Shown here in pieces: positions 1-57,660 of a DNA stretch of 57,660 bases; the stretch's first letter is position 1; every line of letters begins with the position of its first letter. The translations under genes were made by a program, and so were the position numbers. The stretch comes from Lactobacillus hamsteri DSM 5661 = JCM 6256. GTDB taxonomy: Bacteria; Bacillota; Bacilli; Lactobacillales; Lactobacillaceae. The notes beneath the pieces are model-generated. The model saw nothing but the letters and a program-made list of their open reading frames with translations. It was not told where the DNA came from and searched no databases. The stretch covers positions 1 to 57,660 of the forward strand of contig NZ_BALY01000009.1 in assembly GCF_000615445.1 (NCBI RefSeq), read 5' to 3'.

Positions 1-1026
1 CTTAAGGTCTGAAAGTTGCTTTGTAGATAAATATTGCTTAACAGAAGAAAAAATAATTTGAATACAAAATTTATTGTCAATCAACTCATTTAGTGAGTTA
101 CCCTTCCTTTTATCTTTATTTAACTTATTAATATACTCATTCGCTTGTATATGCGTAAACGGAATAGGATTAGTAAAATTTATTTTTCTCTTTAAACAAA
201 AATCAAATTTTTCATTTATTTTTTTGATTAAATTCGCCCTATATATATTGAGTGTATCATTATCATTTTTTAATGAAGCTACATCAGCAATATCATCAGG
301 TTTAGTCTGTCTTCTTTTTTCGTCCGGATTTGAATTAATTAGTACGTTTTTATCATTTTCGTTTGCTAACTCTAGATTTTTATCTTTAAATTTATATAAA
401 GTCTCATAACCCTTTAAATCATTTTTATTACTAATTGGATAAAATGCTGTCTGTCCCCAGTAAAGATAAGGCACTGTATCTCCATTCGGCATCTTATAAT
501 TTCCAAAATAATAATTAATAAATTGATAACTTTCAATCTGATTTATTGTAGGAGACAGATGTTTACGTAATAAATAAAAATTCCCCAGTTTGCCAGAAGA
601 AACTACATCATAACTACTTGGCCTGTAATTCGCTAACATATTAAGCAAAACGTTTAATTGCTGGTATGGTTTAAGATCTTCAATTTTTTCTGGGATAATT
701 TGAAAGATAATTTCATTACTTTTATCTTTATTAAAATCATCTAATGCTTTTTGAAGTTCTTCAAGAGTCATAGAATTACTACGTTCAAATATTAAATGAG
801 TTCTAGTCCCACCATCGTTTGTTTTCGAAGAATATTCACCAATTAATTTATCACGTAAAATATCATCAACAATAAAATGTTTTCTAAAAATAAATTTTAC
901 TTTTCCATCATAAATTGTTTTAATATTATACATTTCAAATTCTTTATTGAATTTATCTTCATCAAGTAAAAAATCAACTGTATTTAAAGGTATATCAGGA
1001 TGGCTTTCTTTTACGTTAATTTCCAT
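1..1026 (-). CDS. Unknown protein, third gene of helicase cassette (3' end outside window)
   Basis: An open frame runs from ATG at 1026 to the window edge without a stop, giving 342 N-terminal residues; its end is not in the window. It starts MEINVKESHPDIPLN and is rich in Lys, Asn, Asp and Ile, with no signal peptide or membrane segment. I do not recognise the family and see no clear nucleotide-binding or nuclease motif in the visible part. It lies 17 bases after the 138-residue nuclease-like frame and is co-oriented with the large helicase, so the three are probably one transcript. The ribosome site is a modest GAGAAG 8 bases before the ATG. From its neighbours it may be a partner subunit of a defence-type helicase-nuclease, but that is inference only. 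Confidence 0.7.
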   Translation of the reverse strand, partial: MEINVKESHPDIPLNTVDFLLDEDKFNKEFEMYNIKTIYDGKVKFIFRKHFIVDDILRDKLIGEYSSKTNDGGTRTHLIFERSNSMTLEELQKALDDFNKDKSNEIIFQIIPEKIEDLKPYQQLNVLLNMLANYRPSSYDVVSSGKLGNFYLLRKHLSPTINQIESYQFINYYFGNYKMPNGDTVPYLYWGQTAFYPISNKNDLKGYETLYKFKDKNLELANENDKNVLINSNPDEKRRQTKPDDIADVASLKNDNDTLNIYRANLIKKINEKFDFCLKRKINFTNPIPFTHIQANEYINKLNKDKRKGNSLNELIDNKFCIQIIFSSVKQYLSTKQLSDLK

Positions 1027-1043
1027 AGTTATTTTCTTCTCTC

Positions 1044-1460
1044 TTAAAGTTGCATATTATTAACTTTATTGAAAAAGTTAATTAAATCATTTTTATATCG
1101 ATTATTAATACCAAAAAGAGTATTATTTTTTAAATCGAAAAGATATGGTACTTCAGTTACTCTTACAGCTGGCAAATTTTCCCATTGTTGAATTGAATAT
1201 CTAATCTTAACATTAGGATCTGGATTTTTCTGAGCTAAATTAATCAAAATATAATTAATTCGGTTAAATCCTAAATCGACTAATTTCTTAACTTTGTAAT
1301 ATCTACGTCTATAATATTCGTCAGCCTTAGGCCGAGATTCCCAGAATTTTACATCGTAAATATTAAGAACATCTTTTGTTGAATTAGTATCAGCAAAATC
1401 TCCTATTTCTTTGCAATCAGCAAGTTTGCCATCTAAGAATTCAGGATTTGTATAGTCCAC
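1044..1460 (-). CDS. PD-(D/E)xK nuclease-like fragment, probably displaced C-terminus of the helicase
   Basis: 138 residues, starting at a GTG that shares its first G with the TAG stop of the helicase. Visible motifs are GDFAD followed about 12 residues later by IYDVKFWES, i.e. a D...DxK arrangement as in PD-(D/E)xK nucleases, then a basic helix (RRRYYKVKK). The conserved Glu helix that normally precedes this motif is instead the last visible helix of the upstream helicase (FGEIATQYIFEH). One extra T in the T run at 1461-1463 would fuse the two frames into about 1428 residues, reading through QFILVDYTNPE. I therefore see this as the nuclease half of a helicase-nuclease, split by a frameshift that is real, programmed or a sequencing error. 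No good independent ribosome site precedes the GTG. Confidence 0.6.
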   Translation of the reverse strand: MDYTNPEFLDGKLADCKEIGDFADTNSTKDVLNIYDVKFWESRPKADEYYRRRYYKVKKLVDLGFNRINYILINLAQKNPDPNVKIRYSIQQWENLPAVRVTEVPYLFDLKNNTLFGINNRYKNDLINFFNKVNNMQL

Positions 1461-4400
1461 TAAATGAATTGCTTCACGCCTAGTTCGTTTATTTTATGTT
1501 CAAAAATATATTGAGTTGCAATTTCTCCAAATGCACCAAGCATCATCATATATATTGATGGATTAAGAAGGTATGTGGCTTTTTTGCCAAAATTAGTAAA
1601 CATTGGTACTTTACTTAATAAAGTATTTTCGAATTCGGTATCGCTTGAATCTTTATTTCGATTAATCAATTCTTTACTAAGAAGATTTATTTCTTCTTGA
1701 TTTAAAAAATCGATTGGCTTTATTGTTTGATAATATTTCTTCAAGCCATCAACATTATTTAATATTGTTGCCATACGATTATTCTCACTCAGATCAATTT
1801 TAATAATCTGATTTTTATTTTCTTTGAGTTCTGGTGAATTCGCATCCCAAATAATTTTTTTATATTCTTCATGATGAGCAAAATTATCTAAGTTGCTATT
1901 AGGATTATTAGTAGTCACATAATAGCAATTAACAGGTTCAGGTGCTTTAATATATGCAAAATGCAGCCATGATGCAAGACGTGAGTCACTATTCAATTGA
2001 CTAGAATTTTGCAAAGTAGCTAAGTATTCTTGCATACACTGATTTTCTTTTTCATCTAAAATTGGTTGTTGCAATATAACACTACGGCAACGATCATATG
2101 CAAGCCAAAATTTCGGAGCATTTTCTCCAACTTTACTTTTAATTTGTTGTGCTTTTTGTAGTGACTCGTGGATGATAAACATATTATTTTCTTCGTCCAT
2201 AGTTGTTAATTCTGGCAAATCATCAATAGTTAATGAACCAAAGCTATTAACTAAGCTTTCTTCCAATGCTGTCAAAATCGGGTATTGTTTGCCGCTATAT
2301 TCCTTATTCCCATATTCTTTAAAATTCGTCTTCTTCTCAATTTCTGGATCAAAGAAAATTAATTGCTTCAAACGATTATCAGTACGATTCAATCGTCCCA
2401 AAGCTTGCGCTATAATTGCCGTACTTGAAGCTCGTGCACCTCTAGTTTTTGTATAACCAATATATTTAGCATAATCATCATATTCTTCATTTTCACCAAA
2501 AATATCATTCATCCATGAACCTCGTTGCAAAATTCTTCGAATTTCTGCTAAATATTGCTTTCTAGCTAAATTTCCAAACCAAGAAAGACGATTAAAACTA
2601 ACAGCTGATTCCAAAATAGCAAGTGTACGCTCTTCAAAATTTTGAGTTGGTTTAATTTGGTTCGGTGAAGTAACAACATTGGTTACATGAGAAAGATATA
2701 TTGCATCCCAATCTTTACGATCTTCTTTTGGACGTTCACCCAAATTCAGATCAACAACTTTATCCTTAATTTCACTTATATCAGGAATCTTATAATCAAT
2801 ATTTTGTCCATTTCCCATAGTGGCATAGGTTGAAATCACTATGCGCATTCGACCTTTTTCCAGACTATTTATTACTTTTTCTACATTTCCATTATTAAAA
2901 TCTTTTGAATCCCAAAAATTAATTAGTTGGTCATCATAATCGCCTTTTTTAGCAACCAGTGGTAATGAATATTTATGCTGCCTAATATAATAACTAACAA
3001 TATTGTTTAATGCCTGCATTTGACTACCATTGATCTTGGCATTTATTAAGCATAATAATGAACGATATTCAATATGTGATTGATGGTAGTTGATAAACCT
3101 AATAATAGATTGCAATAAATAAAGATGCGGTATCAAGTGTGCTATTTGTGGATCATCTGCATACTCTTCATTAATTTCCTTAAAGGACAGTCCCCAAATA
3201 TAACTATTATTATCGAAATGTATATCTAAAAAATTATTAATATTATCAGCTAATTTTGCATTATATAAGCATATGTCTTTTTCATCTAAAATATCGTCAA
3301 TTACATCGTGCAAAATTTCATTTTTATTTGCAGTAACATAATCCATAAATTTAAACGCTACAGGCATTATTTGTTTTTTCTGCTCAGTGAGCAATTTTCT
3401 AAACATATCTAAAAGTTTTTCGTCGGTTTGATTAATATAATGATTATTAAGATGGGCCTGTAACCAAAAGCGTGAATAATTATTAAAATCTTCTGCTAGA
3501 TCGCCTGTTGCATCCAATGCAAAAATTTTCATTTTTGTCGCCATATCAGCCACAATACGGTCACTAGTATTAGGAATCTGCATCCATTTAATACTTACAA
3601 AATTATCACGATCAACTTCAACCACATAAAAATTTATTCCTTGCGTAAATAAATCTTCATCATAAGACTTATGAAGTGAAACATTTAAATTTGTTTGATA
3701 AATTTTATTAAAAATCTCATAAGCCTTAGTTTCATTGCCTTTATGAACAAATAAATTACGAACTAACCATCTAATATCACCGTCATGCTTTTTATTTTTA
3801 TTAAAGGCAGTTACAGATAAATTCCATACTGAAGAAATTAATGCATTTCGCAATTTTGGAAGTAACCAAGATACGCTAATATAACGATCATTATTATTTT
3901 TCTTTTTTAGTTCTTGCCTAATTTTCTTAATTCTATTAATTTTTTCTTTTTTATCCGTAATATCTTCAAAACTGCTCCCAATATCAATCAATACGTTAAA
4001 ATGTGTTTTATTATTATTTTTAGTATCAATAAGATAGCGTAAGGATCCGCTTGAATTACTCTCCTGTATAGAAAATTCTGGTGATGAAGCAAACATGGTT
4101 CTATTACGTTTTAAGCTATCATCAGGATGTAAGGCATACTGCAATTTATATTTTTTAAATATCTTAGTGATAGGAGCTATTATTTTTCTTAATTTCTTCT
4201 TAGTACTCTCTGGATCATCTGCAATTATTCCCGTTTCCAACTGTGATTTTGAAAGATCATAAATTATTGAACAGGCTAATATCAAATCATTGTCAACAAT
4301 AGCATTTTGATTAATCATAGATTGAATATCAGACTGTGTTTTTGAACTTTCATCTAAGAAAAGCATCGCTCCATTTTTGTTTATTTTAGGAATAACATCA

Positions 4401-5329
4401 TATAAATGTATCTGTGAGGACATTATCATATTATTTGGATAAACCAACTTAGAGATAGTAACCATATTTACTGGATAAATAGCCAGTCCTAAAGCTGAAT
4501 AAAGCAAGCGCACAAGCTTAAAATTTTGAAAACAATATACTAATTGCTGATCAAGATAATTAATCTGAATGTGATCTCGTAAATTTTTAAGCGAATATTT
4601 ACAGATTGACTCTTGATCCAATTTTTTAGAAAACGCCATGTATGGTCCATCATAATTGCCATTAGTCAATTGATTTACCATCATTGCCTTAGTAAAAATC
4701 AAACGAAGTATTTTATTCAACTCTGATCTATTGCTATTTTTACTTCGTTGAATTTGTTGAATCATTTGACCATAAATATTTTGACCAGATTCTTCATTCT
4801 TGGAAGTTAAGCTACTATAATAGCGAATATTTTCACTATATTTATTCAGAACATCAAGCAATTTATCATAAATTTTCTTAGCTATTATTTTTTGATTGTA
4901 CAGTTTTCGAAATTCGGAAATAATCTCTTTTTTAGTTTGAGGGACTTGCCACGAATCACTAAAGTTTTTTTCATCTTCTATAACGGAATAAATACGATGA
5001 ATATATTTTTTCTTATTTCTTTTTTCTAATGCTGATATTCGTGGGAAATCATAACTATTATTACCAGGAAGATTGTTCTTTTTAGATGTAGTAAAAACCA
5101 CAGTACATGGTTTCATATTATCTTTTTCAATCATATCTGCAACTTTTTCATCACAAATTTCTTTAGAAGCCATGGACTTACCAGCACCTGTTAATGGCGA
5201 TAATTGAATTAAGCCGTAATGTTGACCATCTTTATTTATATCAAGTTTATCCAGTTTTTCATTTAAATTGAGCATTTCTTTTTTAATTTCATTTTTAAAT
5301 GAATCTGGGGAAAATATTTTGTTATTCAT
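1460..5329 (-). CDS. Large SF2-like helicase/ATPase, putative defence protein
   Basis: 1289 residues. The Walker A motif SPLTGAGKS is at residues 44-52, a Walker B-like MLFLDESSK at about 320-328, a TYATMGNGQNID segment typical of motif V, and a motif VI QALGRLNRTDNR near residue 975. Together these make a superfamily 2 helicase with a very long insertion between the two RecA-like halves. The C-terminus ends in a helix (FGEIATQYIFEH) that looks like the start of a PD-(D/E)xK nuclease domain continued in the next frame. It is not a recognisable Cas3, HsdR or DISARM protein to me. It is the first gene of a three-frame operon and begins with a good AAAAGG ribosome site. The promoter carries a SOS-box-like dyad. 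The role (nucleic-acid translocation and cleavage against invaders) is inferred. Confidence 0.75.
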   Translation of the reverse strand: MNNKIFSPDSFKNEIKKEMLNLNEKLDKLDINKDGQHYGLIQLSPLTGAGKSMASKEICDEKVADMIEKDNMKPCTVVFTTSKKNNLPGNNSYDFPRISALEKRNKKKYIHRIYSVIEDEKNFSDSWQVPQTKKEIISEFRKLYNQKIIAKKIYDKLLDVLNKYSENIRYYSSLTSKNEESGQNIYGQMIQQIQRSKNSNRSELNKILRLIFTKAMMVNQLTNGNYDGPYMAFSKKLDQESICKYSLKNLRDHIQINYLDQQLVYCFQNFKLVRLLYSALGLAIYPVNMVTISKLVYPNNMIMSSQIHLYDVIPKINKNGAMLFLDESSKTQSDIQSMINQNAIVDNDLILACSIIYDLSKSQLETGIIADDPESTKKKLRKIIAPITKIFKKYKLQYALHPDDSLKRNRTMFASSPEFSIQESNSSGSLRYLIDTKNNNKTHFNVLIDIGSSFEDITDKKEKINRIKKIRQELKKKNNNDRYISVSWLLPKLRNALISSVWNLSVTAFNKNKKHDGDIRWLVRNLFVHKGNETKAYEIFNKIYQTNLNVSLHKSYDEDLFTQGINFYVVEVDRDNFVSIKWMQIPNTSDRIVADMATKMKIFALDATGDLAEDFNNYSRFWLQAHLNNHYINQTDEKLLDMFRKLLTEQKKQIMPVAFKFMDYVTANKNEILHDVIDDILDEKDICLYNAKLADNINNFLDIHFDNNSYIWGLSFKEINEEYADDPQIAHLIPHLYLLQSIIRFINYHQSHIEYRSLLCLINAKINGSQMQALNNIVSYYIRQHKYSLPLVAKKGDYDDQLINFWDSKDFNNGNVEKVINSLEKGRMRIVISTYATMGNGQNIDYKIPDISEIKDKVVDLNLGERPKEDRKDWDAIYLSHVTNVVTSPNQIKPTQNFEERTLAILESAVSFNRLSWFGNLARKQYLAEIRRILQRGSWMNDIFGENEEYDDYAKYIGYTKTRGARASSTAIIAQALGRLNRTDNRLKQLIFFDPEIEKKTNFKEYGNKEYSGKQYPILTALEESLVNSFGSLTIDDLPELTTMDEENNMFIIHESLQKAQQIKSKVGENAPKFWLAYDRCRSVILQQPILDEKENQCMQEYLATLQNSSQLNSDSRLASWLHFAYIKAPEPVNCYYVTTNNPNSNLDNFAHHEEYKKIIWDANSPELKENKNQIIKIDLSENNRMATILNNVDGLKKYYQTIKPIDFLNQEEINLLSKELINRNKDSSDTEFENTLLSKVPMFTNFGKKATYLLNPSIYMMMLGAFGEIATQYIFEHKINELGVKQFI

Positions 5330-5371
5330 TTTTCCACGATCCTTTTCTAAATGTGGTATTTATTCCTGCAC

Positions 5372-5431
5372 CGAATATTTGTTCTCGAGAACTTACATTC
5401 GAGTATACACTTATTTTTCACAATACACAAA
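5372..5431 (-). promoter_or_regulatory. Promoter with SOS-box-like dyad upstream of the helicase cassette
   Basis: On the minus strand a TTTGTG (-35, 5426-5431) is 18 bases from TATACT (-10, 5402-5407). Directly downstream lie two half-dyads, 5388-5401 and 5372-5385 (plus strand agaacttacattcg and cgaatatttgttct). They meet in a perfect 12-bp palindrome, gttctcgagaac. Each half matches the Firmicute LexA box CGAAC-N4-GTTCG at 8 of 10 fixed positions. Overlap with the transcription start region suggests repression by LexA or a cassette-specific regulator. Confidence 0.55.
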
Positions 5432-5480
5432 CATATTTTCGGGATTTGATTATTTCTATTAAAATATTTTTTAAAATTAA

Positions 5481-5509
5481 AAAAGCTACTCAAAACTTGA
5501 GTAGCTTTT
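5481..5509 (-). terminator. Rho-independent terminator after the DUF438 gene
   Basis: Perfect 13-bp stem (aaaagctactcaa and its complement) with a 3-base loop, 4 bases after the stop of the hemerythrin-PAS gene. The flanking A/T runs allow it to work on both strands. Confidence 0.85.
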
Positions 5510-5513
5510 ATTC

Positions 5514-6722
5514 TTACAAACTCTTCTTTTCACCCGTCAGTTGCTTAATCTTGGTAATATCTTCGGCCACTTCTAAGCAACCTAAATATTTACCTTCTTC
5601 ATCCCTAACAGCATAATACCTTAAATACAACGTTTTTCCCATCTTTTTTGGAGTGAACCAATATTCAATTTCATCACGCTTGCCTGTATGAAAATCATTA
5701 AAAATTTTCTCAATCAACGGCCTACTAGTTGCCGTATGACATGAAAAAACGGAATTTCCAATTGCATTTTTAGAATGCGGATAAATATTAGCGCCACCAC
5801 CGAAGTAAGCAACCTTATCATTTTCATCAATAAAAGTTAACGCAAACGGCAATAAATCTAAAATTGCGGAAAGTTGCTCTAAGTTAAGCGCACCTTCCTT
5901 AAAATTAATAAAGAAAGAACGCAAATTATTAACCGAAATTGGTCTTTCTGCTCTTTTTGGCAAATCAGGTTTCCAATTCATTGGTGGATTAATCAAAGTA
6001 TAGCCAATTTGCGTTTCTTCTTGCTTAACGTTATACCAATCTTCTGGAGTAGCAACTTCATCAATCATCGGAATCATGATTTTTTCCTCTTTAAAAATCA
6101 TTTCCAATACTTCATGGCTTGCTTTTTCAATTGTATCTTTAATTTTGTCTTTATTTGCCGGGATTTCATCTACTGCATTTTGAGCATTCCTAATATAACC
6201 ACGAATTTCATCGTCAACGCCCCACATTACTTGCGGTGGTGCAGTAATATCATATTTATTCATTAATGGAAAAAGCGAAACTTCTTTTCGAGCATAATGC
6301 TTATCAAGCGTTGCTAAATCAGCTAATGCATGCTTAATTTTATCCAAAGTAGAATCATAATTTGTTTCTTCCCACTTTTTTAAATTAGGAAGTAAATAAT
6401 CTTCGATTAATGACTTAATAACGACATTTTCTTGTTTAATCGTATATACGGGATGCCCTGGAATTAAAAAATCTGGATTTTCATCATTTTCCTTAATACT
6501 GCCTTTAAAGACATCGGCATGAACATTGCACAAATATTGAATTTGTCGTGGATCAAGTCCTTGAGCAATCAATTCACGCTCAGCTGCCGTAATTTCTGCA
6601 ACATCTACCTGATCAAATTCTTTTTCAAACATTTTTTTAGCAGTTGAAAAATCGCCACCATCCTGAATAAAATGCAAAATTTTAAGAATTGCATCTTGGC
6701 GTTCTTTACTCAAATTTTTCAT
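5514..6722 (-). CDS. DUF438 / hemerythrin / PAS domain protein
   Basis: 402 residues. The N-terminal 70 residues are a DUF438-type helical domain, followed by a hemerythrin HHE-type four-helix bundle at about 85-240 (metal-ligand-like segments HYARKE and SHEVLEMIFKEEK), and a C-terminal PAS domain at about 275-395 (FALTFIDENDKVAYFGG ... YLGCLEVAEDIT). Proteins of this build sense or handle O2, NO or heme and can deliver iron for Fe-S repair; the exact ligand cannot be told here. Its ATG overlaps the stop of the DUF59/DUF1858 gene by one base, so the two are translationally coupled. Placement behind the anaerobic ribonucleotide reductase genes fits a role in redox or NO stress. The end is a strong terminator. 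Confidence 0.85.
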   Translation of the reverse strand: MKNLSKERQDAILKILHFIQDGGDFSTAKKMFEKEFDQVDVAEITAAERELIAQGLDPRQIQYLCNVHADVFKGSIKENDENPDFLIPGHPVYTIKQENVVIKSLIEDYLLPNLKKWEETNYDSTLDKIKHALADLATLDKHYARKEVSLFPLMNKYDITAPPQVMWGVDDEIRGYIRNAQNAVDEIPANKDKIKDTIEKASHEVLEMIFKEEKIMIPMIDEVATPEDWYNVKQEETQIGYTLINPPMNWKPDLPKRAERPISVNNLRSFFINFKEGALNLEQLSAILDLLPFALTFIDENDKVAYFGGGANIYPHSKNAIGNSVFSCHTATSRPLIEKIFNDFHTGKRDEIEYWFTPKKMGKTLYLRYYAVRDEEGKYLGCLEVAEDITKIKQLTGEKKSL

Positions 6723-7303
6723 TATTCAATCACCTTATAGCCTTTATCTTCAAAAGCCTGTTTAATTTTGTTCAAATCAAGCTTCATGGCTTGTGCGCCT
6801 AATGGAACCGTCATTACTCTACCTACAGTTTTAAGCAAACCAGGAATTTTAATTCTCGTAAAACCACACTCATACATAATTTGAACAAAATCGGGATATT
6901 CCTCAGCTAATTTTTTAATTGGTACAGAAAAGTCAATAACTTTTTCTTCATTACTACTTTCACCAACTTCTTCCGTAGATTTTTCGCCTTCAAGCATCCC
7001 TAACTGTTTCTTAGCAGCTTTCGTCATTCGCTCAGGCGACCACACTGGATACCAAACAAGTTTTACTTCGCAAGAATTAATACCATTAACTGATAAAACT
7101 GCTTTTTGAATATGATCTTGTAAATATGTAGAAAGCGGACAGCCACTGATTGTTAAAGTCATCTTAACTATTGCTTGATCACCTTCAATATCAATACCAT
7201 AAATTAAACCGAGGTTTACAACATCAACCTGCAATTCTGGATCGATCACGCCCTGTAATGCTGTCATGATTTGATCTACTAATTTTAAATTTGCTTCTTT
7301 CAT
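6722..7303 (-). CDS. DUF59 (MIP18/SufT-like) plus DUF1858 protein
   Basis: 193 residues from ATG 7303, chosen because TTGGAG lies 7 bases upstream; the longer frame to 7381 would run through a terminator and into nrdG. Residues 1-95 are a MIP18/DUF59 domain (VIDPELQVDVVNLGLIY and the Cys-containing TISGCPLSTY), a family used in Fe-S cluster delivery. Residues about 120-193 are a DUF1858 domain (VIDFSVPIKKLAEEYPDF ... YECGFTRI), the short domain also found at the N-terminus of ScdA/RIC iron-sulfur repair proteins. It is coupled to the hemerythrin-PAS gene. Together the pair resembles a split Fe-S repair/NO-tolerance system; this is inference from domain content. Confidence 0.85.
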   Translation of the reverse strand: MKEANLKLVDQIMTALQGVIDPELQVDVVNLGLIYGIDIEGDQAIVKMTLTISGCPLSTYLQDHIQKAVLSVNGINSCEVKLVWYPVWSPERMTKAAKKQLGMLEGEKSTEEVGESSNEEKVIDFSVPIKKLAEEYPDFVQIMYECGFTRIKIPGLLKTVGRVMTVPLGAQAMKLDLNKIKQAFEDKGYKVIE

Positions 7304-7320
7304 TATTTTTCTCCAATAAA

Positions 7321-7355
7321 AAAGGTAATTGTACTTATATTTTACAATTACCTTT
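7321..7355 (-). terminator. Terminator between nrdG and the DUF59 gene
   Basis: Stem of 12-13 bp (aaaggtaattgta and complement, loop of about 9) followed on the minus strand by TTTTTTATT. It lies 5 bases after the nrdG stop and just before the ribosome site of the DUF59 gene, so it probably attenuates rather than fully blocks read-through. Confidence 0.75.
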
Positions 7356-7359
7356 TCCT

Positions 7360-8073
7360 TCATCGAACTAATTTGTCCCAAATAACAATCTTACCAGCTT
7401 CAAGCGACTTCGGAACATCAATAATACGCTGATTGCTTGAGCCTCTAAATTGCAAAGTCAAATCTTTTTTAGCTTCCAAAAATCGTCCATCAACTAAAAT
7501 ATCGATTTTAGACAACATTTCTTTTTTATCAGGAGTCTCTTTTTGAAGCTCATCCCAAGTATAGCCAGACCAAGACCAAATATCCTTGCTATGGCCAAAT
7601 TCTTTCCTAATTCGATTGATTAACTTTAAGCAAACCCAGGTATTAAGAAACGGCTCGCCACCTAACAAAGTCAGACCCTGAACATAAGATTGCGACAAAT
7701 CAGTAATAATTTTATCTTCTAGTTCTTGAGTATACGGTTGACCGTAATTAAAATTTTGAGCTGCTAAATTATAACATCCAGGACAGTCAAACAAGCATCC
7801 CGAAACATAAAGACTGCAACGCACCCCTTCACCATCAACAAAATTAAAAGGTTTATAATCTGCGATTTTATGCAAACTCAAATCTTCCGCTTTCCATTCT
7901 TGAGGTTTAGGATTTTTAGGCAATCTTTTTTGTCTCAATAATTTTTTAGCATGCTCAACTTGTGGTTTATATTGATTGGCATCAACAAACATCGTATCAC
8001 CATCAATATTAACTTTGACCATGCTGTTGCGAATATCCGGTCCCTCTTGTTTATTTCTATCTTTCTCCGGCAT
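7360..8073 (-). CDS. nrdG: Anaerobic ribonucleoside-triphosphate reductase activating protein
   Basis: 237 residues from ATG 8073 (MPEKDRNKQEGPDIRN). The longer frame to 8199 lies inside nrdD and is unlikely. It is a radical-SAM enzyme that installs the glycyl radical on NrdD. The [4Fe-4S]/SAM motif CLFDCPGC has the expected Cx3Cx2C spacing, and a GGEP motif (TLLGGEPF) follows about 60 residues later. The N-terminus, about 80 residues before the cluster motif, is longer than in many NrdG proteins. The start overlaps the nrdD end by 17 bases, so the two are translationally coupled. Expected to act only under oxygen-free conditions and to be controlled by NrdR through the shared promoter. Confidence 0.93.
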   Translation of the reverse strand: MPEKDRNKQEGPDIRNSMVKVNIDGDTMFVDANQYKPQVEHAKKLLRQKRLPKNPKPQEWKAEDLSLHKIADYKPFNFVDGEGVRCSLYVSGCLFDCPGCYNLAAQNFNYGQPYTQELEDKIITDLSQSYVQGLTLLGGEPFLNTWVCLKLINRIRKEFGHSKDIWSWSGYTWDELQKETPDKKEMLSKIDILVDGRFLEAKKDLTLQFRGSSNQRIIDVPKSLEAGKIVIWDKLVR

Positions 8074-10267
8074 TTTTCTCAGTTTCCTCTTCTGCTTCTT
8101 CGCGCACCAACCCAACAGACATATGCTTTCTACGATGAGAAATTTCTTCATGGCGACCATGAACCATCGGTCTCTTAAGTGGATTGCCAAGATAACCACA
8201 AGTTCTCTTTACACAGTCACAAGTTCTTGGATCATGGTTTCCGCAAACCGGACATTGAAAACCTTTAGCAGTTGCTTCAAATTCACCAGCAAAACCGCAC
8301 TTGTAACATTTATCAATCGGAGTATTAGTACCAAGATAGCCAACCTTGTCATAAGCCCAGTCCCAAACAGCTTCAAGCGCAGCTGGATTTTGCTTCAAAT
8401 TAGGATATTCGCAGTAATGAATAAAACCACCTGCAGCATATTTAGGATAGTCCATTTCAAAAGTTAATTTTTCAAACGGGTTAGGATGTTTCCGTACATC
8501 ATAGTGGAATGAATTAGTGTAATATTCTTTATCCGTAATATCCTTAACTTTGCCAAACTTTTCCATATCAAGACGGCAGAAACGATCGGTTAAACTTTCG
8601 CTTGGAGTTGAATATAAACTGTAATGATAATGATTTGGATCTTCTTTTTCCCATTTGGCACATAAATCATGCATCTTTTTAACGATTTCGACAGTAAAGT
8701 CATGTGCTTCCTTATTATGTTCCCAATCGGGACCAAAGAATACCGTACCTACTTCGTATAATCCGATATAGCCAAGAGAAATGGTGGCACGACCATTCTT
8801 GAACAAATCATTTACATTACCGTCTTCACTCAAGCGTTTTCCAAAAGCTCCAAACTGATAAAGAATTGGCGCATTAACCGGCTTAGCTTCAGTTACGCGA
8901 CGAGCCTTAAATTCTAATGCTTCATGGCAGGTTTGCATTCTAATACTAAAGATCTTCCAGAAAAGTTCCATATCGCCATGACTCTCCATAGCAATTCTTG
9001 GCAAGTTAACAGTTACTACACCAAGGTTCATTCGACCTGAGTTAACTTCCTTGCCATTCTCATCTTTCCAACCTTGCAAAAATGAACGACAACCCATTGG
9101 GCATTTGAATGAACCAGTAATCTTTTTAATCATGTCATAGCTTAAGACATCTGGATACATTCTCTTGGTTGAGCATTCCACGGCTAATTGCTTAACATCA
9201 TAATTAGGGTCGCCGGGATGCAAGTTAATTCCCTTTTTTAAAGTAAACAAAAGCTTAGGAAAAATTGCGGTTCTGTGTTCTTTGCCTAAACCAGTAATTC
9301 TAATCTGCAAAATATCTTTTTGAATTTCCTTTTCAATCCATGAAGTTCCTAATCCAAAGCCTAAACTTGTAAATGGTGTTTGCCCTTGACTAGAAAACAT
9401 AGTATTAATTTCGTATTCAAGACTTTGCATCGCATCGTAAATATCTTTCTTTGTTCGCTTTTTTGCAAATGCCTCGGCTTTTTCTTCATCATCGATTAAT
9501 TCGCAAGCATCTTTTAAATGCTTCTCGTAGTTCTTTTGAGCAAAAGGCGCAAGAACTTGATCAGCACGATCAAATGAGCATCCACCATATTGACTTGAAG
9601 CAACATTAGTAATAATTTGGGCAACTTGACTTATAGCAACACCGATTGAATTTGGACTTTCCATGTAGGCATTACCAATCTTGAAGCCATTGGTAAGCAT
9701 TTCTTTAAAATCAATCAAACAGCAATTGGACATTGGAGAAAGTGGCACGTAGTCAAGATCATGCCAGTGAATGTCACCACGAAGATGCGCCTTCGCAATA
9801 TGTTCTGGCATTAAAGTGAGTCCAACAGTTTTACCAACTGTCCCCGCAGTTAAATCACGCTGCGTACAAAAAACATCGCTATCCTTATTGGCATTTTCGT
9901 TAACAATTGTTGGATCCTTATGAACTAATCGTTCCAGACGATTTTTAGTATCCGTTTGTTTAGCCCATTCTTTTTCGTCATTTTGACGATATTCAACAAA
10001 CTTTTTAGCTTCCTCTAGATAGCCTAATTCATTAAGAGAATCATGAAAGGCAGTTGCCACATCTTGTGCTTGAACTACATCTTGATCAGCGAGTTTGTCC
10101 ATGATCGTAGATAAAACCGCAATTTGCACATCATCTAGCTCAAGCGCATGAAGAACCATCTTCAATTTGAAGATTTCAAATGGATATTTTGCCCCATCTC
10201 TTTTAATTAAAAATGTCGGGGTAGCTAAGCTTTTTTCTAATTCTTGGTTTACTTCTTGTTTTAACAT
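8057..10267 (-). CDS. nrdD: Anaerobic ribonucleoside-triphosphate reductase
   Basis: 736 residues, full length for the class III enzyme that makes dNTPs without oxygen. The N-terminal ATP-cone (about residues 18-100, LIKRDGAKYPFEIFKLK) gives allosteric control. Active-site segments such as CPMGCRSFLQGW are present. Near the C-terminus is the four-Cys zinc site (CYKCGF ... CPVCGN), then the glycyl-radical motif RTCGYLG with Gly at about 691. The ATG at 10267 has an AGGAG site 10 bases upstream. First gene of nrdD-nrdG, with paired NrdR boxes in the leader. Chemistry is completed by NrdG. No oddities in the key residues. Confidence 0.96.
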   Translation of the reverse strand: MLKQEVNQELEKSLATPTFLIKRDGAKYPFEIFKLKMVLHALELDDVQIAVLSTIMDKLADQDVVQAQDVATAFHDSLNELGYLEEAKKFVEYRQNDEKEWAKQTDTKNRLERLVHKDPTIVNENANKDSDVFCTQRDLTAGTVGKTVGLTLMPEHIAKAHLRGDIHWHDLDYVPLSPMSNCCLIDFKEMLTNGFKIGNAYMESPNSIGVAISQVAQIITNVASSQYGGCSFDRADQVLAPFAQKNYEKHLKDACELIDDEEKAEAFAKKRTKKDIYDAMQSLEYEINTMFSSQGQTPFTSLGFGLGTSWIEKEIQKDILQIRITGLGKEHRTAIFPKLLFTLKKGINLHPGDPNYDVKQLAVECSTKRMYPDVLSYDMIKKITGSFKCPMGCRSFLQGWKDENGKEVNSGRMNLGVVTVNLPRIAMESHGDMELFWKIFSIRMQTCHEALEFKARRVTEAKPVNAPILYQFGAFGKRLSEDGNVNDLFKNGRATISLGYIGLYEVGTVFFGPDWEHNKEAHDFTVEIVKKMHDLCAKWEKEDPNHYHYSLYSTPSESLTDRFCRLDMEKFGKVKDITDKEYYTNSFHYDVRKHPNPFEKLTFEMDYPKYAAGGFIHYCEYPNLKQNPAALEAVWDWAYDKVGYLGTNTPIDKCYKCGFAGEFEATAKGFQCPVCGNHDPRTCDCVKRTCGYLGNPLKRPMVHGRHEEISHRRKHMSVGLVREEAEEETEKNAGER

Positions 10268-10309
10268 GATTCTTCAACTCCTATATATCATGCTTAAATA
10301 ATATCATAA

Positions 10310-10356
10310 ACACAACATATTGTATTCTATATAAAAATAGACACTCTATACCTTGT
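10310..10356 (-). promoter_or_regulatory. Pair of NrdR boxes upstream of nrdD
   Basis: Two 16-base sites, 10310-10325 (acacaacatattgtat, 14/16 to ACACWATATATWGTGT) and 10341-10356 (acactctataccttgt, 12/16). Their starts are exactly 31 bases apart, the three-turn spacing expected for cooperative NrdR binding. They lie 43-89 bases before the nrdD ATG. Confidence 0.75.
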
Positions 10357-10422
10357 GCCCAGCAAAACACTTCTATGACTAGCTTTCATCGATGTTAAAA
10401 ATATTTTTTAAAATTTTAGAAC

Positions 10423-10453
10423 AAAAAAGACAGATGAATTATCTTCATCTGTC
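10423..10453 (-). terminator. Terminator after the SecB-like gene; copy 1 of a 31-bp direct repeat
   Basis: 10-bp stem (gacagatgaa and complement) with a 5-base loop, followed on the minus strand by six T. The whole 31 bases recur identically at 11855-11885. Confidence 0.88.
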
Positions 10454-10467
10454 AGTTAATATTTGAT

Positions 10468-10890
10468 TTAGTTAGTCTGATCTTTTAATACTTTTCCAAC
10501 ATTAATAGTAGGTAAATTATAATTAGGAAATTCGTTAGAAGTCATTGATAGCGTAGAAATAATCGCTCTTATATATGGATACAATATTGCGACTGCATTA
10601 TTTCGTACTAGAGTATCTAATCCTACCTTCGTTTGATCTTCTTCATACTTATAAGTAAAAATACCAGTTAATGAACACTCTGCTTGAAACGGAACAGAAG
10701 TATTTTCAGTTGAACCCACTACTACATTTAAAGAAACGTTTATTTTATCTTCCTTTACATCAAAACTTGTATTTAAATTTGGCGTCATGTTTATAGATTT
10801 AGTCTTTAGATCAAATTTTTCATTTCTGGTATATATCATTTTATCAACTCTATATCCATCAAATTCTAAAACTGCCATATTATGCTGCAT
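10468..10890 (-). CDS. SecB-like chaperone of a toxin-antitoxin-chaperone module
   Basis: 140 residues (or 136 from the second ATG at 10878, 12 bases after the AGGAG that directly abuts the first ATG). The fold signature is that of SecB: a beta-rich middle with alternating strands (KINVSLNVVVGS ... VPFQAECSLTGIFTYKY), then the diagnostic ILYPYIRAIISTLS helix and a C-terminal EFPNYNLPTINV segment, matching LFPYARE...FPQLNLAPVNF of proteobacterial SecB. Most Firmicutes lack SecB, and solitary copies next to a toxin-antitoxin pair act as dedicated antitoxin chaperones, as with Rv1957 of Mycobacterium tuberculosis. It overlaps the antitoxin gene by 11 bases and ends in a strong terminator. Assignment is from motif reading; an alignment would settle it. 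Confidence 0.75.
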   Translation of the reverse strand: MQHNMAVLEFDGYRVDKMIYTRNEKFDLKTKSINMTPNLNTSFDVKEDKINVSLNVVVGSTENTSVPFQAECSLTGIFTYKYEEDQTKVGLDTLVRNNAVAILYPYIRAIISTLSMTSNEFPNYNLPTINVGKVLKDQTN

Positions 10891-11419
10891 CTCCTAATTC
10901 ATTAAACTCAGTAAAAACATTATTAGATAATTGATTATCGGAATCCTTATAATAGAAATTAACATTATAAGACGAATTCTTACTTACTTCATTACTTAAA
11001 TTTTCTTTTTCAAATTTTAATTCTTCTAAAAATGAAGAGGGATTATTTTTAACATTTTTGAATAAAATATCTTGGTATTTGGCTTGAACTCTATGATTAT
11101 TTTCAATTTGTGTTAACGTTGATGGACTAATTCCTAATGCATCAGCAAATTTTCTAACCGAAAAGCCTAAACTTTCACGTAAATTTCTTAATTCTTTTGG
11201 AGACATATATCCTTTTCTTTCACGATATGCATCGAAACTTCGATACACATTTTCCATTGGATTCTCAAAGTCTCCCCATAACTCGCCTTCACTATCACGC
11301 CAATAATGATTTACTACTAATAAATCAGTTTCATCTTTAACACATACTTTTTCGGGAATCCATACTTCAGTATACGTATCATAAGCATTTAATTCTGGAT
11401 TAAAAAAGTTTTTATTCAT
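10880..11419 (-). CDS. XRE-family antitoxin, probably chaperone-dependent
   Basis: 179 residues from ATG 11419, which has AGGA 11 bases upstream; the longer frame to 11455 would overlap the toxin gene. A central XRE helix-turn-helix is at about residues 72-125 (MSPKELRNLRESLGFSVRKF ... LGISPSTLTQIENN). The N-terminal part has no Cys pairs, unlike the zinc domain of classical MqsA. After the HTH is a tail of about 55 residues containing YNVNFYYKD and NNVFTEFNEL, an exposed hydrophobic/aromatic stretch in the place where chaperone-addiction sequences sit in TAC antitoxins. It is middle gene between toxin and SecB-like chaperone. It probably binds the palindrome upstream of the toxin gene and represses the operon. 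Confidence 0.78.
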   Translation of the reverse strand: MNKNFFNPELNAYDTYTEVWIPEKVCVKDETDLLVVNHYWRDSEGELWGDFENPMENVYRSFDAYRERKGYMSPKELRNLRESLGFSVRKFADALGISPSTLTQIENNHRVQAKYQDILFKNVKNNPSSFLEELKFEKENLSNEVSKNSSYNVNFYYKDSDNQLSNNVFTEFNELGDAA

Positions 11420-11435
11420 TTTAAAATCCTTTCTA

Positions 11436-11780
11436 TCATTTGTATGGCAACTCAACCTGGCGTTCTGCTTGGTGAATTGAAATCCACATTACTGTTCTTT
11501 CGGGTTTATCTTGAAACTTAAGATAACACTGTTGTCCAGAAATAACTAAACCAAATACCCAAATATTACCCGGTATTGGTGGAACATGATTATCAGGTTC
11601 AGGCCCTTTAGAATAATCACGCCAACTTAAAGTATCATAGATAATACCAAATACAGTTTCACCATCCATACCTAAAGCTGAAAGTGTTTGTAAATTTTTT
11701 CGGCGTGGAGATAAAACCCATAATTCTCTACGTAACCTAATACTACGTAGAATTTCCTCAATTTCTTCACGTGTAGCCAT
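11436..11780 (-). CDS. MqsR-like type II toxin (putative mRNA interferase)
   Basis: 114 residues. The pattern LSALGMDGETVFGIIYDTLSWRDYSKG ... (quoted here in part: LGMDGETVFGIIYDTL) followed by NIWVFGLVISGQQCYLKF resembles MqsR (LGLDFDGMCNVIIGLS ... VYRPRLVTGQVYLKI), a RelE-fold, ribosome-independent mRNA interferase. The similarity is by eye and moderate, so another RelE/HigB-like toxin family is possible. First gene of the three-gene operon, 16 bases before the antitoxin ATG, with a perfect palindromic operator 20 bases upstream of its ATG. Toxin first, antitoxin second, chaperone third is the order of known TAC loci. Confidence 0.65.
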   Translation of the reverse strand: MATREEIEEILRSIRLRRELWVLSPRRKNLQTLSALGMDGETVFGIIYDTLSWRDYSKGPEPDNHVPPIPGNIWVFGLVISGQQCYLKFQDKPERTVMWISIHQAERQVELPYK

Positions 11781-11799
11781 AACAATAAACCTTAACTAT

Positions 11800-11815
11800 G
11801 TATCTCAGGAGATAC
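11800..11815 (-). promoter_or_regulatory. Palindromic operator upstream of the TAC operon
   Basis: gtatctcaggagatac: perfect 7-bp arms with a 2-base centre, placed 20-35 bases before the toxin ATG. This is the usual position and shape of an XRE antitoxin autoregulation site. Confidence 0.65.
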
Positions 11816-11854
11816 AAACGTATTTATACATATTTTACACCAATTTAAGTCACG

Positions 11855-11885
11855 AAAAAAGACAGATGAATTATCTTCATCTGTC
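11855..11885 (-). terminator. Terminator after the antigen I/II-like adhesin; copy 2 of the 31-bp repeat
   Basis: Same 10-bp stem, loop and six-T tail as 10423-10453, 55 bases after the adhesin stop. The two identical copies bracket the TAC operon exactly. Confidence 0.85.
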
Positions 11886-11940
11886 CTTTCGTGTTGTGAA
11901 AATATGGTATATGTAATATAGTAATAAGTTAGGATATTCT

Positions 11941-14900
11941 CTATTTATTCTTTCGCTTATCACCTCCCAAAATTAGCAATCCTGCTGTAGCGAGAAGTGC
12001 TAAGCCTACGAGGCCAGCTATATTCTTCTTTTCACCAGTTTGTGGTAAAGTCTTTACATCATTCTTAACGCGTTCAATCTTAGTTGAAACACCGTCTGTC
12101 TTGACTTCATTAATCTTCTTCGAAGTATGGCGGTCAATTGAGATGCCTTTATCAACTTCGCCACCTCTGTTATTCTTTTCAGTCTTAGTAGTCTTGCCGA
12201 CCTTCTTCTTATCAATCTTAATCTCAATATCACCTTCATCTTCACCATTGTCAGGTTCATAACCATCTGGAACGTTAGGAACATTTTGTGTTGGTTTCTT
12301 AGGATCAGTTGGATTATCTGGAATTGGATCCGAAGTTGGAGTTGAGCCTTGATCTTCTGGGTCTGCAGGTGGCACAGAATCTGGGGTATAGATTACAGTT
12401 TCAACGATATCATCATGATCATGACCAATATTCTTATTTGAAACCTGTAAACGATCTGGAGTATATCCAGAAATATGTGGTGAAAACTTAGTAATAAAGT
12501 CTTTTGGACCTTCCCAGGTATCTGAGATCACTTCGCCAGTCACCTTGTCAATCACCTTAGTCTCTTTAAAGTGAAGTACATCATGTACAGATTCTGATGC
12601 GGGGCTACCATCACTATAAATATATTTAATAGTCCGTTTTACATCATGTTGTAATGAATCCTTATCTGTACCGTCTGGATATTTAGGTTGCTCATCCTTT
12701 GGACGTGGATCATTAGGATTGATTGGTTCTCTCGGATGTCCAGGATTTTCAGGAGTAATAGTGACCATATCATGGAAGTAGTAGACGTTCACATCGGCGG
12801 CGTCCTTGCTTGGATCGCCGCTTGCTGATCCAACTGTCTTCCCACTTTGATCATCTTGGTGTTGAACAAGTGATGGAGCTGCCTTGTAGCCTAATTTAGT
12901 TAAATCAGGAGAATCAACTGCATCATAAGCACCTGAAATTACTGCCCATGAATTATCGTCGGTAAGTTTAGGATCAATCTTGCCATCTTGGCCTAAGTAG
13001 CCTAAGAATTTGCCATCAACCTTATCGTAAACAGCTGTACGGCCCCAGGTAATCGTTTGCTTCTTAGCGTCAACACCTGAAATTGCTGTGCCAGTTTCAT
13101 CATCCAAGTAATGAATTGTCCGGCTATGGCTTACTTGCGTTGCCTTTTGATCTTCCTTCTTAACATTGCCTGGATATTCTGGCTTATCTGGCGTTACTGG
13201 AACTACACCATGCTTTAAGTAAACATACTGATCACCTAAAGTATCATCAGCCGTTCCCATATCACTAGTGATTTTTTGCTTACCTAGTTTATCACCACTT
13301 GGATTAGAAACTAAAACATAACCTTCATCAGCATAGTTCCAAAGTAGTCTATTAGTTGCATCTTTAGTATCACCAATATAACTATTAATATTTTTAACTT
13401 CATGCTCAATTAAATCTTTACCACGAGTAGTAAAGTCAGAAGACTTATCAATACCATTTACATCAATATAGTGAATATTATATGCTCGATTGGCCTTAAT
13501 ATAAATTACCTTATTAGGATCATGAGCATCTAAATATTGTTTTAAATTTTTATCCTTAGCACTAGCTAGATATTTATAAGTACCATCTTTATTTTGTTCA
13601 TAGAATGCGTACCCTTCATTAATATGAGGGAGCACAACATCTTGCTTCTCCCAAGTGCCATAAGTGCCAGTTTCCTTATTAATATTATTAGTAAAGGAAT
13701 ATGGATCTTTTTGAGCGTAACCCAAGTCATGATCCTGACCATCAACATTAACTGTCTGATCAACTAAGCCAGATAAGTTTTTACCCTTTGCACCATCTTC
13801 AACAACATAAGTTACTGAACCTGGAACTTGCAGATTGTTGTCATAGTAAGTTGCTGAAGTAGACTCACCCTTTTTAACTGGCTTTGCAGGTGCTTGACTA
13901 TAGTGAGGAATGTTAGTAGTAATTCCAGTCCATGTACTACCATAGGTCCATTGCGGTTGACCAGCCATTGAACCACTTTTTACAGTTTTATAGTTAAAAT
14001 CTTGATTTTTATTAATTATGAAGAAACGAAGCTTAATCTGGTTTCCCTTAACATGATAAAGACCGGCACCAAATGTTCTTAATCCATCAGGATCATCTGA
14101 TTCAGAATTATCCCATTCTTTAAATAGATCATCAGTTAGATTTTTGTTTAGCTTAGGATCGTTTAGCACCTCAGAACTGTAATTAAATGTTATTTTAACA
14201 CCATCGTTAACACTATCAGCATATTCCCCATCTGCGTCAGCATTAAAATCACCTTTAAGATGCGGCTTAACAGAGGATCCCATCAATCGTGCTGGTTGAA
14301 TATTTTTCGAATCGAGAGAATGAACAGCTTCAATGTAATTACCATGGTTATTGAGAGAGAATGGTGTAAACCAAGCATCATCTTTATTAGAATCAAAGTT
14401 AATTTGGTTTCCCTGACTATCATAGAATGTGTATGTTACATCCACAGACACCCCAGAAAATTGAAAACCACGAGTTATATCATCGTAAACAACAACTGCA
14501 TGCTTACCATAATGTTCAGGACTAACACCCTTGTTAGGATTAAGTTGTGCTGTCCCCTTTCGTTCGAGGTTTGAAAGTGACATTACAACTTTCGTGATTG
14601 GTGTTCCTTGATAAGAGGAACCATGCAAATTATCAAAGGTTACATCAGCAAAATGATCAGCTATTTCACTGGTATTCTTACCGGTTTCTGCTGACTTAAA
14701 AACAATCGAATGGTAGGCCCCTTGAGGAGCAAAAGTACTTACACCTTGATCCTTATAATCATTATCATTGCCAGTTTCATATGTCAAAGTAGCTTGATAT
14801 TTAGAATCAATATCAACAGTAACCGTAGCATTATCATCAGATGAAATTGATAATGCTTGATTTAGATCGTTACCTGTTTTAATGACATCGCCAACTGGAA

Positions 14901-15737
14901 CCTCATCACCTTCACCAGGCTTTATCTCAACTATTCCAGTTTCTTTATTAATATTCTTTGGATCTTTTGGATCTACAACAGCAACTGTTAGAGGTTTTGA
15001 TTTATGGCGATCATCAAGAATCGGACCATTTTTTCCAAATTGAACACTCTGTGCATCATGAAGAGTTTTACGATATTTAATTAAAGCATCATTATAAGCT
15101 TTTACAGCATTTTCATAAGCTTTATCAGACTGTGTTTGTGCTTTTTGTTGGTCATCAATGGCTTTAATTAAATTACCAGCTTGTTTCTGATAATCTTCTG
15201 CCGCCTTTTGCTCCGCATTATTAGCATCCGTACCAGTAATTTCATGTGACTTCGTTTTAGTTACAGTAACATTACTATTTTGCGCTGCTTCTTTTTGTTG
15301 GTCATTTCGCTTTGCAAGTGCACTGTTTAAATCAGTAATAGATTGATTAGTTGTATCTTCATTAGAATTCAAGGATTGTTGCGATCCTTCAGAACCTCCC
15401 GACGTTCCAGCTTCAACTTTCGATTCAGCTAATGCTGGTTTACTTAATGAAGTATCTGCTGAACCATTCTTAACTTCAACCGTCTGCGAAGTCTCTGAAC
15501 CGCTTGGTATTAGTGGGTTAGAGGGCTCTCGTACCCCCCCGAAATTTCAGTTGATGCATTTTCATTTTCGGCATCATTTGTATCCGCCAATACGTGATTC
15601 GATGAAACAGTTCCTAAATATAACGTAGTACTCAATAAAACTGACGCAACACCAACACCCAATTTACGAATTCCATAGTGTGGCTTGCGTTCCATATTAG
15701 ATTGCATTTTATTTAAAAAATTATTTCTTCCTACCAT
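11941..15737 (-). pseudogene. LPQTG-anchored antigen I/II (GbpC-like)-MucBP adhesin, frame-shifted at a G7 tract
   Basis: Two frames make one adhesin of about 1265 residues. 15510-15737 encodes the YSIRK-type signal (YGIRKLGVGVASVLLS ... cleavage near VLADTN) and then runs out after TEISGG. 11941-15372 carries the rest in another frame, open back to the tract. One extra G in the G7 run (15534-15540) restores TEISGGVREPSNPLIPSG. In order: signal, Ser/Thr-rich stretch, Ala/Lys/Gln-rich helical segment (KAYENAVKAYNDALIKYRKT), GbpC/antigen I/II V-domain (FDNLHGSSYQGTPITKVV ... DVTYTFYDSQGNQINFD ... FGAGLYHVKGNQI), two or more mucin-binding repeats (RTIHYLDDETG, RTIKYIYSDGSPA), Pro-rich spacer, LPQTG, hydrophobic helix and Lys/Arg tail. 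Expected to bind mucins or glycoproteins at the wall. As written it cannot be secreted intact; phase-OFF, pseudogene or homopolymer error are the options. Confidence 0.85.
15534..15540 (-). repeat. Poly-G (G7) tract at the adhesin frameshift
   Basis: Seven C on the plus strand (G7 in the message) about 67 codons after the start of the adhesin signal peptide. Adding one G or removing two gives a full-length frame; removing one gives a stop within a few codons. A natural slipped-strand phase switch is possible. Confidence 0.8.
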
Positions 15738-15863
15738 TTTTAAATCCTTATACTTAAATCTAAATCGTTCTTTCTCTTACAACTAATATATCAATTTCTT
15801 AGTCTCAAATATTATATACCAGAAAATTATGATGTAAATAGTTTCTGCATATTTGCACCAAAA

Positions 15864-15894
15864 AAATTCCAAAAGCTTAACACTTTTGGAATTT
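15864..15894 (-). terminator. Terminator after the DUF285-MucBP adhesin
   Basis: 12-bp perfect stem (aaattccaaaag and complement), 7-base loop, then six T on the minus strand; it starts 6 bases after the stop. The rest of 15738-15899 is AT-rich leader of the upstream adhesin. Confidence 0.85.
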
Positions 15895-15899
15895 CTTTA

Positions 15900-18800
15900 C
15901 TATTTACGTTGTTTTCTGTTACCAGCTAAACCGAATAAACCAGCAATTGAGGCAAACACCAACCCAATTAAGCCTAATTTATTTTGCTTTTCGCTAGTTT
16001 GTGGCAATTCTGCTTGTTCCTTATCTGTAAAATGTACAGGATGAACTTTGTCTAAAACAACGTGCTTATTTACTGTTTCTGTTTTACCAATTACATCCCC
16101 GCCACGAACAGAACGTTTAGCATCAGCAGCCACCTTTTTAATTTGCTTAGCAACAGTTTTGTTATCTTCATAAACGGGCTTGCTATCTTTATGTTTTTCA
16201 ACATAAGTATCTTTTTCTTCGCTATTCTTTACCCAAGTAGGTACATCTGTACCTGGTTCGTTCTCAGAAGACGGATCGCCCGTTGGTGAGCCACCATTAT
16301 CATCGATATCACCATCGTCACCGTTATTGCCATTTTGCGGTCCATCAGAGTCGGGGGTATTTTCAGTATAAACTACTGTATACTCTTGAGCCTTTTCTTC
16401 TGGTTCCATTGGCGTTGCAGGAAGAATTTCCTTTTTACCGGCAGTATATCCTGGAACATCAGCACTCTTGATTGATATAAACGACTTATCCGCAATCCAA
16501 GGATTTAATTCAATCACTTCGCCAGTTACAGCATCAGTCTTGCCAGTACGCTTAAAGTGAATCGTTTGAACTTTATCGTCAGCAACTTTAATACCATTTT
16601 CATCTACATAATGAATAATAGCTGTAGCCTTACCAGTTAAAACAATGTCGCTGCCATCTTTATTCTTATCACCTGGCTTAGTAGGCCGTATACCGTGCTT
16701 TAAGTGGACGAGATATACTTGATCGCTATTGCTATCTTGATCAAGTATAATTGGCGTGCCATTAGTAGCATCAGATACCAATTCATAGCCTTTACCTATT
16801 AACTGATCAATCGTATTCACAGTAGAATAATCAATTTGCTCTCCAGACTTGCCGTTCAACATGCCAGAAGTTGAAATCACCTTATTTTCAGTATCATCAA
16901 CATATTGCACCATGGCACTTTGCTTGGTATGTCTCAAGTGAACTACAAAGAATTGTTCATACTTTGGATTGCCAAACTTGCTTGTAAAGCTCATGGCTTT
17001 ATCCTTATCGGCCGTCACAAATTGGTCTTGAATATCTAACGCATTATTTCTCGAAGCAGTTTCATCAGCTAAGTTAACAAATTCAAAACCTCTGCTTAAT
17101 AAGTATTCATTAAATGAATTTTGAGCATTACTAAAATCGATATTGCTATCAGTTACGCCGTGCATATCTTGTTTTTCAAGATCTGTCCCTAAATCATCAT
17201 CACGGAAAATTACATGTGCCGTTTGAGGATCTGCCTTATAAGTTACAGTGACATGAATATCCTTATCACCAAAGTTAACGGTTTGACCTGCTACATTTGT
17301 TTGATCTGGAGTATAGCCCTCGATTTTAGGAGTTGATACATCAGCAAAGTTTTGTGATGTTGCATTAGTCCATTTAGTCTTACCTGTTACCAAATCTTCG
17401 ATACCAGATTCAGTAAAGTGAACAGTTTGTGCATTATTAGACTGAGCCTGCTTACCATTCTCATAAACATAATGAATAGTCTTTTTGACGTCATCTGTAC
17501 GATTAACTTGCTTAATGGCATGAATAAAGTGGACTCTAAATAACTGATCACTATTGTCATCATTATCAAACTTCATTGACCTAATTTTAGTTTCATCACT
17601 ATTTGGAACTAAAACATAGCCCTCATTCATTAATGCTTCAATGGTCTGATTAGTATTATAATTTATCGTTCCGTCTGTTACTCCACTTAAGATAGGAGAT
17701 TGAGCAATTACTTTATGGTCAGTATCATCGATATATTCGACCATTGCTTCTTGGGCATCTGGCGTATAAGTAACGGTCTTAACAATATCAGTTGTTGTGC
17801 CATCAACATCAATTTCTGCAATTTCGGTTACTGGTTGACCATCAACAGTCGCAGTATATCCCTTTTTAACTGGAATACTTACAGCAGGAAAGCTTTGCTC
17901 ATCATAACTAACTGCTTTAGTTACTTTATCCCTTGTTCCATTAAGAGTTACAGAATTTTCATAAGTTAATCCAGGTAGCTTAGTACCATCTGAAAGCTGA
18001 TATTGAATTGTTTCTGTGACTGTTTTCACAACCGATTCAGTTCCATGCTTCAAATAAATTACATAGTCCTGATTATACTTACCACCTTGACCAACAAAAA
18101 TTCTTGGTCTTTCAGTAGTTGAAGCTACAACCCAGTTATCTTGTTCATAGTTCCAACCATTTGTATTCAAAAATGGCATCCCTGGTTGATCAGTATAAAC
18201 AATCGACTTTTCATGGCCTTCAATTACTTTAGCCTGTTCCTTATATAGATCATCATTTACACCTGTGACGTCTTTATAAATTACGTTAATGTGTGATTGT
18301 ACATAAGGTAAGACAAAAGTATAGCTAGTACCATCTTCAATAGTTTCAGGAACATTTACCAAAATGGTCTTTGCTAATTTATTAACTGTAATACCATTAT
18401 CAGCAATTTTTTGATGATTCTTTTCCGCATTAGTTGCAAAATATGAGTTATTTCCATCAAAGTAAGAAGTTTGACCATTTATTTCTTTCTTACTTGGAAT
18501 ATTGAAAATACTATTTTCTCCAAGGTTGCCTTCATACTTGGGCCTAAGGTCTTTTTCAAATTCTCCAACTTTATGTGTTACGAAAATTAATGCTGATTCA
18601 TTTGGCAACAATTTATTGCCATTTTTATCTACATATTTAATCGTCCGATTGATTGATTTATCTTTTGCCTTTAAATAAACGGTAAGATTAGTTTTATTTG
18701 GAGAACGAGAGCTAACGTAAGTCCAACCATTTGTATCATAATCCCATTTACCGTTTTCGTTTTTGGGATTTGTATCGACATTTAAATTATTCATTACCGA

Positions 18801-21371
18801 AGCAGTAATAACCACACCTTGTGAATCGTAATCCTTTTTATCTAATCCAGTAACATCCTTATAGGTAATAACTGAAGCAGTAGGGACAAGATGATAGATA
18901 AAATCAGTATCTTTAGTAAATGAATATTTTAATTTAGTAAGATCTGCCGGTTGATAGTGGTGCCCTTCATATTCAATATAAGATAATTTAAAATGCTTAT
19001 CTTTAAAGAATTTTGGTAAGGTTTTATATTGATCAGGAACAGTAATTATTTCATCATACGTTTCTTCAACATTATTCTTCTGATACTTAGGATAATACCA
19101 ACGATCCGAATCAGTTACATATTTAAAATTAGCGTGATATTTCTTAGCTGTATAATTTATATATATATATTCATTACGTTTATCAGGACCGACCTTTTGA
19201 CTCCAATCTACTGTGACTGAGTTATCGTCAGAATTAAGATTTTCATCAACGGTCTTAACATTATTTGGATCAAAAATATAACCAGGAATAGCTGTATTAA
19301 CTACCTCTGTAATATTCTTTTCTTCTTCAGTTGGAGTATATGGTTCATCAGTTAAGATTAATTGTTTCCAAAAATCTAAAGTGCCTGGAACGACTTCCCA
19401 AGGAGTAAATTCGATTGGCGTATCAATTAAAAGCTTATCCCATTCAACTTCACGATAGTAACGCACTACTTGAGTTTTTAATAATTTTTCTTCACCATTT
19501 GGCAAACGAGCAATAACTTTACGAGTAACATTTTTCTCAACTTGAGACAAATTCCAGATTACGGGTACAGTCATATCTTCAACTTTATCACCATTTTTAG
19601 TGGTTAAAGTCAAAGTGCCAATTTCTTTATTATCAGAAATAGTTAGTTTATTAGTAATAGGAGAAATAAGACCTTTAATTTGATCATCTGACCAACTTAA
19701 AATTCCCCGATCATCGTTTGTACTATTATAATCTGCTATTTGTTCTTTTAACCGTTGAAGAATCTGTGCCTTAATTTCATCTTCAAGATGATTCATATCA
19801 TTTATTTTAAAAAATGATGGCATCACAAAAGCAAACAAAATATCGTTTTGCTTGTCCATTACATTAATATCATTACTGATATTAGCAACTTTTATATTTA
19901 ATAACACATCATTATTAGTAATTACAAATTGGTGACTATTACCCCCAGCAAAATCATGGTCAGTAATAATTTTAGCGGCATTAGCGGGAAGTTTAATATC
20001 ATTAGCAATAACTATTTTATCGTGGTGAACAGTCTGTGGTACCCATAAACCATTGGCAGGATTTTTCACTTCTTTAAAAGGTTCGCCTTGAAACATATTG
20101 CTAAAATTCGTAGCATTGCGTAAATCCCAACCTGAAATATTAATTCTATCTAATGCACTATTACCAAACATCCATTGAAAACTTTTCGAATTAGCGACAT
20201 TCCAGTCTGAAACATCACCAATATCATGAAGGTTCCAAGTATCTCTAAACATATTGTCAAACGATTTACTTTTACCAACATTCCAATGAGCCAAATCACC
20301 TAATTTTTCAATATGGCGTGCTTGGTTAAACATACCTGTAAAATCTGTACCATTAGAAACATTCCAGTTAGATAAATCACCAATCGTAATTAAAGATGAA
20401 GCATTCTTGAACATCCGAACAAAATTCGTACCATTAGAAACGTCCCAATTAGACAAATCACCAATTGTTTTTAAGTTATCACAGTAATAAAACATTTGAC
20501 TAAAATTAGTGATATTATGCGTATCTAAATTAGTTACGTCTAAAACTTCAAGCTTCGGATCCGTTCCTGATACTCCAAAACGTGTATCACTAAGTTTTCC
20601 GCCAAAGGCATTGGACCAATCGTGATCTGAAGCTACTACCTTACCATTATTATTCTTAGAAATAACAACACTTTGTGGCTGCTTCTTAACAATAATGTTA
20701 TACATAACTGCTGAAGTAATCTTTACTTTATGTCCTTCGTGAAGCTTACCCGCTTGAATGAAATCTTGATCATTTGGAATAACAATGTGAAGTTTATCTT
20801 TACCAATGTAATCAGTTAAATTAATATCTTGATTATTATCCGTATTATATTGCCAGTCGTTAACATTAGCTGGTACATTTTGAAGAGTTGAATCTGATTC
20901 TGGATTCTTGGCCTTAGTACTTGAATCATCTGGCTTTACATTAGATTTATCTTTATTAACCTCAGTTGTAGATTGTTCTTTTACTTGTACTGATTGACTT
21001 TTCTTTTCGGAGTTTAAATTAACTGTAGTCTTTGAAGTTTCTTTTGCTATTTTTTCATCATTAACTTCATTTAAAGAAGCTTTAACATGTGTAGTATCTG
21101 TATCTAAAGAAGCAGTATCTATATCAACTGTATTTTGAGCCTGTTTTTCTGCTGCATTTCCTTCTACTTTATCTGTATTAGAAGTAACTGTAGATTGTTC
21201 AGGATGTTGTTCGCGTTTTTCTACGGTAGAAGCAGCTTGATCATCTGCTTTTACTACATTAGAAGTAAATCCAAAAAATGATAAACCTACAATTACTGAA
21301 GTCACACCGACACTTAATTTTCTAATTGAATAATGAGGTTTATTTTCAAAATTTGCTCTTAACTTTTTCAT
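15900..21371 (-). CDS. Giant YSIRK / DUF285 / MucBP adhesin with LPQTS sorting motif
   Basis: 1823 residues. It starts with MKKLRANFENKPHYSIRK and a YSIRK signal peptide (cleavage near VVKADD), then a low-complexity Ser/Thr/Lys region to about 165. At about 270-440 are five to six DUF285/BspA-type repeats (DLSNWDVSNGTNFVRMF pattern, about 23-25 residues each). A long set of MucBP/Mub-type modules follows (RTIKYVDKNGNKL, VEYIDDTDHKVIAQSP, VQYVDDTENKVIS, IIHYVDENGIKV). The tail is a Pro/Asp spacer, LPQTS at about 1789-1793, a hydrophobic helix and Arg/Lys residues. The expected sortase motif is LPQTG; here Gly is Ser through a single-base change (AGC for GGC). Probably a mucus or host-glycan adhesin. 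A TATAAT-like -10 is near 21427-21432. Confidence 0.9.
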   Translation of the reverse strand: MKKLRANFENKPHYSIRKLSVGVTSVIVGLSFFGFTSNVVKADDQAASTVEKREQHPEQSTVTSNTDKVEGNAAEKQAQNTVDIDTASLDTDTTHVKASLNEVNDEKIAKETSKTTVNLNSEKKSQSVQVKEQSTTEVNKDKSNVKPDDSSTKAKNPESDSTLQNVPANVNDWQYNTDNNQDINLTDYIGKDKLHIVIPNDQDFIQAGKLHEGHKVKITSAVMYNIIVKKQPQSVVISKNNNGKVVASDHDWSNAFGGKLSDTRFGVSGTDPKLEVLDVTNLDTHNITNFSQMFYYCDNLKTIGDLSNWDVSNGTNFVRMFKNASSLITIGDLSNWNVSNGTDFTGMFNQARHIEKLGDLAHWNVGKSKSFDNMFRDTWNLHDIGDVSDWNVANSKSFQWMFGNSALDRINISGWDLRNATNFSNMFQGEPFKEVKNPANGLWVPQTVHHDKIVIANDIKLPANAAKIITDHDFAGGNSHQFVITNNDVLLNIKVANISNDINVMDKQNDILFAFVMPSFFKINDMNHLEDEIKAQILQRLKEQIADYNSTNDDRGILSWSDDQIKGLISPITNKLTISDNKEIGTLTLTTKNGDKVEDMTVPVIWNLSQVEKNVTRKVIARLPNGEEKLLKTQVVRYYREVEWDKLLIDTPIEFTPWEVVPGTLDFWKQLILTDEPYTPTEEEKNITEVVNTAIPGYIFDPNNVKTVDENLNSDDNSVTVDWSQKVGPDKRNEYIYINYTAKKYHANFKYVTDSDRWYYPKYQKNNVEETYDEIITVPDQYKTLPKFFKDKHFKLSYIEYEGHHYQPADLTKLKYSFTKDTDFIYHLVPTASVITYKDVTGLDKKDYDSQGVVITASVMNNLNVDTNPKNENGKWDYDTNGWTYVSSRSPNKTNLTVYLKAKDKSINRTIKYVDKNGNKLLPNESALIFVTHKVGEFEKDLRPKYEGNLGENSIFNIPSKKEINGQTSYFDGNNSYFATNAEKNHQKIADNGITVNKLAKTILVNVPETIEDGTSYTFVLPYVQSHINVIYKDVTGVNDDLYKEQAKVIEGHEKSIVYTDQPGMPFLNTNGWNYEQDNWVVASTTERPRIFVGQGGKYNQDYVIYLKHGTESVVKTVTETIQYQLSDGTKLPGLTYENSVTLNGTRDKVTKAVSYDEQSFPAVSIPVKKGYTATVDGQPVTEIAEIDVDGTTTDIVKTVTYTPDAQEAMVEYIDDTDHKVIAQSPILSGVTDGTINYNTNQTIEALMNEGYVLVPNSDETKIRSMKFDNDDNSDQLFRVHFIHAIKQVNRTDDVKKTIHYVYENGKQAQSNNAQTVHFTESGIEDLVTGKTKWTNATSQNFADVSTPKIEGYTPDQTNVAGQTVNFGDKDIHVTVTYKADPQTAHVIFRDDDLGTDLEKQDMHGVTDSNIDFSNAQNSFNEYLLSRGFEFVNLADETASRNNALDIQDQFVTADKDKAMSFTSKFGNPKYEQFFVVHLRHTKQSAMVQYVDDTENKVISTSGMLNGKSGEQIDYSTVNTIDQLIGKGYELVSDATNGTPIILDQDSNSDQVYLVHLKHGIRPTKPGDKNKDGSDIVLTGKATAIIHYVDENGIKVADDKVQTIHFKRTGKTDAVTGEVIELNPWIADKSFISIKSADVPGYTAGKKEILPATPMEPEEKAQEYTVVYTENTPDSDGPQNGNNGDDGDIDDNGGSPTGDPSSENEPGTDVPTWVKNSEEKDTYVEKHKDSKPVYEDNKTVAKQIKKVAADAKRSVRGGDVIGKTETVNKHVVLDKVHPVHFTDKEQAELPQTSEKQNKLGLIGLVFASIAGLFGLAGNRKQRK

Positions 21372-21637
21372 TAATATATACTCTGTTCCTTATTACTCTA
21401 CATTCTATATCTAATAATTTTTTGTAATTATACCCTGAAATTTTCAAAATACTGAAAAAATCAAAATAAATAACATCTAGTATATCTGTTTGAGTAAATT
21501 TTCATAATAATAGTAATTACCTCATGCCTAGTATATTAGTTTTAAAGTGCTTCTCATATACCACGTCTTTTAATAAATAGCAAAAAATAACAGAATTATT
21601 TTCACAAAAGACTTGACAGATTTTCAATATAAACAAA

Positions 21638-21663
21638 AAATGAGCCCTATTATGGACTCATTT
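21638..21663 (-). terminator. Terminator after the ROK kinase
   Basis: About 10-bp stem (aaatgagccc against ggactcattt, one mismatch) followed by TTTTTTG on the minus strand, 37 bases after the kinase stop. The rest of 21372-21637 is the AT-rich leader of the giant adhesin; I see no gene there. Confidence 0.7.
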
Positions 21664-21699
21664 AAAAGCAACTGTATATATAGTATTAGCAGTTTAAAT

Positions 21700-22620
21700 C
21701 TATCTAACTTCCTGACCGTTCAATTCAAGCAGCAGCGCATACAAAGCACCATATAAATTAGTATCATTCTTAAACTTGGCTGCAACAATTTCAGGCGGAT
21801 TTACTTGATTGCCTAACATTGGATTATTAGTCAAAATTTTCTTGAATTGATGACGAATTTCTTCAATTAAAACTGGTTGTGCGCTAATCCCGCCACCAAT
21901 GACAACTTTTTCACCATTGATTACAGTTTGAACATTCAAAATCATTACGGCAACATTAAAGCAGAATTGCTTAAAAATTTTCACAGCCTCTTCATTGCCA
22001 GCATTAATTGCTTCAAAGGCAGCCTTACCATCATTTAAATTTTCATTGTCAATTTTCTTATTAACGGCTTTTACCATTTGAACGGCTGAACAAAGCGCGC
22101 CACTATAAGCATGCATATCTTGAAATCCAGCGCCTTGATTGGTAATCATCCAGCTAAGTTCGCCGGCTTGAAAATCACGACCATGGAGCACCCGATTATC
22201 AATTAAAATTCCGCCACCAACGCCAGTGCCAAGTGTCATAACGGCGCCAGTATTAACTTCATGAAGTTCACCAAGCCATTGTTCACATAACGCGGCAGCT
22301 TTGCCATCATTTTCTGCACCGACAGGCACGTCATATCTTTTACCTAAAGTTTCCTGCAAATTTAGGCCATCAAGAAACGGCAACGCCCCACCAAAGTGAA
22401 TGATTTTCTTCTTAGTATCAATCTTGCCTGGAGCACACACAGCGATACCTTCGAACTTACCTTGGTATTTATCTCCGATTTCATACATTGAAGTCATGAA
22501 TGAATCTAAACTTTCGGTTCTGCTTGGTGTACTGCCCTTTTCAATAATATGCCCTTCTCTATTTATTAAAGCATACTTTAAATTTGTCCCACCAATATCA
22601 AAAGCTAAATATTGTGTCAT
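21700..22620 (-). CDS. ROK-family sugar kinase
   Basis: 306 residues. The N-terminal phosphate loop DIGGTNLKYALI (residues 8-19) and a second loop LGTGVGGGILID mark the ASKHA/ROK fold. The Cx-CG-x2-GC zinc motif of ROK glucokinases and repressors is absent, and there is no helix-turn-helix, so it is an enzyme, closer to the zinc-less beta-glucoside kinase/fructokinase-like subgroup. It phosphorylates a free or glycosidic sugar with ATP in the cytoplasm; the substrate cannot be read from sequence. It stands alone, with a hairpin just before its ribosome site (22643-22671) and a terminator after it. Confidence 0.88.
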   Translation of the reverse strand: MTQYLAFDIGGTNLKYALINREGHIIEKGSTPSRTESLDSFMTSMYEIGDKYQGKFEGIAVCAPGKIDTKKKIIHFGGALPFLDGLNLQETLGKRYDVPVGAENDGKAAALCEQWLGELHEVNTGAVMTLGTGVGGGILIDNRVLHGRDFQAGELSWMITNQGAGFQDMHAYSGALCSAVQMVKAVNKKIDNENLNDGKAAFEAINAGNEEAVKIFKQFCFNVAVMILNVQTVINGEKVVIGGGISAQPVLIEEIRHQFKKILTNNPMLGNQVNPPEIVAAKFKNDTNLYGALYALLLELNGQEVR

Positions 22621-22642
22621 TTTTCTTCACCTACCTAACAAA

Positions 22643-22671
22643 AAAATAAGCACTATTACAGTACTTATTTT
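22643..22671 (-). terminator. Hairpin with T-run immediately upstream of the ROK kinase
   Basis: 12-bp stem with one G-U wobble and a 5-base loop, then TTTTTTTG on the minus strand, 22 bases before the kinase ATG. It is either a terminator for transcription coming from the upstream side or an attenuator in the kinase leader. Confidence 0.6.
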
Positions 22672-22774
22672 ATACCTTTTCCTCCTATCAACTACATATC
22701 ACCTACTTTTTAAATAAAATTCAATCTTTAAACTAAGGTGTTAATTAACTTTTTCCTTATTACTAAATAATAAG

Positions 22775-22803
22775 TTGTAAAAACGGTTAGTATATGGTAT
22801 AAA
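22775..22803 (+). promoter_or_regulatory. Promoter of the Mn riboswitch-P-type ATPase transcript
   Basis: TTGTAA (22775-22780), 17-base spacer, TATAAA (22798-22803), placed just before the riboswitch. Confidence 0.65.
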
Positions 22804-22807
22804 TTTA

Positions 22808-22939
22808 ATATACATATAGGGAGTAACCGACATATATCTGTACTCATGGCGTCATATCACGAAAGCAATTTCCGCTGTGAGTTTAAATGGTGAGACTATT
22901 GTATAAGCTCTTGAAGTTTATACGATAGTCTCTTTTTTT
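22808..22939 (+). promoter_or_regulatory. yybP-ykoY (Mn2+) riboswitch with terminator
   Basis: Conserved elements in order: GGGAGTA at 22819-22825, GGCGTCA at 22848-22854 and GGTGAGAC at 22889-22896. The P1 helix can form between tatacatatag (from 22810) and ctattgtata (22896-22905). The same 3' strand is also the left arm of a perfect-but-one 15-bp terminator (22892-22906 with 22918-22932) followed by seven T. Ligand-bound P1 would block the terminator and switch the ATPase on. The family senses Mn2+ and typically controls Mn exporters. Confidence 0.85.
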
Positions 22940-22976
22940 GTTTGGGACTTACTAAAAAATAAATTGGAGGGATTTT

Positions 22977-25604
22977 TTGAAAAAATATTATTTACAATCC
23001 AAAGCTGAAGTTTTAAAGGAATTTAAGACGGACAGCAATGGTTTATCAACTAAGCAAGCTCAAGAAAATCTTGCTAAATATGGTAAAAATGCCTTAATTG
23101 AAGGTAAAAAGAAAACCGCATTTCAAGTTTTCTTAGAGCAGTTCAAAGATTTGATGGTTATTATTTTAATAATAGCAGCCGTCATCTCAGCTTTTACGGG
23201 AGACTTAGAAAGCACCCTGGTAATCATCGCAGTATTAATTTTGAATGCGATTTTGGGTACTGTTCAACATATTAAGGCTGAAAAGTCACTGGAATCATTA
23301 AAGTCCCTTTCCTCCCCTAGCGCAAAAGTTTTACGTAATGGAGAAAAGATCGAGATTGATTCTAAGGATGTTGTTCCCGGCGATATTATGCTACTTGAAG
23401 CTGGTGACATGGTAACCGCGGACGGACGAATTTTGGATAACTTTTCTTTACAAGTTAACGAAAGCTCCTTAACCGGTGAATCAACCAATATCGATAAAGC
23501 GGATGTAGATTTCGATCATGAAATTCCTTTAGGCGATCGTTTGAATATGGTATATTCCAGTTCACTTGTAACTTATGGCCGAGCTAATGTTTTAGTAACC
23601 GGCACAGGAATGAATACTGAAATTGGTAAGATTGCTTCCTTAATGAACGAAACCAAGGAACGTCGTACTCCATTGCAAGTATCACTAGACAAATTCTCAT
23701 CTAAGTTAGCAACGGCTATTTTAATTATTTGTGCGATCGTGCTTGGTTTACAAATTTGGCGTGGTCAGCCAATTATGGATGCCTTGCTCTTCGCTGTTGC
23801 TTTAGCCGTAGCCGCAATTCCTGAAGCTTTGAGTTCAATCGTAACCATTGTGCAAGCGATGGGTACGCAAAAAATGGCTAAAGAAAATGCAATCATTAAG
23901 AACTTGGCCGCTGTTGAATCTTTGGGTTCAGTATCTGTAATTTGTTCTGATAAAACCGGTACTTTAACTCAAAATAAGATGACAGTTGAAGACATCTATA
24001 TTGGCGACGAAGTATTGAAGCCTGAACAATTAGACTTAGGCAATCAGCTTCACCGTTACTTACTTTACGATGCAGTATTAAACAATGACTCAAGCTTAAA
24101 AAATGGTAAGGGTATCGGTGATCCAACTGAATATGCTCTTTTGGAAATGTACCGCAAAGTACCTGGTATTAACTTGGGTGAAAACAAACAACTTGGTTTA
24201 TCAGAAAATGATTTACGTGGTTTATTGACCCGTAAGCAAGAAATTCCATTCGATTCTGATCGTAAATTGATGAGTACGAAGCACCTTATTCACAATGTGC
24301 CAACTGTCTTTGTTAAAGGTGCGATTGATGTTTTGCTTGACCGCTGTATCAATATTCGTATCGGAGATGAAGTTCGTCCTATTACTGCCGACGATAAGAA
24401 AAAGATTTTAGCTCAAAATAATCGTTTTTCCGAAAATGGTTTACGTGTTTTAACCTTCGCATATAAAGAAAATGACGAAGATTTAACCACCGAAAACGAA
24501 AACGGCTTTACCTTCATTGGTTTGGTATCTGAAATGGATCCTCCGCGTGAAGAAAGTATTGAAGCCGTTGCTAGAGCTAAAAAGGCTGGTATTCGTACCG
24601 TAATGATTACTGGTGACCACAAGGTTACTGCCGTAGCTATTGCGAAGAAAATCGGTATTTTTAACGATGGAGATATGGCTGTAACTGGCCTAGAACTTGA
24701 CAAGATGAGCGATGAAGAGCTTAAACAAAATATTGAAAAAATTTCTGTTTATGCTCGTGTATCACCAGAAAACAAGATCCGCATCGTTAATGCTTGGCAA
24801 GGAAAAGATCACATTGTTTCAATGACTGGTGACGGTGTCAACGATGCACCTGCTTTAAAGAAAGCCGATATCGGTGTTGCTATGGGTATTACTGGCACGG
24901 AAGTATCTAAAGATGCAGCAAGTATGATCTTGGCTGATGACAACTTTGCAACAATTATTAAAGCCGTTGCCAATGGTCGTACCGTTTTTGAAAATATCAA
25001 AAATGCGATTATGTACCTGCTTTCAGGTAACTTATCAGCCATCATCACTGTATTGTTTGCTTCAATTGGTGGTTTCTCAGTACCATTTATTGCTGTTCAG
25101 CTGTTATTCATTAACTTAATTACGGACTCACTTCCAGCTTTGGCAATCGGAATGGAACCAGGATCACCTGATATTTTGGACAGAAAGCCTCGTGATCCTA
25201 AAGTTGGTATCTTGGAAAAGAGTTTTGTGACTAAAATCACCTTGCAAGGTGCAATCATTTCTGTTGGCGTTATTACTGCCTTCATGATTGGTCGTCAAAC
25301 TAGTCCAGCTGTCGCATGTACCATGGCCTTTGCCACTTTGACATTTGCCAGATTGCTTCACGGTTTCAACTGCCGTTCACAACACAGCATTTTTAAAATT
25401 GGTTTTAAGAATAACTGGTACAGCTTAGCTGCCTTCGCCGTAGGAACAGTATTATTAGCAATTATTTTATTTGTTCCAGCACTTCACGGCGTCTTCGCAG
25501 TAACTCCTTTGACCACTAATCAATTGCTTTGGATTATTGGTCTTGCCTTAGCACCAACAATTATTATTCAAATTGTTAAAGTAGCTAACGAACAAAGAAA
25601 ATAA
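22977..25604 (+). CDS. Cation-exporting P-type ATPase (P2-type, probable Mn2+/Ca2+ exporter)
   Basis: 875 residues from a TTG start with GGAGGG 8 bases upstream; no nearby ATG fits. N-terminal cation-ATPase domain, paired helices M1-M2 (about 50-95), actuator loop with SLTGESTNID (the TGES motif), helix M4 with PEALSSIVTI, phosphorylation motif SDKTGTLTQ with Asp near 325, nucleotide domain (KGAID), hinge MITGDHKVTA and MTGDGVNDAP, and six C-terminal helices with the NLITDSLPALAIG ion-site segment. The M4 PEALSS in place of the SERCA PEGLPA argues against a plain Ca2+ pump. The manganese riboswitch in its leader argues for Mn2+ export as in streptococcal MgtA-type pumps. It is monocistronic. 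Confidence 0.93.
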   Translation: MKKYYLQSKAEVLKEFKTDSNGLSTKQAQENLAKYGKNALIEGKKKTAFQVFLEQFKDLMVIILIIAAVISAFTGDLESTLVIIAVLILNAILGTVQHIKAEKSLESLKSLSSPSAKVLRNGEKIEIDSKDVVPGDIMLLEAGDMVTADGRILDNFSLQVNESSLTGESTNIDKADVDFDHEIPLGDRLNMVYSSSLVTYGRANVLVTGTGMNTEIGKIASLMNETKERRTPLQVSLDKFSSKLATAILIICAIVLGLQIWRGQPIMDALLFAVALAVAAIPEALSSIVTIVQAMGTQKMAKENAIIKNLAAVESLGSVSVICSDKTGTLTQNKMTVEDIYIGDEVLKPEQLDLGNQLHRYLLYDAVLNNDSSLKNGKGIGDPTEYALLEMYRKVPGINLGENKQLGLSENDLRGLLTRKQEIPFDSDRKLMSTKHLIHNVPTVFVKGAIDVLLDRCINIRIGDEVRPITADDKKKILAQNNRFSENGLRVLTFAYKENDEDLTTENENGFTFIGLVSEMDPPREESIEAVARAKKAGIRTVMITGDHKVTAVAIAKKIGIFNDGDMAVTGLELDKMSDEELKQNIEKISVYARVSPENKIRIVNAWQGKDHIVSMTGDGVNDAPALKKADIGVAMGITGTEVSKDAASMILADDNFATIIKAVANGRTVFENIKNAIMYLLSGNLSAIITVLFASIGGFSVPFIAVQLLFINLITDSLPALAIGMEPGSPDILDRKPRDPKVGILEKSFVTKITLQGAIISVGVITAFMIGRQTSPAVACTMAFATLTFARLLHGFNCRSQHSIFKIGFKNNWYSLAAFAVGTVLLAIILFVPALHGVFAVTPLTTNQLLWIIGLALAPTIIIQIVKVANEQRK

Positions 25605-25659
25605 TTTAGACTTTTACTCAAAAGAAAAATCCTATTAAATCAATGTGATATGATCTGAT

Positions 25660-25726
25660 ATGATCCTACTTAAGTAGACAACACAAATATATAAAAGTGT
25701 TATCTATGAAAGTAGGATCATTTTTT
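25660..25726 (+). terminator. Terminator after the P-type ATPase
   Basis: Long imperfect hairpin (tgatcctact paired with agtaggatca, inner arms around aacac and gtgtt) followed by TTTTTT, 55 bases after the stop. Confidence 0.8.
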
Positions 25727-25756
25727 ATTGCTATTTTTAAATAACATGCATACATT

Positions 25757-25810
25757 TTGCAAAACAAGCTAATAATATTTAATATCTAAATTAGAATAAT
25801 TCTAATTTAG
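25757..25810 (+). promoter_or_regulatory. Promoter with perfect PerR box upstream of the NADH oxidase
   Basis: TTGCAA (25757-25762), 17-base spacer, TAATAT (25780-25785). Right after the -10 lies ttagaataattctaa (25791-25805), a full match to the Per box TTAnAATnATTnTAA. It sits inside a perfect inverted repeat with 12-bp arms at 25786-25810 that runs up to the ribosome site. Confidence 0.78.
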
Positions 25811-25819
25811 GAGACAAAT

Positions 25820-27184
25820 ATGAACAAAAGAAAAATCATTATTATAGGTGCTTCCCACGGCGGGCACGAATCGGCTATTGAATTACTTGATAAATACGAT
25901 GATGTTGATGTGACAATTTTTGAAGCAGGTAATTTCATTTCATTCATGTCATGCGGAATGCAATTATTTCTTGAAAATAAGGTAACCACTAAAGACGAAG
26001 TTCGCAACTTTAAAGCCGAAGACATCGAGAAAAATGGTGGTCATGTTTACGCAAATCACCAAGTAACTGCTATTCATCCCGATAAAAAGACAGTTACTGT
26101 CAATGATCTAACTAAGAACGAAGAAAAAGAAGTTAGTTATGACAAATTAATTTTATCTTCTGGCGTAACGCCAAAAACACTTCCTGTTCCAGGTAATGAT
26201 CTTGAAAATATTTACTTAATGCGTGGTCGCGACTGGGCTACTAAGCTAAAGAAAGCAACTGAAGACGATGCAATTAAAAATGTCGTTGTTATTGGCGCTG
26301 GCTATATCGGTACTGAAGCTAGTGAAGTATTTGCCAAAGCTGGAAAGCACGTAACTTTAATGGACATTATTGATCGACCATTGGGAACTTATCTTAATCC
26401 TGAATTGCTTGATATTTTAGAACCAACTTTTAAACAGCATATGGATCTTAAGATGGGGGTTAAAATTACAGGTTTTGCGGGCCACGAAAAAGTAGAGAGC
26501 GTTGAAACTGACCAAGGCAATGTTCCTGCTGACTTAGTAATTGTTTCTGCTGGAGTTAGTCCAAATACTGACTGGCTTAAAGATGTTGTTGATCTCGATC
26601 AAAGAGGCTGGATTAAAACTGATCCATATCTTAGAACAAACGTTAAAGACGTTTACGCAATTGGGGATGCAATTTTGCCACTTTCAATTCCGGCTGGCAA
26701 GCCAATGCCTATTGCTTTAGCAACAACTGCTCGCCGTGAAGCTCAATATCTTGTTGATCATATTTTTGAAGATAAACCAAGTCGTGAATTTAAAGGCGTA
26801 ATTGGCGCTTCCGCATTAAGTGTTTTTGACTATAACTTTGCGACAGTCGGATTAAATAAATTTTCAGCCGAAAAATGTAAGATTCCACATAAGACAAGTT
26901 TTTACAGTGATTCAATGTGCCCCGCTTATGTTCCTGAAAAAGATAATCCAAAAGTTTACGTAAGTTTAACCTTTAATCCATACACTCATCAAATCTTAGG
27001 CGGTGCTGTCCTTTCTAAATACGACATAACTGCTCAAGGCAACGTTTTAGCATTAGCTATTACTCATAAAATGACCTTAGAAGATTTAGCTGAGCAAGAT
27101 TTCTTCTTCCAACCAGAATTTGATCGTCAATGGAGTTTATTAAATTTAGCTGCTCAGCACGCTTTAGGTATGGCTAGATTTTAA
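25820..27184 (+). CDS. nox: FAD-dependent NADH oxidase / pyridine nucleotide-disulfide oxidoreductase
   Basis: 454 residues. The N-terminal FAD-binding fold begins IIIIGASHGGHESA; the single redox Cys45 is in SFMSCGMQLF, as in NADH oxidase, NADH peroxidase and CoA-disulfide reductase. The NAD-binding fold is VVVIGAGYIGTEASE (about 156-170), followed by the FAD-contacting VYAIGDA and a C-terminal dimerisation domain. Most likely a water-forming NADH oxidase that removes O2 and regenerates NAD+; peroxidase or CoA-disulfide reductase cannot be excluded. ATG 25820 follows GGAGAC. It is monocistronic, and the PerR box suggests induction by peroxide or metal limitation. Confidence 0.88.
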   Translation: MNKRKIIIIGASHGGHESAIELLDKYDDVDVTIFEAGNFISFMSCGMQLFLENKVTTKDEVRNFKAEDIEKNGGHVYANHQVTAIHPDKKTVTVNDLTKNEEKEVSYDKLILSSGVTPKTLPVPGNDLENIYLMRGRDWATKLKKATEDDAIKNVVVIGAGYIGTEASEVFAKAGKHVTLMDIIDRPLGTYLNPELLDILEPTFKQHMDLKMGVKITGFAGHEKVESVETDQGNVPADLVIVSAGVSPNTDWLKDVVDLDQRGWIKTDPYLRTNVKDVYAIGDAILPLSIPAGKPMPIALATTARREAQYLVDHIFEDKPSREFKGVIGASALSVFDYNFATVGLNKFSAEKCKIPHKTSFYSDSMCPAYVPEKDNPKVYVSLTFNPYTHQILGGAVLSKYDITAQGNVLALAITHKMTLEDLAEQDFFFQPEFDRQWSLLNLAAQHALGMARF

Positions 27185-27201
27185 TGAAAATAATTGCATG
27201 C

Positions 27202-27235
27202 AAAAACAGGAAACCTTTGAAAGTTTCCTGTTTTT
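27202..27235. terminator. Bidirectional terminator between nox and the SNF2 gene
   Basis: 13-bp perfect stem (aaaaacaggaaac and complement) with A/T runs on both sides, between convergent genes ending at 27184 and 27238. Confidence 0.88.
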
Positions 27236-27237
27236 CT

Positions 27238-30200
27238 TTATCTCTCCAAAATATTAAGTAGATCTTCCCTATCCAAAACGGAAGAATTAAATTTTTCACC
27301 GTTTAGAACTGCTTCAGCTAACTCTTCTTTTTTCTCTTGAAGTTCAATAATTTTTTCTTCAATTGTTCCCTTAGCTACCATCTTATAAATTTGTACAGAA
27401 TTTTTTTGACCAATTCTATGTGCTCGGTCGGTTGCCTGATTTTCTGCAGCAATATTCCACCATGGATCATAGTGAATCACGATATCGGCGCTAGTTAAAT
27501 TGATCCCCGTTCCGCCAGCCTTTAAAGAAATAAGAAAAATTGCGGGATGACCAAGTTCATTAAATTCTTTTATTAATTCTTGGCGTTTTTGCTTCGGCGT
27601 TGAACCTGTAATTTCAAAAACTTTTAGCCCCTGCTTTTCAAGCTTTTCTTTAATAATTGCAAGCATTGATGTAAATTGTGAAAACAATAATATTTTGTGA
27701 CCATCACTAATTAAATCCTGTGCTAAAGCAATACTTGCTGTTAATTTTGCGGACTTACCTCGATAATCTTCATATAAAAGATGCGGATCACAGCATAATT
27801 CACGCAATTTAGTGATTTCTGCCAGAACTTGCAATCTTTGTTTCTTAAAATCTTTATCATCAGAACTGTTCAATTTATCAATCAACTTTTGAGTTTGGGC
27901 TTGGTAGAGTTGATTTTGTTTACCCGACATCTTTACATAGACAACTTCTTCGTCCTTATCAGGTAAATCTTTCAACACATCTTTTTTAAGTCTGCGCAAA
28001 ATAAATGGAGCCACGATTTGACTAAGTTGTTTTTGGCGCTTTTCATCATCTTCTTTTACGATTGGCTTCTCATAATTATTTCTAAAATAATCATAATTGC
28101 CTAAAAAACCTGGCATTAAATAATCAAAAATACTCCAAAGCTCACTTAAATTATTTTCAATTGGTGTTCCCGTAAGAGCGATTCGATGTGCTGAATTAAT
28201 AATTTTAACAACCTTCGAAGCCGCAGATTTCGCATTTTTGATATTCTGTGCTTCATCAATTACCTCAATATCAAACTTCAAATCCTGATAAAGTTCTAAA
28301 TCACGTTTAAGCGAATCATAAGAAGTAATCAAAACATTGGCTTTTTTAGCTTTTTTAAGCTGATCTCTTCGTTGTTTTTTATCTCCACCTAAAACTAAAG
28401 TTTTAAGTTCTGGTGCAAACTTTTTAATTTCACTATCCCAGTTATATACAACGGATGCTGGTACAATGATCAAATTAGGCAATTTTGTTTTTTCTTTTCT
28501 AGAAAGTAATAAAGAAATTGTCTGCAACGTTTTACCTAATCCCATCTCATCAGCAAGAAGCGCACCTAAATTATAATTGTTTAATTGAGCAAGCCATTCA
28601 AAGCCTTGCTTTTGATAAGGACGAAGAACATTCTTAACTTCTTTCGGCACAACAAACTTTTTAATATTTTTATTTTCCAAATCAGCAATCAATTTTTGAA
28701 AGGCATCATTGCTTGTGTAGGCAAGATCATCCCTACCTTCTAATTGTTTATTCAAATAAAAGGCGCGATATGCCGGCACAGCCATTTTTCCTTTAACAAA
28801 TTGCTTCAAACTTACGCCTAAAGCCGACATAACACGATCAAGTTCTTCAAGAGACGGTGATTCCAAGTTCCCAATCTGACCATTTTTAAGCATAAAATAA
28901 TGACGTTTTTCCTGGTAAGCGTTCAAAATTGCTTGAATATCTTCAGGAGATAACTTTTCACCCAAAACTTGCAAATTAAGCGTATTTTCACCTAAACGAA
29001 TCCCCAAACTTACCTGAAATTTAGTTTTTGCATTCCCCAATAACCGCTTAAATGCAGCCGTTGCCTGTACTTTTCCGCTAGCCTTTAATTTACTAATCCC
29101 ATTATTAAAAAATTCATCTACTTTATCATTGCTACCGAGAGACAAAATATAATGATTGTTTTCTAAAACAAAACCTAATTCTTCAATTAAAGCAAGTCCT
29201 GCTTTTTCCTTTTCCCATTCACGTACGGTTTTATCATTGTCAGGTTTATTAAGTTCATATTCTTTATCACCATAATGAACACGTGGATCACAGATTAGTT
29301 CATCATTTTGATAATCTAATCGATAAATAATTTTTGCTTCGGGTGGTAAAATCTCTTCTAAACTTTTTTCACCAATAATTTCAAAATTATTTGTTTCTTT
29401 TAAGGCGGGCAAAACATCATGACCGAATTTAGCTAAACTCTTGGCACCAAATTCAAGTTGGTCACCCATTTCTAAACTCCAACGCGTAATTGTATTAGGA
29501 TTCATCCCTAAATATTTTGTCCAAACGCCATTTTCATAACTATAGTAATTACTACTGCCAGTAAAATAATCAACATTTCTAAGAGGATTGCCTATTTCAA
29601 CAATAGTTTTTCCGTTAATTACTTTAATAGAAAACGGCAATTTTTCATCATTTTCAACGCGCTTAATGATTCTTTTATCATCATAAATTTTTGCGCCATT
29701 TTTAAGCATCTCATCAACTTGATCAACCATTGTATTAGTGAGTGAAATTTCTTTGAAATTCGAACCATAGAAATTATCGTATCCGCTTTGAAATACTGCG
29801 TTTGCATCAACTAATCTGACAATAAATTGATACCATTTTTTGCTTAACTCATCAATTTGTTCAGGATTAATTGTGCGATCAAAAAATTTTCCCAATTTCA
29901 TTGGTAAACAGCGGCGAGACATATCTACAAGATTATTTAAATCTTGAACCTTATACAGGTGACCACCTTGCCCAATTTTAAAAAATAGTTTCGGAATACG
30001 ATCATAACTTCCTATTGTTATTTGTGCACGTATGTTAATTAATCCATCATCTTCTCGATTTTGAAAAGCTTCGAGAAGCCGCCGTGCCGAAATATTAGTT
30101 GCCTCAGTCGGATTTTCTTGAAGAAAATATTTTATAAAATACGTTAATCCGACTACTTCTAAAGTTTTAGTATTAAAATTACGGATTTGAGAATCAATCT

Positions 30201-30771
30201 CGATATTCTTAATTTTATGTTTAGTAAAAGTTATATAAAAATTAAACTTCAAAAATCCCTTCGCCATTGCTAAATCAAAGAGATATTTATTGTCATTAAA
30301 GTCCAGAGATTGAAAACTATGCCAGGTAACAGCTAAGCTATTAAACAAGCGATTAGCTTCATTTAATATTTCACGTGAATAGCTGCGATCACCAATAATT
30401 TCTAAAGGATCATCATCAGTATTAGAATTTTTAATTTTTTCTTTTAAATCAGCAGGCAGTTGTTCAATAAAACTGATTTTTTCATCTGGATTTGGACGAA
30501 ATCCCATTTCCACAGCGATAAGTGCCGCCACCTCATGCTTACAGCGATGGCCTTTTTGTGCCCATGGACACATACACTTTAATTGTGAAGCTGTTTCACC
30601 ATCACGCAAACGTCCTGAAACATCATAATAGTTTTTATAATTACCTTTTACCTGCGCATTGAAATGTTCACCATCCGGTTCAATTTTTAGATCTAAAATA
30701 TTACCTTCTTGAAAATAATCAATGCCACGATTATAAGTTTCTTCATTAAATAATTTTCGCCAATTTGCCAT
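27238..30771 (-). CDS. SWIM zinc-finger SNF2-family DNA translocase
   Basis: 1177 residues. A SWIM zinc finger at about 85-105 (CMCPWAQKGHRCKHEVAALI, CxCx8CxH) is followed by a bacterial SNF2-associated middle region and a C-terminal SNF2 ATPase: Walker A DEMGLGKTLQT near 740, Walker B DEAQNIKN, TGTPIENNLSELW (motif III), and motif VI QATDRAHRIGQ. This is the long Firmicute SNF2 protein linked to DNA repair or transcription-coupled remodelling; the exact role is not established. It stands alone, convergent with nox. No defence partner such as a methylase or nuclease lies next to it, so I take it as a core gene. Confidence 0.92.
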   Translation of the reverse strand: MANWRKLFNEETYNRGIDYFQEGNILDLKIEPDGEHFNAQVKGNYKNYYDVSGRLRDGETASQLKCMCPWAQKGHRCKHEVAALIAVEMGFRPNPDEKISFIEQLPADLKEKIKNSNTDDDPLEIIGDRSYSREILNEANRLFNSLAVTWHSFQSLDFNDNKYLFDLAMAKGFLKFNFYITFTKHKIKNIEIDSQIRNFNTKTLEVVGLTYFIKYFLQENPTEATNISARRLLEAFQNREDDGLINIRAQITIGSYDRIPKLFFKIGQGGHLYKVQDLNNLVDMSRRCLPMKLGKFFDRTINPEQIDELSKKWYQFIVRLVDANAVFQSGYDNFYGSNFKEISLTNTMVDQVDEMLKNGAKIYDDKRIIKRVENDEKLPFSIKVINGKTIVEIGNPLRNVDYFTGSSNYYSYENGVWTKYLGMNPNTITRWSLEMGDQLEFGAKSLAKFGHDVLPALKETNNFEIIGEKSLEEILPPEAKIIYRLDYQNDELICDPRVHYGDKEYELNKPDNDKTVREWEKEKAGLALIEELGFVLENNHYILSLGSNDKVDEFFNNGISKLKASGKVQATAAFKRLLGNAKTKFQVSLGIRLGENTLNLQVLGEKLSPEDIQAILNAYQEKRHYFMLKNGQIGNLESPSLEELDRVMSALGVSLKQFVKGKMAVPAYRAFYLNKQLEGRDDLAYTSNDAFQKLIADLENKNIKKFVVPKEVKNVLRPYQKQGFEWLAQLNNYNLGALLADEMGLGKTLQTISLLLSRKEKTKLPNLIIVPASVVYNWDSEIKKFAPELKTLVLGGDKKQRRDQLKKAKKANVLITSYDSLKRDLELYQDLKFDIEVIDEAQNIKNAKSAASKVVKIINSAHRIALTGTPIENNLSELWSIFDYLMPGFLGNYDYFRNNYEKPIVKEDDEKRQKQLSQIVAPFILRRLKKDVLKDLPDKDEEVVYVKMSGKQNQLYQAQTQKLIDKLNSSDDKDFKKQRLQVLAEITKLRELCCDPHLLYEDYRGKSAKLTASIALAQDLISDGHKILLFSQFTSMLAIIKEKLEKQGLKVFEITGSTPKQKRQELIKEFNELGHPAIFLISLKAGGTGINLTSADIVIHYDPWWNIAAENQATDRAHRIGQKNSVQIYKMVAKGTIEEKIIELQEKKEELAEAVLNGEKFNSSVLDREDLLNILER

Positions 30772-30870
30772 GTTTAATCACCAATCTTTAGAATACCCTT
30801 TAATTATCTCAATTTTTGTCTGATTAATAAAATATTTTCAATTTATTCAAAAACTATTTTTTAGTATATA

Positions 30871-30884
30871 AGCAACCGCTTTCA
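30871..30884 (-). promoter_or_regulatory. cre-like site between the SNF2 and ECF operons
   Basis: Read on the minus strand TGAAAGCGGTTGCT, close to the CcpA consensus TGNAANCGNNNNCA. It lies about 50 bases upstream of the TTGACA (30933-30938)/TAAAAA promoter of the ECF operon, a position that would allow activation, and 100 bases before the SNF2 start. Confidence 0.45.
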
Positions 30885-30932
30885 AAATACGCACAATACT
30901 CAATTTATATTAACAAATGTGCGCTTTTCACC

Positions 30933-30960
30933 TTGACATATGTATGGTCTTAAATAAAAA
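30933..30960 (+). promoter_or_regulatory. Promoter of the ECF transporter operon
   Basis: Consensus TTGACA at 30933-30938, 16-base spacer, TAAAAA at 30955-30960, about 50 bases before the ATG. No known vitamin riboswitch is recognisable in the leader. Confidence 0.55.
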
Positions 30961-31012
30961 TTAATACTATACAAGATATGTTGTTTTTTCTACTTTTGCG
31001 AGGTATTTATTA

Positions 31013-31567
31013 ATGAAACAAAAAGGATTGTCTGTTAAAAGCGTAGTAGCCATTGGTATTGGCGCTGCCATCTATGTAATTTTGGCAAGATTTACTTCAA
31101 TTCCAACTGGAATTCCTAACACCAATATTGAAATCGTTTATCCATTCTTGGCTTTGCTTGCCACAATCTACGGTCCTGTAGTCGGCTTTGCCGTTGGTTT
31201 TATCGGTCATGCTTTAAATGACTTTTTGATGTATGGTCAAACTTGGTGGAGCTGGGTATTAGCAACCGCTGTTTTAGGCTTAATTATTGGTTTATACGGT
31301 ATGCGCCTTGATCTCGAACATGGAGAATTTTCCGTAAAACAAATGGTAATGTTTAATATTATCCAAATTATTGCTAATATTGTTAGTTGGTTAGTAATTG
31401 CTCCGGTTGGCGATATTTTAATTTACAGTGAACCTGCTAATAAGGTATTTTTACAAGGTGCAGCTGCAACAATTACTAATTCAATCGTTATCTTAATTTT
31501 AGGAACTATTTTGCTTAAAGCATATGCCGCAACTAAAGTTAAGAAAGGCAGTTTACACAAAGATTAA
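31013..31567 (+). CDS. ECF transporter substrate-binding (S) component, UPF0397 family
   Basis: 184 residues with five to six hydrophobic helices. It begins with MKQKGLSVKSVVAIGIGAAI, a typical ECF S-component N-terminus with the small-residue face that contacts EcfT, and contains PFLALLATIYGPVVGF. Its family (UPF0397) is the membrane substrate-binding part of dedicated ECF modules with a double ATPase and EcfT, as found here. Substrate is not shown by sequence; annotation pipelines often call it riboflavin-type without proof. First gene of a three-gene operon, 19 bases before the ATPase gene. Confidence 0.88.
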   Translation: MKQKGLSVKSVVAIGIGAAIYVILARFTSIPTGIPNTNIEIVYPFLALLATIYGPVVGFAVGFIGHALNDFLMYGQTWWSWVLATAVLGLIIGLYGMRLDLEHGEFSVKQMVMFNIIQIIANIVSWLVIAPVGDILIYSEPANKVFLQGAAATITNSIVILILGTILLKAYAATKVKKGSLHKD

Positions 31568-31586
31568 TTAAGGAAAAAGAAAATAT

Positions 31587-33292
31587 ATGAAGCCAATTAT
31601 TCAATTTAAGAATTTCAGCTTTAAATACGACAGTCAGGCTGATCCTACTTTGAAGAATATTAATTTAGATATTAATAAAGGTGAGAAAATTTTACTCGCA
31701 GGTCCTTCAGGTAGCGGAAAATCAACCATTGGTCGTTGTTTAAACGGTTTAATTCCCAACGTTGATCATGGCGATATTCAAGGGACTTGTTTAGTAGATG
31801 GAAAAGACATCACTCAAACGAGTCTTTTTGATTTATCGTTTACTACTTCAACGATTTTGCAAGATTCAGATAGTCAATTCATTGGTATGACAGTGGGTGA
31901 AGATATTGCTTTTTCACTTGAAAATGATTGCCGAGACCGTGCCGATATGCAAAAAATTGTTGCCAAATGGGCAAATGAATTAGGATTAACTGCATTATTA
32001 AAGCAGTCACCACAAACTTTATCAGGTGGTCAAAAACAATTAGTAGCCCTAGCTGGTGTTTTAGTTGACGAATCCCCTATTTTGCTTTTTGATGAGCCTT
32101 AGCCAACCTTGATCCAGCCGCAGGCTACAAGACAATTCAATTAATTGATAAAATTCAAAAAGAAGTTGATGCAACTGTCATCATTATTGAACATCGAATT
32201 GAAGAAGTTTTAGCCGAGCATGTTGACCGCATTGTATTGGTTAATGATGGTGAAATTATTGCTAATGAAAATCCTAATGATTTACTTCATGAAGACAAAT
32301 TAGAAAAAGCCGGCGTACGTAGTCCGCTTTATGTAAAGGCTCTATCTAAAGCAGATATTGATTTAGCTCAAATTTCTGACCTTACTTCTGTTTCAGCTTT
32401 ACCTGCAAATCCAGAAATCGCCAATAAATTACAGACTTGGGAAAATACGCAAACTGATCCTAAACCTGAAAAAGAAGGTTCAGTGCTGCTTGAATTAAAA
32501 GATGTAGGCCACCAATATAATAAACGCCAAGCTCATCCCCTTCATGACGTTAACTTAAAAATTAATAAAGGTGATTTTATTTCCATCGTTGGCCAAAACG
32601 GTGCCGGTAAAACTACACTTTGCCGAATTATTTGTGGTTTTATTTCTAACGAAGGGAAAGCCGAATTTGAAGGTGAAAATCTTGCTAATTTTTCTATCAA
32701 AGAACGTGCCGAAAAAATTGGCTATGTAATGCAAGATCCTAACCAAATGATTTCTCAAAAGATGATTTTTGACGAAGTTGCCTTAGGCTTGCGTTTAAGA
32801 AATGTTAATGAAGCCGAAATTAAAGATCGCGTATATAAGACTTTAAAGATTTGTGGTTTATATCCTTTTCGTAATTGGCCAATTTCTGCATTAAGTTTTG
32901 GTCAAAAGAAACGTGTAACAATTGCCGCTATTTTAGTTCTTGAACCAGAAATGATTATTCTCGATGAGCCAACTGCGGGACAAGATTGGAAGACATATAC
33001 AGAAATCATGAATTTCTTGCGCGACCTAAATGAACGTGGCAAGACAATCATGATTGTTACACACGATATGCATTTGATGCTTGAATACACTAAACGCAGC
33101 TTTGCTTTTGCAAACGGTGAATTAATTGCGGACACAACTCCAATTCAGCTTTTAACTGATCCTACATTAGTTAAAAAGGCATCCCTTCGCCGCACAAGTT
33201 TATTCGAATTAGCTAAGCATTACAATTTAGACGATCCAAACGGATTTGTTAAAGCATATATCGATTCTGAAGAACCAAGGGAGGCTAAATAA
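31587..33292 (+). pseudogene. ECF transporter double ATPase (YkoD-like), frame-shifted
   Basis: Two frames of one fused double ABC ATPase of about 568 residues. 31587-32102 encodes the first ATPase through Walker A GPSGSGKST, signature LSGGQ and Walker B LLFDEP, then meets TAG. The sequence continues in another frame as LANLDP AAGYKTIQLID, through the H-loop IIIEHRIEEV and into the second ATPase (Walker A GQNGAGKTT, signature LSFGQ, Walker B MIILDEPTAG) ending at 33292. One extra T in GAGCCTTAG (giving CCT TTA GCC) restores the reading. The break is in the D-loop, so the first half could not work as a normal ATPase. It overlaps ecfT by one base. The flanking genes are intact, which makes a sequencing error likely. 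Confidence 0.85.
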
Positions 33293-34122
33293 TGCAAGAT
33301 GATAAAATTCTTGGTTACCAACCTGGTAATACTTTTGTTCATAAATTAAATGCAACAACTAAATTAATCTTTTTACTTTTAGTTTCTGTTGCCTGTATGG
33401 TAACTTATGATACCCGATTCCTAGCTATTGTCTGCATCTTCTCTCTTATTTGTTTAAAAATAGCTGGTATTAAGTGGAGACAAATTTCTTTTATTGTTAA
33501 ATTTATTATTGTCTTCGCTATTATTAATATTATTGCTGTATTTATTTTCCAGCCAACTTATGGTCAAGACTTATACGGCAGTAAAAATATTCTGCTTAAT
33601 GCTGGTTACTTTACAGTTACTAAAGAAGAACTTTTTTATTTGTTAAATGTGATTTTAAAATATATTTGTTCTGTTCCTTTAGTATTGCTTTTCCTACTTA
33701 CAACCAATCCGAGTCAATTTGCATCAAGTTTAAATAAAATTGGCATCAGCTACAAAATTTCTTACGCTGTTTCACTCGCATTACGTTATATTCCAACAAT
33801 CCAAACTGACTATTGGGCAATTTCCGCAGCTCAGCAAGCTCGTGGTAATGAATTATCTAAAAAAGCAAACTTGGGTAAAAGAATCAAAGGAACATTAAAT
33901 ATTGTTATGCCTTTAATTTTCTCAAGTATTGATCGAATCGACATAATTAGTACAGCAATGCAGCTTAGACGATTTGGCTCTAAGAAAAAACGTACTTGGT
34001 ATGTTTATGAACCATTTAAGCCAGCTGACTATGCAGTAACTGCTTTGGCAATTGTGTTGGTAGTAATTGTAGCTATTTTATGGCACATTAATTCGGGTCG
34101 ATTCTTTAATCCATTCAAATAA
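33292..34122 (+). CDS. ecfT: ECF transporter transmembrane (T) component
   Basis: 276 residues. It opens with a short cytoplasmic segment (LGYQPGNTFVHKLNATTKL, the usual xxHxLxPxTKL start of EcfT), has about five membrane helices, and carries the cytoplasmic coupling helices with AxxARG-like sequence AAQQARGNEL near 180. It couples the ATPase dimer to the S component. ATG overlaps the stop of the ATPase gene (TAATG). Followed by a strong terminator. It is intact even though its ATPase partner is frame-shifted. Confidence 0.9.
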   Translation: MQDDKILGYQPGNTFVHKLNATTKLIFLLLVSVACMVTYDTRFLAIVCIFSLICLKIAGIKWRQISFIVKFIIVFAIINIIAVFIFQPTYGQDLYGSKNILLNAGYFTVTKEELFYLLNVILKYICSVPLVLLFLLTTNPSQFASSLNKIGISYKISYAVSLALRYIPTIQTDYWAISAAQQARGNELSKKANLGKRIKGTLNIVMPLIFSSIDRIDIISTAMQLRRFGSKKKRTWYVYEPFKPADYAVTALAIVLVVIVAILWHINSGRFFNPFK

Positions 34123-34131
34123 TTAATTATT

Positions 34132-34163
34132 AAGCATTTTCTGATTTTAGAAAATGCTTTTTT
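34132..34163 (+). terminator. Terminator after ecfT
   Basis: 11-bp stem (aagcattttct and complement), 6-base loop, then a T run. Confidence 0.88.
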
Positions 34164-34173
34164 TATGAATGAA

Positions 34174-34205
34174 AAAAGCGTTAGTAAGATTTTACTAACG
34201 CTTTT
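34174..34205 (-). terminator. Second convergent hairpin, terminator for the SLAP protein gene
   Basis: 14-bp perfect stem (aaaagcgttagtaa and complement) with a 4-base loop and a T run on the minus strand, 115 bases after the stop at 34320. The stretch 34206-34319 holds no gene I can see. Confidence 0.75.
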
Positions 34206-34319
34206 GACTAAATCTATAATGAAGAAAATGATTATACACTTCTTAGGAGGAAGGCTTTCGATCAGCCACGTTTATCCTAGTTCTTTTTATACCAAAAGTT
34301 AAGAGTATATGTAAACTTT

Positions 34320-36218
34320 TTAATTAGCAAGCACATGCTTCGCCAAAATCCATTGTTTTTGTGATCCAACTCTAACCATTAGTTTTCCATTAATTGCTTT
34401 AATCTCACGAAGCAAATACTTACGAGATTTAGCAATCTTAGTCATTTTCTTACCGTTTTTATCATAAAAATGAATATTTTTCTTTTTATTATTAATTTTT
34501 ACAATTCCATGCAACTTGTATTTGCGCTTATCGCCTTTAATCAGCTTAAATAATTTACTTTGACTAATTTTTGTCCATTTTCCATTAATTTTTACTAAAA
34601 TATGCTTTTTATTAAATTTCAATGCAACATGCTTATGCTTGACTGTAATAATAGGCTTATTTTGAATATTTTCATCTTTTAGTGCAGCACTTAATTCCTT
34701 TTTTTCAGAATTTTTCGAATTATTTTCTACAGGTAAGTAAACCGGAATTTCAATATATGAAGGTTGGTTAACTTGATGCTTATCTTTAAAAATTTTATCT
34801 AAAATTGAAAATTCATCTGTAATCGGAAGTTCTTCGGTTTGAGTTGCATTATCACTAAATTTTTTATCATTTTTATCCGTTTGAGTACTTGAATCAGAAG
34901 TTTCTGACTTATCGGAAATAATCAAATCAGTTTGAATTCCAGAATCAGTTGTTTCGGTACTATCTGTCTGAGTCATATTATCTGTATTTTCAAAAATATC
35001 AGTTTGACTGCTTTCTTCTGTTGTCTCTGGCTTTTCCGGCAACATCGGATCGGTTTGAATTCCATTATCAACAGTTTCATTACTGTCTGTTTGAATTGTA
35101 CTATCTAAATTTTTTGAAGAATCAGTTTGGGTATTCTCTTCAGAAGTTTCTGGTTTTGTTTGAATACCTTCATCTTTTTTATTTTCAGAACTAGAATGAT
35201 CTTCTTGCTTTTGCTCTTGAATATTTTTTAATAATAATTCTTTTTCTTTTAGCAAATTATTTTTATTTTCAATACTTCTATCAAGTTCTTCTTTGTCAGT
35301 ATTAATTTGTTTTTCAATTTGAGCTACTTGCGTCAAGCTTGCATTAAATAAATCTTTAGCTTTCGCAAAATTATCTTTTTCTTTTTCAAAATTATCAATT
35401 ACTTCTTGAGAGACATTTTCTCCTTTTTTCATTCTTTCTAATTCGGAAACTACTTTTTCATAATCTTTTTTTACGCTTTGCCACTGTATTTCTAAATTAT
35501 TCGCTTTATTTTTAATACGTGTCCATTCATCGTCTACTGGTTTAAATTTATTGAATTCCGCTTGTCTCTTTTCTTTTACTTTTTCTAAAATTTCCAACAC
35601 CTTTATACATTCATCTTTTTCTTCTAATAATTTTGAATAATTTGGAGTATCAGGAGACAACTTACGTAATTTTTGATTTAATTCTTCTAATTTTTCAGTT
35701 TTAGATTTAATCCCAGCATTTGTATTATCTAAATATTCTGTAATTATTCTAAGTTGATAGAACTCTTCTTTATGCGACAAACGATATCTTTGGGTATTTA
35801 ATTCCCAATTTCCGGCATCTTCACGCAAAGTTTCATATTCTAATTTTTTCTGCTCTAATTCTCTTACCTTCTCCTCATCACCACTTTTTCCTTTAGCGCC
35901 TTCATAAATCTTTTTAGCAGTTTCAAAATTTTTATTTGCTTCATTAAATTGTTTTTTAGCATTTATTTGCTCTTTTAATGCTTTATCTAATTCAGCCTGA
36001 TCATAATTTTTCTTATTTTGAAGTTTATTTACATTTTCTTCGGCCTTCTCAAGATTATTAGTAACTGCTACTAATTTATCTTGCAATTGATCCAAACTAA
36101 TTTTTGGATCTTTTAAATCAACCTGAGTTGCCTCACTACTTGCCTTCACGGTTTCTTGCACATTTAATAAAATTCCTCCGGCAATTAATACTGCTGCTAA
36201 TTTTGAACTTTTTTTCAT
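34320..36218 (-). CDS. Secreted coiled-coil protein with QTD-motif repeats and C-terminal SLAP-type wall domain
   Basis: 632 residues from ATG 36218 with GGAGGAT upstream; the longer frame to 36254 puts residues ahead of an obvious signal peptide (MKKSSKLAAVLIAGGILL, cleavage near VKAS). Residues about 45-345 are strongly predicted coiled coil (Lys/Glu-rich heptads). Residues about 355-480 are a Ser/Thr/Asp-rich segment with eight QTD or QTE motifs (NTQTD, TIQTD, GIQTD, SSQTD, MTQTD, GIQTD, STQTD, ATQTE) at 11-25-residue spacing. The last 100 residues are basic, with repeats like FYDKNGKKMTKIAK and AINGKLMVRVG, typical of the SLAP domain that binds lactobacillus wall polymers non-covalently. 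Function unknown; a surface fibre or adhesin is likely. Confidence 0.82.
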   Translation of the reverse strand: MKKSSKLAAVLIAGGILLNVQETVKASSEATQVDLKDPKISLDQLQDKLVAVTNNLEKAEENVNKLQNKKNYDQAELDKALKEQINAKKQFNEANKNFETAKKIYEGAKGKSGDEEKVRELEQKKLEYETLREDAGNWELNTQRYRLSHKEEFYQLRIITEYLDNTNAGIKSKTEKLEELNQKLRKLSPDTPNYSKLLEEKDECIKVLEILEKVKEKRQAEFNKFKPVDDEWTRIKNKANNLEIQWQSVKKDYEKVVSELERMKKGENVSQEVIDNFEKEKDNFAKAKDLFNASLTQVAQIEKQINTDKEELDRSIENKNNLLKEKELLLKNIQEQKQEDHSSSENKKDEGIQTKPETSEENTQTDSSKNLDSTIQTDSNETVDNGIQTDPMLPEKPETTEESSQTDIFENTDNMTQTDSTETTDSGIQTDLIISDKSETSDSSTQTDKNDKKFSDNATQTEELPITDEFSILDKIFKDKHQVNQPSYIEIPVYLPVENNSKNSEKKELSAALKDENIQNKPIITVKHKHVALKFNKKHILVKINGKWTKISQSKLFKLIKGDKRKYKLHGIVKINNKKKNIHFYDKNGKKMTKIAKSRKYLLREIKAINGKLMVRVGSQKQWILAKHVLAN

Positions 36219-36322
36219 AAAAAATCCTCCATAAATATTTATTTTTGTTCTCATTACTAAATGCGCAATATTTATAGATTTTTTTCTACAAAAAATTTTC
36301 TTTAAATTTTCTTAATAATTTA

Positions 36323-36357
36323 AAAAGATCAAAAAGCATATAACTTTTTGATCTTTT
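36323..36357 (-). terminator. Terminator after the serine hydrolase gene
   Basis: 14-bp perfect stem (aaaagatcaaaaag and complement) with a 7-base loop, 9 bases after the stop. Confidence 0.82.
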
Positions 36358-36365
36358 CTTTTATA

Positions 36366-37454
36366 TTAATTTTTTAAGAATGTACTGGTTTTAATATGAT
36401 TTAAAATTTTGTAACCAACAGATTTATTATGATTTTTTCCGCCACTTTGATTCAAAAACATCACAATTCCATTTTGATTATCACCAGTAATCTGCATCCA
36501 ATTAGCAAAATGCGTATCACCACAATTTCCATAAGCTAACTTAAGCTTACCTGATTTCTTCGCATACAATCCGCCTGAATAAGTCGAACGTTTTGAATCC
36601 AAATGAGTCATATAATTATATTGCTTTTTCGTTAAAATCTTGCCATTTGTCAAACCGCACATAATCTTATAGTAATCAGCTGGCGATGAACAAAGATTAC
36701 CGGCACCAACCATCTGCGACATAGCATAGCCATTAATATTTACAGGACTTTGATAATTTTTACCGTAACGATAAAGATATGATGTAGCTGCTAAAATTTT
36801 CTTAGGGAATTTCCCGTAAATATATGTTTGATGTAAATGAAGTGGCTTAACAATTCGACTCTTCAAATTACTTGCATATGATTTATGTGTTACTTTACGA
36901 ATAATTCCCGCTAATAAAATATAGTTAGCGTTATTGTAATTAAACTGATTTACTCCGTATCGTCTACTTCTATTAACTTGGCTAACTACCCAGTTAATTG
37001 CGCCAGCTTCAGAAAATTTTCTTCCATGGCTTGACTCGGTACCTACGACATTAATTCCAGAAGTATGAGTCATTAATTGGCCAACCGTGATTTTTGACGC
37101 ATTGCGCATTGAAGGATACCAACGAGAAATTTTAGTATTTTGCGAAAATTTCTTTTGATAAATTAGTTGCGTTACCATTGCGCCAGTAACAACTTTTTGT
37201 AATGATCCTAAAGGATAAACAACTTTTTTACTGCCATTGTTGCGTTTCTTATATTTAGCATAGCCAACACTAATTTGTTCTGCATTGCCATCTTTTACGA
37301 CTATCACGCTACCACGTAAGTGTCCTTTTTCCAAAGTCTTTTTAACATAGCTTCGCATAGATGACGCCATTACTTTTTGACTATTTAAAGTACCACCTAA
37401 TGTAATTAACGCTCCGAGTACTACGACACTAGTCCATAATTTCTTAACTCTCAC
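36366..37454 (-). CDS. Secreted serine hydrolase of the class C beta-lactamase/PBP family
   Basis: 362 residues with an N-terminal signal or anchor (WTSVVVLGALITLGGTL). The catalytic S-x-x-K is SLQK (Ser84, Lys87) in YPLGSLQKVVTG, the second motif Y-x-N is in NYNNANYILLAG near 173, and HTSG sits between them as in this family. The third motif is less clear (GNCGDTHFANW). Such proteins act on D-Ala-containing peptidoglycan or teichoic-acid D-alanyl esters, or are plain esterases; the substrate is not shown. It is monocistronic with its own terminator and lies outside the membrane. Confidence 0.85.
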   Translation of the reverse strand: MRVKKLWTSVVVLGALITLGGTLNSQKVMASSMRSYVKKTLEKGHLRGSVIVVKDGNAEQISVGYAKYKKRNNGSKKVVYPLGSLQKVVTGAMVTQLIYQKKFSQNTKISRWYPSMRNASKITVGQLMTHTSGINVVGTESSHGRKFSEAGAINWVVSQVNRSRRYGVNQFNYNNANYILLAGIIRKVTHKSYASNLKSRIVKPLHLHQTYIYGKFPKKILAATSYLYRYGKNYQSPVNINGYAMSQMVGAGNLCSSPADYYKIMCGLTNGKILTKKQYNYMTHLDSKRSTYSGGLYAKKSGKLKLAYGNCGDTHFANWMQITGDNQNGIVMFLNQSGGKNHNKSVGYKILNHIKTSTFLKN

Positions 37455-37537
37455 TTTAAATTTTTACCTCGATCCAAATTGTATCTAAAATATTTTAGCA
37501 TTCTAGGGGAAATATGGTTAATATTTTTTCAACAAAA

Positions 37538-37571
37538 AAAGAATTAGACATATATTACTGCCTAATTCTTT
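37538..37571 (-). terminator. Terminator of the alpha-galactosidase operon
   Basis: 10-bp stem (aaagaattag and complement) with a 14-base loop and a run of T on the minus strand, 30 bases after the stop. Confidence 0.75.
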
Positions 37572-37600
37572 AATTACTTAAAGAGAGAAATATAAGTTGT

Positions 37601-39831
37601 TTACTTTTCGACAATCTTATATAAATATGACTGAAAATCACCTGTAACTTGTGCCGTATCGCCATTTGAACCATTAAATTGATATGGTTCACGCAAGCCA
37701 AAGTTTTGAAGTATTCTGCCGCCAACGATAAGATTATCATTAACTTCATAAGTTTTATCTTGATCTAAATCTTTTAATACAAAATATCTATCTAAAGTAT
37801 CATTTGGTTTAGCAAGTTTTCGGTAAAAGCCAACGATCTTTTCTTTATTGTCACTAACAACCCAAGCATATTTATTATTATCATTGAGGGGAATTAATTG
37901 CTTAAAGTTGCCATTAACTAAAAGGTCTCGATTTTCTTTGTACCACTTAATATGATTTTTAATTTGATCTTTTTGCGAGGGGGAAAGCTTATTTAAATCA
38001 AGTTCATATCCAAGTGGGCCAAAATCTGCTAAATCTTGTCTAAACTTAAGGCTTGTATTTCTTCTAACTTGACCATTAGGTACAGCAGAAACATGGTTGC
38101 TAAATACAGATAATGGATAAGCAAGCATTGTTCCTGACATAATATCAAGTCGTTCGGACGCATCGCTATCATCACTTGGCCAGATCTGCGGACTATAATA
38201 CATAATTCCTAAATCATACCGTCCGCCACCACTTGCACAGCCTTCAATTAATAAATCAGGGAAAGCTTCTAATAATTTGGCATACAAATGATAGACACCC
38301 ATGATGTAGCGATGGAAAAATTCACCTTGAGGCAGATTTTCTCGATGAAGATATTCTGAATATGCTTCGGTAATATTTCTATTCATATCCCACTTAACGT
38401 AGTCGACATGACAATTTGCGATAATTTTGCGCATTTGTCCAAAAATATTTTCAACAACTTCTGGATTAGCAAAATCCAAAACATATTGTCCTCGACCTAT
38501 CGCAGCTCTTGAATATGGATGACGAACTACCCAATCAGGATGATTTTTATAAAGTTCCGTATCTGGGGATACCATTTCAGGTTCAAACCATAATCCAAAT
38601 TGCATCCCCAGGTCATGTAAAGCATCACTAAAGTGATCTAAGCCTTCAGGAAACTTCTTTTTATCAACAGTCCAATTTCCAAGTGAAGTCCGATCAGTAT
38701 CACGATGGCCAAACCAACCATCATCTAAAACAAAACATTCCATGCCTAATTCGTTTGCCTCATTAGCCAAACGAAGCAATTTTTCTTCATTAAAGTCAAA
38801 CACATAGGCTTCCCAACTATTAATTACAATTGGACGCTTTTTAGTTTGCCACTTGCGATCAATAATATGTTCTTTTACAAAATTATGCGTCTCCTGCATG
38901 AGGCCGTTATAACCATTATCAGTGTAGAAAATTACCGCTTCAGGAGTAGAAAAACTTTCATCTTTTTCTAGCTTCCAAGTAAAGGTAGCAGGATTAATTC
39001 CAGTCATCAAACGACTGACGCCCCATTCATCAACCTCAACTTGACTAACAAAGTTTCCTGAATAAATTAAGTTGCTCGCAAAAATTCTACCATTATTAAG
39101 TGTTGCCGTTTTAGAAACTAACGCAATAAACGGATTTTCTTGGTGACTTGAAGCACCACGTAAAGATTCAATTTTAGTAATTCCTTGCTCTAAAGGACGT
39201 TTTTTAATATGACGTTCTTTTAACCAAGCTCCAGATAATTGTAAAAAGTCATAATTATCATCTGGTAATTCTAAAACCGTACTTTGTAAATTCTGAATTT
39301 TAACGGCCTTATCACCTAAGTTTGTAACTTTACTGCTTCTTACAATTGCATGACTATTTTTAAAATAGTATAGTTTAATGCTAAGTGTAGTTTATGCTCT
39401 TCATCAACAAGATTAACTGTCAAAGTTTGTGATTCATCATCTTCCGCATAACTTGCTGGCATATCTAAATTGCGAGATTTAATATTATTAATTTGATAAT
39501 CGTAATACTTAAAATCCGGATAAAGAATTTCGTCACCACATTCAATACTTATTGCACCTTCACGAAAATCTGATGTTCCGTATGTTGGATATTCTTGCAT
39601 CCGATCAGCCAAGGTGAATTTTGGAATATCTGGAGAATATTTAACCGTGCCTGAAGCTTTATTATTGTGTAAAGCAATATATTTCAAGTCACTTTCTGTT
39701 AAAGTGCCTAAATCTTTTCCATAGTATAAATGTCCTAATTGGCCATTTTCCATTACATAAAACAAATAACTGATCTCGCCATTATGTAAATGAAAATATT
39801 TTTTAGAAATAATATCTATCATTTTAGGCAA
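37601..39831 (-). pseudogene. melA: GH36 alpha-galactosidase, frame-shifted
   Basis: Two frames of one enzyme of about 743 residues, the usual GH36 size. 39340-39831 gives the N-terminal beta-domain to ALNYTI and then a false tail. The other frame is open from 39391 down through SHAIVRSSKVTNLGD to 37601. It contains the catalytic segments VDYVKWDMNR (nucleophile Asp) and SGGGRYDLGIMYYSPQ ... SDDSDASERL (acid/base Asp). One extra T or A in the TTTTAAAAA run (39355-39366) joins them as NYTIFKNSHAIV. It hydrolyses alpha-1,6-galactosides (melibiose, raffinose). Last gene of LacI-controlled PTS-DUF3284-melA. As written, the enzyme would be inactive unless the indel is an error. Confidence 0.88.
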
Positions 39832-40276
39832 CTCCTAACGCAATTTTGTCTAAGTATTGCAACTTCTTTTTCATTCCACGATTGTAGAAAAATTTATATA
39901 GCAAAGCAGTTAAGAAAAAGTAACTTTGACCTCTAACGGTTTTAATATTAGTCTGCTCAGAATAAACTAGCTCATTTTTACCATTAACATTTTTATCAAA
40001 TTTAAAAGTTTGCGTAATGTTATGATCACCAGGCTGATGAGTTTCTAATTGAAATTCTTTATTAGGAACAATTTTGGTAACTTTAATGGTAGTTGCAGAA
40101 TCTAAATTTCTAATTTTTGTTTTTAAGTTAGTGCTAATTTCATCACCTTCATGCAAACTAGTAATGTTTGCATCGTGATATTTAAAATATTTAAGCTGTT
40201 GATCTAATAAAGTTTGATACAACTTATTTTGTGGTGATTGATAAACATAACGATAAGTTAATGTATCTGCTCTCAT
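39824..40276 (-). CDS. DUF3284 domain protein
   Basis: 150 residues, soluble, no motif of known function; the pattern KYFKYHDANIT ... TIKVTKIVPNKEFQLET fits the DUF3284 family, which in lactobacilli is repeatedly found between PTS EIIC genes and glycosidases. It overlaps the alpha-galactosidase start by 8 bases and follows the IIC gene by 11 bases, so all three are one operon. A role in sugar-phosphate or PTS regulation is only a guess from this linkage. Confidence 0.8.
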   Translation of the reverse strand: MRADTLTYRYVYQSPQNKLYQTLLDQQLKYFKYHDANITSLHEGDEISTNLKTKIRNLDSATTIKVTKIVPNKEFQLETHQPGDHNITQTFKFDKNVNGKNELVYSEQTNIKTVRGQSYFFLTALLYKFFYNRGMKKKLQYLDKIALGVA

Positions 40277-40287
40277 TTTTCCACCTA

Positions 40288-41595
40288 CTATTCTGCAGTT
40301 TCCTTAGCCATTTTAGTTTGTTCATCTTTCAAGTATGATTTATCCAAGACGATCAAGAATGGAATAAAGATCAAGGTCATAACTACAACATCAACTAACT
40401 GTAAAATCGCACCGGCAGGTGAACCTGTACCAAGCCAACCTGAAATAAAGATTGGTGTTGACCATACAACTGTCGCACCAATTGGTCTTGGAACCCAACC
40501 AATTGCAATCGCAACATATGAAATCAAAGTTGAAGCCATTGGAGCCAAAATCCATGGGATGAAAATTACAGGGTTCAAAACAACTGGCAAACCATAAGTC
40601 ATTGGTTCTGAAACATTAAAGATTGATGGAACTAAAACAGTTCTCATTGTTGTCTTCATACGAGCTGATTTAGCAAGCCAAAAGGCAAATACTAAAGCAA
40701 CACCTAATTGCAAACCTTGCATAACGAAAACACCCATGAAAGTAGTGTTGATAATATGTGGCAAGTGGCCTGCATCTACACCATTACGATATGCATTATA
40801 GTTTTGTAATGCCAATGAATCCATGATAGGTTGAATAATTGAGTCAACAAGCAAAGTACCATGAATACCAAACCACCAGAATAATTGCATAAAGAATACT
40901 GAAAGAAGAACAGCTGGAAGAGTATCACCTAAGCCCATAAGTGGTTGTTGCAATACTTTATAAATGAAGTCGATTGCATCTTTATATGGTGTGTAAGTAA
41001 ATATAAATCTAATGCAGTTAAATAAGAATAATGGAGCGGCACCAGGAATGATGGCGACAAATGATTGACCAATCATTGGAGGAACTGAGTCAGGCAATTT
41101 AATAGTAATGTTTGCTCTACTAATTCTGCAGTAAATTTCACTGGAAACAATACCTGTAATAATTGCAACAAACATACCTTGTGCACCCAACTGTGTAATT
41201 GGGAAGAATGCTCCTTGAGTCTTATCTGTTCCGACAAGTGTTAACATTAAGAAACATGATAATGAAATTGCACCAGCAAAAACTTTTGGTTGTTTATATT
41301 TGCCGGCTAATTGATAAGCAACACCAAAGGCAATGAACATAGCAGAAATATTCATTGTTGCATTACCAACAGGAGCAAAGAAATTATTAATAAAATCTAA
41401 AACACCTTTTGGTAAAAATTGTGCAAAACCAAATGTTTGTGGCAAGTTTTGCAAAATAACCATGATAGCACCAAACATAGTTGCAGGAAAAACAACCATC
41501 ATACCATCACGAAGACTAGTTAAGTATTTGTTTTGCCCAAGAGCACTCGCAACAGGGACGAGTTTCTTTTGCATCCAATCTAAAAACTTTTTCAT
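40288..41595 (-). CDS. PTS EIIC component, lactose/cellobiose family
   Basis: 435 residues from ATG 41595, which has AAGGGAG upstream; the frame extension to 41679 lies over the promoter. About ten membrane helices; typical family sequences are LRDGMMVVFPATMFGA near the start and NVSEPMTYGLPVVLNP before the last third. It carries no IIA or IIB domain, so it depends on those proteins encoded elsewhere. It transports and phosphorylates a disaccharide. Linkage to alpha-galactosidase suggests an alpha-galactoside such as melibiose, although the family is better known for beta-glucosides. Regulated by the adjacent LacI protein and probably CcpA. Confidence 0.9.
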   Translation of the reverse strand: MKKFLDWMQKKLVPVASALGQNKYLTSLRDGMMVVFPATMFGAIMVILQNLPQTFGFAQFLPKGVLDFINNFFAPVGNATMNISAMFIAFGVAYQLAGKYKQPKVFAGAISLSCFLMLTLVGTDKTQGAFFPITQLGAQGMFVAIITGIVSSEIYCRISRANITIKLPDSVPPMIGQSFVAIIPGAAPLFLFNCIRFIFTYTPYKDAIDFIYKVLQQPLMGLGDTLPAVLLSVFFMQLFWWFGIHGTLLVDSIIQPIMDSLALQNYNAYRNGVDAGHLPHIINTTFMGVFVMQGLQLGVALVFAFWLAKSARMKTTMRTVLVPSIFNVSEPMTYGLPVVLNPVIFIPWILAPMASTLISYVAIAIGWVPRPIGATVVWSTPIFISGWLGTGSPAGAILQLVDVVVMTLIFIPFLIVLDKSYLKDEQTKMAKETAE

Positions 41596-41616
41596 AATAA
41601 ACTCCCTTTTAAGCTT

Positions 41617-41670
41617 TGTAATCGCTTTCTGTTTACATTTATTATAATATATGTTTATATTTTGTTTACA
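41617..41670 (-). promoter_or_regulatory. Promoter/operator region of the PTS-melA operon with cre
   Basis: On the minus strand: TGTAAACA at 41663-41670, a TATAAT near 41643-41648, and AGAAAGCGATTACA (41617-41630), which matches the CcpA cre consensus at 13/14 positions. The last is part of an outer inverted repeat TGTAA...TTACA (41617-41637). TGTAAAC-type half-sites recur upstream of the lacI gene (42764-42785), so they may be the LacI regulator's operators. Confidence 0.55.
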
Positions 41671-41682
41671 CAAGGGCAAAAT

Positions 41683-41715
41683 AAAAAAAGTTTAGTTTTT
41701 TACTAAACTTTTTTT
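41683..41715 (-). terminator. Terminator of the lacI gene
   Basis: 14-bp perfect stem with A/T ends (core agtttagt and complement), 5-base loop. It overlaps the last codons of the LacI gene (stop at 41703). Confidence 0.82.
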
Positions 41716-42740
41716 GTAACTGAATCTCTTAAACGTAATTGACTTCTACAAGTTATTACTAACGGCATAGTATTAGCAGACTTTTCAATCATCATATCTT
41801 TTGCTAATCTCACCGCTGTTTTCCCCATTTCTCGTGAGTCCATGTAAACACTTGAGAGCGAGGGTGTTAAATAGCGATTCATTTCAACATCATCAAAGCT
41901 AATAATTGAAACTTGGTCTGGAATACTAATATGATGATTATTAAGCGATTTATAAACGCCTAAAGCCATTGGATCACTAGCTACAATAATTGCACTTGGT
42001 AATTCATCTAACTCATCAATCATTTTATTACACATTTCAAATCCATCTTCAATTGACCAGTCGCTGATGTATGAATGCTCATATTTATTTAGCTCTTTTA
42101 TTTTCATCCAATTTGAATAAGTAACGGCTCGAGAATCACCTTTAAGCGGAATTGTGTTTCCATCCATATCAACTATACTAGAATTACCACCTATAAAAGC
42201 AATATTGCGGTGTCCTAATTCATATAAATGATTCAAAATTTGTGTTGTCTTATCTGTAAAATCATTTTGAATATAATCGCAATAATCAAGATCTGGATTA
42301 GCATCAACTAAAATCACATTTTCATTAAGTGATTTAATCCTTTTAATAGCGTCATTAGTCATTTGACCCACAAGAATAACAGCACCATATTTGCTTAATT
42401 CTTCCCAGTCCTTATTCTTATCATGCATACGAAATACTACATTTGTATCAAGGCGCCACTTAGCAGCTTCATCAGTAATTCCGTCATGAATATTTTTAAA
42501 ATATGGATCCCCAGGCTCATTTTCAGCCGTATGACGTAAAATTAAACCTATTGACATCCCTTTTTTTCCTTTAGGACCACGTTTATTTTTCGTTTTTGAA
42601 TAATTGAGTCTTTTAGCTGTTTCTAAAACTCTTTTTCGAGTATTAACGTTAATATGAAAATCTGGATCTTTATTTAAAATTCGTGAAACACTAGCTGGTG
42701 ATACGCCCGCTACTTTCGCAACATCTCTTATACTCGGCAT
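41703..42740 (-). CDS. LacI-family transcriptional regulator
   Basis: 345 residues. N-terminal LacI helix-turn-helix (SIRDVAKVAGVSPASVSRIL, residues 3-22) and hinge, then a periplasmic-binding-protein-like effector domain (GPKGKKGMSIGLILRH onward, RNIAFIGGNSS, ISFDDVEMNRYLTPSLSSV). Like the MelR/GalR group it probably senses a galactoside and represses the adjacent PTS-DUF3284-melA operon. Its own leader contains repeated GTAAA(C/T)A elements, which suggests autoregulation. It is separated from the PTS gene by its terminator, so it is transcribed separately. Confidence 0.92.
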   Translation of the reverse strand: MPSIRDVAKVAGVSPASVSRILNKDPDFHINVNTRKRVLETAKRLNYSKTKNKRGPKGKKGMSIGLILRHTAENEPGDPYFKNIHDGITDEAAKWRLDTNVVFRMHDKNKDWEELSKYGAVILVGQMTNDAIKRIKSLNENVILVDANPDLDYCDYIQNDFTDKTTQILNHLYELGHRNIAFIGGNSSIVDMDGNTIPLKGDSRAVTYSNWMKIKELNKYEHSYISDWSIEDGFEMCNKMIDELDELPSAIIVASDPMALGVYKSLNNHHISIPDQVSIISFDDVEMNRYLTPSLSSVYMDSREMGKTAVRLAKDMMIEKSANTMPLVITCRSQLRLRDSVTKKV

Positions 42741-42811
42741 ACTGCATCTTCTTTCACTTTTTATTGTTTATTTACTTTATGTTTACTTTTATTTTACTAC
42801 TTATAAATAAT

Positions 42812-42834
42812 AAAAGCGCTATATTAGCGCTTTT
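42812..42834 (-). terminator. Terminator of the Nudix gene
   Basis: 9-bp perfect stem (aaaagcgct and complement), 5-base loop, 3 bases after the stop. Confidence 0.85.
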
Positions 42835-42837
42835 TTA

Positions 42838-43254
42838 TCAATTTTCAATATATTCTTGGGCTGCCTTTAAAATACGCATTTTATCATGTTCAGTTAAATA
42901 TTTTTTTGCTTCATCCAAAGTAACCCATTTACCCGCCTTGATTTCTTCTCTTTGTAATTTAACTTTTTGATTTGCTACAGCCTTTGCCAGATAAAAAGTT
43001 ATTTCTTTATTTTTATAAGCATTTAAAGCGTATTTTGTTTTTTTAACAAAATTAAAATCAAATATCGGTTTTAAACCTGATTCCTCAAGCACTTCACGTT
43101 GTGCCGCTTCTTTTGGAGCTTCATCACCTTCTAAATGTCCTTTTGGAAAACCCCAATTATTATTTTTAATACTTTGTACAATTAAATACTCTAATTGTTG
43201 TACTTTGTCCCTTTTTCTATAAATTACTGCACCTGCCGAATGTTCAAGAATCAT
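42838..43254 (-). CDS. Nudix hydrolase, bis(5'-nucleosyl)-tetraphosphatase type
   Basis: 138 residues. The Nudix box GHLEGDEAPKEAAQREVLEE then SGL (about 40-62) has the full Gx5Ex7REUxEExGU pattern. The start EHSAGAVIYRKRDKVQQLEYLI and the FPKGH just before the box are typical of Ap4A hydrolases of the MutT-like asymmetrical kind. It clears dinucleoside polyphosphates or similar nucleotides in the cytoplasm. Single gene with its own terminator; the stretch 43255-43404 upstream is AT-rich leader. Confidence 0.9.
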   Translation of the reverse strand: MILEHSAGAVIYRKRDKVQQLEYLIVQSIKNNNWGFPKGHLEGDEAPKEAAQREVLEESGLKPIFDFNFVKKTKYALNAYKNKEITFYLAKAVANQKVKLQREEIKAGKWVTLDEAKKYLTEHDKMRILKAAQEYIEN

Positions 43255-43404
43255 AACTAAACACCTCGCTATTGATTTTTAATTAAATATTAATCTTTAT
43301 TATGAGTTTTAACAAGGAATTTGATTGTGGTTTTATAAATATAACTTATATGTATAAATGATATTATAAGTATATTTATGCACTTATGTACACGCGCATA
43401 CAAA

Positions 43405-43440
43405 AACGCATCAACTAGTACATAACTAGTTGGTGCGCTT
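43405..43440. terminator. Strong hairpin between the Nudix gene and the msmK relic
   Basis: 15-bp stem with one wobble (aacgcatcaactagt against actagttggtgcgctt), 5-base loop, with a T5 run on the minus strand. It is a terminator-like structure; which transcript it ends is unclear. Confidence 0.55.
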
Positions 43441-43477
43441 TCTAGTTTTAATCTAAGAGGGGGAGTTCTATCCAGAA

Positions 43478-43683
43478 GACGTTGCCCACAGATCAAGTCG
43501 TTGAAGTTACAGTTATCGTTTCAAAACTTTTGGGTGCAGAAACTCAACTTTACACTAAGGTCGGCAGTATTGAATTGGTATCCAAGGTTGATGCTCGTGA
43601 CTTTACTAAGCGTAAAGATGGGCTTTGAAATGAACAAGGCTCACTTCTTCGATCCAGAAACTAAAAAGACTTTGGATGTTTAG
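43478..43683 (+). pseudogene. Remnant of a sugar ABC-transporter ATPase (MsmK C-terminal end)
   Basis: Only the last 65-70 codons of an MsmK/UgpC-type ATPase survive, without start, Walker motifs or promoter. One frame reads DQVVEVTVIVSKLLGAETQL then YTKVGSIELVSKVDARDF, the TOBE domain of this family. Near 43620 the frame is broken, and GFEMNKAHFFDPETKKTLDV then stop continues in another frame. It lies on the opposite strand to its neighbours. MsmK energises raffinose/melibiose ABC importers often linked to melA, so this is likely the trace of a lost or relocated msm transporter. Confidence 0.8.
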
Positions 43684-43767
43684 CAAATATATTTCATTAA
43701 AAAATATGAAAATAATATAATAACAATAAATATAATTTACAAAACTATTTATTATATAAAACCGTAA

Positions 43768-45294
43768 TTATTTTCTGATATTTTTATTCTTAGTATAATC
43801 CATTACATTATTATTGCCCCAACAGTTTTCATACTTAAACCCAGTTAATCCTTCAATAACTTTTTTCGTTTTAGGATCTACATCAGTCATCGAACCACCA
43901 TTACGCAACCGATTGATTTCAGCTAAAACAATATTATGATTTTTAACATTAAGTTTACAAATATGAGAGAATAAAATCCCTAATAACAATAAAACAATTG
44001 GAATAACTGTATATAAAATAAATAAGGCGTTAATCGTAATAGAAGACTGAACTTTCGCTCCCTCTTGAAATCCTGTCGCTTGCAAAACAATTCCAATAAT
44101 TAAAGTAAACAAAGAATCTAATAAAGTATCTAAAGTAGTATTAATACCTGCATATTCACCTTCACGTCTTTTTGATGTAACAATTTCATCGATATCTGGT
44201 AAAAAAGTAAAAATATACTGTGAAGAATTAACTACACCAGTAATACCAAAATTTAAAGCGATCATGGCAACAATCCACCAGAAACTAAGATGACTTGGTT
44301 TCATTATTACTAAAATTCCAATTAAAACAAATACAATAATTCCACTCCATGCACCTACACGATATGAAATCATTCCATTTGTTCTACTCTGTAGCCACAT
44401 AAAGAATAACAAGAATAGAATTCCAAAAATATAACCTACGCTAGTAGAAACGGCAACATCAGCTGGGGTTAGCAACAAGACAAAAATAATAAAGTAAGTA
44501 TTAATATCACCACGAATAGTTCTAAACAGTTCTTCGCATTGCCACATTAAAACATAGGTCCAATATGACTTAATTCTTATAGCACTAAAAAAATTCCAAA
44601 AAATATTAACCAATCTCGACCAGATTCCAATCTTTTCTGTTTCCAAAATTGTTGATTCATCAATCGGTCGTTCATACACGCAATTGTAAAAAATAATCAA
44701 CATTATTGTACCAATTACATCATAAATAATTGCGGAAGCAATGAAACTATTTAAACTGTCCTGGCCAAAAATTTTAAAGATCCAAGTAATAAACAAAGAA
44801 GCAAAAATACCAGATGTAGCACTACCAAATTGATTAAATCCTATTAATTGAGCTCTTTGTTTTGAATCTTCAGACATTTCTGAAGTTAAAGTGAGTTGTG
44901 AGGTAGAAAGCATTGGTGTAACCATATAATAAAGTAAAAAGAATATAAAATAAAATATTTTTGACATTCCTGGAATCCACATAAAAATATAAGTTAAAGC
45001 CTTTAAAGGTATTCCAATTAAAAATAAAGATTTTCTTCTACCGTGTTTTCTACCAAATTTTGTTTGGTAAAGACGATCAGAAATATAACCATATATCGGT
45101 GTCAAGATAGCACCAATTATTTTAGCAACTGTAAACATTAATGTTACTATAACAATTGGAATTTTTAAAAAAGTTGTATAGTAATACATCAACCAAGTAG
45201 TCACTAAAGTTGCCATAACATTTGAAAGTTGAAAGGCTGAAAAGCCTAATTTTCGCCACATTGGAATTTTTCCAACGTTTTTATTATTATTCAT
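43768..45294 (-). CDS. GPH-family (MFS) sugar symporter
   Basis: 508 residues from ATG 45294 (MNNNKNVGKIPMWRKLGFSA) with AGAAAGG upstream, one base after the stop of the PL4-like lyase gene. Twelve hydrophobic helices. An inter-helix loop has YGYISDRLYQTKFGRKHGRR, the usual D-R-x-x-T-x-x-G-R-x-R signature of the glycoside-pentoside-hexuronide:cation family. Because it is coupled to a rhamnogalacturonan lyase-like gene, it probably imports uronide-containing disaccharides or rhamnose-galacturonate products. Substrate is inferred. The stretch 43684-43767 downstream shows no clear terminator. Confidence 0.86.
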   Translation of the reverse strand: MNNNKNVGKIPMWRKLGFSAFQLSNVMATLVTTWLMYYYTTFLKIPIVIVTLMFTVAKIIGAILTPIYGYISDRLYQTKFGRKHGRRKSLFLIGIPLKALTYIFMWIPGMSKIFYFIFFLLYYMVTPMLSTSQLTLTSEMSEDSKQRAQLIGFNQFGSATSGIFASLFITWIFKIFGQDSLNSFIASAIIYDVIGTIMLIIFYNCVYERPIDESTILETEKIGIWSRLVNIFWNFFSAIRIKSYWTYVLMWQCEELFRTIRGDINTYFIIFVLLLTPADVAVSTSVGYIFGILFLLFFMWLQSRTNGMISYRVGAWSGIIVFVLIGILVIMKPSHLSFWWIVAMIALNFGITGVVNSSQYIFTFLPDIDEIVTSKRREGEYAGINTTLDTLLDSLFTLIIGIVLQATGFQEGAKVQSSITINALFILYTVIPIVLLLLGILFSHICKLNVKNHNIVLAEINRLRNGGSMTDVDPKTKKVIEGLTGFKYENCWGNNNVMDYTKNKNIRK

Positions 45295-45295
45295 C

Positions 45296-46975
45296 TTAAT
45301 GCCTTTCTTTACACAACTTAATCGTGTCATACATAATTAGTCCATTCGTAGAAATAGAAATTTTATTATGCTTTTTCAAATACAGTGCTGGAACTTCTAT
45401 ATTTAAGAAATGATATCGTCCACTTAACATAGACGACCGATAACCTGAGCGATCATTTTCATAATGCTTCTTCATCAAATGACGATCATTTAATTCAATA
45501 AAAATATCCTCACCATCATTTTTAGTCATTTGTTTTTGTGTTACACCAGCAAAACTAAATTGTAAATTTAAATTTTTAGACAAATAGTGTTTATCAAGAT
45601 TAAAATAAATATTCCATACACCTTTATCATTTTGTAAATAATACCAATCGTCCTTTTTTCCCACATGATAACTTAGATTATCAGGTACTAAATTCATCCA
45701 CATATAGTTTCTTAATTGATTACTAAATTTAAATCCTTTAGTGGTATGATCAGATTGACCTATTTGCCAAATAGTTTGGTTTTTATTATTAATTTGAAAT
45801 ATACCTAAATCTTGACTTTGATTGGACTTAACCCATACTTTACCTAATTGATGATTCTCAAGATCATCGCCACTTTGAGCATAACAAGAAAGATAATACT
45901 CACCAGGTCTAATATTTTTAAACATAAATTTATTTTTTTCATCAGTTAAACAATAATATGTAAAACCATCATGTTGCTCTAAAACAGGAATATCTTTTTT
46001 GGAAGCCAAAATCATACAATATTGAATTGAAGAAGTTGTTTTTAAATCAAGTTTGCCTGAAACTTCCCCTAATGAAATTGGATAATTGCTATCTTTTACC
46101 CAAGAATATGGAAAAATATGCTTTTCTTTTTCAACACGTTTTTTTACATCACATATGCTGCCATTATTAAAATAAATAAGCCATGGTCCATAAAGCTTCT
46201 GCCAATCTTTAGAGATATAAAATTTTCCTTTACCAAAATGTTCACTAGATAAATAATTCAAAACGATACCATCATAATGAACCATTAAATCCTGATTTAA
46301 CGGTCCGCCACCGTAATAACTTGTATCCGTATTAATTATCCAAACTCCTAAATCATCCCCAAATTGTCCCCAAAAATTAGTATCTTTAAAGTAACCAGCA
46401 TAATCATATTTAGAATAAACTTTACTGTTTGAATACAAAGAACCCTTTAACATTTCATAAGTTTCGTCTTGTAGTTTTGTTCCTTGCATCATTTCTTTAG
46501 AAGTGGGCTGCATCCCAGTTCTAACTCCATTGAAAGCAATCGGGAATAGCTTATGATTAAAGCGATAAACTGTTCTTAATTCATCAAGTTTAACTTCTTT
46601 ATGTACATTGTTTTTAGCTTTTACAAAAGAATAAATTACAGGATCATTTTTCATCATAATAAAGTGATAAGCTATCTCTAAAACATTTTTATTATCAGTG
46701 AAAACAATATGTAATAATTCTTGATCTGCTTTAATTATTTTGAAATTATTAGGATTAATTCGAATAGTTTTGCCATCTAAATGATAATCACAATAGAAAC
46801 TATGATTTTTATCAGGATCACAAGGTTCTCCTTGTAAATTATTAAGCAATTCTTTCCCTAAATATTTAATTGAAGTAGCAAATCCATGAAAATTAAACCA
46901 AACATCTAAATAAAAATTTTGCATTCTAATTTTATTTGGTTTATCAACTGTTAGCTTTAAATAATTTTTTTCCAT
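45296..46975 (-). CDS. Rhamnogalacturonan lyase-like protein (polysaccharide lyase family 4)
   Basis: 559 residues, no signal peptide, hence cytoplasmic. The N-terminal half (to about 290) is a beta-sandwich-like domain (FNGVRTGMQPTSKE ... LKDELRTVYRF-like segment LDELRTVYRFNHKL). Residues about 300-395 form a fibronectin-III-like domain (FKNIRPGEYYLSCYAQSGDD). The C-terminus (about 400-559) starts with IWQIGQSDHTTKGF and has WNIYFNLD, the usual signature of the PL4 carbohydrate-binding domain (WEIG..DRTA.EF). PL4 enzymes cleave the rhamnose-galacturonate backbone by beta-elimination. Assignment by these domain II-III patterns; catalytic Lys/His were not confirmed. Without a signal it would act on imported oligosaccharides. 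GGGAG site; a terminator lies just upstream. Confidence 0.72.
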   Translation of the reverse strand: MEKNYLKLTVDKPNKIRMQNFYLDVWFNFHGFATSIKYLGKELLNNLQGEPCDPDKNHSFYCDYHLDGKTIRINPNNFKIIKADQELLHIVFTDNKNVLEIAYHFIMMKNDPVIYSFVKAKNNVHKEVKLDELRTVYRFNHKLFPIAFNGVRTGMQPTSKEMMQGTKLQDETYEMLKGSLYSNSKVYSKYDYAGYFKDTNFWGQFGDDLGVWIINTDTSYYGGGPLNQDLMVHYDGIVLNYLSSEHFGKGKFYISKDWQKLYGPWLIYFNNGSICDVKKRVEKEKHIFPYSWVKDSNYPISLGEVSGKLDLKTTSSIQYCMILASKKDIPVLEQHDGFTYYCLTDEKNKFMFKNIRPGEYYLSCYAQSGDDLENHQLGKVWVKSNQSQDLGIFQINNKNQTIWQIGQSDHTTKGFKFSNQLRNYMWMNLVPDNLSYHVGKKDDWYYLQNDKGVWNIYFNLDKHYLSKNLNLQFSFAGVTQKQMTKNDGEDIFIELNDRHLMKKHYENDRSGYRSSMLSGRYHFLNIEVPALYLKKHNKISISTNGLIMYDTIKLCKERH

Positions 46976-46998
46976 ATTTGTACTCCCATTTTTATAAA

Positions 46999-47036
46999 AA
47001 AGAAGCTAAGCAAACTTTTTATTACTTAGCTTCTTT
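46999..47036 (-). terminator. Terminator between the AraC gene and the PL4 lyase
   Basis: 12-bp perfect stem (aaagaagctaag and complement), 14-base loop and T5 on the minus strand, overlapping the last AraC codons and ending 24 bases before the lyase ATG. It would limit or regulate read-through into the lyase-transporter pair. Confidence 0.78.
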
Positions 47037-47894
47037 AGAATCACTACCTATTCTCCGTTCCTGACCAGGTGTTAAATTGTAGAATTTTTTATATTGCTGA
47101 ATAAAGTATGAAAGATTTCTATAACCAACTAATTCAGAAACTTCTTCAATACTCAATTCATCTCTAAAATCAATTAACGTTTTTGCCATTCTCAACCTAA
47201 ATTTATTCAAGTATTCCATTGGTGTTTCACCAACTTCATTTTTAAATAATCGAATAGTATGAGGAACTGAATATCCAGCTACTAAACTCAAAGTTTGATT
47301 AGTAATTTTTTCACGATAATGTACCCTAATATACTCAATTATCGAATTATTAATATTGTTAGTAGTAAACTGAGTCTTATTAGAAAAAGCATTCTTCTTT
47401 AAAAGTGTCACAAATTTATAAACTAGTGCTGATTGATCTAAAGATGAAGGATAATCAGCCAACGAAAAGGTTTTATAGTTCTGTTGAATAAAATTTTCTA
47501 ATTCTGGATCAAGACTTAAATATAATTGATAATTATTTAATTCCAAAAAAGTTTCAATTGAATCTGTTGCTGTACCTTCAAATGTTAAAAATGAAGTTAA
47601 CCATTCATTATCAGAATCTGGGTAGCAAGAATATGGAACATTGGGGCGCATTAAAAATCCTTGATGTGGATATAATTTGAACTTTTTAGAACCAATTTCT
47701 ATGTGTCCAACTCCTCTAGCCGTCTGTAACCAATGATAGTATTTAAAACCACTAGGACGATAAACTTTATGTTGAACCCAATTCAAACCAATATCATAAA
47801 ACTTGAAAGGATAATTTTTCTCAGATTCATTAAATTCAATATTCATTAGACCATCGCTTTTTTCAACTTTATGCTTACAGTCTAATTGTATCAT
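47022..47894 (-). CDS. AraC-family regulator of the polysaccharide locus
   Basis: 290 residues from ATG 47894; the longer frame to 47972 lies inside the esterase gene, and ATG 47846 is an alternative since neither ribosome site is strong. N-terminal cupin-like sensor (about 20-150, ARGVGHIEIGSKKFKLYPHQ) and C-terminal double HTH (SLVAGYSVPHTIRLFKNEVG and SIEEVSELVGYRNLSYFIQQ ... FYNLTPGQERR). It likely senses a pectin-derived sugar and activates the surrounding genes. A full cre match lies right before its start, so CcpA may limit the activator in glucose. Confidence 0.9.
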   Translation of the reverse strand: MIQLDCKHKVEKSDGLMNIEFNESEKNYPFKFYDIGLNWVQHKVYRPSGFKYYHWLQTARGVGHIEIGSKKFKLYPHQGFLMRPNVPYSCYPDSDNEWLTSFLTFEGTATDSIETFLELNNYQLYLSLDPELENFIQQNYKTFSLADYPSSLDQSALVYKFVTLLKKNAFSNKTQFTTNNINNSIIEYIRVHYREKITNQTLSLVAGYSVPHTIRLFKNEVGETPMEYLNKFRLRMAKTLIDFRDELSIEEVSELVGYRNLSYFIQQYKKFYNLTPGQERRIGSDSKEAK

Positions 47895-47898
47895 TTTA

Positions 47899-47912
47899 TG
47901 ATACCGCTTACA
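47899..47912 (-). promoter_or_regulatory. cre site at the AraC gene start
   Basis: TGTAAGCGGTATCA on the minus strand matches TGNAANCGNNNNCA at every fixed position. It overlaps the esterase stop codon and lies 5 bases before the AraC ATG. Confidence 0.65.
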
Positions 47913-48861
47913 TCGGATGGATAAAAAATTTTCTAATATTATCACCAATACGTGGGATGAATTCATGTCCATATTCAGGTGCTAAATATATTTGCTTTTT
48001 AGAATTAATACGATTATACGCTGCCATTTGTGTCTCTGGTGGAACTTGAGTGTCCGAACCTCCCATTTCCCACAACACTTGTGCTTTTATATTGTCAGCA
48101 AAAAATTTTATATCAATATAATCTAACATATTAAAGAATTCTGTTTCTTTTTTATGCAACGGATCACGATAATGAAACCAATAAGATAATTCGCTAAAAG
48201 CTGTTGACGAACCATATAAATAAGCCTTACGATAATCTGACAAAAATGGATACGCAACTTGTACTTTATAAATCTCTGGAACGAGCCCTGCACAAGCGAT
48301 AGCCAACCCACCACCTTGTGAGACACCATGTACAAAAATTCTATTTTTATCAACATGTTCCATTTTCATTAAAATTTTAGTGGCTTGATATGTATCCAAA
48401 AATTCACGATAAAAATACAGTTTAACAGGATTCCAATTTTCAATTCCGCGAATAATCAAACCATTTAAAATATCACCATGATAGGCTTGATTATCTTCTG
48501 AAAGACCACCTTGACCGCGACAATCTAAAGCTAAGACTATAAAGCCTTCTGCTGCCCAGCCTATTTTATCCTCAAAATCACCAGCACTGCAGTGATAGCC
48601 ATGAAACATTAACATTCCTGGATGAAAACCGTGTATCTTCTTCGGAATAACAAGTTGAGCGTGAACTTTTGCACCGCCAATACCTGTAAAATATAAATGA
48701 TAAAAGTTAACAACGTTAGATGGAATATTAGCTTTTTTCAAAATATAATTTGTACCTAACTTATCAACATTTTTCTTACCTTTTTTTCAAAATTGATCAA
48801 AATCTTTCGGTTTTTCACCTACACCTCGATAGTCTTTAAATTTATCCAACGACGTTAACAT
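47908..48861 (-). pseudogene. CE7-like acetyl esterase with in-frame stop at codon 25
   Basis: The gene starts at ATG 48861, overlapping the upstream esterase stop by 7 bases, and reads MLTSLDKFKDYRGVGEKPKD then FDQF and TGA (48787-48789). It continues in the same frame as KKGKKNVDKLGTNYILKKAN to a full 317 residues, the normal CE7 (acetyl-xylan esterase/cephalosporin deacetylase) length. The stop replaces the Trp of the family's DFDxFW motif (TGG to TGA). The rest is intact: DCRGQGG, nucleophile GVSQGGG, and acid/base residues in GGSDTQVP and YGHEF. An internal ATG at 48741 could give a shorter protein. It would remove acetyl groups from sugars. It is inactivated or restarted unless the TGA is an error. 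Confidence 0.82.
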
Positions 48862-49703
48862 ACATTGCCTCTTTTACTTAAAAAAGTATGACCAATATTT
48901 TTTGCAAACTCTGCAAATTTATCTGGCCAATTTGTTACACACGGAACTATATCATCTCCACTTTTATGAGCTGTTTCAATTGTTCCCAGACTCAAGCCAT
49001 GCCCACCTTGAGGATAAATAGTTAATTCAAAATTAATATTATTTTTCTTTAAAGCAGATGCAAACATTAAGCTATTCTCAACTGGAACTACATCATCTGT
49101 AGCTGTATGCCAAATGAAACTTGGGGGAGTTAATTCATTTACGTGTAATTCTAGTGAGACTTGATGCAACTTTTTTAAACTATTAGAATCCTTTTTACCT
49201 AACAAATTAACAATAGAAGCATGATGAGCATATTCTCCAGACGTAATAACTGAATATCCTAGTAATAAAGCGTTGGGTTTAATATCTTCTGAATTATACC
49301 CCAATTCTTTTAATAACTTTGATGACCAATAAACGCCTAAACTGGCAGCTAAATGCCCTCCCGCTGAAAAACCTGCAACAAAGATAGCATCAGGAGAAAT
49401 ATTAAATTTTTTAGCATTCTTTCTAACAAACTCTACTGAACTACTTAATTCAGTTAAAGCAACCGGAAAATGCGTTGGAGTTAAACTATAATTAAGAACA
49501 AAAGCTTGAAAGCCATATCCCAACATTTTAATTGCAATCGGTTCACCTTCTCGATCAGCAATTTCTTCATATCCACCACCCGGACAAATAACGATTGCAG
49601 GACGAAGACGATCTTGCGCACAAGACTCATTATCCTGAATATAACAATCTAAAACAGCATCCTTTGAAAGGGGAGTTTCAATATGTTTTTCAAAATATTG
49701 CAT
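48855..49703 (-). CDS. Alpha/beta-hydrolase, acetyl-esterase type
   Basis: 282 residues, cytoplasmic. An oxyanion segment CPGGGYEEIADREGEP, nucleophile elbow AGFSAGGHLA with Ser near 125, an acid in HTATDDVVPVENS and His in PQGGHGLSLG make the full triad. This is the BD-FAE/acetyl-esterase group often found in pectin and xylan loci, where it deacetylates imported oligosaccharides. It lies 10 bases after the GH42 gene and overlaps the CE7-like gene, so the order GH42-esterase-CE7 forms an operon. Confidence 0.88.
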   Translation of the reverse strand: MQYFEKHIETPLSKDAVLDCYIQDNESCAQDRLRPAIVICPGGGYEEIADREGEPIAIKMLGYGFQAFVLNYSLTPTHFPVALTELSSSVEFVRKNAKKFNISPDAIFVAGFSAGGHLAASLGVYWSSKLLKELGYNSEDIKPNALLLGYSVITSGEYAHHASIVNLLGKKDSNSLKKLHQVSLELHVNELTPPSFIWHTATDDVVPVENSLMFASALKKNNINFELTIYPQGGHGLSLGTIETAHKSGDDIVPCVTNWPDKFAEFAKNIGHTFLSKRGNVC

Positions 49704-49713
49704 AATATGCCTT

Positions 49714-52236
49714 CTACTTTTTTAATTTGAGAATTTGATATGAAAATGCAGGCATAGTATGTTGCCCGATTTCAACAATTTCATTGTTCATATTTTTATA
49801 ATTAATATTTAGATTATAATTAGATGCATGATCCGACATATTAGCTAAAAATATAAAAGTATTCTGATTATTTTCACGTTCATATTTATAAATACCATCA
49901 TCCATTATAATTTGACTTTCTTTCTTAATAGGTGCAAGCAATTCATCCCAAAATGGACTCTTCATACAATTCCGTGGCATTCCACCAATATAAGTAACAT
50001 TATTCTTTTGATAAGTAATTGATCGCTTCTCTGCAACTTGTGCATCCGTAACAAAACCTTTAATTGGATAATCTGTGTTAAATAAAGTTACTAAATCTTT
50101 GAATTGATCATTCTTTTCCTTTATGTGAATTTTTGCAACCGTTTTCTCTTCGCTGGACAAATATTGTATTACGTCTTTAACTTGTAACCATTCTCCTAAT
50201 TTTCCTAAACCATTAATGTCTTTATGCCAATTACCCTCAATTGTTCGATCACCAGTTAATGGTCCAAGATATAATTTTCCTCCCATTTTTGTAAAATTTT
50301 TAAATTTATTTAGCAAATGATCACTTACATATCTAATAAATGGAACAAAAACGTATTTATATTTACTAAAATCATCATTTTCATTAATAATTTCTACTGA
50401 AATACCTCGTCTGGTAACAGCTTCATATATTTCTGTAAAAGTTGGACGATAACGATAAATACCGCCACTTTCCGTATTCATATAAATTTTAGTGGCATCA
50501 GAATAAACAATTGCAACTTTTGATTCTTTAATAGTTGTTGTTTCTAAAATTGGTTTTAATTGTTGAAGTAAATTTCCACCCTTAACAACATCTTTATAGC
50601 CCAAATCTGGTGTTCCGGCTTGAGTTAACACCGCACCATGAGTTTGTTCAACTCCAACCGGCTGGGCTCTATATGGCCAAAACAGAATTGAACTTAATCC
50701 GGCGGCATAACCCAAAAAGATTTCAGTTACTAAATAACCACGTGGATATGGTGGCACATAATTTCCAATAAAACCAACATGAGATGAACACGTTTCTAAA
50801 AGATAAAACTTTTTATTATCTTTCAAGTTTCGCCACAAATCTAAATTGATGTGGAAATTCCAATACTCATCAAAACGTGGATAAGTATCATAACCTACAA
50901 AGTCTAATTGATTAAATAATTCAAAGTTATCTAAATTAAAGTTCATTGAAGTGTTATGTAATATTGGAATATTTGTCTTTGCAATCAAAATTTGAATGAT
51001 CCCTGAAGCAAAATCATTAACCGTATCTTGAGTAAATTTTGCAAAAGTATTTTCTAAACCTGCATTGTGAGCAAATGGCGTTTTTACAGGCATAACTACC
51101 GCATCAAAATTAGGATAACCTTCACTCCAGATATTGGTTCCCCAAGCTTGATTAAGCCGATCAATTGTTAAATATTTTTCTTTGAGCCAGCGATGCCATA
51201 GTATCTTACAAGTTGGACAAAAACATTGATCAACATGACATTTAAATTCATTATCTATCTGAATCGCTTTAACATTAGAATATTTTTTTGCAATATTAGC
51301 TATTTGTTTAGTTAATTCATAAACTTTTTTTCTAAAAATCAAATTATTAGTGCATACATGTTGTCTTGAACCATGTTCATCAATCTGACCATCCTTATTT
51401 ACAATTCTTGTTTGGGGATAATGAATCGTAAACCAACGTGGCGGTGTAGGGGAAGGAATACCGAGAATAACATTAATATTTATTTTTTGGTATTTATCTA
51501 ATAAGTTCTTTAGATAATTCATGTCATAATGGCCTTCCTCTGGTTCCAATTTATCCCAGAAAAATTCACCTATACGAACGGTATTGAACCCAGATTTATG
51601 AAGACTATTAATATCTTTTTCAACTACTTCATCATTCCATACTTCAGGATACATTGATGCACCATAAAAATACTCTTGCTTAGTAGGCATAAAGAAATGA
51701 TGATAAAGCCATCTTGCAATAAAATTAGTAAATAACTTTTTGCTTTGTACTGACTTAAATTGCTGTTTTGTTTCTAAACCTGGAACTTGTTCTAAAGCTA
51801 TTTCTTTTTCCTCATTATTTGCAGATAAATACCATGAATTAATAAAGCTATAAATATCTAAAACGGGTAAACGATAATCCTTTGACAACTTATGAATTAA
51901 TAAATTATCTGTATCTTTATCATAGTATTTTTCCATTTCATCAAAATAACGACATTCTGTTGCTAAAACCACTTTAGCATCTTTCGCCATAAAAAATCTT
52001 ATTTGCTTATTAAGTTCTTTCCTAACATAATTAGGATTGAAACTACGCCCCAAACCTAAAATTACGATGTCATCTTTAACTACTTTAATTTCTTGCCATT
52101 CCTTTTCAGAATTATAATTAATGAAATGGATTTCTATATTATCTTTATGTGGAAATTTTTTACTATTTAAAAAGGTTGTAATTTGGTCATCATCTAAAAT
52201 AATTTTACTTTTTCTTTGAATAAAGAAAATTTTCAT
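49714..52236 (-). CDS. GH42 beta-galactosidase with an extra N-terminal domain
   Basis: 840 residues, about 170 more than a usual GH42. Residues about 1-185 are an added domain with an alternating alpha/beta pattern (VVKDDIVILGLGRSFNP ... LATECRYFDEMEKYY ... SKDYRLPVLDIYSFI) that resembles a SGNH/GDSL hydrolase without its catalytic GDS. GH42 starts at YFYGASMYPEVWND. The acid/base Glu is in QIDNEFKC (about 329), the zinc Cys cluster is CHVDQCFCPTC, GSRQHVC is present, and the nucleophile Glu is in LLETCSS (about 480). The trimerisation and C-terminal beta domains follow. No signal peptide, so it acts inside the cell on galacto-oligosaccharides such as galactan side chains. Preceded by GGGAGG; first gene of the esterase operon. 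Confidence 0.9.
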   Translation of the reverse strand: MKIFFIQRKSKIILDDDQITTFLNSKKFPHKDNIEIHFINYNSEKEWQEIKVVKDDIVILGLGRSFNPNYVRKELNKQIRFFMAKDAKVVLATECRYFDEMEKYYDKDTDNLLIHKLSKDYRLPVLDIYSFINSWYLSANNEEKEIALEQVPGLETKQQFKSVQSKKLFTNFIARWLYHHFFMPTKQEYFYGASMYPEVWNDEVVEKDINSLHKSGFNTVRIGEFFWDKLEPEEGHYDMNYLKNLLDKYQKININVILGIPSPTPPRWFTIHYPQTRIVNKDGQIDEHGSRQHVCTNNLIFRKKVYELTKQIANIAKKYSNVKAIQIDNEFKCHVDQCFCPTCKILWHRWLKEKYLTIDRLNQAWGTNIWSEGYPNFDAVVMPVKTPFAHNAGLENTFAKFTQDTVNDFASGIIQILIAKTNIPILHNTSMNFNLDNFELFNQLDFVGYDTYPRFDEYWNFHINLDLWRNLKDNKKFYLLETCSSHVGFIGNYVPPYPRGYLVTEIFLGYAAGLSSILFWPYRAQPVGVEQTHGAVLTQAGTPDLGYKDVVKGGNLLQQLKPILETTTIKESKVAIVYSDATKIYMNTESGGIYRYRPTFTEIYEAVTRRGISVEIINENDDFSKYKYVFVPFIRYVSDHLLNKFKNFTKMGGKLYLGPLTGDRTIEGNWHKDINGLGKLGEWLQVKDVIQYLSSEEKTVAKIHIKEKNDQFKDLVTLFNTDYPIKGFVTDAQVAEKRSITYQKNNVTYIGGMPRNCMKSPFWDELLAPIKKESQIIMDDGIYKYERENNQNTFIFLANMSDHASNYNLNINYKNMNNEIVEIGQHTMPAFSYQILKLKK

Positions 52237-52431
52237 TTTTTCTTTTCCTCCCTTTATATTGACCGTTTTTTAGTTCTTAAATACTTATGAGTACTTTATA
52301 TTCTCTGGATTATTAACTATATTTATATAGTTTTTTTACTTGAATAAATATCATAATTTGATTATTTTATTATCTTTTAAAAATATTTTGTAAAATCAAT
52401 TATCTTTGTACATATAGTTATATTTATAAAT

Positions 52432-52472
52432 ATATATAGCTCCAGATCATTTTATAACCTAGAGCTATATAT
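52432..52472 (-). terminator. Probable weak terminator after the GPH transporter
   Basis: About 11-bp AT-rich stem (atatatagctc and its complement) around a 19-base loop, 5 bases after the transporter stop. Stem quality is moderate. The 52237-52431 stretch is the AT-rich leader of the GH42 operon and includes an 8-bp-arm palindrome at 52315-52332. Confidence 0.45.
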
Positions 52473-52476
52473 TTAA

Positions 52477-53910
52477 TTATTTACTTTCTTTTTTACCTCT
52501 ACGTTTGTTTAATTCATTAGTAACTTCAGAAAGTTTTTCTTTACTTAGTGGATAAGCAAAGGCGAGAATACATGCACCGATAAGTAATAAAACAAACGGA
52601 ATAAGTGTACTCATTGAATACATTTTACTTAAAACATCAGCTGATTGAGTTGTACTACCAGTTGTCGTTGCTTTATAACCAATTGCTGTTAATAAAGCAC
52701 CTGCGCCAAACGAATTAATAGCTTGCGCAACTTTACGGCCTAACATATTAACGCTATAGATTGTTCCGTCTTCACGAGTTCCAGTCAAATATTCATGATA
52801 TTCACTAACGTCAGTCATAAATGCCCAAGTCATAATATTAAACATTGAGAAGCATAATGCACTGCAGAAACTCAAAGCTAAATAAACCCAACCGTTACTT
52901 AACTTCAAAAGATAAACTACCAAGAAAATAAAGGAAGCAATAAATAATGAAACTGAAACAACTTTCTTTTTACCAAATTTTTTAGTTAATGGAAAAGCAA
53001 ATAATGAAAGAATCAAAGTATTCGCATAATTAAACAAATTAGCAAAAGATAATGCATGACTATTTTGGAAATATACAACATACATATAATTAGTCATGTA
53101 AGAAATAAATGAAGTACCTAGTACAATAAAAATTTCAGCAAGAATAAAGATAAGTAAAGCTTTGTCTTTTAAAATTCCTTTAACGAAAGTTTTCTTTTCA
53201 GCATGCTTGGGGTGTTCTACTACAATACGCTCTGTTGTTAAAGCGTACATAATAGTATAAAAAATCATTGCTAAAACAACACAGCCCAATGCACAATAGA
53301 ATAAGCGATCACCAGAAAGAACTTGCTGACCATTATGAGTTGAGTAAACAATGAACGGAACAACAAATCCTGTTCCTCCAGCACCCAAGGCTGAACCGAT
53401 ATTTCTAAAAATTGATAATGAATCACGATCATCAGGATCATTACTTAATACTGAAGCTAAAGTTCCGTATGGAATATTAAAACTTGATAAACAAGCAATA
53501 TAAAACATGTTAGCAATAAACCAATATGCAACTTTAGCTCCCAATGCCCATTGCCGAATAAATGGTAAATATATAATAATAATTGATAAGCCTAAAAACC
53601 ATTTCGGTGTTCTAATCCAAGGATGAAAACGTCCTTTTTTACCTAACGGTGTTAAATCAGAAATTCTCCCAACTGTAACATCAGTAAACATTGCAAAGAA
53701 AGTAGTAACAAGCCCTACAGTAGAGAAAGTTAATGGTGAAATTCCTAAAACATTTGTACAGTAAATAGCTGAAAATGAGGCTAACATTCCCATTAACAAA
53801 GTCGTACCAAAGTCACCAAAAGCATAACCAATTCTATCCTTTAAGCCAAATTTAGGAATCGGTTTCCCACCATTAACTTTAACGGCTAGATCTTCACTTT
53901 TCCCATCCAT
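52477..53910 (-). CDS. GPH-family (MFS) glycoside symporter
   Basis: 477 residues with twelve membrane helices. The N-terminal KFGLKDRIGYAFGDFGTTLL and loop TVGRISDLTPLGKKGRFHPW (D-x-T...G-R-x-R-P/H-W) are typical of GPH cation:glycoside carriers; GTREDGTIYSVNMLGRKVAQ is the conserved segment after helix 9-10. It precedes the GH42-esterase operon and probably imports galactosides or pectin fragments for it. It is one of two GPH carriers in the locus, not closely alike by eye. A cre site overlaps the -35 of its promoter. Confidence 0.9.
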   Translation of the reverse strand: MDGKSEDLAVKVNGGKPIPKFGLKDRIGYAFGDFGTTLLMGMLASFSAIYCTNVLGISPLTFSTVGLVTTFFAMFTDVTVGRISDLTPLGKKGRFHPWIRTPKWFLGLSIIIIYLPFIRQWALGAKVAYWFIANMFYIACLSSFNIPYGTLASVLSNDPDDRDSLSIFRNIGSALGAGGTGFVVPFIVYSTHNGQQVLSGDRLFYCALGCVVLAMIFYTIMYALTTERIVVEHPKHAEKKTFVKGILKDKALLIFILAEIFIVLGTSFISYMTNYMYVVYFQNSHALSFANLFNYANTLILSLFAFPLTKKFGKKKVVSVSLFIASFIFLVVYLLKLSNGWVYLALSFCSALCFSMFNIMTWAFMTDVSEYHEYLTGTREDGTIYSVNMLGRKVAQAINSFGAGALLTAIGYKATTTGSTTQSADVLSKMYSMSTLIPFVLLLIGACILAFAYPLSKEKLSEVTNELNKRRGKKESK

Positions 53911-54028
53911 TTATAATTCCTTCTCTCTAAAACAGAAAAACATTTAAGAATAAAAAAATACAAATATCTTAATTTATCGATTAATATGAAAATTTAATCA
54001 ATATTAAGATCATTCTACTTTTTATATA

Positions 54029-54061
54029 ATTAAGCAGTTGCCTTCTATGCAACCGCTTTCT
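54029..54061 (-). promoter_or_regulatory. GPH promoter with overlapping cre
   Basis: On the minus strand AGAAAGCGGTTGCA (54048-54061) matches cre at all but the first position. Its end overlaps a TTGCAT -35 (54047-54052), followed after about 18 bases by TATATA. The overlap predicts CcpA repression of the galactoside carrier. Confidence 0.6.
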
Positions 54062-54360
54062 TCAATAAATATTGTCATCTATTTAGATCATTTATAATAT
54101 CATTATTTGCTCATAATACTGTTGTAATTTAATGATAAATAAACTCTTACCAGAAGAAATATCTAATATAATGATATAATCCTATTTAAATTAACATCTC
54201 AAATATATTAGTTTTTAATTTACCTATAAAAATATCTTACTCTTAACTATTTTTACAAAAATAATAATTTATTCTCTACAACCATTGATAATTCTTTTTT
54301 AATTACAAATAAACTTAACATATTATGATCTTCCTATGTAAAGTCAAGTAGAACGCGGCA

Positions 54361-54437
54361 TTTAACTTTATGCTAAAAAGACCCAAAAGTGTTTAACTTT
54401 ATGCTAAAAAGACCCAAAAGTGTTTAACTTTTGGGTC
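54361..54437 (-). repeat. Tandem 31-bp repeat ending in a terminator hairpin
   Basis: Two identical 31-base units (54361-54391, 54392-54422) and the start of a third. Each unit ends with gacccaaaagtg. The second unit pairs with cttttgggtc (54428-54437) to form a 10-bp terminator stem (54411-54420) with T5 on the minus strand, suited to end the TetR gene transcript. Confidence 0.8.
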
Positions 54438-54488
54438 TCAATTCGAAATGATTGTGGTTTTGTTTTGGATTAATATTTCAAACAAATA

Positions 54489-54504
54489 TATTTCACGTGG
54501 AACG
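54489..54504. promoter_or_regulatory. parS-like palindrome
   Basis: tatttcacgtggaacg; its complement matches the Firmicute parS consensus TGTTNCACGTGAAACA at 14 of 16 positions, with the central CACGTG intact. Could bind ParB/Spo0J or Noc. Confidence 0.45.
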
Positions 54505-54659
54505 TTTCGCACATGATAAAACTTATTCTTAAAGTACTTAGACAGTTTATTTCTATGTTAAATATACGTCATCATTGCAATTATATGTATATTTATAAAT
54601 ACACGTATCATTATATGGGTGAAGAATGCAATCGTTATAGAGTTAATACCTTCCCAACT

Positions 54660-55268
54660 TTACAAGCCCATCATGTTAATTAACGTATCTTTTAATTTTT
54701 TACGATTCTCTTCACTATTTTGAATACCAAATGTCGATAAAATTAAATCGAGCTGTCCACTGAACACATTATTTGCCATATTATCTACTTTATTTGGGTG
54801 ATCAATATAATAAACAAAATATTCTGTTACTTGTGCTGCTAAAACTCTTACTTCTAAATCACCTAAAAATGGAGCTTTTTTAGTGATAAATTCGATCATT
54901 ACGTTTTTTAGCCTAAAAGTAAAATTTAAATTCATGTCATCAATATTATCTAGAATTTTTAATTGTTTATTAAAACCAACAAAAAACTTCTTCAATGATC
55001 GATTAATTTCTTTATAACTTCGATGCTGACCTCCCCATATAGCATTTCTAGTTATAACACGTTTAAATTCTTCCAAATAATTATCTTCAATTTGTTCAAC
55101 GATAGCATATTTATCAGGAAAATGTTGATAAAAAGTTGATCGACTAATCATCGCTTCATCCATCAGTTGCTTAACAGTGATTTTATTAAAATTCTCTTCT
55201 TCTAACAATTTCCAAGTAGCTTTAATAATATCTCGAGTTGTTCTCTGAAATTGAAGTGATTCTTTCAT
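54660..55268 (-). CDS. TetR-family regulator (second of a tandem pair)
   Basis: 202 residues. N-terminal TetR HTH (about 10-55) with ENFNKITVKQLMDEAM and ISRSTFYQHFPDKY; the C-terminal ligand domain is all-helical and unassigned. It is very close to its upstream neighbour in the DNA-binding part (ENFNKITVKQ, MISRSTFYQHF identical), more divergent behind, so a gene duplication. Start ATG lies 2 bases after the upstream stop, so the two are co-translated. No transporter or enzyme target is adjacent on this strand. Confidence 0.9.
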   Translation of the reverse strand: MKESLQFQRTTRDIIKATWKLLEEENFNKITVKQLMDEAMISRSTFYQHFPDKYAIVEQIEDNYLEEFKRVITRNAIWGGQHRSYKEINRSLKKFFVGFNKQLKILDNIDDMNLNFTFRLKNVMIEFITKKAPFLGDLEVRVLAAQVTEYFVYYIDHPNKVDNMANNVFSGQLDLILSTFGIQNSEENRKKLKDTLINMMGL

Positions 55269-55270
55269 AA

Positions 55271-55903
55271 TTATTTATTTCCCGGATAATTTATCATCAA
55301 ATTATTCAATTTTTCTTTGATATTTCCACCATTCGTACTATTAATATTAATTCCTAAAATAGTTAAAAACACCGTGATTTGGCCGTCAATCATCGTTCTC
55401 GCGAAGTTTTTTACCTCATTAGTATGATTAATATAATAAACAATATATTCAACTGCCTGTGCAGATAATAATGCCAATTCGAGTTCATTTAAATTTGGAG
55501 TCGTATTACTAATATATTCGCTAATTGTCTTTCTAAGCTTATATCTAAAATTCAAATCAGTTTCGTCAATTTCAAAAAGCAATTTCAAATGTTCATTATT
55601 TTTTTCAAAGAATTCTGTAGCCTTTTTATCTATTTGATCAAATTTGAGATTGGTATCTTCTTTTTTAGATAATATAGCCATCGAATTAACTAACTTCATA
55701 AATTCTATTAAATATTGTTTTTCTACATATTCAATAATTTCATATTTATCACTGAAATGTTGATAGAAAGTTGAACGGCTGATCATTGCTTTATCTAATA
55801 TTTGTTTAACAGTAATTTTATTAAAATTTTCTTCCTTCAATAGCGTCCAACAAGCCTGAATAATATCACGACTAGTCCGATGATACTGAATAGTTTTCTC
55901 CAT
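55271..55903 (-). CDS. TetR-family regulator (first of a tandem pair)
   Basis: 210 residues. HTH at about 10-55 (ENFNKITVKQILDKAM, ISRSTFYQHFSDKY), then a helical effector domain (YLIEFMKLVNSMAI ... LELALLSAQAVEYIVYYINH). The C-terminal helix resembles the QVTEYFVYYIDH segment of the downstream paralogue. The operator-like inverted repeat 55948-55979 lies 45 bases before its ATG, which points to autoregulation of the pair. The ligand is unknown. Confidence 0.9.
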   Translation of the reverse strand: MEKTIQYHRTSRDIIQACWTLLKEENFNKITVKQILDKAMISRSTFYQHFSDKYEIIEYVEKQYLIEFMKLVNSMAILSKKEDTNLKFDQIDKKATEFFEKNNEHLKLLFEIDETDLNFRYKLRKTISEYISNTTPNLNELELALLSAQAVEYIVYYINHTNEVKNFARTMIDGQITVFLTILGININSTNGGNIKEKLNNLMINYPGNK

Positions 55904-55947
55904 TTCCTAATCTTTCCTTTTTCTTTTTTTATAATTCTACTATATGT

Positions 55948-55979
55948 TAATCGAACAAAATATTTATATTGTTCGATTA
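55948..55979 (-). promoter_or_regulatory. Operator-like inverted repeat upstream of the TetR pair
   Basis: Perfect 11-bp arms taatcgaacaa (55948-55958) and ttgttcgatta (55969-55979) with a 10-base spacer. It is the right size and place for a TetR operator. Confidence 0.7.
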
Positions 55980-56311
55980 GTAAACAATATCAAAAAAATG
56001 TTCTCAACTATAACTTTTATGATTTTTTATCGGTTGTCAAAGTAGTTAATTTATTAGATTATATTAATTGTGATCACGTAATATCCATGGAATATCGACT
56101 AAATATATTTAGTTAAATCAGAAACTATGATGAAGTTAAAAGTAGTTTTATCTATCAGGTTTCCTTATTACATACTTATACTTAATATTATTTCTCAACA
56201 ATTTAATATTATAATTAATCGATGAAAACAAACTGTTTTTATCGATTTTTATTTCATATACGTATATTGTATAAATGTTTAAAAAGTAATTCAATAATTT
56301 TGTTTTTTCAA

Positions 56312-56369
56312 GCATATCTCTATATTGATAATTATACTTATACATACAATTATCAATATAGAGATATGC
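56312..56369. repeat. 22-bp perfect inverted repeat
   Basis: Arms at 56312-56333 and 56348-56369 with a 14-base spacer; each arm begins or ends with the gcatatctctatattgat sequence or its complement. No T run follows on the plus strand, so it is not a plain terminator. It lies between the TetR pair and the acetyltransferase gene. The gap 55980-56311 holds no gene I can support. Confidence 0.75.
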
Positions 56370-56385
56370 AATATTATAAATAGTA

Positions 56386-56419
56386 AAAAACAGCGGTAGA
56401 TCAACCTATCGCTGTTTTT
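56386..56419 (-). terminator. Terminator of the Eis-like gene
   Basis: 14-bp perfect-but-one stem (aaaaacagcggtag against ctatcgctgttttt), 6-base loop, overlapping the stop codon. Confidence 0.85.
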
Positions 56420-57581
56420 AATAATAATCATAAAATGAAGTAGTACCTTTTATAACTTCAAAATCAGAATGCTTTTTACCCTTAATTTCACCTAATTTAA
56501 ATGCTTTCTCAACACTTAAATTACCAAGAAAAATTTTAGTCCAGGCATTAATGCTCCCTTCAAAGGAAGGTTTTAAATCAGTTTTTTCAACTTTAATTTC
56601 ATTATCTGTTTGAGTAAGTTTCCAATTACCAATATTCCACGGACATAATTCATCTTCAGAAACACGAATTACAAACGAACCATTTTCCACTAACTTAATT
56701 GCAGAAAAAATTTGCGAAATATTGATAATCCTGCTCATCATATATGGATAAGTATTAATAGAAAGCAATCTTTGTTCAGGAAACATATTTTCCAATCTGC
56801 TTTCTTCAGGAGTAATAATTGAATAATCCATATTAGGTTGACTCTTTTCAGCCATAAAACCTAATAATCCTTTAATCCCCTGAACATCATTTGCAAACAT
56901 TTCATCTATTTTGAAATGAGTTTGATTCACGGTAAAAAACATATATGCTTCAGGTAAACCAACTCTACCAAAATATACAGCCAGTTTTCTATCAGGATAA
57001 TAATCATCTAGGCGATTCCACCACCAAAACGGCCTATTTATAGTATTCCGTTCATTAGTGGTATGCATGGGAACTTCATATAACTGTGCAGCTCCATTTT
57101 GAATAATTAAATCCTGCCACTTACCTACCCTAATCTCGCCATCTTGTGGTTCAAAAATATCTTTTAAAGCTTTACTGGAAAAAGAATATTTCTTTTGATA
57201 AATAGTATTTTCAAAACCGTATTGTCTATAAAATGTTTCCGAAAAAGGCGCTAAGTTAGCAAAAGGAATATTTTGATTATGTAAATCCTCGAAAATTTCT
57301 TTCATTAACTTGCTTATATTTCCTTTCCCTCTCGCAAGTTTTGAAGAAGATACATAGCCAATACCTGCCATCTTAGTTCGTTCTCTAAAAACACGACAAT
57401 CAAACTGATTAACCATAATGTAGCTCTCTAAATTATGGTCATTAACAATTCCATACCCATCACTATGATTATATCTAGTCATAAAATTGTTATTTTGTTT
57501 TAGATCTTTCTCTTTTTTAAAAGCTTCAGAAACGAGTGTAGCAACTTGATTTAAAGTATTAGTATCCTTATTTAATTTCAT
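56418..57581 (-). CDS. Eis-like GNAT N-acetyltransferase
   Basis: 387 residues. An N-terminal GNAT domain has the acetyl-CoA site GIGYVSSSKLARGKGNISKL near 73-92 (R/Q-x-x-G-x-G/A), followed by NLAPFSETFYRQYGFE. A second GNAT-like fold has the MDYSIITPEESRLENMF region. The C-terminus (about 300-387) is SCP2-like, as in the Eis family of aminoglycoside and amine acetyltransferases. Substrate unknown; lactobacillus members of this group are common and not tied to resistance. The gene is single. 57582-57660 upstream is leader only. Confidence 0.88.
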   Translation of the reverse strand: MKLNKDTNTLNQVATLVSEAFKKEKDLKQNNNFMTRYNHSDGYGIVNDHNLESYIMVNQFDCRVFRERTKMAGIGYVSSSKLARGKGNISKLMKEIFEDLHNQNIPFANLAPFSETFYRQYGFENTIYQKKYSFSSKALKDIFEPQDGEIRVGKWQDLIIQNGAAQLYEVPMHTTNERNTINRPFWWWNRLDDYYPDRKLAVYFGRVGLPEAYMFFTVNQTHFKIDEMFANDVQGIKGLLGFMAEKSQPNMDYSIITPEESRLENMFPEQRLLSINTYPYMMSRIINISQIFSAIKLVENGSFVIRVSEDELCPWNIGNWKLTQTDNEIKVEKTDLKPSFEGSINAWTKIFLGNLSVEKAFKLGEIKGKKHSDFEVIKGTTSFYDYY

Positions 57582-57660
57582 AATTCAATTTTAGCACTTC
57601 TTTAATTTTACAGTTATTTATATTATGTGTTATTTTAAGCGTCCTCATGTATAAATATAG

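Follow-up and report, generated by a model that had tools for sequence, protein, structure and literature searches.

Which kind of system is encoded by the minus-strand genes that run into the end of a contig in Lactobacillus hamsteri DSM 5661 = JCM 6256? The stretch of DNA analysed, hereafter the window, is NZ_BALY01000009.1, positions 1 to 57,660; it is contig C73 of a draft assembly of 81 contigs, and window position 1 is the end of that contig. Read head to tail, the locus consists of a 1289-aa SF2 helicase, a 138-aa PD-(D/E)xK piece and a third gene cut by the contig end (Table 1). A first-pass annotation had described these as three genes forming an undescribed helicase-nuclease defence cassette. 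The SF2-like helicase and its Walker A, DESS and QALGRLNR motifs are present as it reported, and the third reading frame is open at the contig end as stated. The number of genes has to be corrected to two, one of them frame-broken. Judged from sequence comparison, the locus is very probably an antiplasmid operon of the DdmDE type that has diverged strongly. The cassette itself is thereby upheld through its DdmD and DdmE homology, but it is not undescribed in kind, as DdmDE and the related ApsAB are known.

Table 1. Features of the ddmDE-like locus and its upstream flank (window coordinates)
Feature	Position	Strand	Remarks
DdmD-like SF2 helicase with first part (catalytic E) of PD-(D/E)xK nuclease domain	1460..5329	-	1289 aa
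Remainder of nuclease domain in other frame, with D-V-K motif	1044..1460	-	138-aa ORF, GTG start
Frame-break stretch, 11 codons open in both frames	1461..1493	-	
DdmE-like (Argonaute-like) partner, N-terminal 342 aa, open at contig edge	1..1026	-	continues at G000:C70:1-1380
Walker A, TGAGKS (LTGAGKS with preceding residue)	5174..5191	-	motif comparison
Helicase motif II, DESS (FLDESS in context)	4343..4354	-	motif comparison
Motif III position, DATG	3503..3514	-	motif comparison
Helicase motif VI, QALGRLNR	2384..2407	-	motif comparison
Nuclease catalytic E of GAFGE	1523..1525	-	motif comparison
Nuclease D-V-K	1347..1355	-	motif comparison
Terminator-like hairpin, 13 pairs, T-rich tail	5481..5509	-	between operon and upstream nrd/DUF438 genes

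The hairpin in Table 1 is a consensus match only, since a scan of positions 1-8000 gave 3 terminator-like sites where 2.8 were expected. In an empty-site comparison the nrdD-nrdG-DUF1858-DUF438 order was conserved in all five relatives' regions, and none of eight C70 neighbours tested was located in those regions.

The helicase resembles DdmD

The SF2 hallmarks Walker A, DExx and motif VI are present in the window helicase. A profile of five DdmDs matches it with an E-value of 6e-27 (best of 2005 decoys, i.e. 2000 shuffles and 5 reversed sequences, 0.31) across profile positions 14-1001 of 1117, and a profile of seven DdmDs with an E-value of 9e-43 (best of 1204 decoys 0.061); both scores are affected by a strong composition bias of about 70-76 bits. 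Conversely, a profile made only from the window helicase and that of its closest relative found, Lactobacillus sp. LL6 (NZ_VLLR01000002.1), recovers the solved DdmD at 3e-8. Searched alone against the PDB with phmmer, the window helicase found no DdmD.

Library scans were largely silent. At the protein level the three window ORFs gave chance-level matches only, none named, in Pfam, PADLOC, NCBIfam and PHROG, and the LL6 pair was likewise unnamed by Pfam, PADLOC and NCBIfam. The annotation's failure to place the helicase in Cas3, HsdR, DISARM, Hachiman or Gabija agrees with the PADLOC and Pfam scans, which give no such match. The PADLOC DdmD model did not match the window helicase in the protein-level scan at E 1. 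In a whole-genome search the same model matched in 4 of 398 genomes and in none of 14 control genomes, and its sole match in the L. hamsteri genome was the window helicase (E 1.8e-5). A pPIWI-RE system, the initial guess, was dropped after PADLOC named DdmD. Two reference loci were validated, G298 through its helicase (PADLOC DdmD, E 1.9e-38) and G274 through its partner (solved DdmE, E 3e-272).

Motif III sets the window and LL6 apart. It reads DATG in the window and DALG in LL6, with SAT absent from both, whereas SAT is found in most DdmDs compared (G867, G1101, G298, G274 and G828, with SATG in G008); the motif was not located in G026, and G047 was left out of the comparison. This distinction is our own, and we know of no published membership criterion based on it.

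The third gene encodes a DdmE-like partner

The remainder of the third gene, which the first-pass annotation had placed beyond position 1, was located on contig C70 of the same genome, where the gene resumes with a 9-base in-frame overlap of the contig ends. The likeness to DdmE emerged from profile-profile comparison, and then after genus relatives had been added. Compared profile to profile with five DdmEs, the partner gave an E-value of 1.1e-6 and a score of 61.5; none of 200 column shuffles was as good (best 28.2), and 19 other window proteins reached at most 22.8. The window piece alone scored 18.8 in this comparison, within the range of the controls. Against eight DdmEs the E-value was 1.5e-10 over 628 columns, and the eight-member HMM matches LL6, the window piece and the C70 piece directly (3.8e-5, 9e-4 and 4e-3; best of 1204 decoys 0.38). 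The first, five-member DdmE HMM had missed the partner, with E-values of 0.25 for the window piece, 5.1 for LL6 and 50 for the C70 piece, no better than shuffles. A profile of the window, LL6 and C70 sequences did not find the solved DdmE, and an AlphaFold model of the LL6 partner, with a pLDDT of 31, is unusable. By its alignment the third protein is DdmE-like over nearly its full length; its relation to Argonaute is putative.

The nuclease domain and the frame break

The annotation's PD-(D/E)xK-like piece does contain a D-V-K motif, but it does not stand as a gene of its own; it encodes the C-terminal portion of the helicase protein in another reading frame. The nuclease motif straddles the two ORFs, with the E in the 1289-aa ORF and D-V-K in the 138-aa ORF, and the latter corresponds to the C-terminal half of a nuclease domain that is fused to the helicase in LL6 (1474 aa). 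By itself the 138-aa ORF matches the seven-DdmD profile at E 0.03, close to the best decoy. Homology to LL6 in the second frame begins upstream of the GTG, which is therefore not the ancestral start. The position of the break between E and D-x-K, together with this upstream homology, argues for one broken gene rather than two. As read, the product would be a helicase with an incomplete nuclease, so that the window copy of ddmD is probably impaired, or else the break is an assembly error.

The explanations of the break bear on the break only, and their likelihood is separate from that of the identity of the locus. An error of sequencing or assembly, with the true ddmD intact, has close to an even chance, falling a little short of it. 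The genome is an 81-contig draft, and within the same 57.7 kb a GH36 alpha-galactosidase gene and an ABC transporter gene each contain one frame change, while an acetyl-xylan-esterase-like gene is interrupted by a nonsense codon. Broken ddmDE copies are, however, also common in the separately assembled genomes of relatives, which makes real decay plausible. A functional split, in which a coupled TAG/GTG pair or a programmed frameshift yields nuclease-free and nuclease-bearing forms of DdmD, would fit the overlap of the helicase stop (TAG) and the GTG by one base and the intact 138-aa ORF with its catalytic residues kept. It is rendered very unlikely by the homology upstream of the GTG, by the lack of an X_XXY_YYZ slippery heptamer over the final 150 bases of the 1289-aa ORF, by the three further broken genes in the window and by the single frame shared by helicase and nuclease motifs in LL6, G867, G1101 and G828.

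Relatives and distribution

The LL6 locus shows 28-29% identity to the window in both proteins and has the same gene order, but its helicase-nuclease is one intact frame and is preceded by a DUF3800 gene 15 bases ahead. In LL6, G008, G026, G029, G060 and G047 the helicase-nuclease adjoins the partner; the loss of synteny in all relatives that the annotation held to count against a cassette was thus not found. At least one gene is broken in 7 of the 10 Lactobacillales loci examined, the window locus included. G047, a weak genus match, has an intact ddmD and a ddmE of 686 aa.

Distribution is patchy: of 75 genus genomes, the LL6 query matched 2 and the G023 fragment 7. Genome contigs scanned with profile or protein queries returned only LL6, a first scan of them with P0001 having given no match. 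No match to the window helicase was obtained in plasmid and phage collections, nor to either LL6 protein in the plasmid collection, nor in viral contigs by profile or protein scans. The DdmE of G274 had a single short hit in the plasmid collection, on a plasmid of Nostoc, and a class-wide search with the G274 helicase fragment, run without a positive control, gave 0 of 398 genomes. DUF3800 was rejected as a fixed partner: members of its family are present in 13 of 75 genus genomes, and in 9 of those 13 neither the LL6 query nor the G023 fragment found a DdmD; only in LL6 does the family share an operon with ddmD, and the L. hamsteri genome lacks it.

Relation to known systems

The operon has the order of DdmDE from L. 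casei and Vibrio cholerae (the latter with several PDB entries), a helicase-nuclease followed by an Argonaute-like partner. It shares with DdmDE the SF2 motifs I, II and VI, the residues of the C-terminal PD-(D/E)xK domain (on one protein with the helicase in LL6) and a partner homologous along its length. For the DdmDE structures 9ix4/9iw3 the organism, Lactobacillus casei, is taken from a reference title in PMC12409362 and not from the structure search. The operon differs from these systems in motif III and, for the window copy, in a nuclease whose frame is broken. The LL6 helicase is 18% identical to the DdmD piece of G298 and 22% to that of G274, and the LL6 proteins are longer (1474 and 777 aa vs 1190-1192 and 715 for solved DdmDE). 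In PMC12904381, the names DdmD and DdmE are swapped.

According to PMC11096173 (section 11), ApsA and DdmD form one continuum within a broad helicase-nuclease family, which would take in both the window protein and that of ApsAB from E. coli ST38; the same section describes an ApsA nuclease mutant that retains partial activity. An unlikely proposal is that the window and LL6 represent a third ApsA/DdmD branch, with a changed motif III, its own DdmE-like partner and, in LL6, a DUF3800 protein in the operon that might make or trim guides; helicase and nuclease could then be uncoupled, and a nuclease-less form might destabilise plasmids by unwinding alone.

Also unlikely is an ApsAB-type system, the sister class of DdmDE, with an ApsA-like helicase-nuclease and an ApsB-type Argonaute-like partner. 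Beyond the continuum, Walker A and motif II are spaced by about 276 in the window protein and 285 in that of LL6, against about 200 in G1101, which is nearer to ApsA with its published positions of 218 and 532. ApsA has the nuclease DVK at around residue 1435 and LL6 at 1367. The partner, however, aligns to DdmEs almost full length. The ApsB MID motif Y-x3-K...QG was not found in LL6 or either of the two partner pieces (QG sought 8-40 residues after K), and ApsA, compared like ApsB by published description only, keeps SAT where the window and LL6 clade has DA[TL]G (PMC11096173). A DinG/Cas3-type DNA-repair helicase without a role in defence, for which LL6's weak match to Helicase_C_2 might speak (an E-value of 0.0043, which misses the curated cut-off), is highly improbable given the near full-length DdmD profile match, the nuclease fusion, the DdmE-like neighbour and the patchy distribution.

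Proposed mechanism and significance

For a diverged DdmDE, guides, plasmid targeting, recruitment and cleavage would follow by analogy with the family, as outlined in the review PMC12409362. The DdmE-like protein would take up short guides made of DNA, attach to plasmid DNA and then recruit the DdmD-like helicase-nuclease, which would unwind along the freed strand and nick or degrade the plasmid. From the frame-broken copy as read, a helicase with an incomplete nuclease would be made, possibly with a separate 138-aa fragment.

Although the DdmDE kind is already known, the branch to which the window belongs has diverged enough, by sequence, to escape the protein-level scans of Pfam, PADLOC, NCBIfam and PHROG. 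Lactobacillus is a genus of food use and often bears plasmids. DdmDE-type plasmid defence would here gain a branch left unnamed at the protein level by the libraries scanned and, if a DdmD lacking its nuclease works, the window copy would provide a naturally occurring test of the importance of the nuclease.

Organization of the locus

The window is contig C73 of a draft genome of 1.83 Mb in 81 contigs, and the contig ends at position 1. At that end the minus strand carries the helicase ORF, a 138-aa ORF and a third ORF, arranged head to tail. This is the three-gene arrangement described in the first-pass annotation, with the third gene open at the edge. The one-base overlap and the 17-base gap between the ORFs make a single transcript for all three likely.

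Features of the window and of the LL6 locus
Feature	Position	Strand	Remarks
Third ORF	1-1026	-	342 aa; open at contig edge
Second ORF	1044-1460	-	138 aa; GTG start; one-base overlap with helicase stop
Helicase ORF	1460-5329	-	1289 aa
Terminator-like hairpin	5481-5509		Between the three-ORF set and upstream nrdD/nrdG/DUF1858/DUF438 genes
Likely toxin-antitoxin-chaperone module	10468-11780	-	Unassigned 114-aa ORF, MqsA-type HTH protein, SecB-like chaperone
Very large ORF	11941-15372	-	1143 aa; LPQTGE close to C-terminus by eye
Very large ORF	15900-21371	-	1823 aa
DUF3800 gene (Lactobacillus sp. LL6)	L005:13097-14326	-	E 2.5e-7; 15 bases upstream of ddmD

Elsewhere in the window, the likely toxin-antitoxin-chaperone module includes the MqsA-type protein (TIGR03830, E 1e-9, under its cut-off) and the SecB-like chaperone (Pfam SecB, E 9e-10), the host genome being Gram-positive. 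The two very large ORFs look like surface proteins.

Nearest relative and the frame break

The window helicase is matched in three of 100 genomes: its own, G023 (a short fragment) and Lactobacillus sp. LL6 (NZ_VLLR01000002.1), the one full-length relative, at 29% identity. There the gene order is a DUF3800 gene, a 1474-aa helicase-nuclease in one protein and a 777-aa third gene, to which the window third gene is 26% identical (E 4e-9). The 138-aa ORF aligns inside the LL6 helicase-nuclease (residues 1332-1449, 34%, E 3e-19); what had been read as a separate nuclease gene is therefore the C-terminus of the helicase protein.

Alignment with six other C-termini places the catalytic E in the first ORF and D-V-K in the second. 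The second frame stays open for 11 codons upstream of the GTG, where AIHL before VDYTNP parallels LQL before INYTDD in LL6; given this likeness, the GTG is no original start. The gene has thus shifted frame within this open stretch. A search for an X_XXY_YYZ heptamer over the final 150 bases of the helicase ORF found none. Frame changes also occur in an ABC transporter ATPase gene (near 32100) and a GH36 alpha-galactosidase gene (near 39350), and a TGA interrupts an acetyl-xylan-esterase-like gene (near 48790) whose frame otherwise runs on. These three, met among 29 Pfam-scanned window proteins (the three under study excluded) and not a full survey, point to error-prone assembly or local decay, and for that reason an assembly error in ddmD is a serious possibility. 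The window copy is likely impaired or mis-assembled.

Assignment to DdmDE

When the LL6 query was run against 395 genomes of the order, matches were found in three, the window's own, G298 and G274. The C-terminal helicase-nuclease piece of G298 is DdmD by the PADLOC model (E 1.9e-38) and by solved DdmD (1.5e-40), and the G274 partner matches solved DdmE (9iw3, 3e-272). Run over 398 genomes from the phylum, the PADLOC DdmD model is positive in 4, and 14 control genomes give no match; in the window's genome the model matches once, at the window helicase (E 1.8e-5). A two-sequence profile of window and LL6 matches DdmD in the PDB (3e-8), and the window helicase as lone query found none there. With an HMM of five DdmDs, E is 6e-27 for the window helicase and 3e-25 for LL6 (best of 2005 decoys, 0.31), and addition of two DdmDs of the genus brings the window helicase to 9e-43 (best of 1204 decoys, 0.061); these helicase scores carry high composition bias (about 70-76 bits), for which shuffled controls account. 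By itself the 138-aa ORF reaches 0.03 with the seven-member HMM, close to that decoy value of 0.061, so its assignment depends on LL6.

The first-pass annotation had proposed looking for the third gene beyond position 1, and the missing half was located with the LL6 third protein: contig C70 begins with a 459-codon frame, open from its first base, that this protein matches (E 9e-25). Nine bases, in frame, are common to the ends of C73 and C70. A first, five-member DdmE HMM missed this partner (window piece E 0.25, LL6 5.1, C70 50), and the solved DdmE was not found in the PDB by the partner profile. In profile-profile comparison partner and DdmE score 61.5 (E 1.1e-6), with 200 column shuffles at 28.2 or less, the reversed alignment at 15.1 and 19 other window proteins, entered as single sequences, at 22.8 or less. 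Single-sequence scores are 42.8 for LL6, 30.8 for the C70 piece and 18.8 for the window piece, which lies inside the control range. With three members added, the DdmE HMM gives LL6 3.8e-5, the window piece 9e-4 and C70 4e-3 (best of 1204 decoys, 0.38), and hhalign of partner and eight DdmEs gives 96.9% probability (E 1.5e-10, 628 columns). The AlphaFold model of the LL6 partner has pLDDT 31.

In a tree of seven sequences in which long branches are flagged, window and LL6 group as a separate clade with 100/100 support; it sits on a long branch and excludes the other five DdmDs. Their motif III reads DATG/DALG, whereas six other DdmDs have SAT; this SAT was not located in G026, and G047 lies outside the motif comparison. 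The ApsB motif was looked for in the partner, with QG sought 8-40 residues after K, and was not found.

Intact and interrupted loci in relatives

With the G023 DdmD fragment as query, 7 of 75 genomes of the genus show matches, and DdmD adjoins DdmE in all five regions fetched (G008, G026, G029, G060, G047). Among ten Lactobacillales loci examined, both genes are intact as read in three (LL6, G008, G047); the other seven, the window copy included, have at least one broken gene, often through an in-frame stop, a truncation or a transposase, a tally over differing queries and not a rate. In-frame stops number one in G029 DdmD, three in G060 DdmD and one in G026 DdmE, and G023 DdmD ends after about 256 residues, close to a contig end. 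A transposase gene interrupts G274 DdmD, and others adjoin that of G298, whose N-terminal part is not among ORFs of at least 120 aa in 13 kb; these transposases, identified by eye, are presumably IS30-type. The DUF3800 gene is in operon with ddmD in LL6 only, and its family occurs in 13 of the 75 genomes, nine of them with no DdmD found. In G023 and G026, DUF3800 relatives carrying an in-frame TGA are located some 2 kb away from ddmD.

Implications for function

According to a review (PMC12409362), DdmE is a catalytically inactive, DNA-guided Argonaute that recruits DdmD; the autoinhibited DdmD dimer separates, and DdmD moves along the non-target strand and cleaves. For the related ApsA, PMC11096173 shows that helicase mutations abolish plasmid loss and that the effect of mutating the nuclease is partial. 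By analogy, some activity might remain in a DdmD that lacks its nuclease end. The window system is a new, diverged variant of the already known DdmDE kind, and its predicted function, from sequence likeness, would be antiplasmid.
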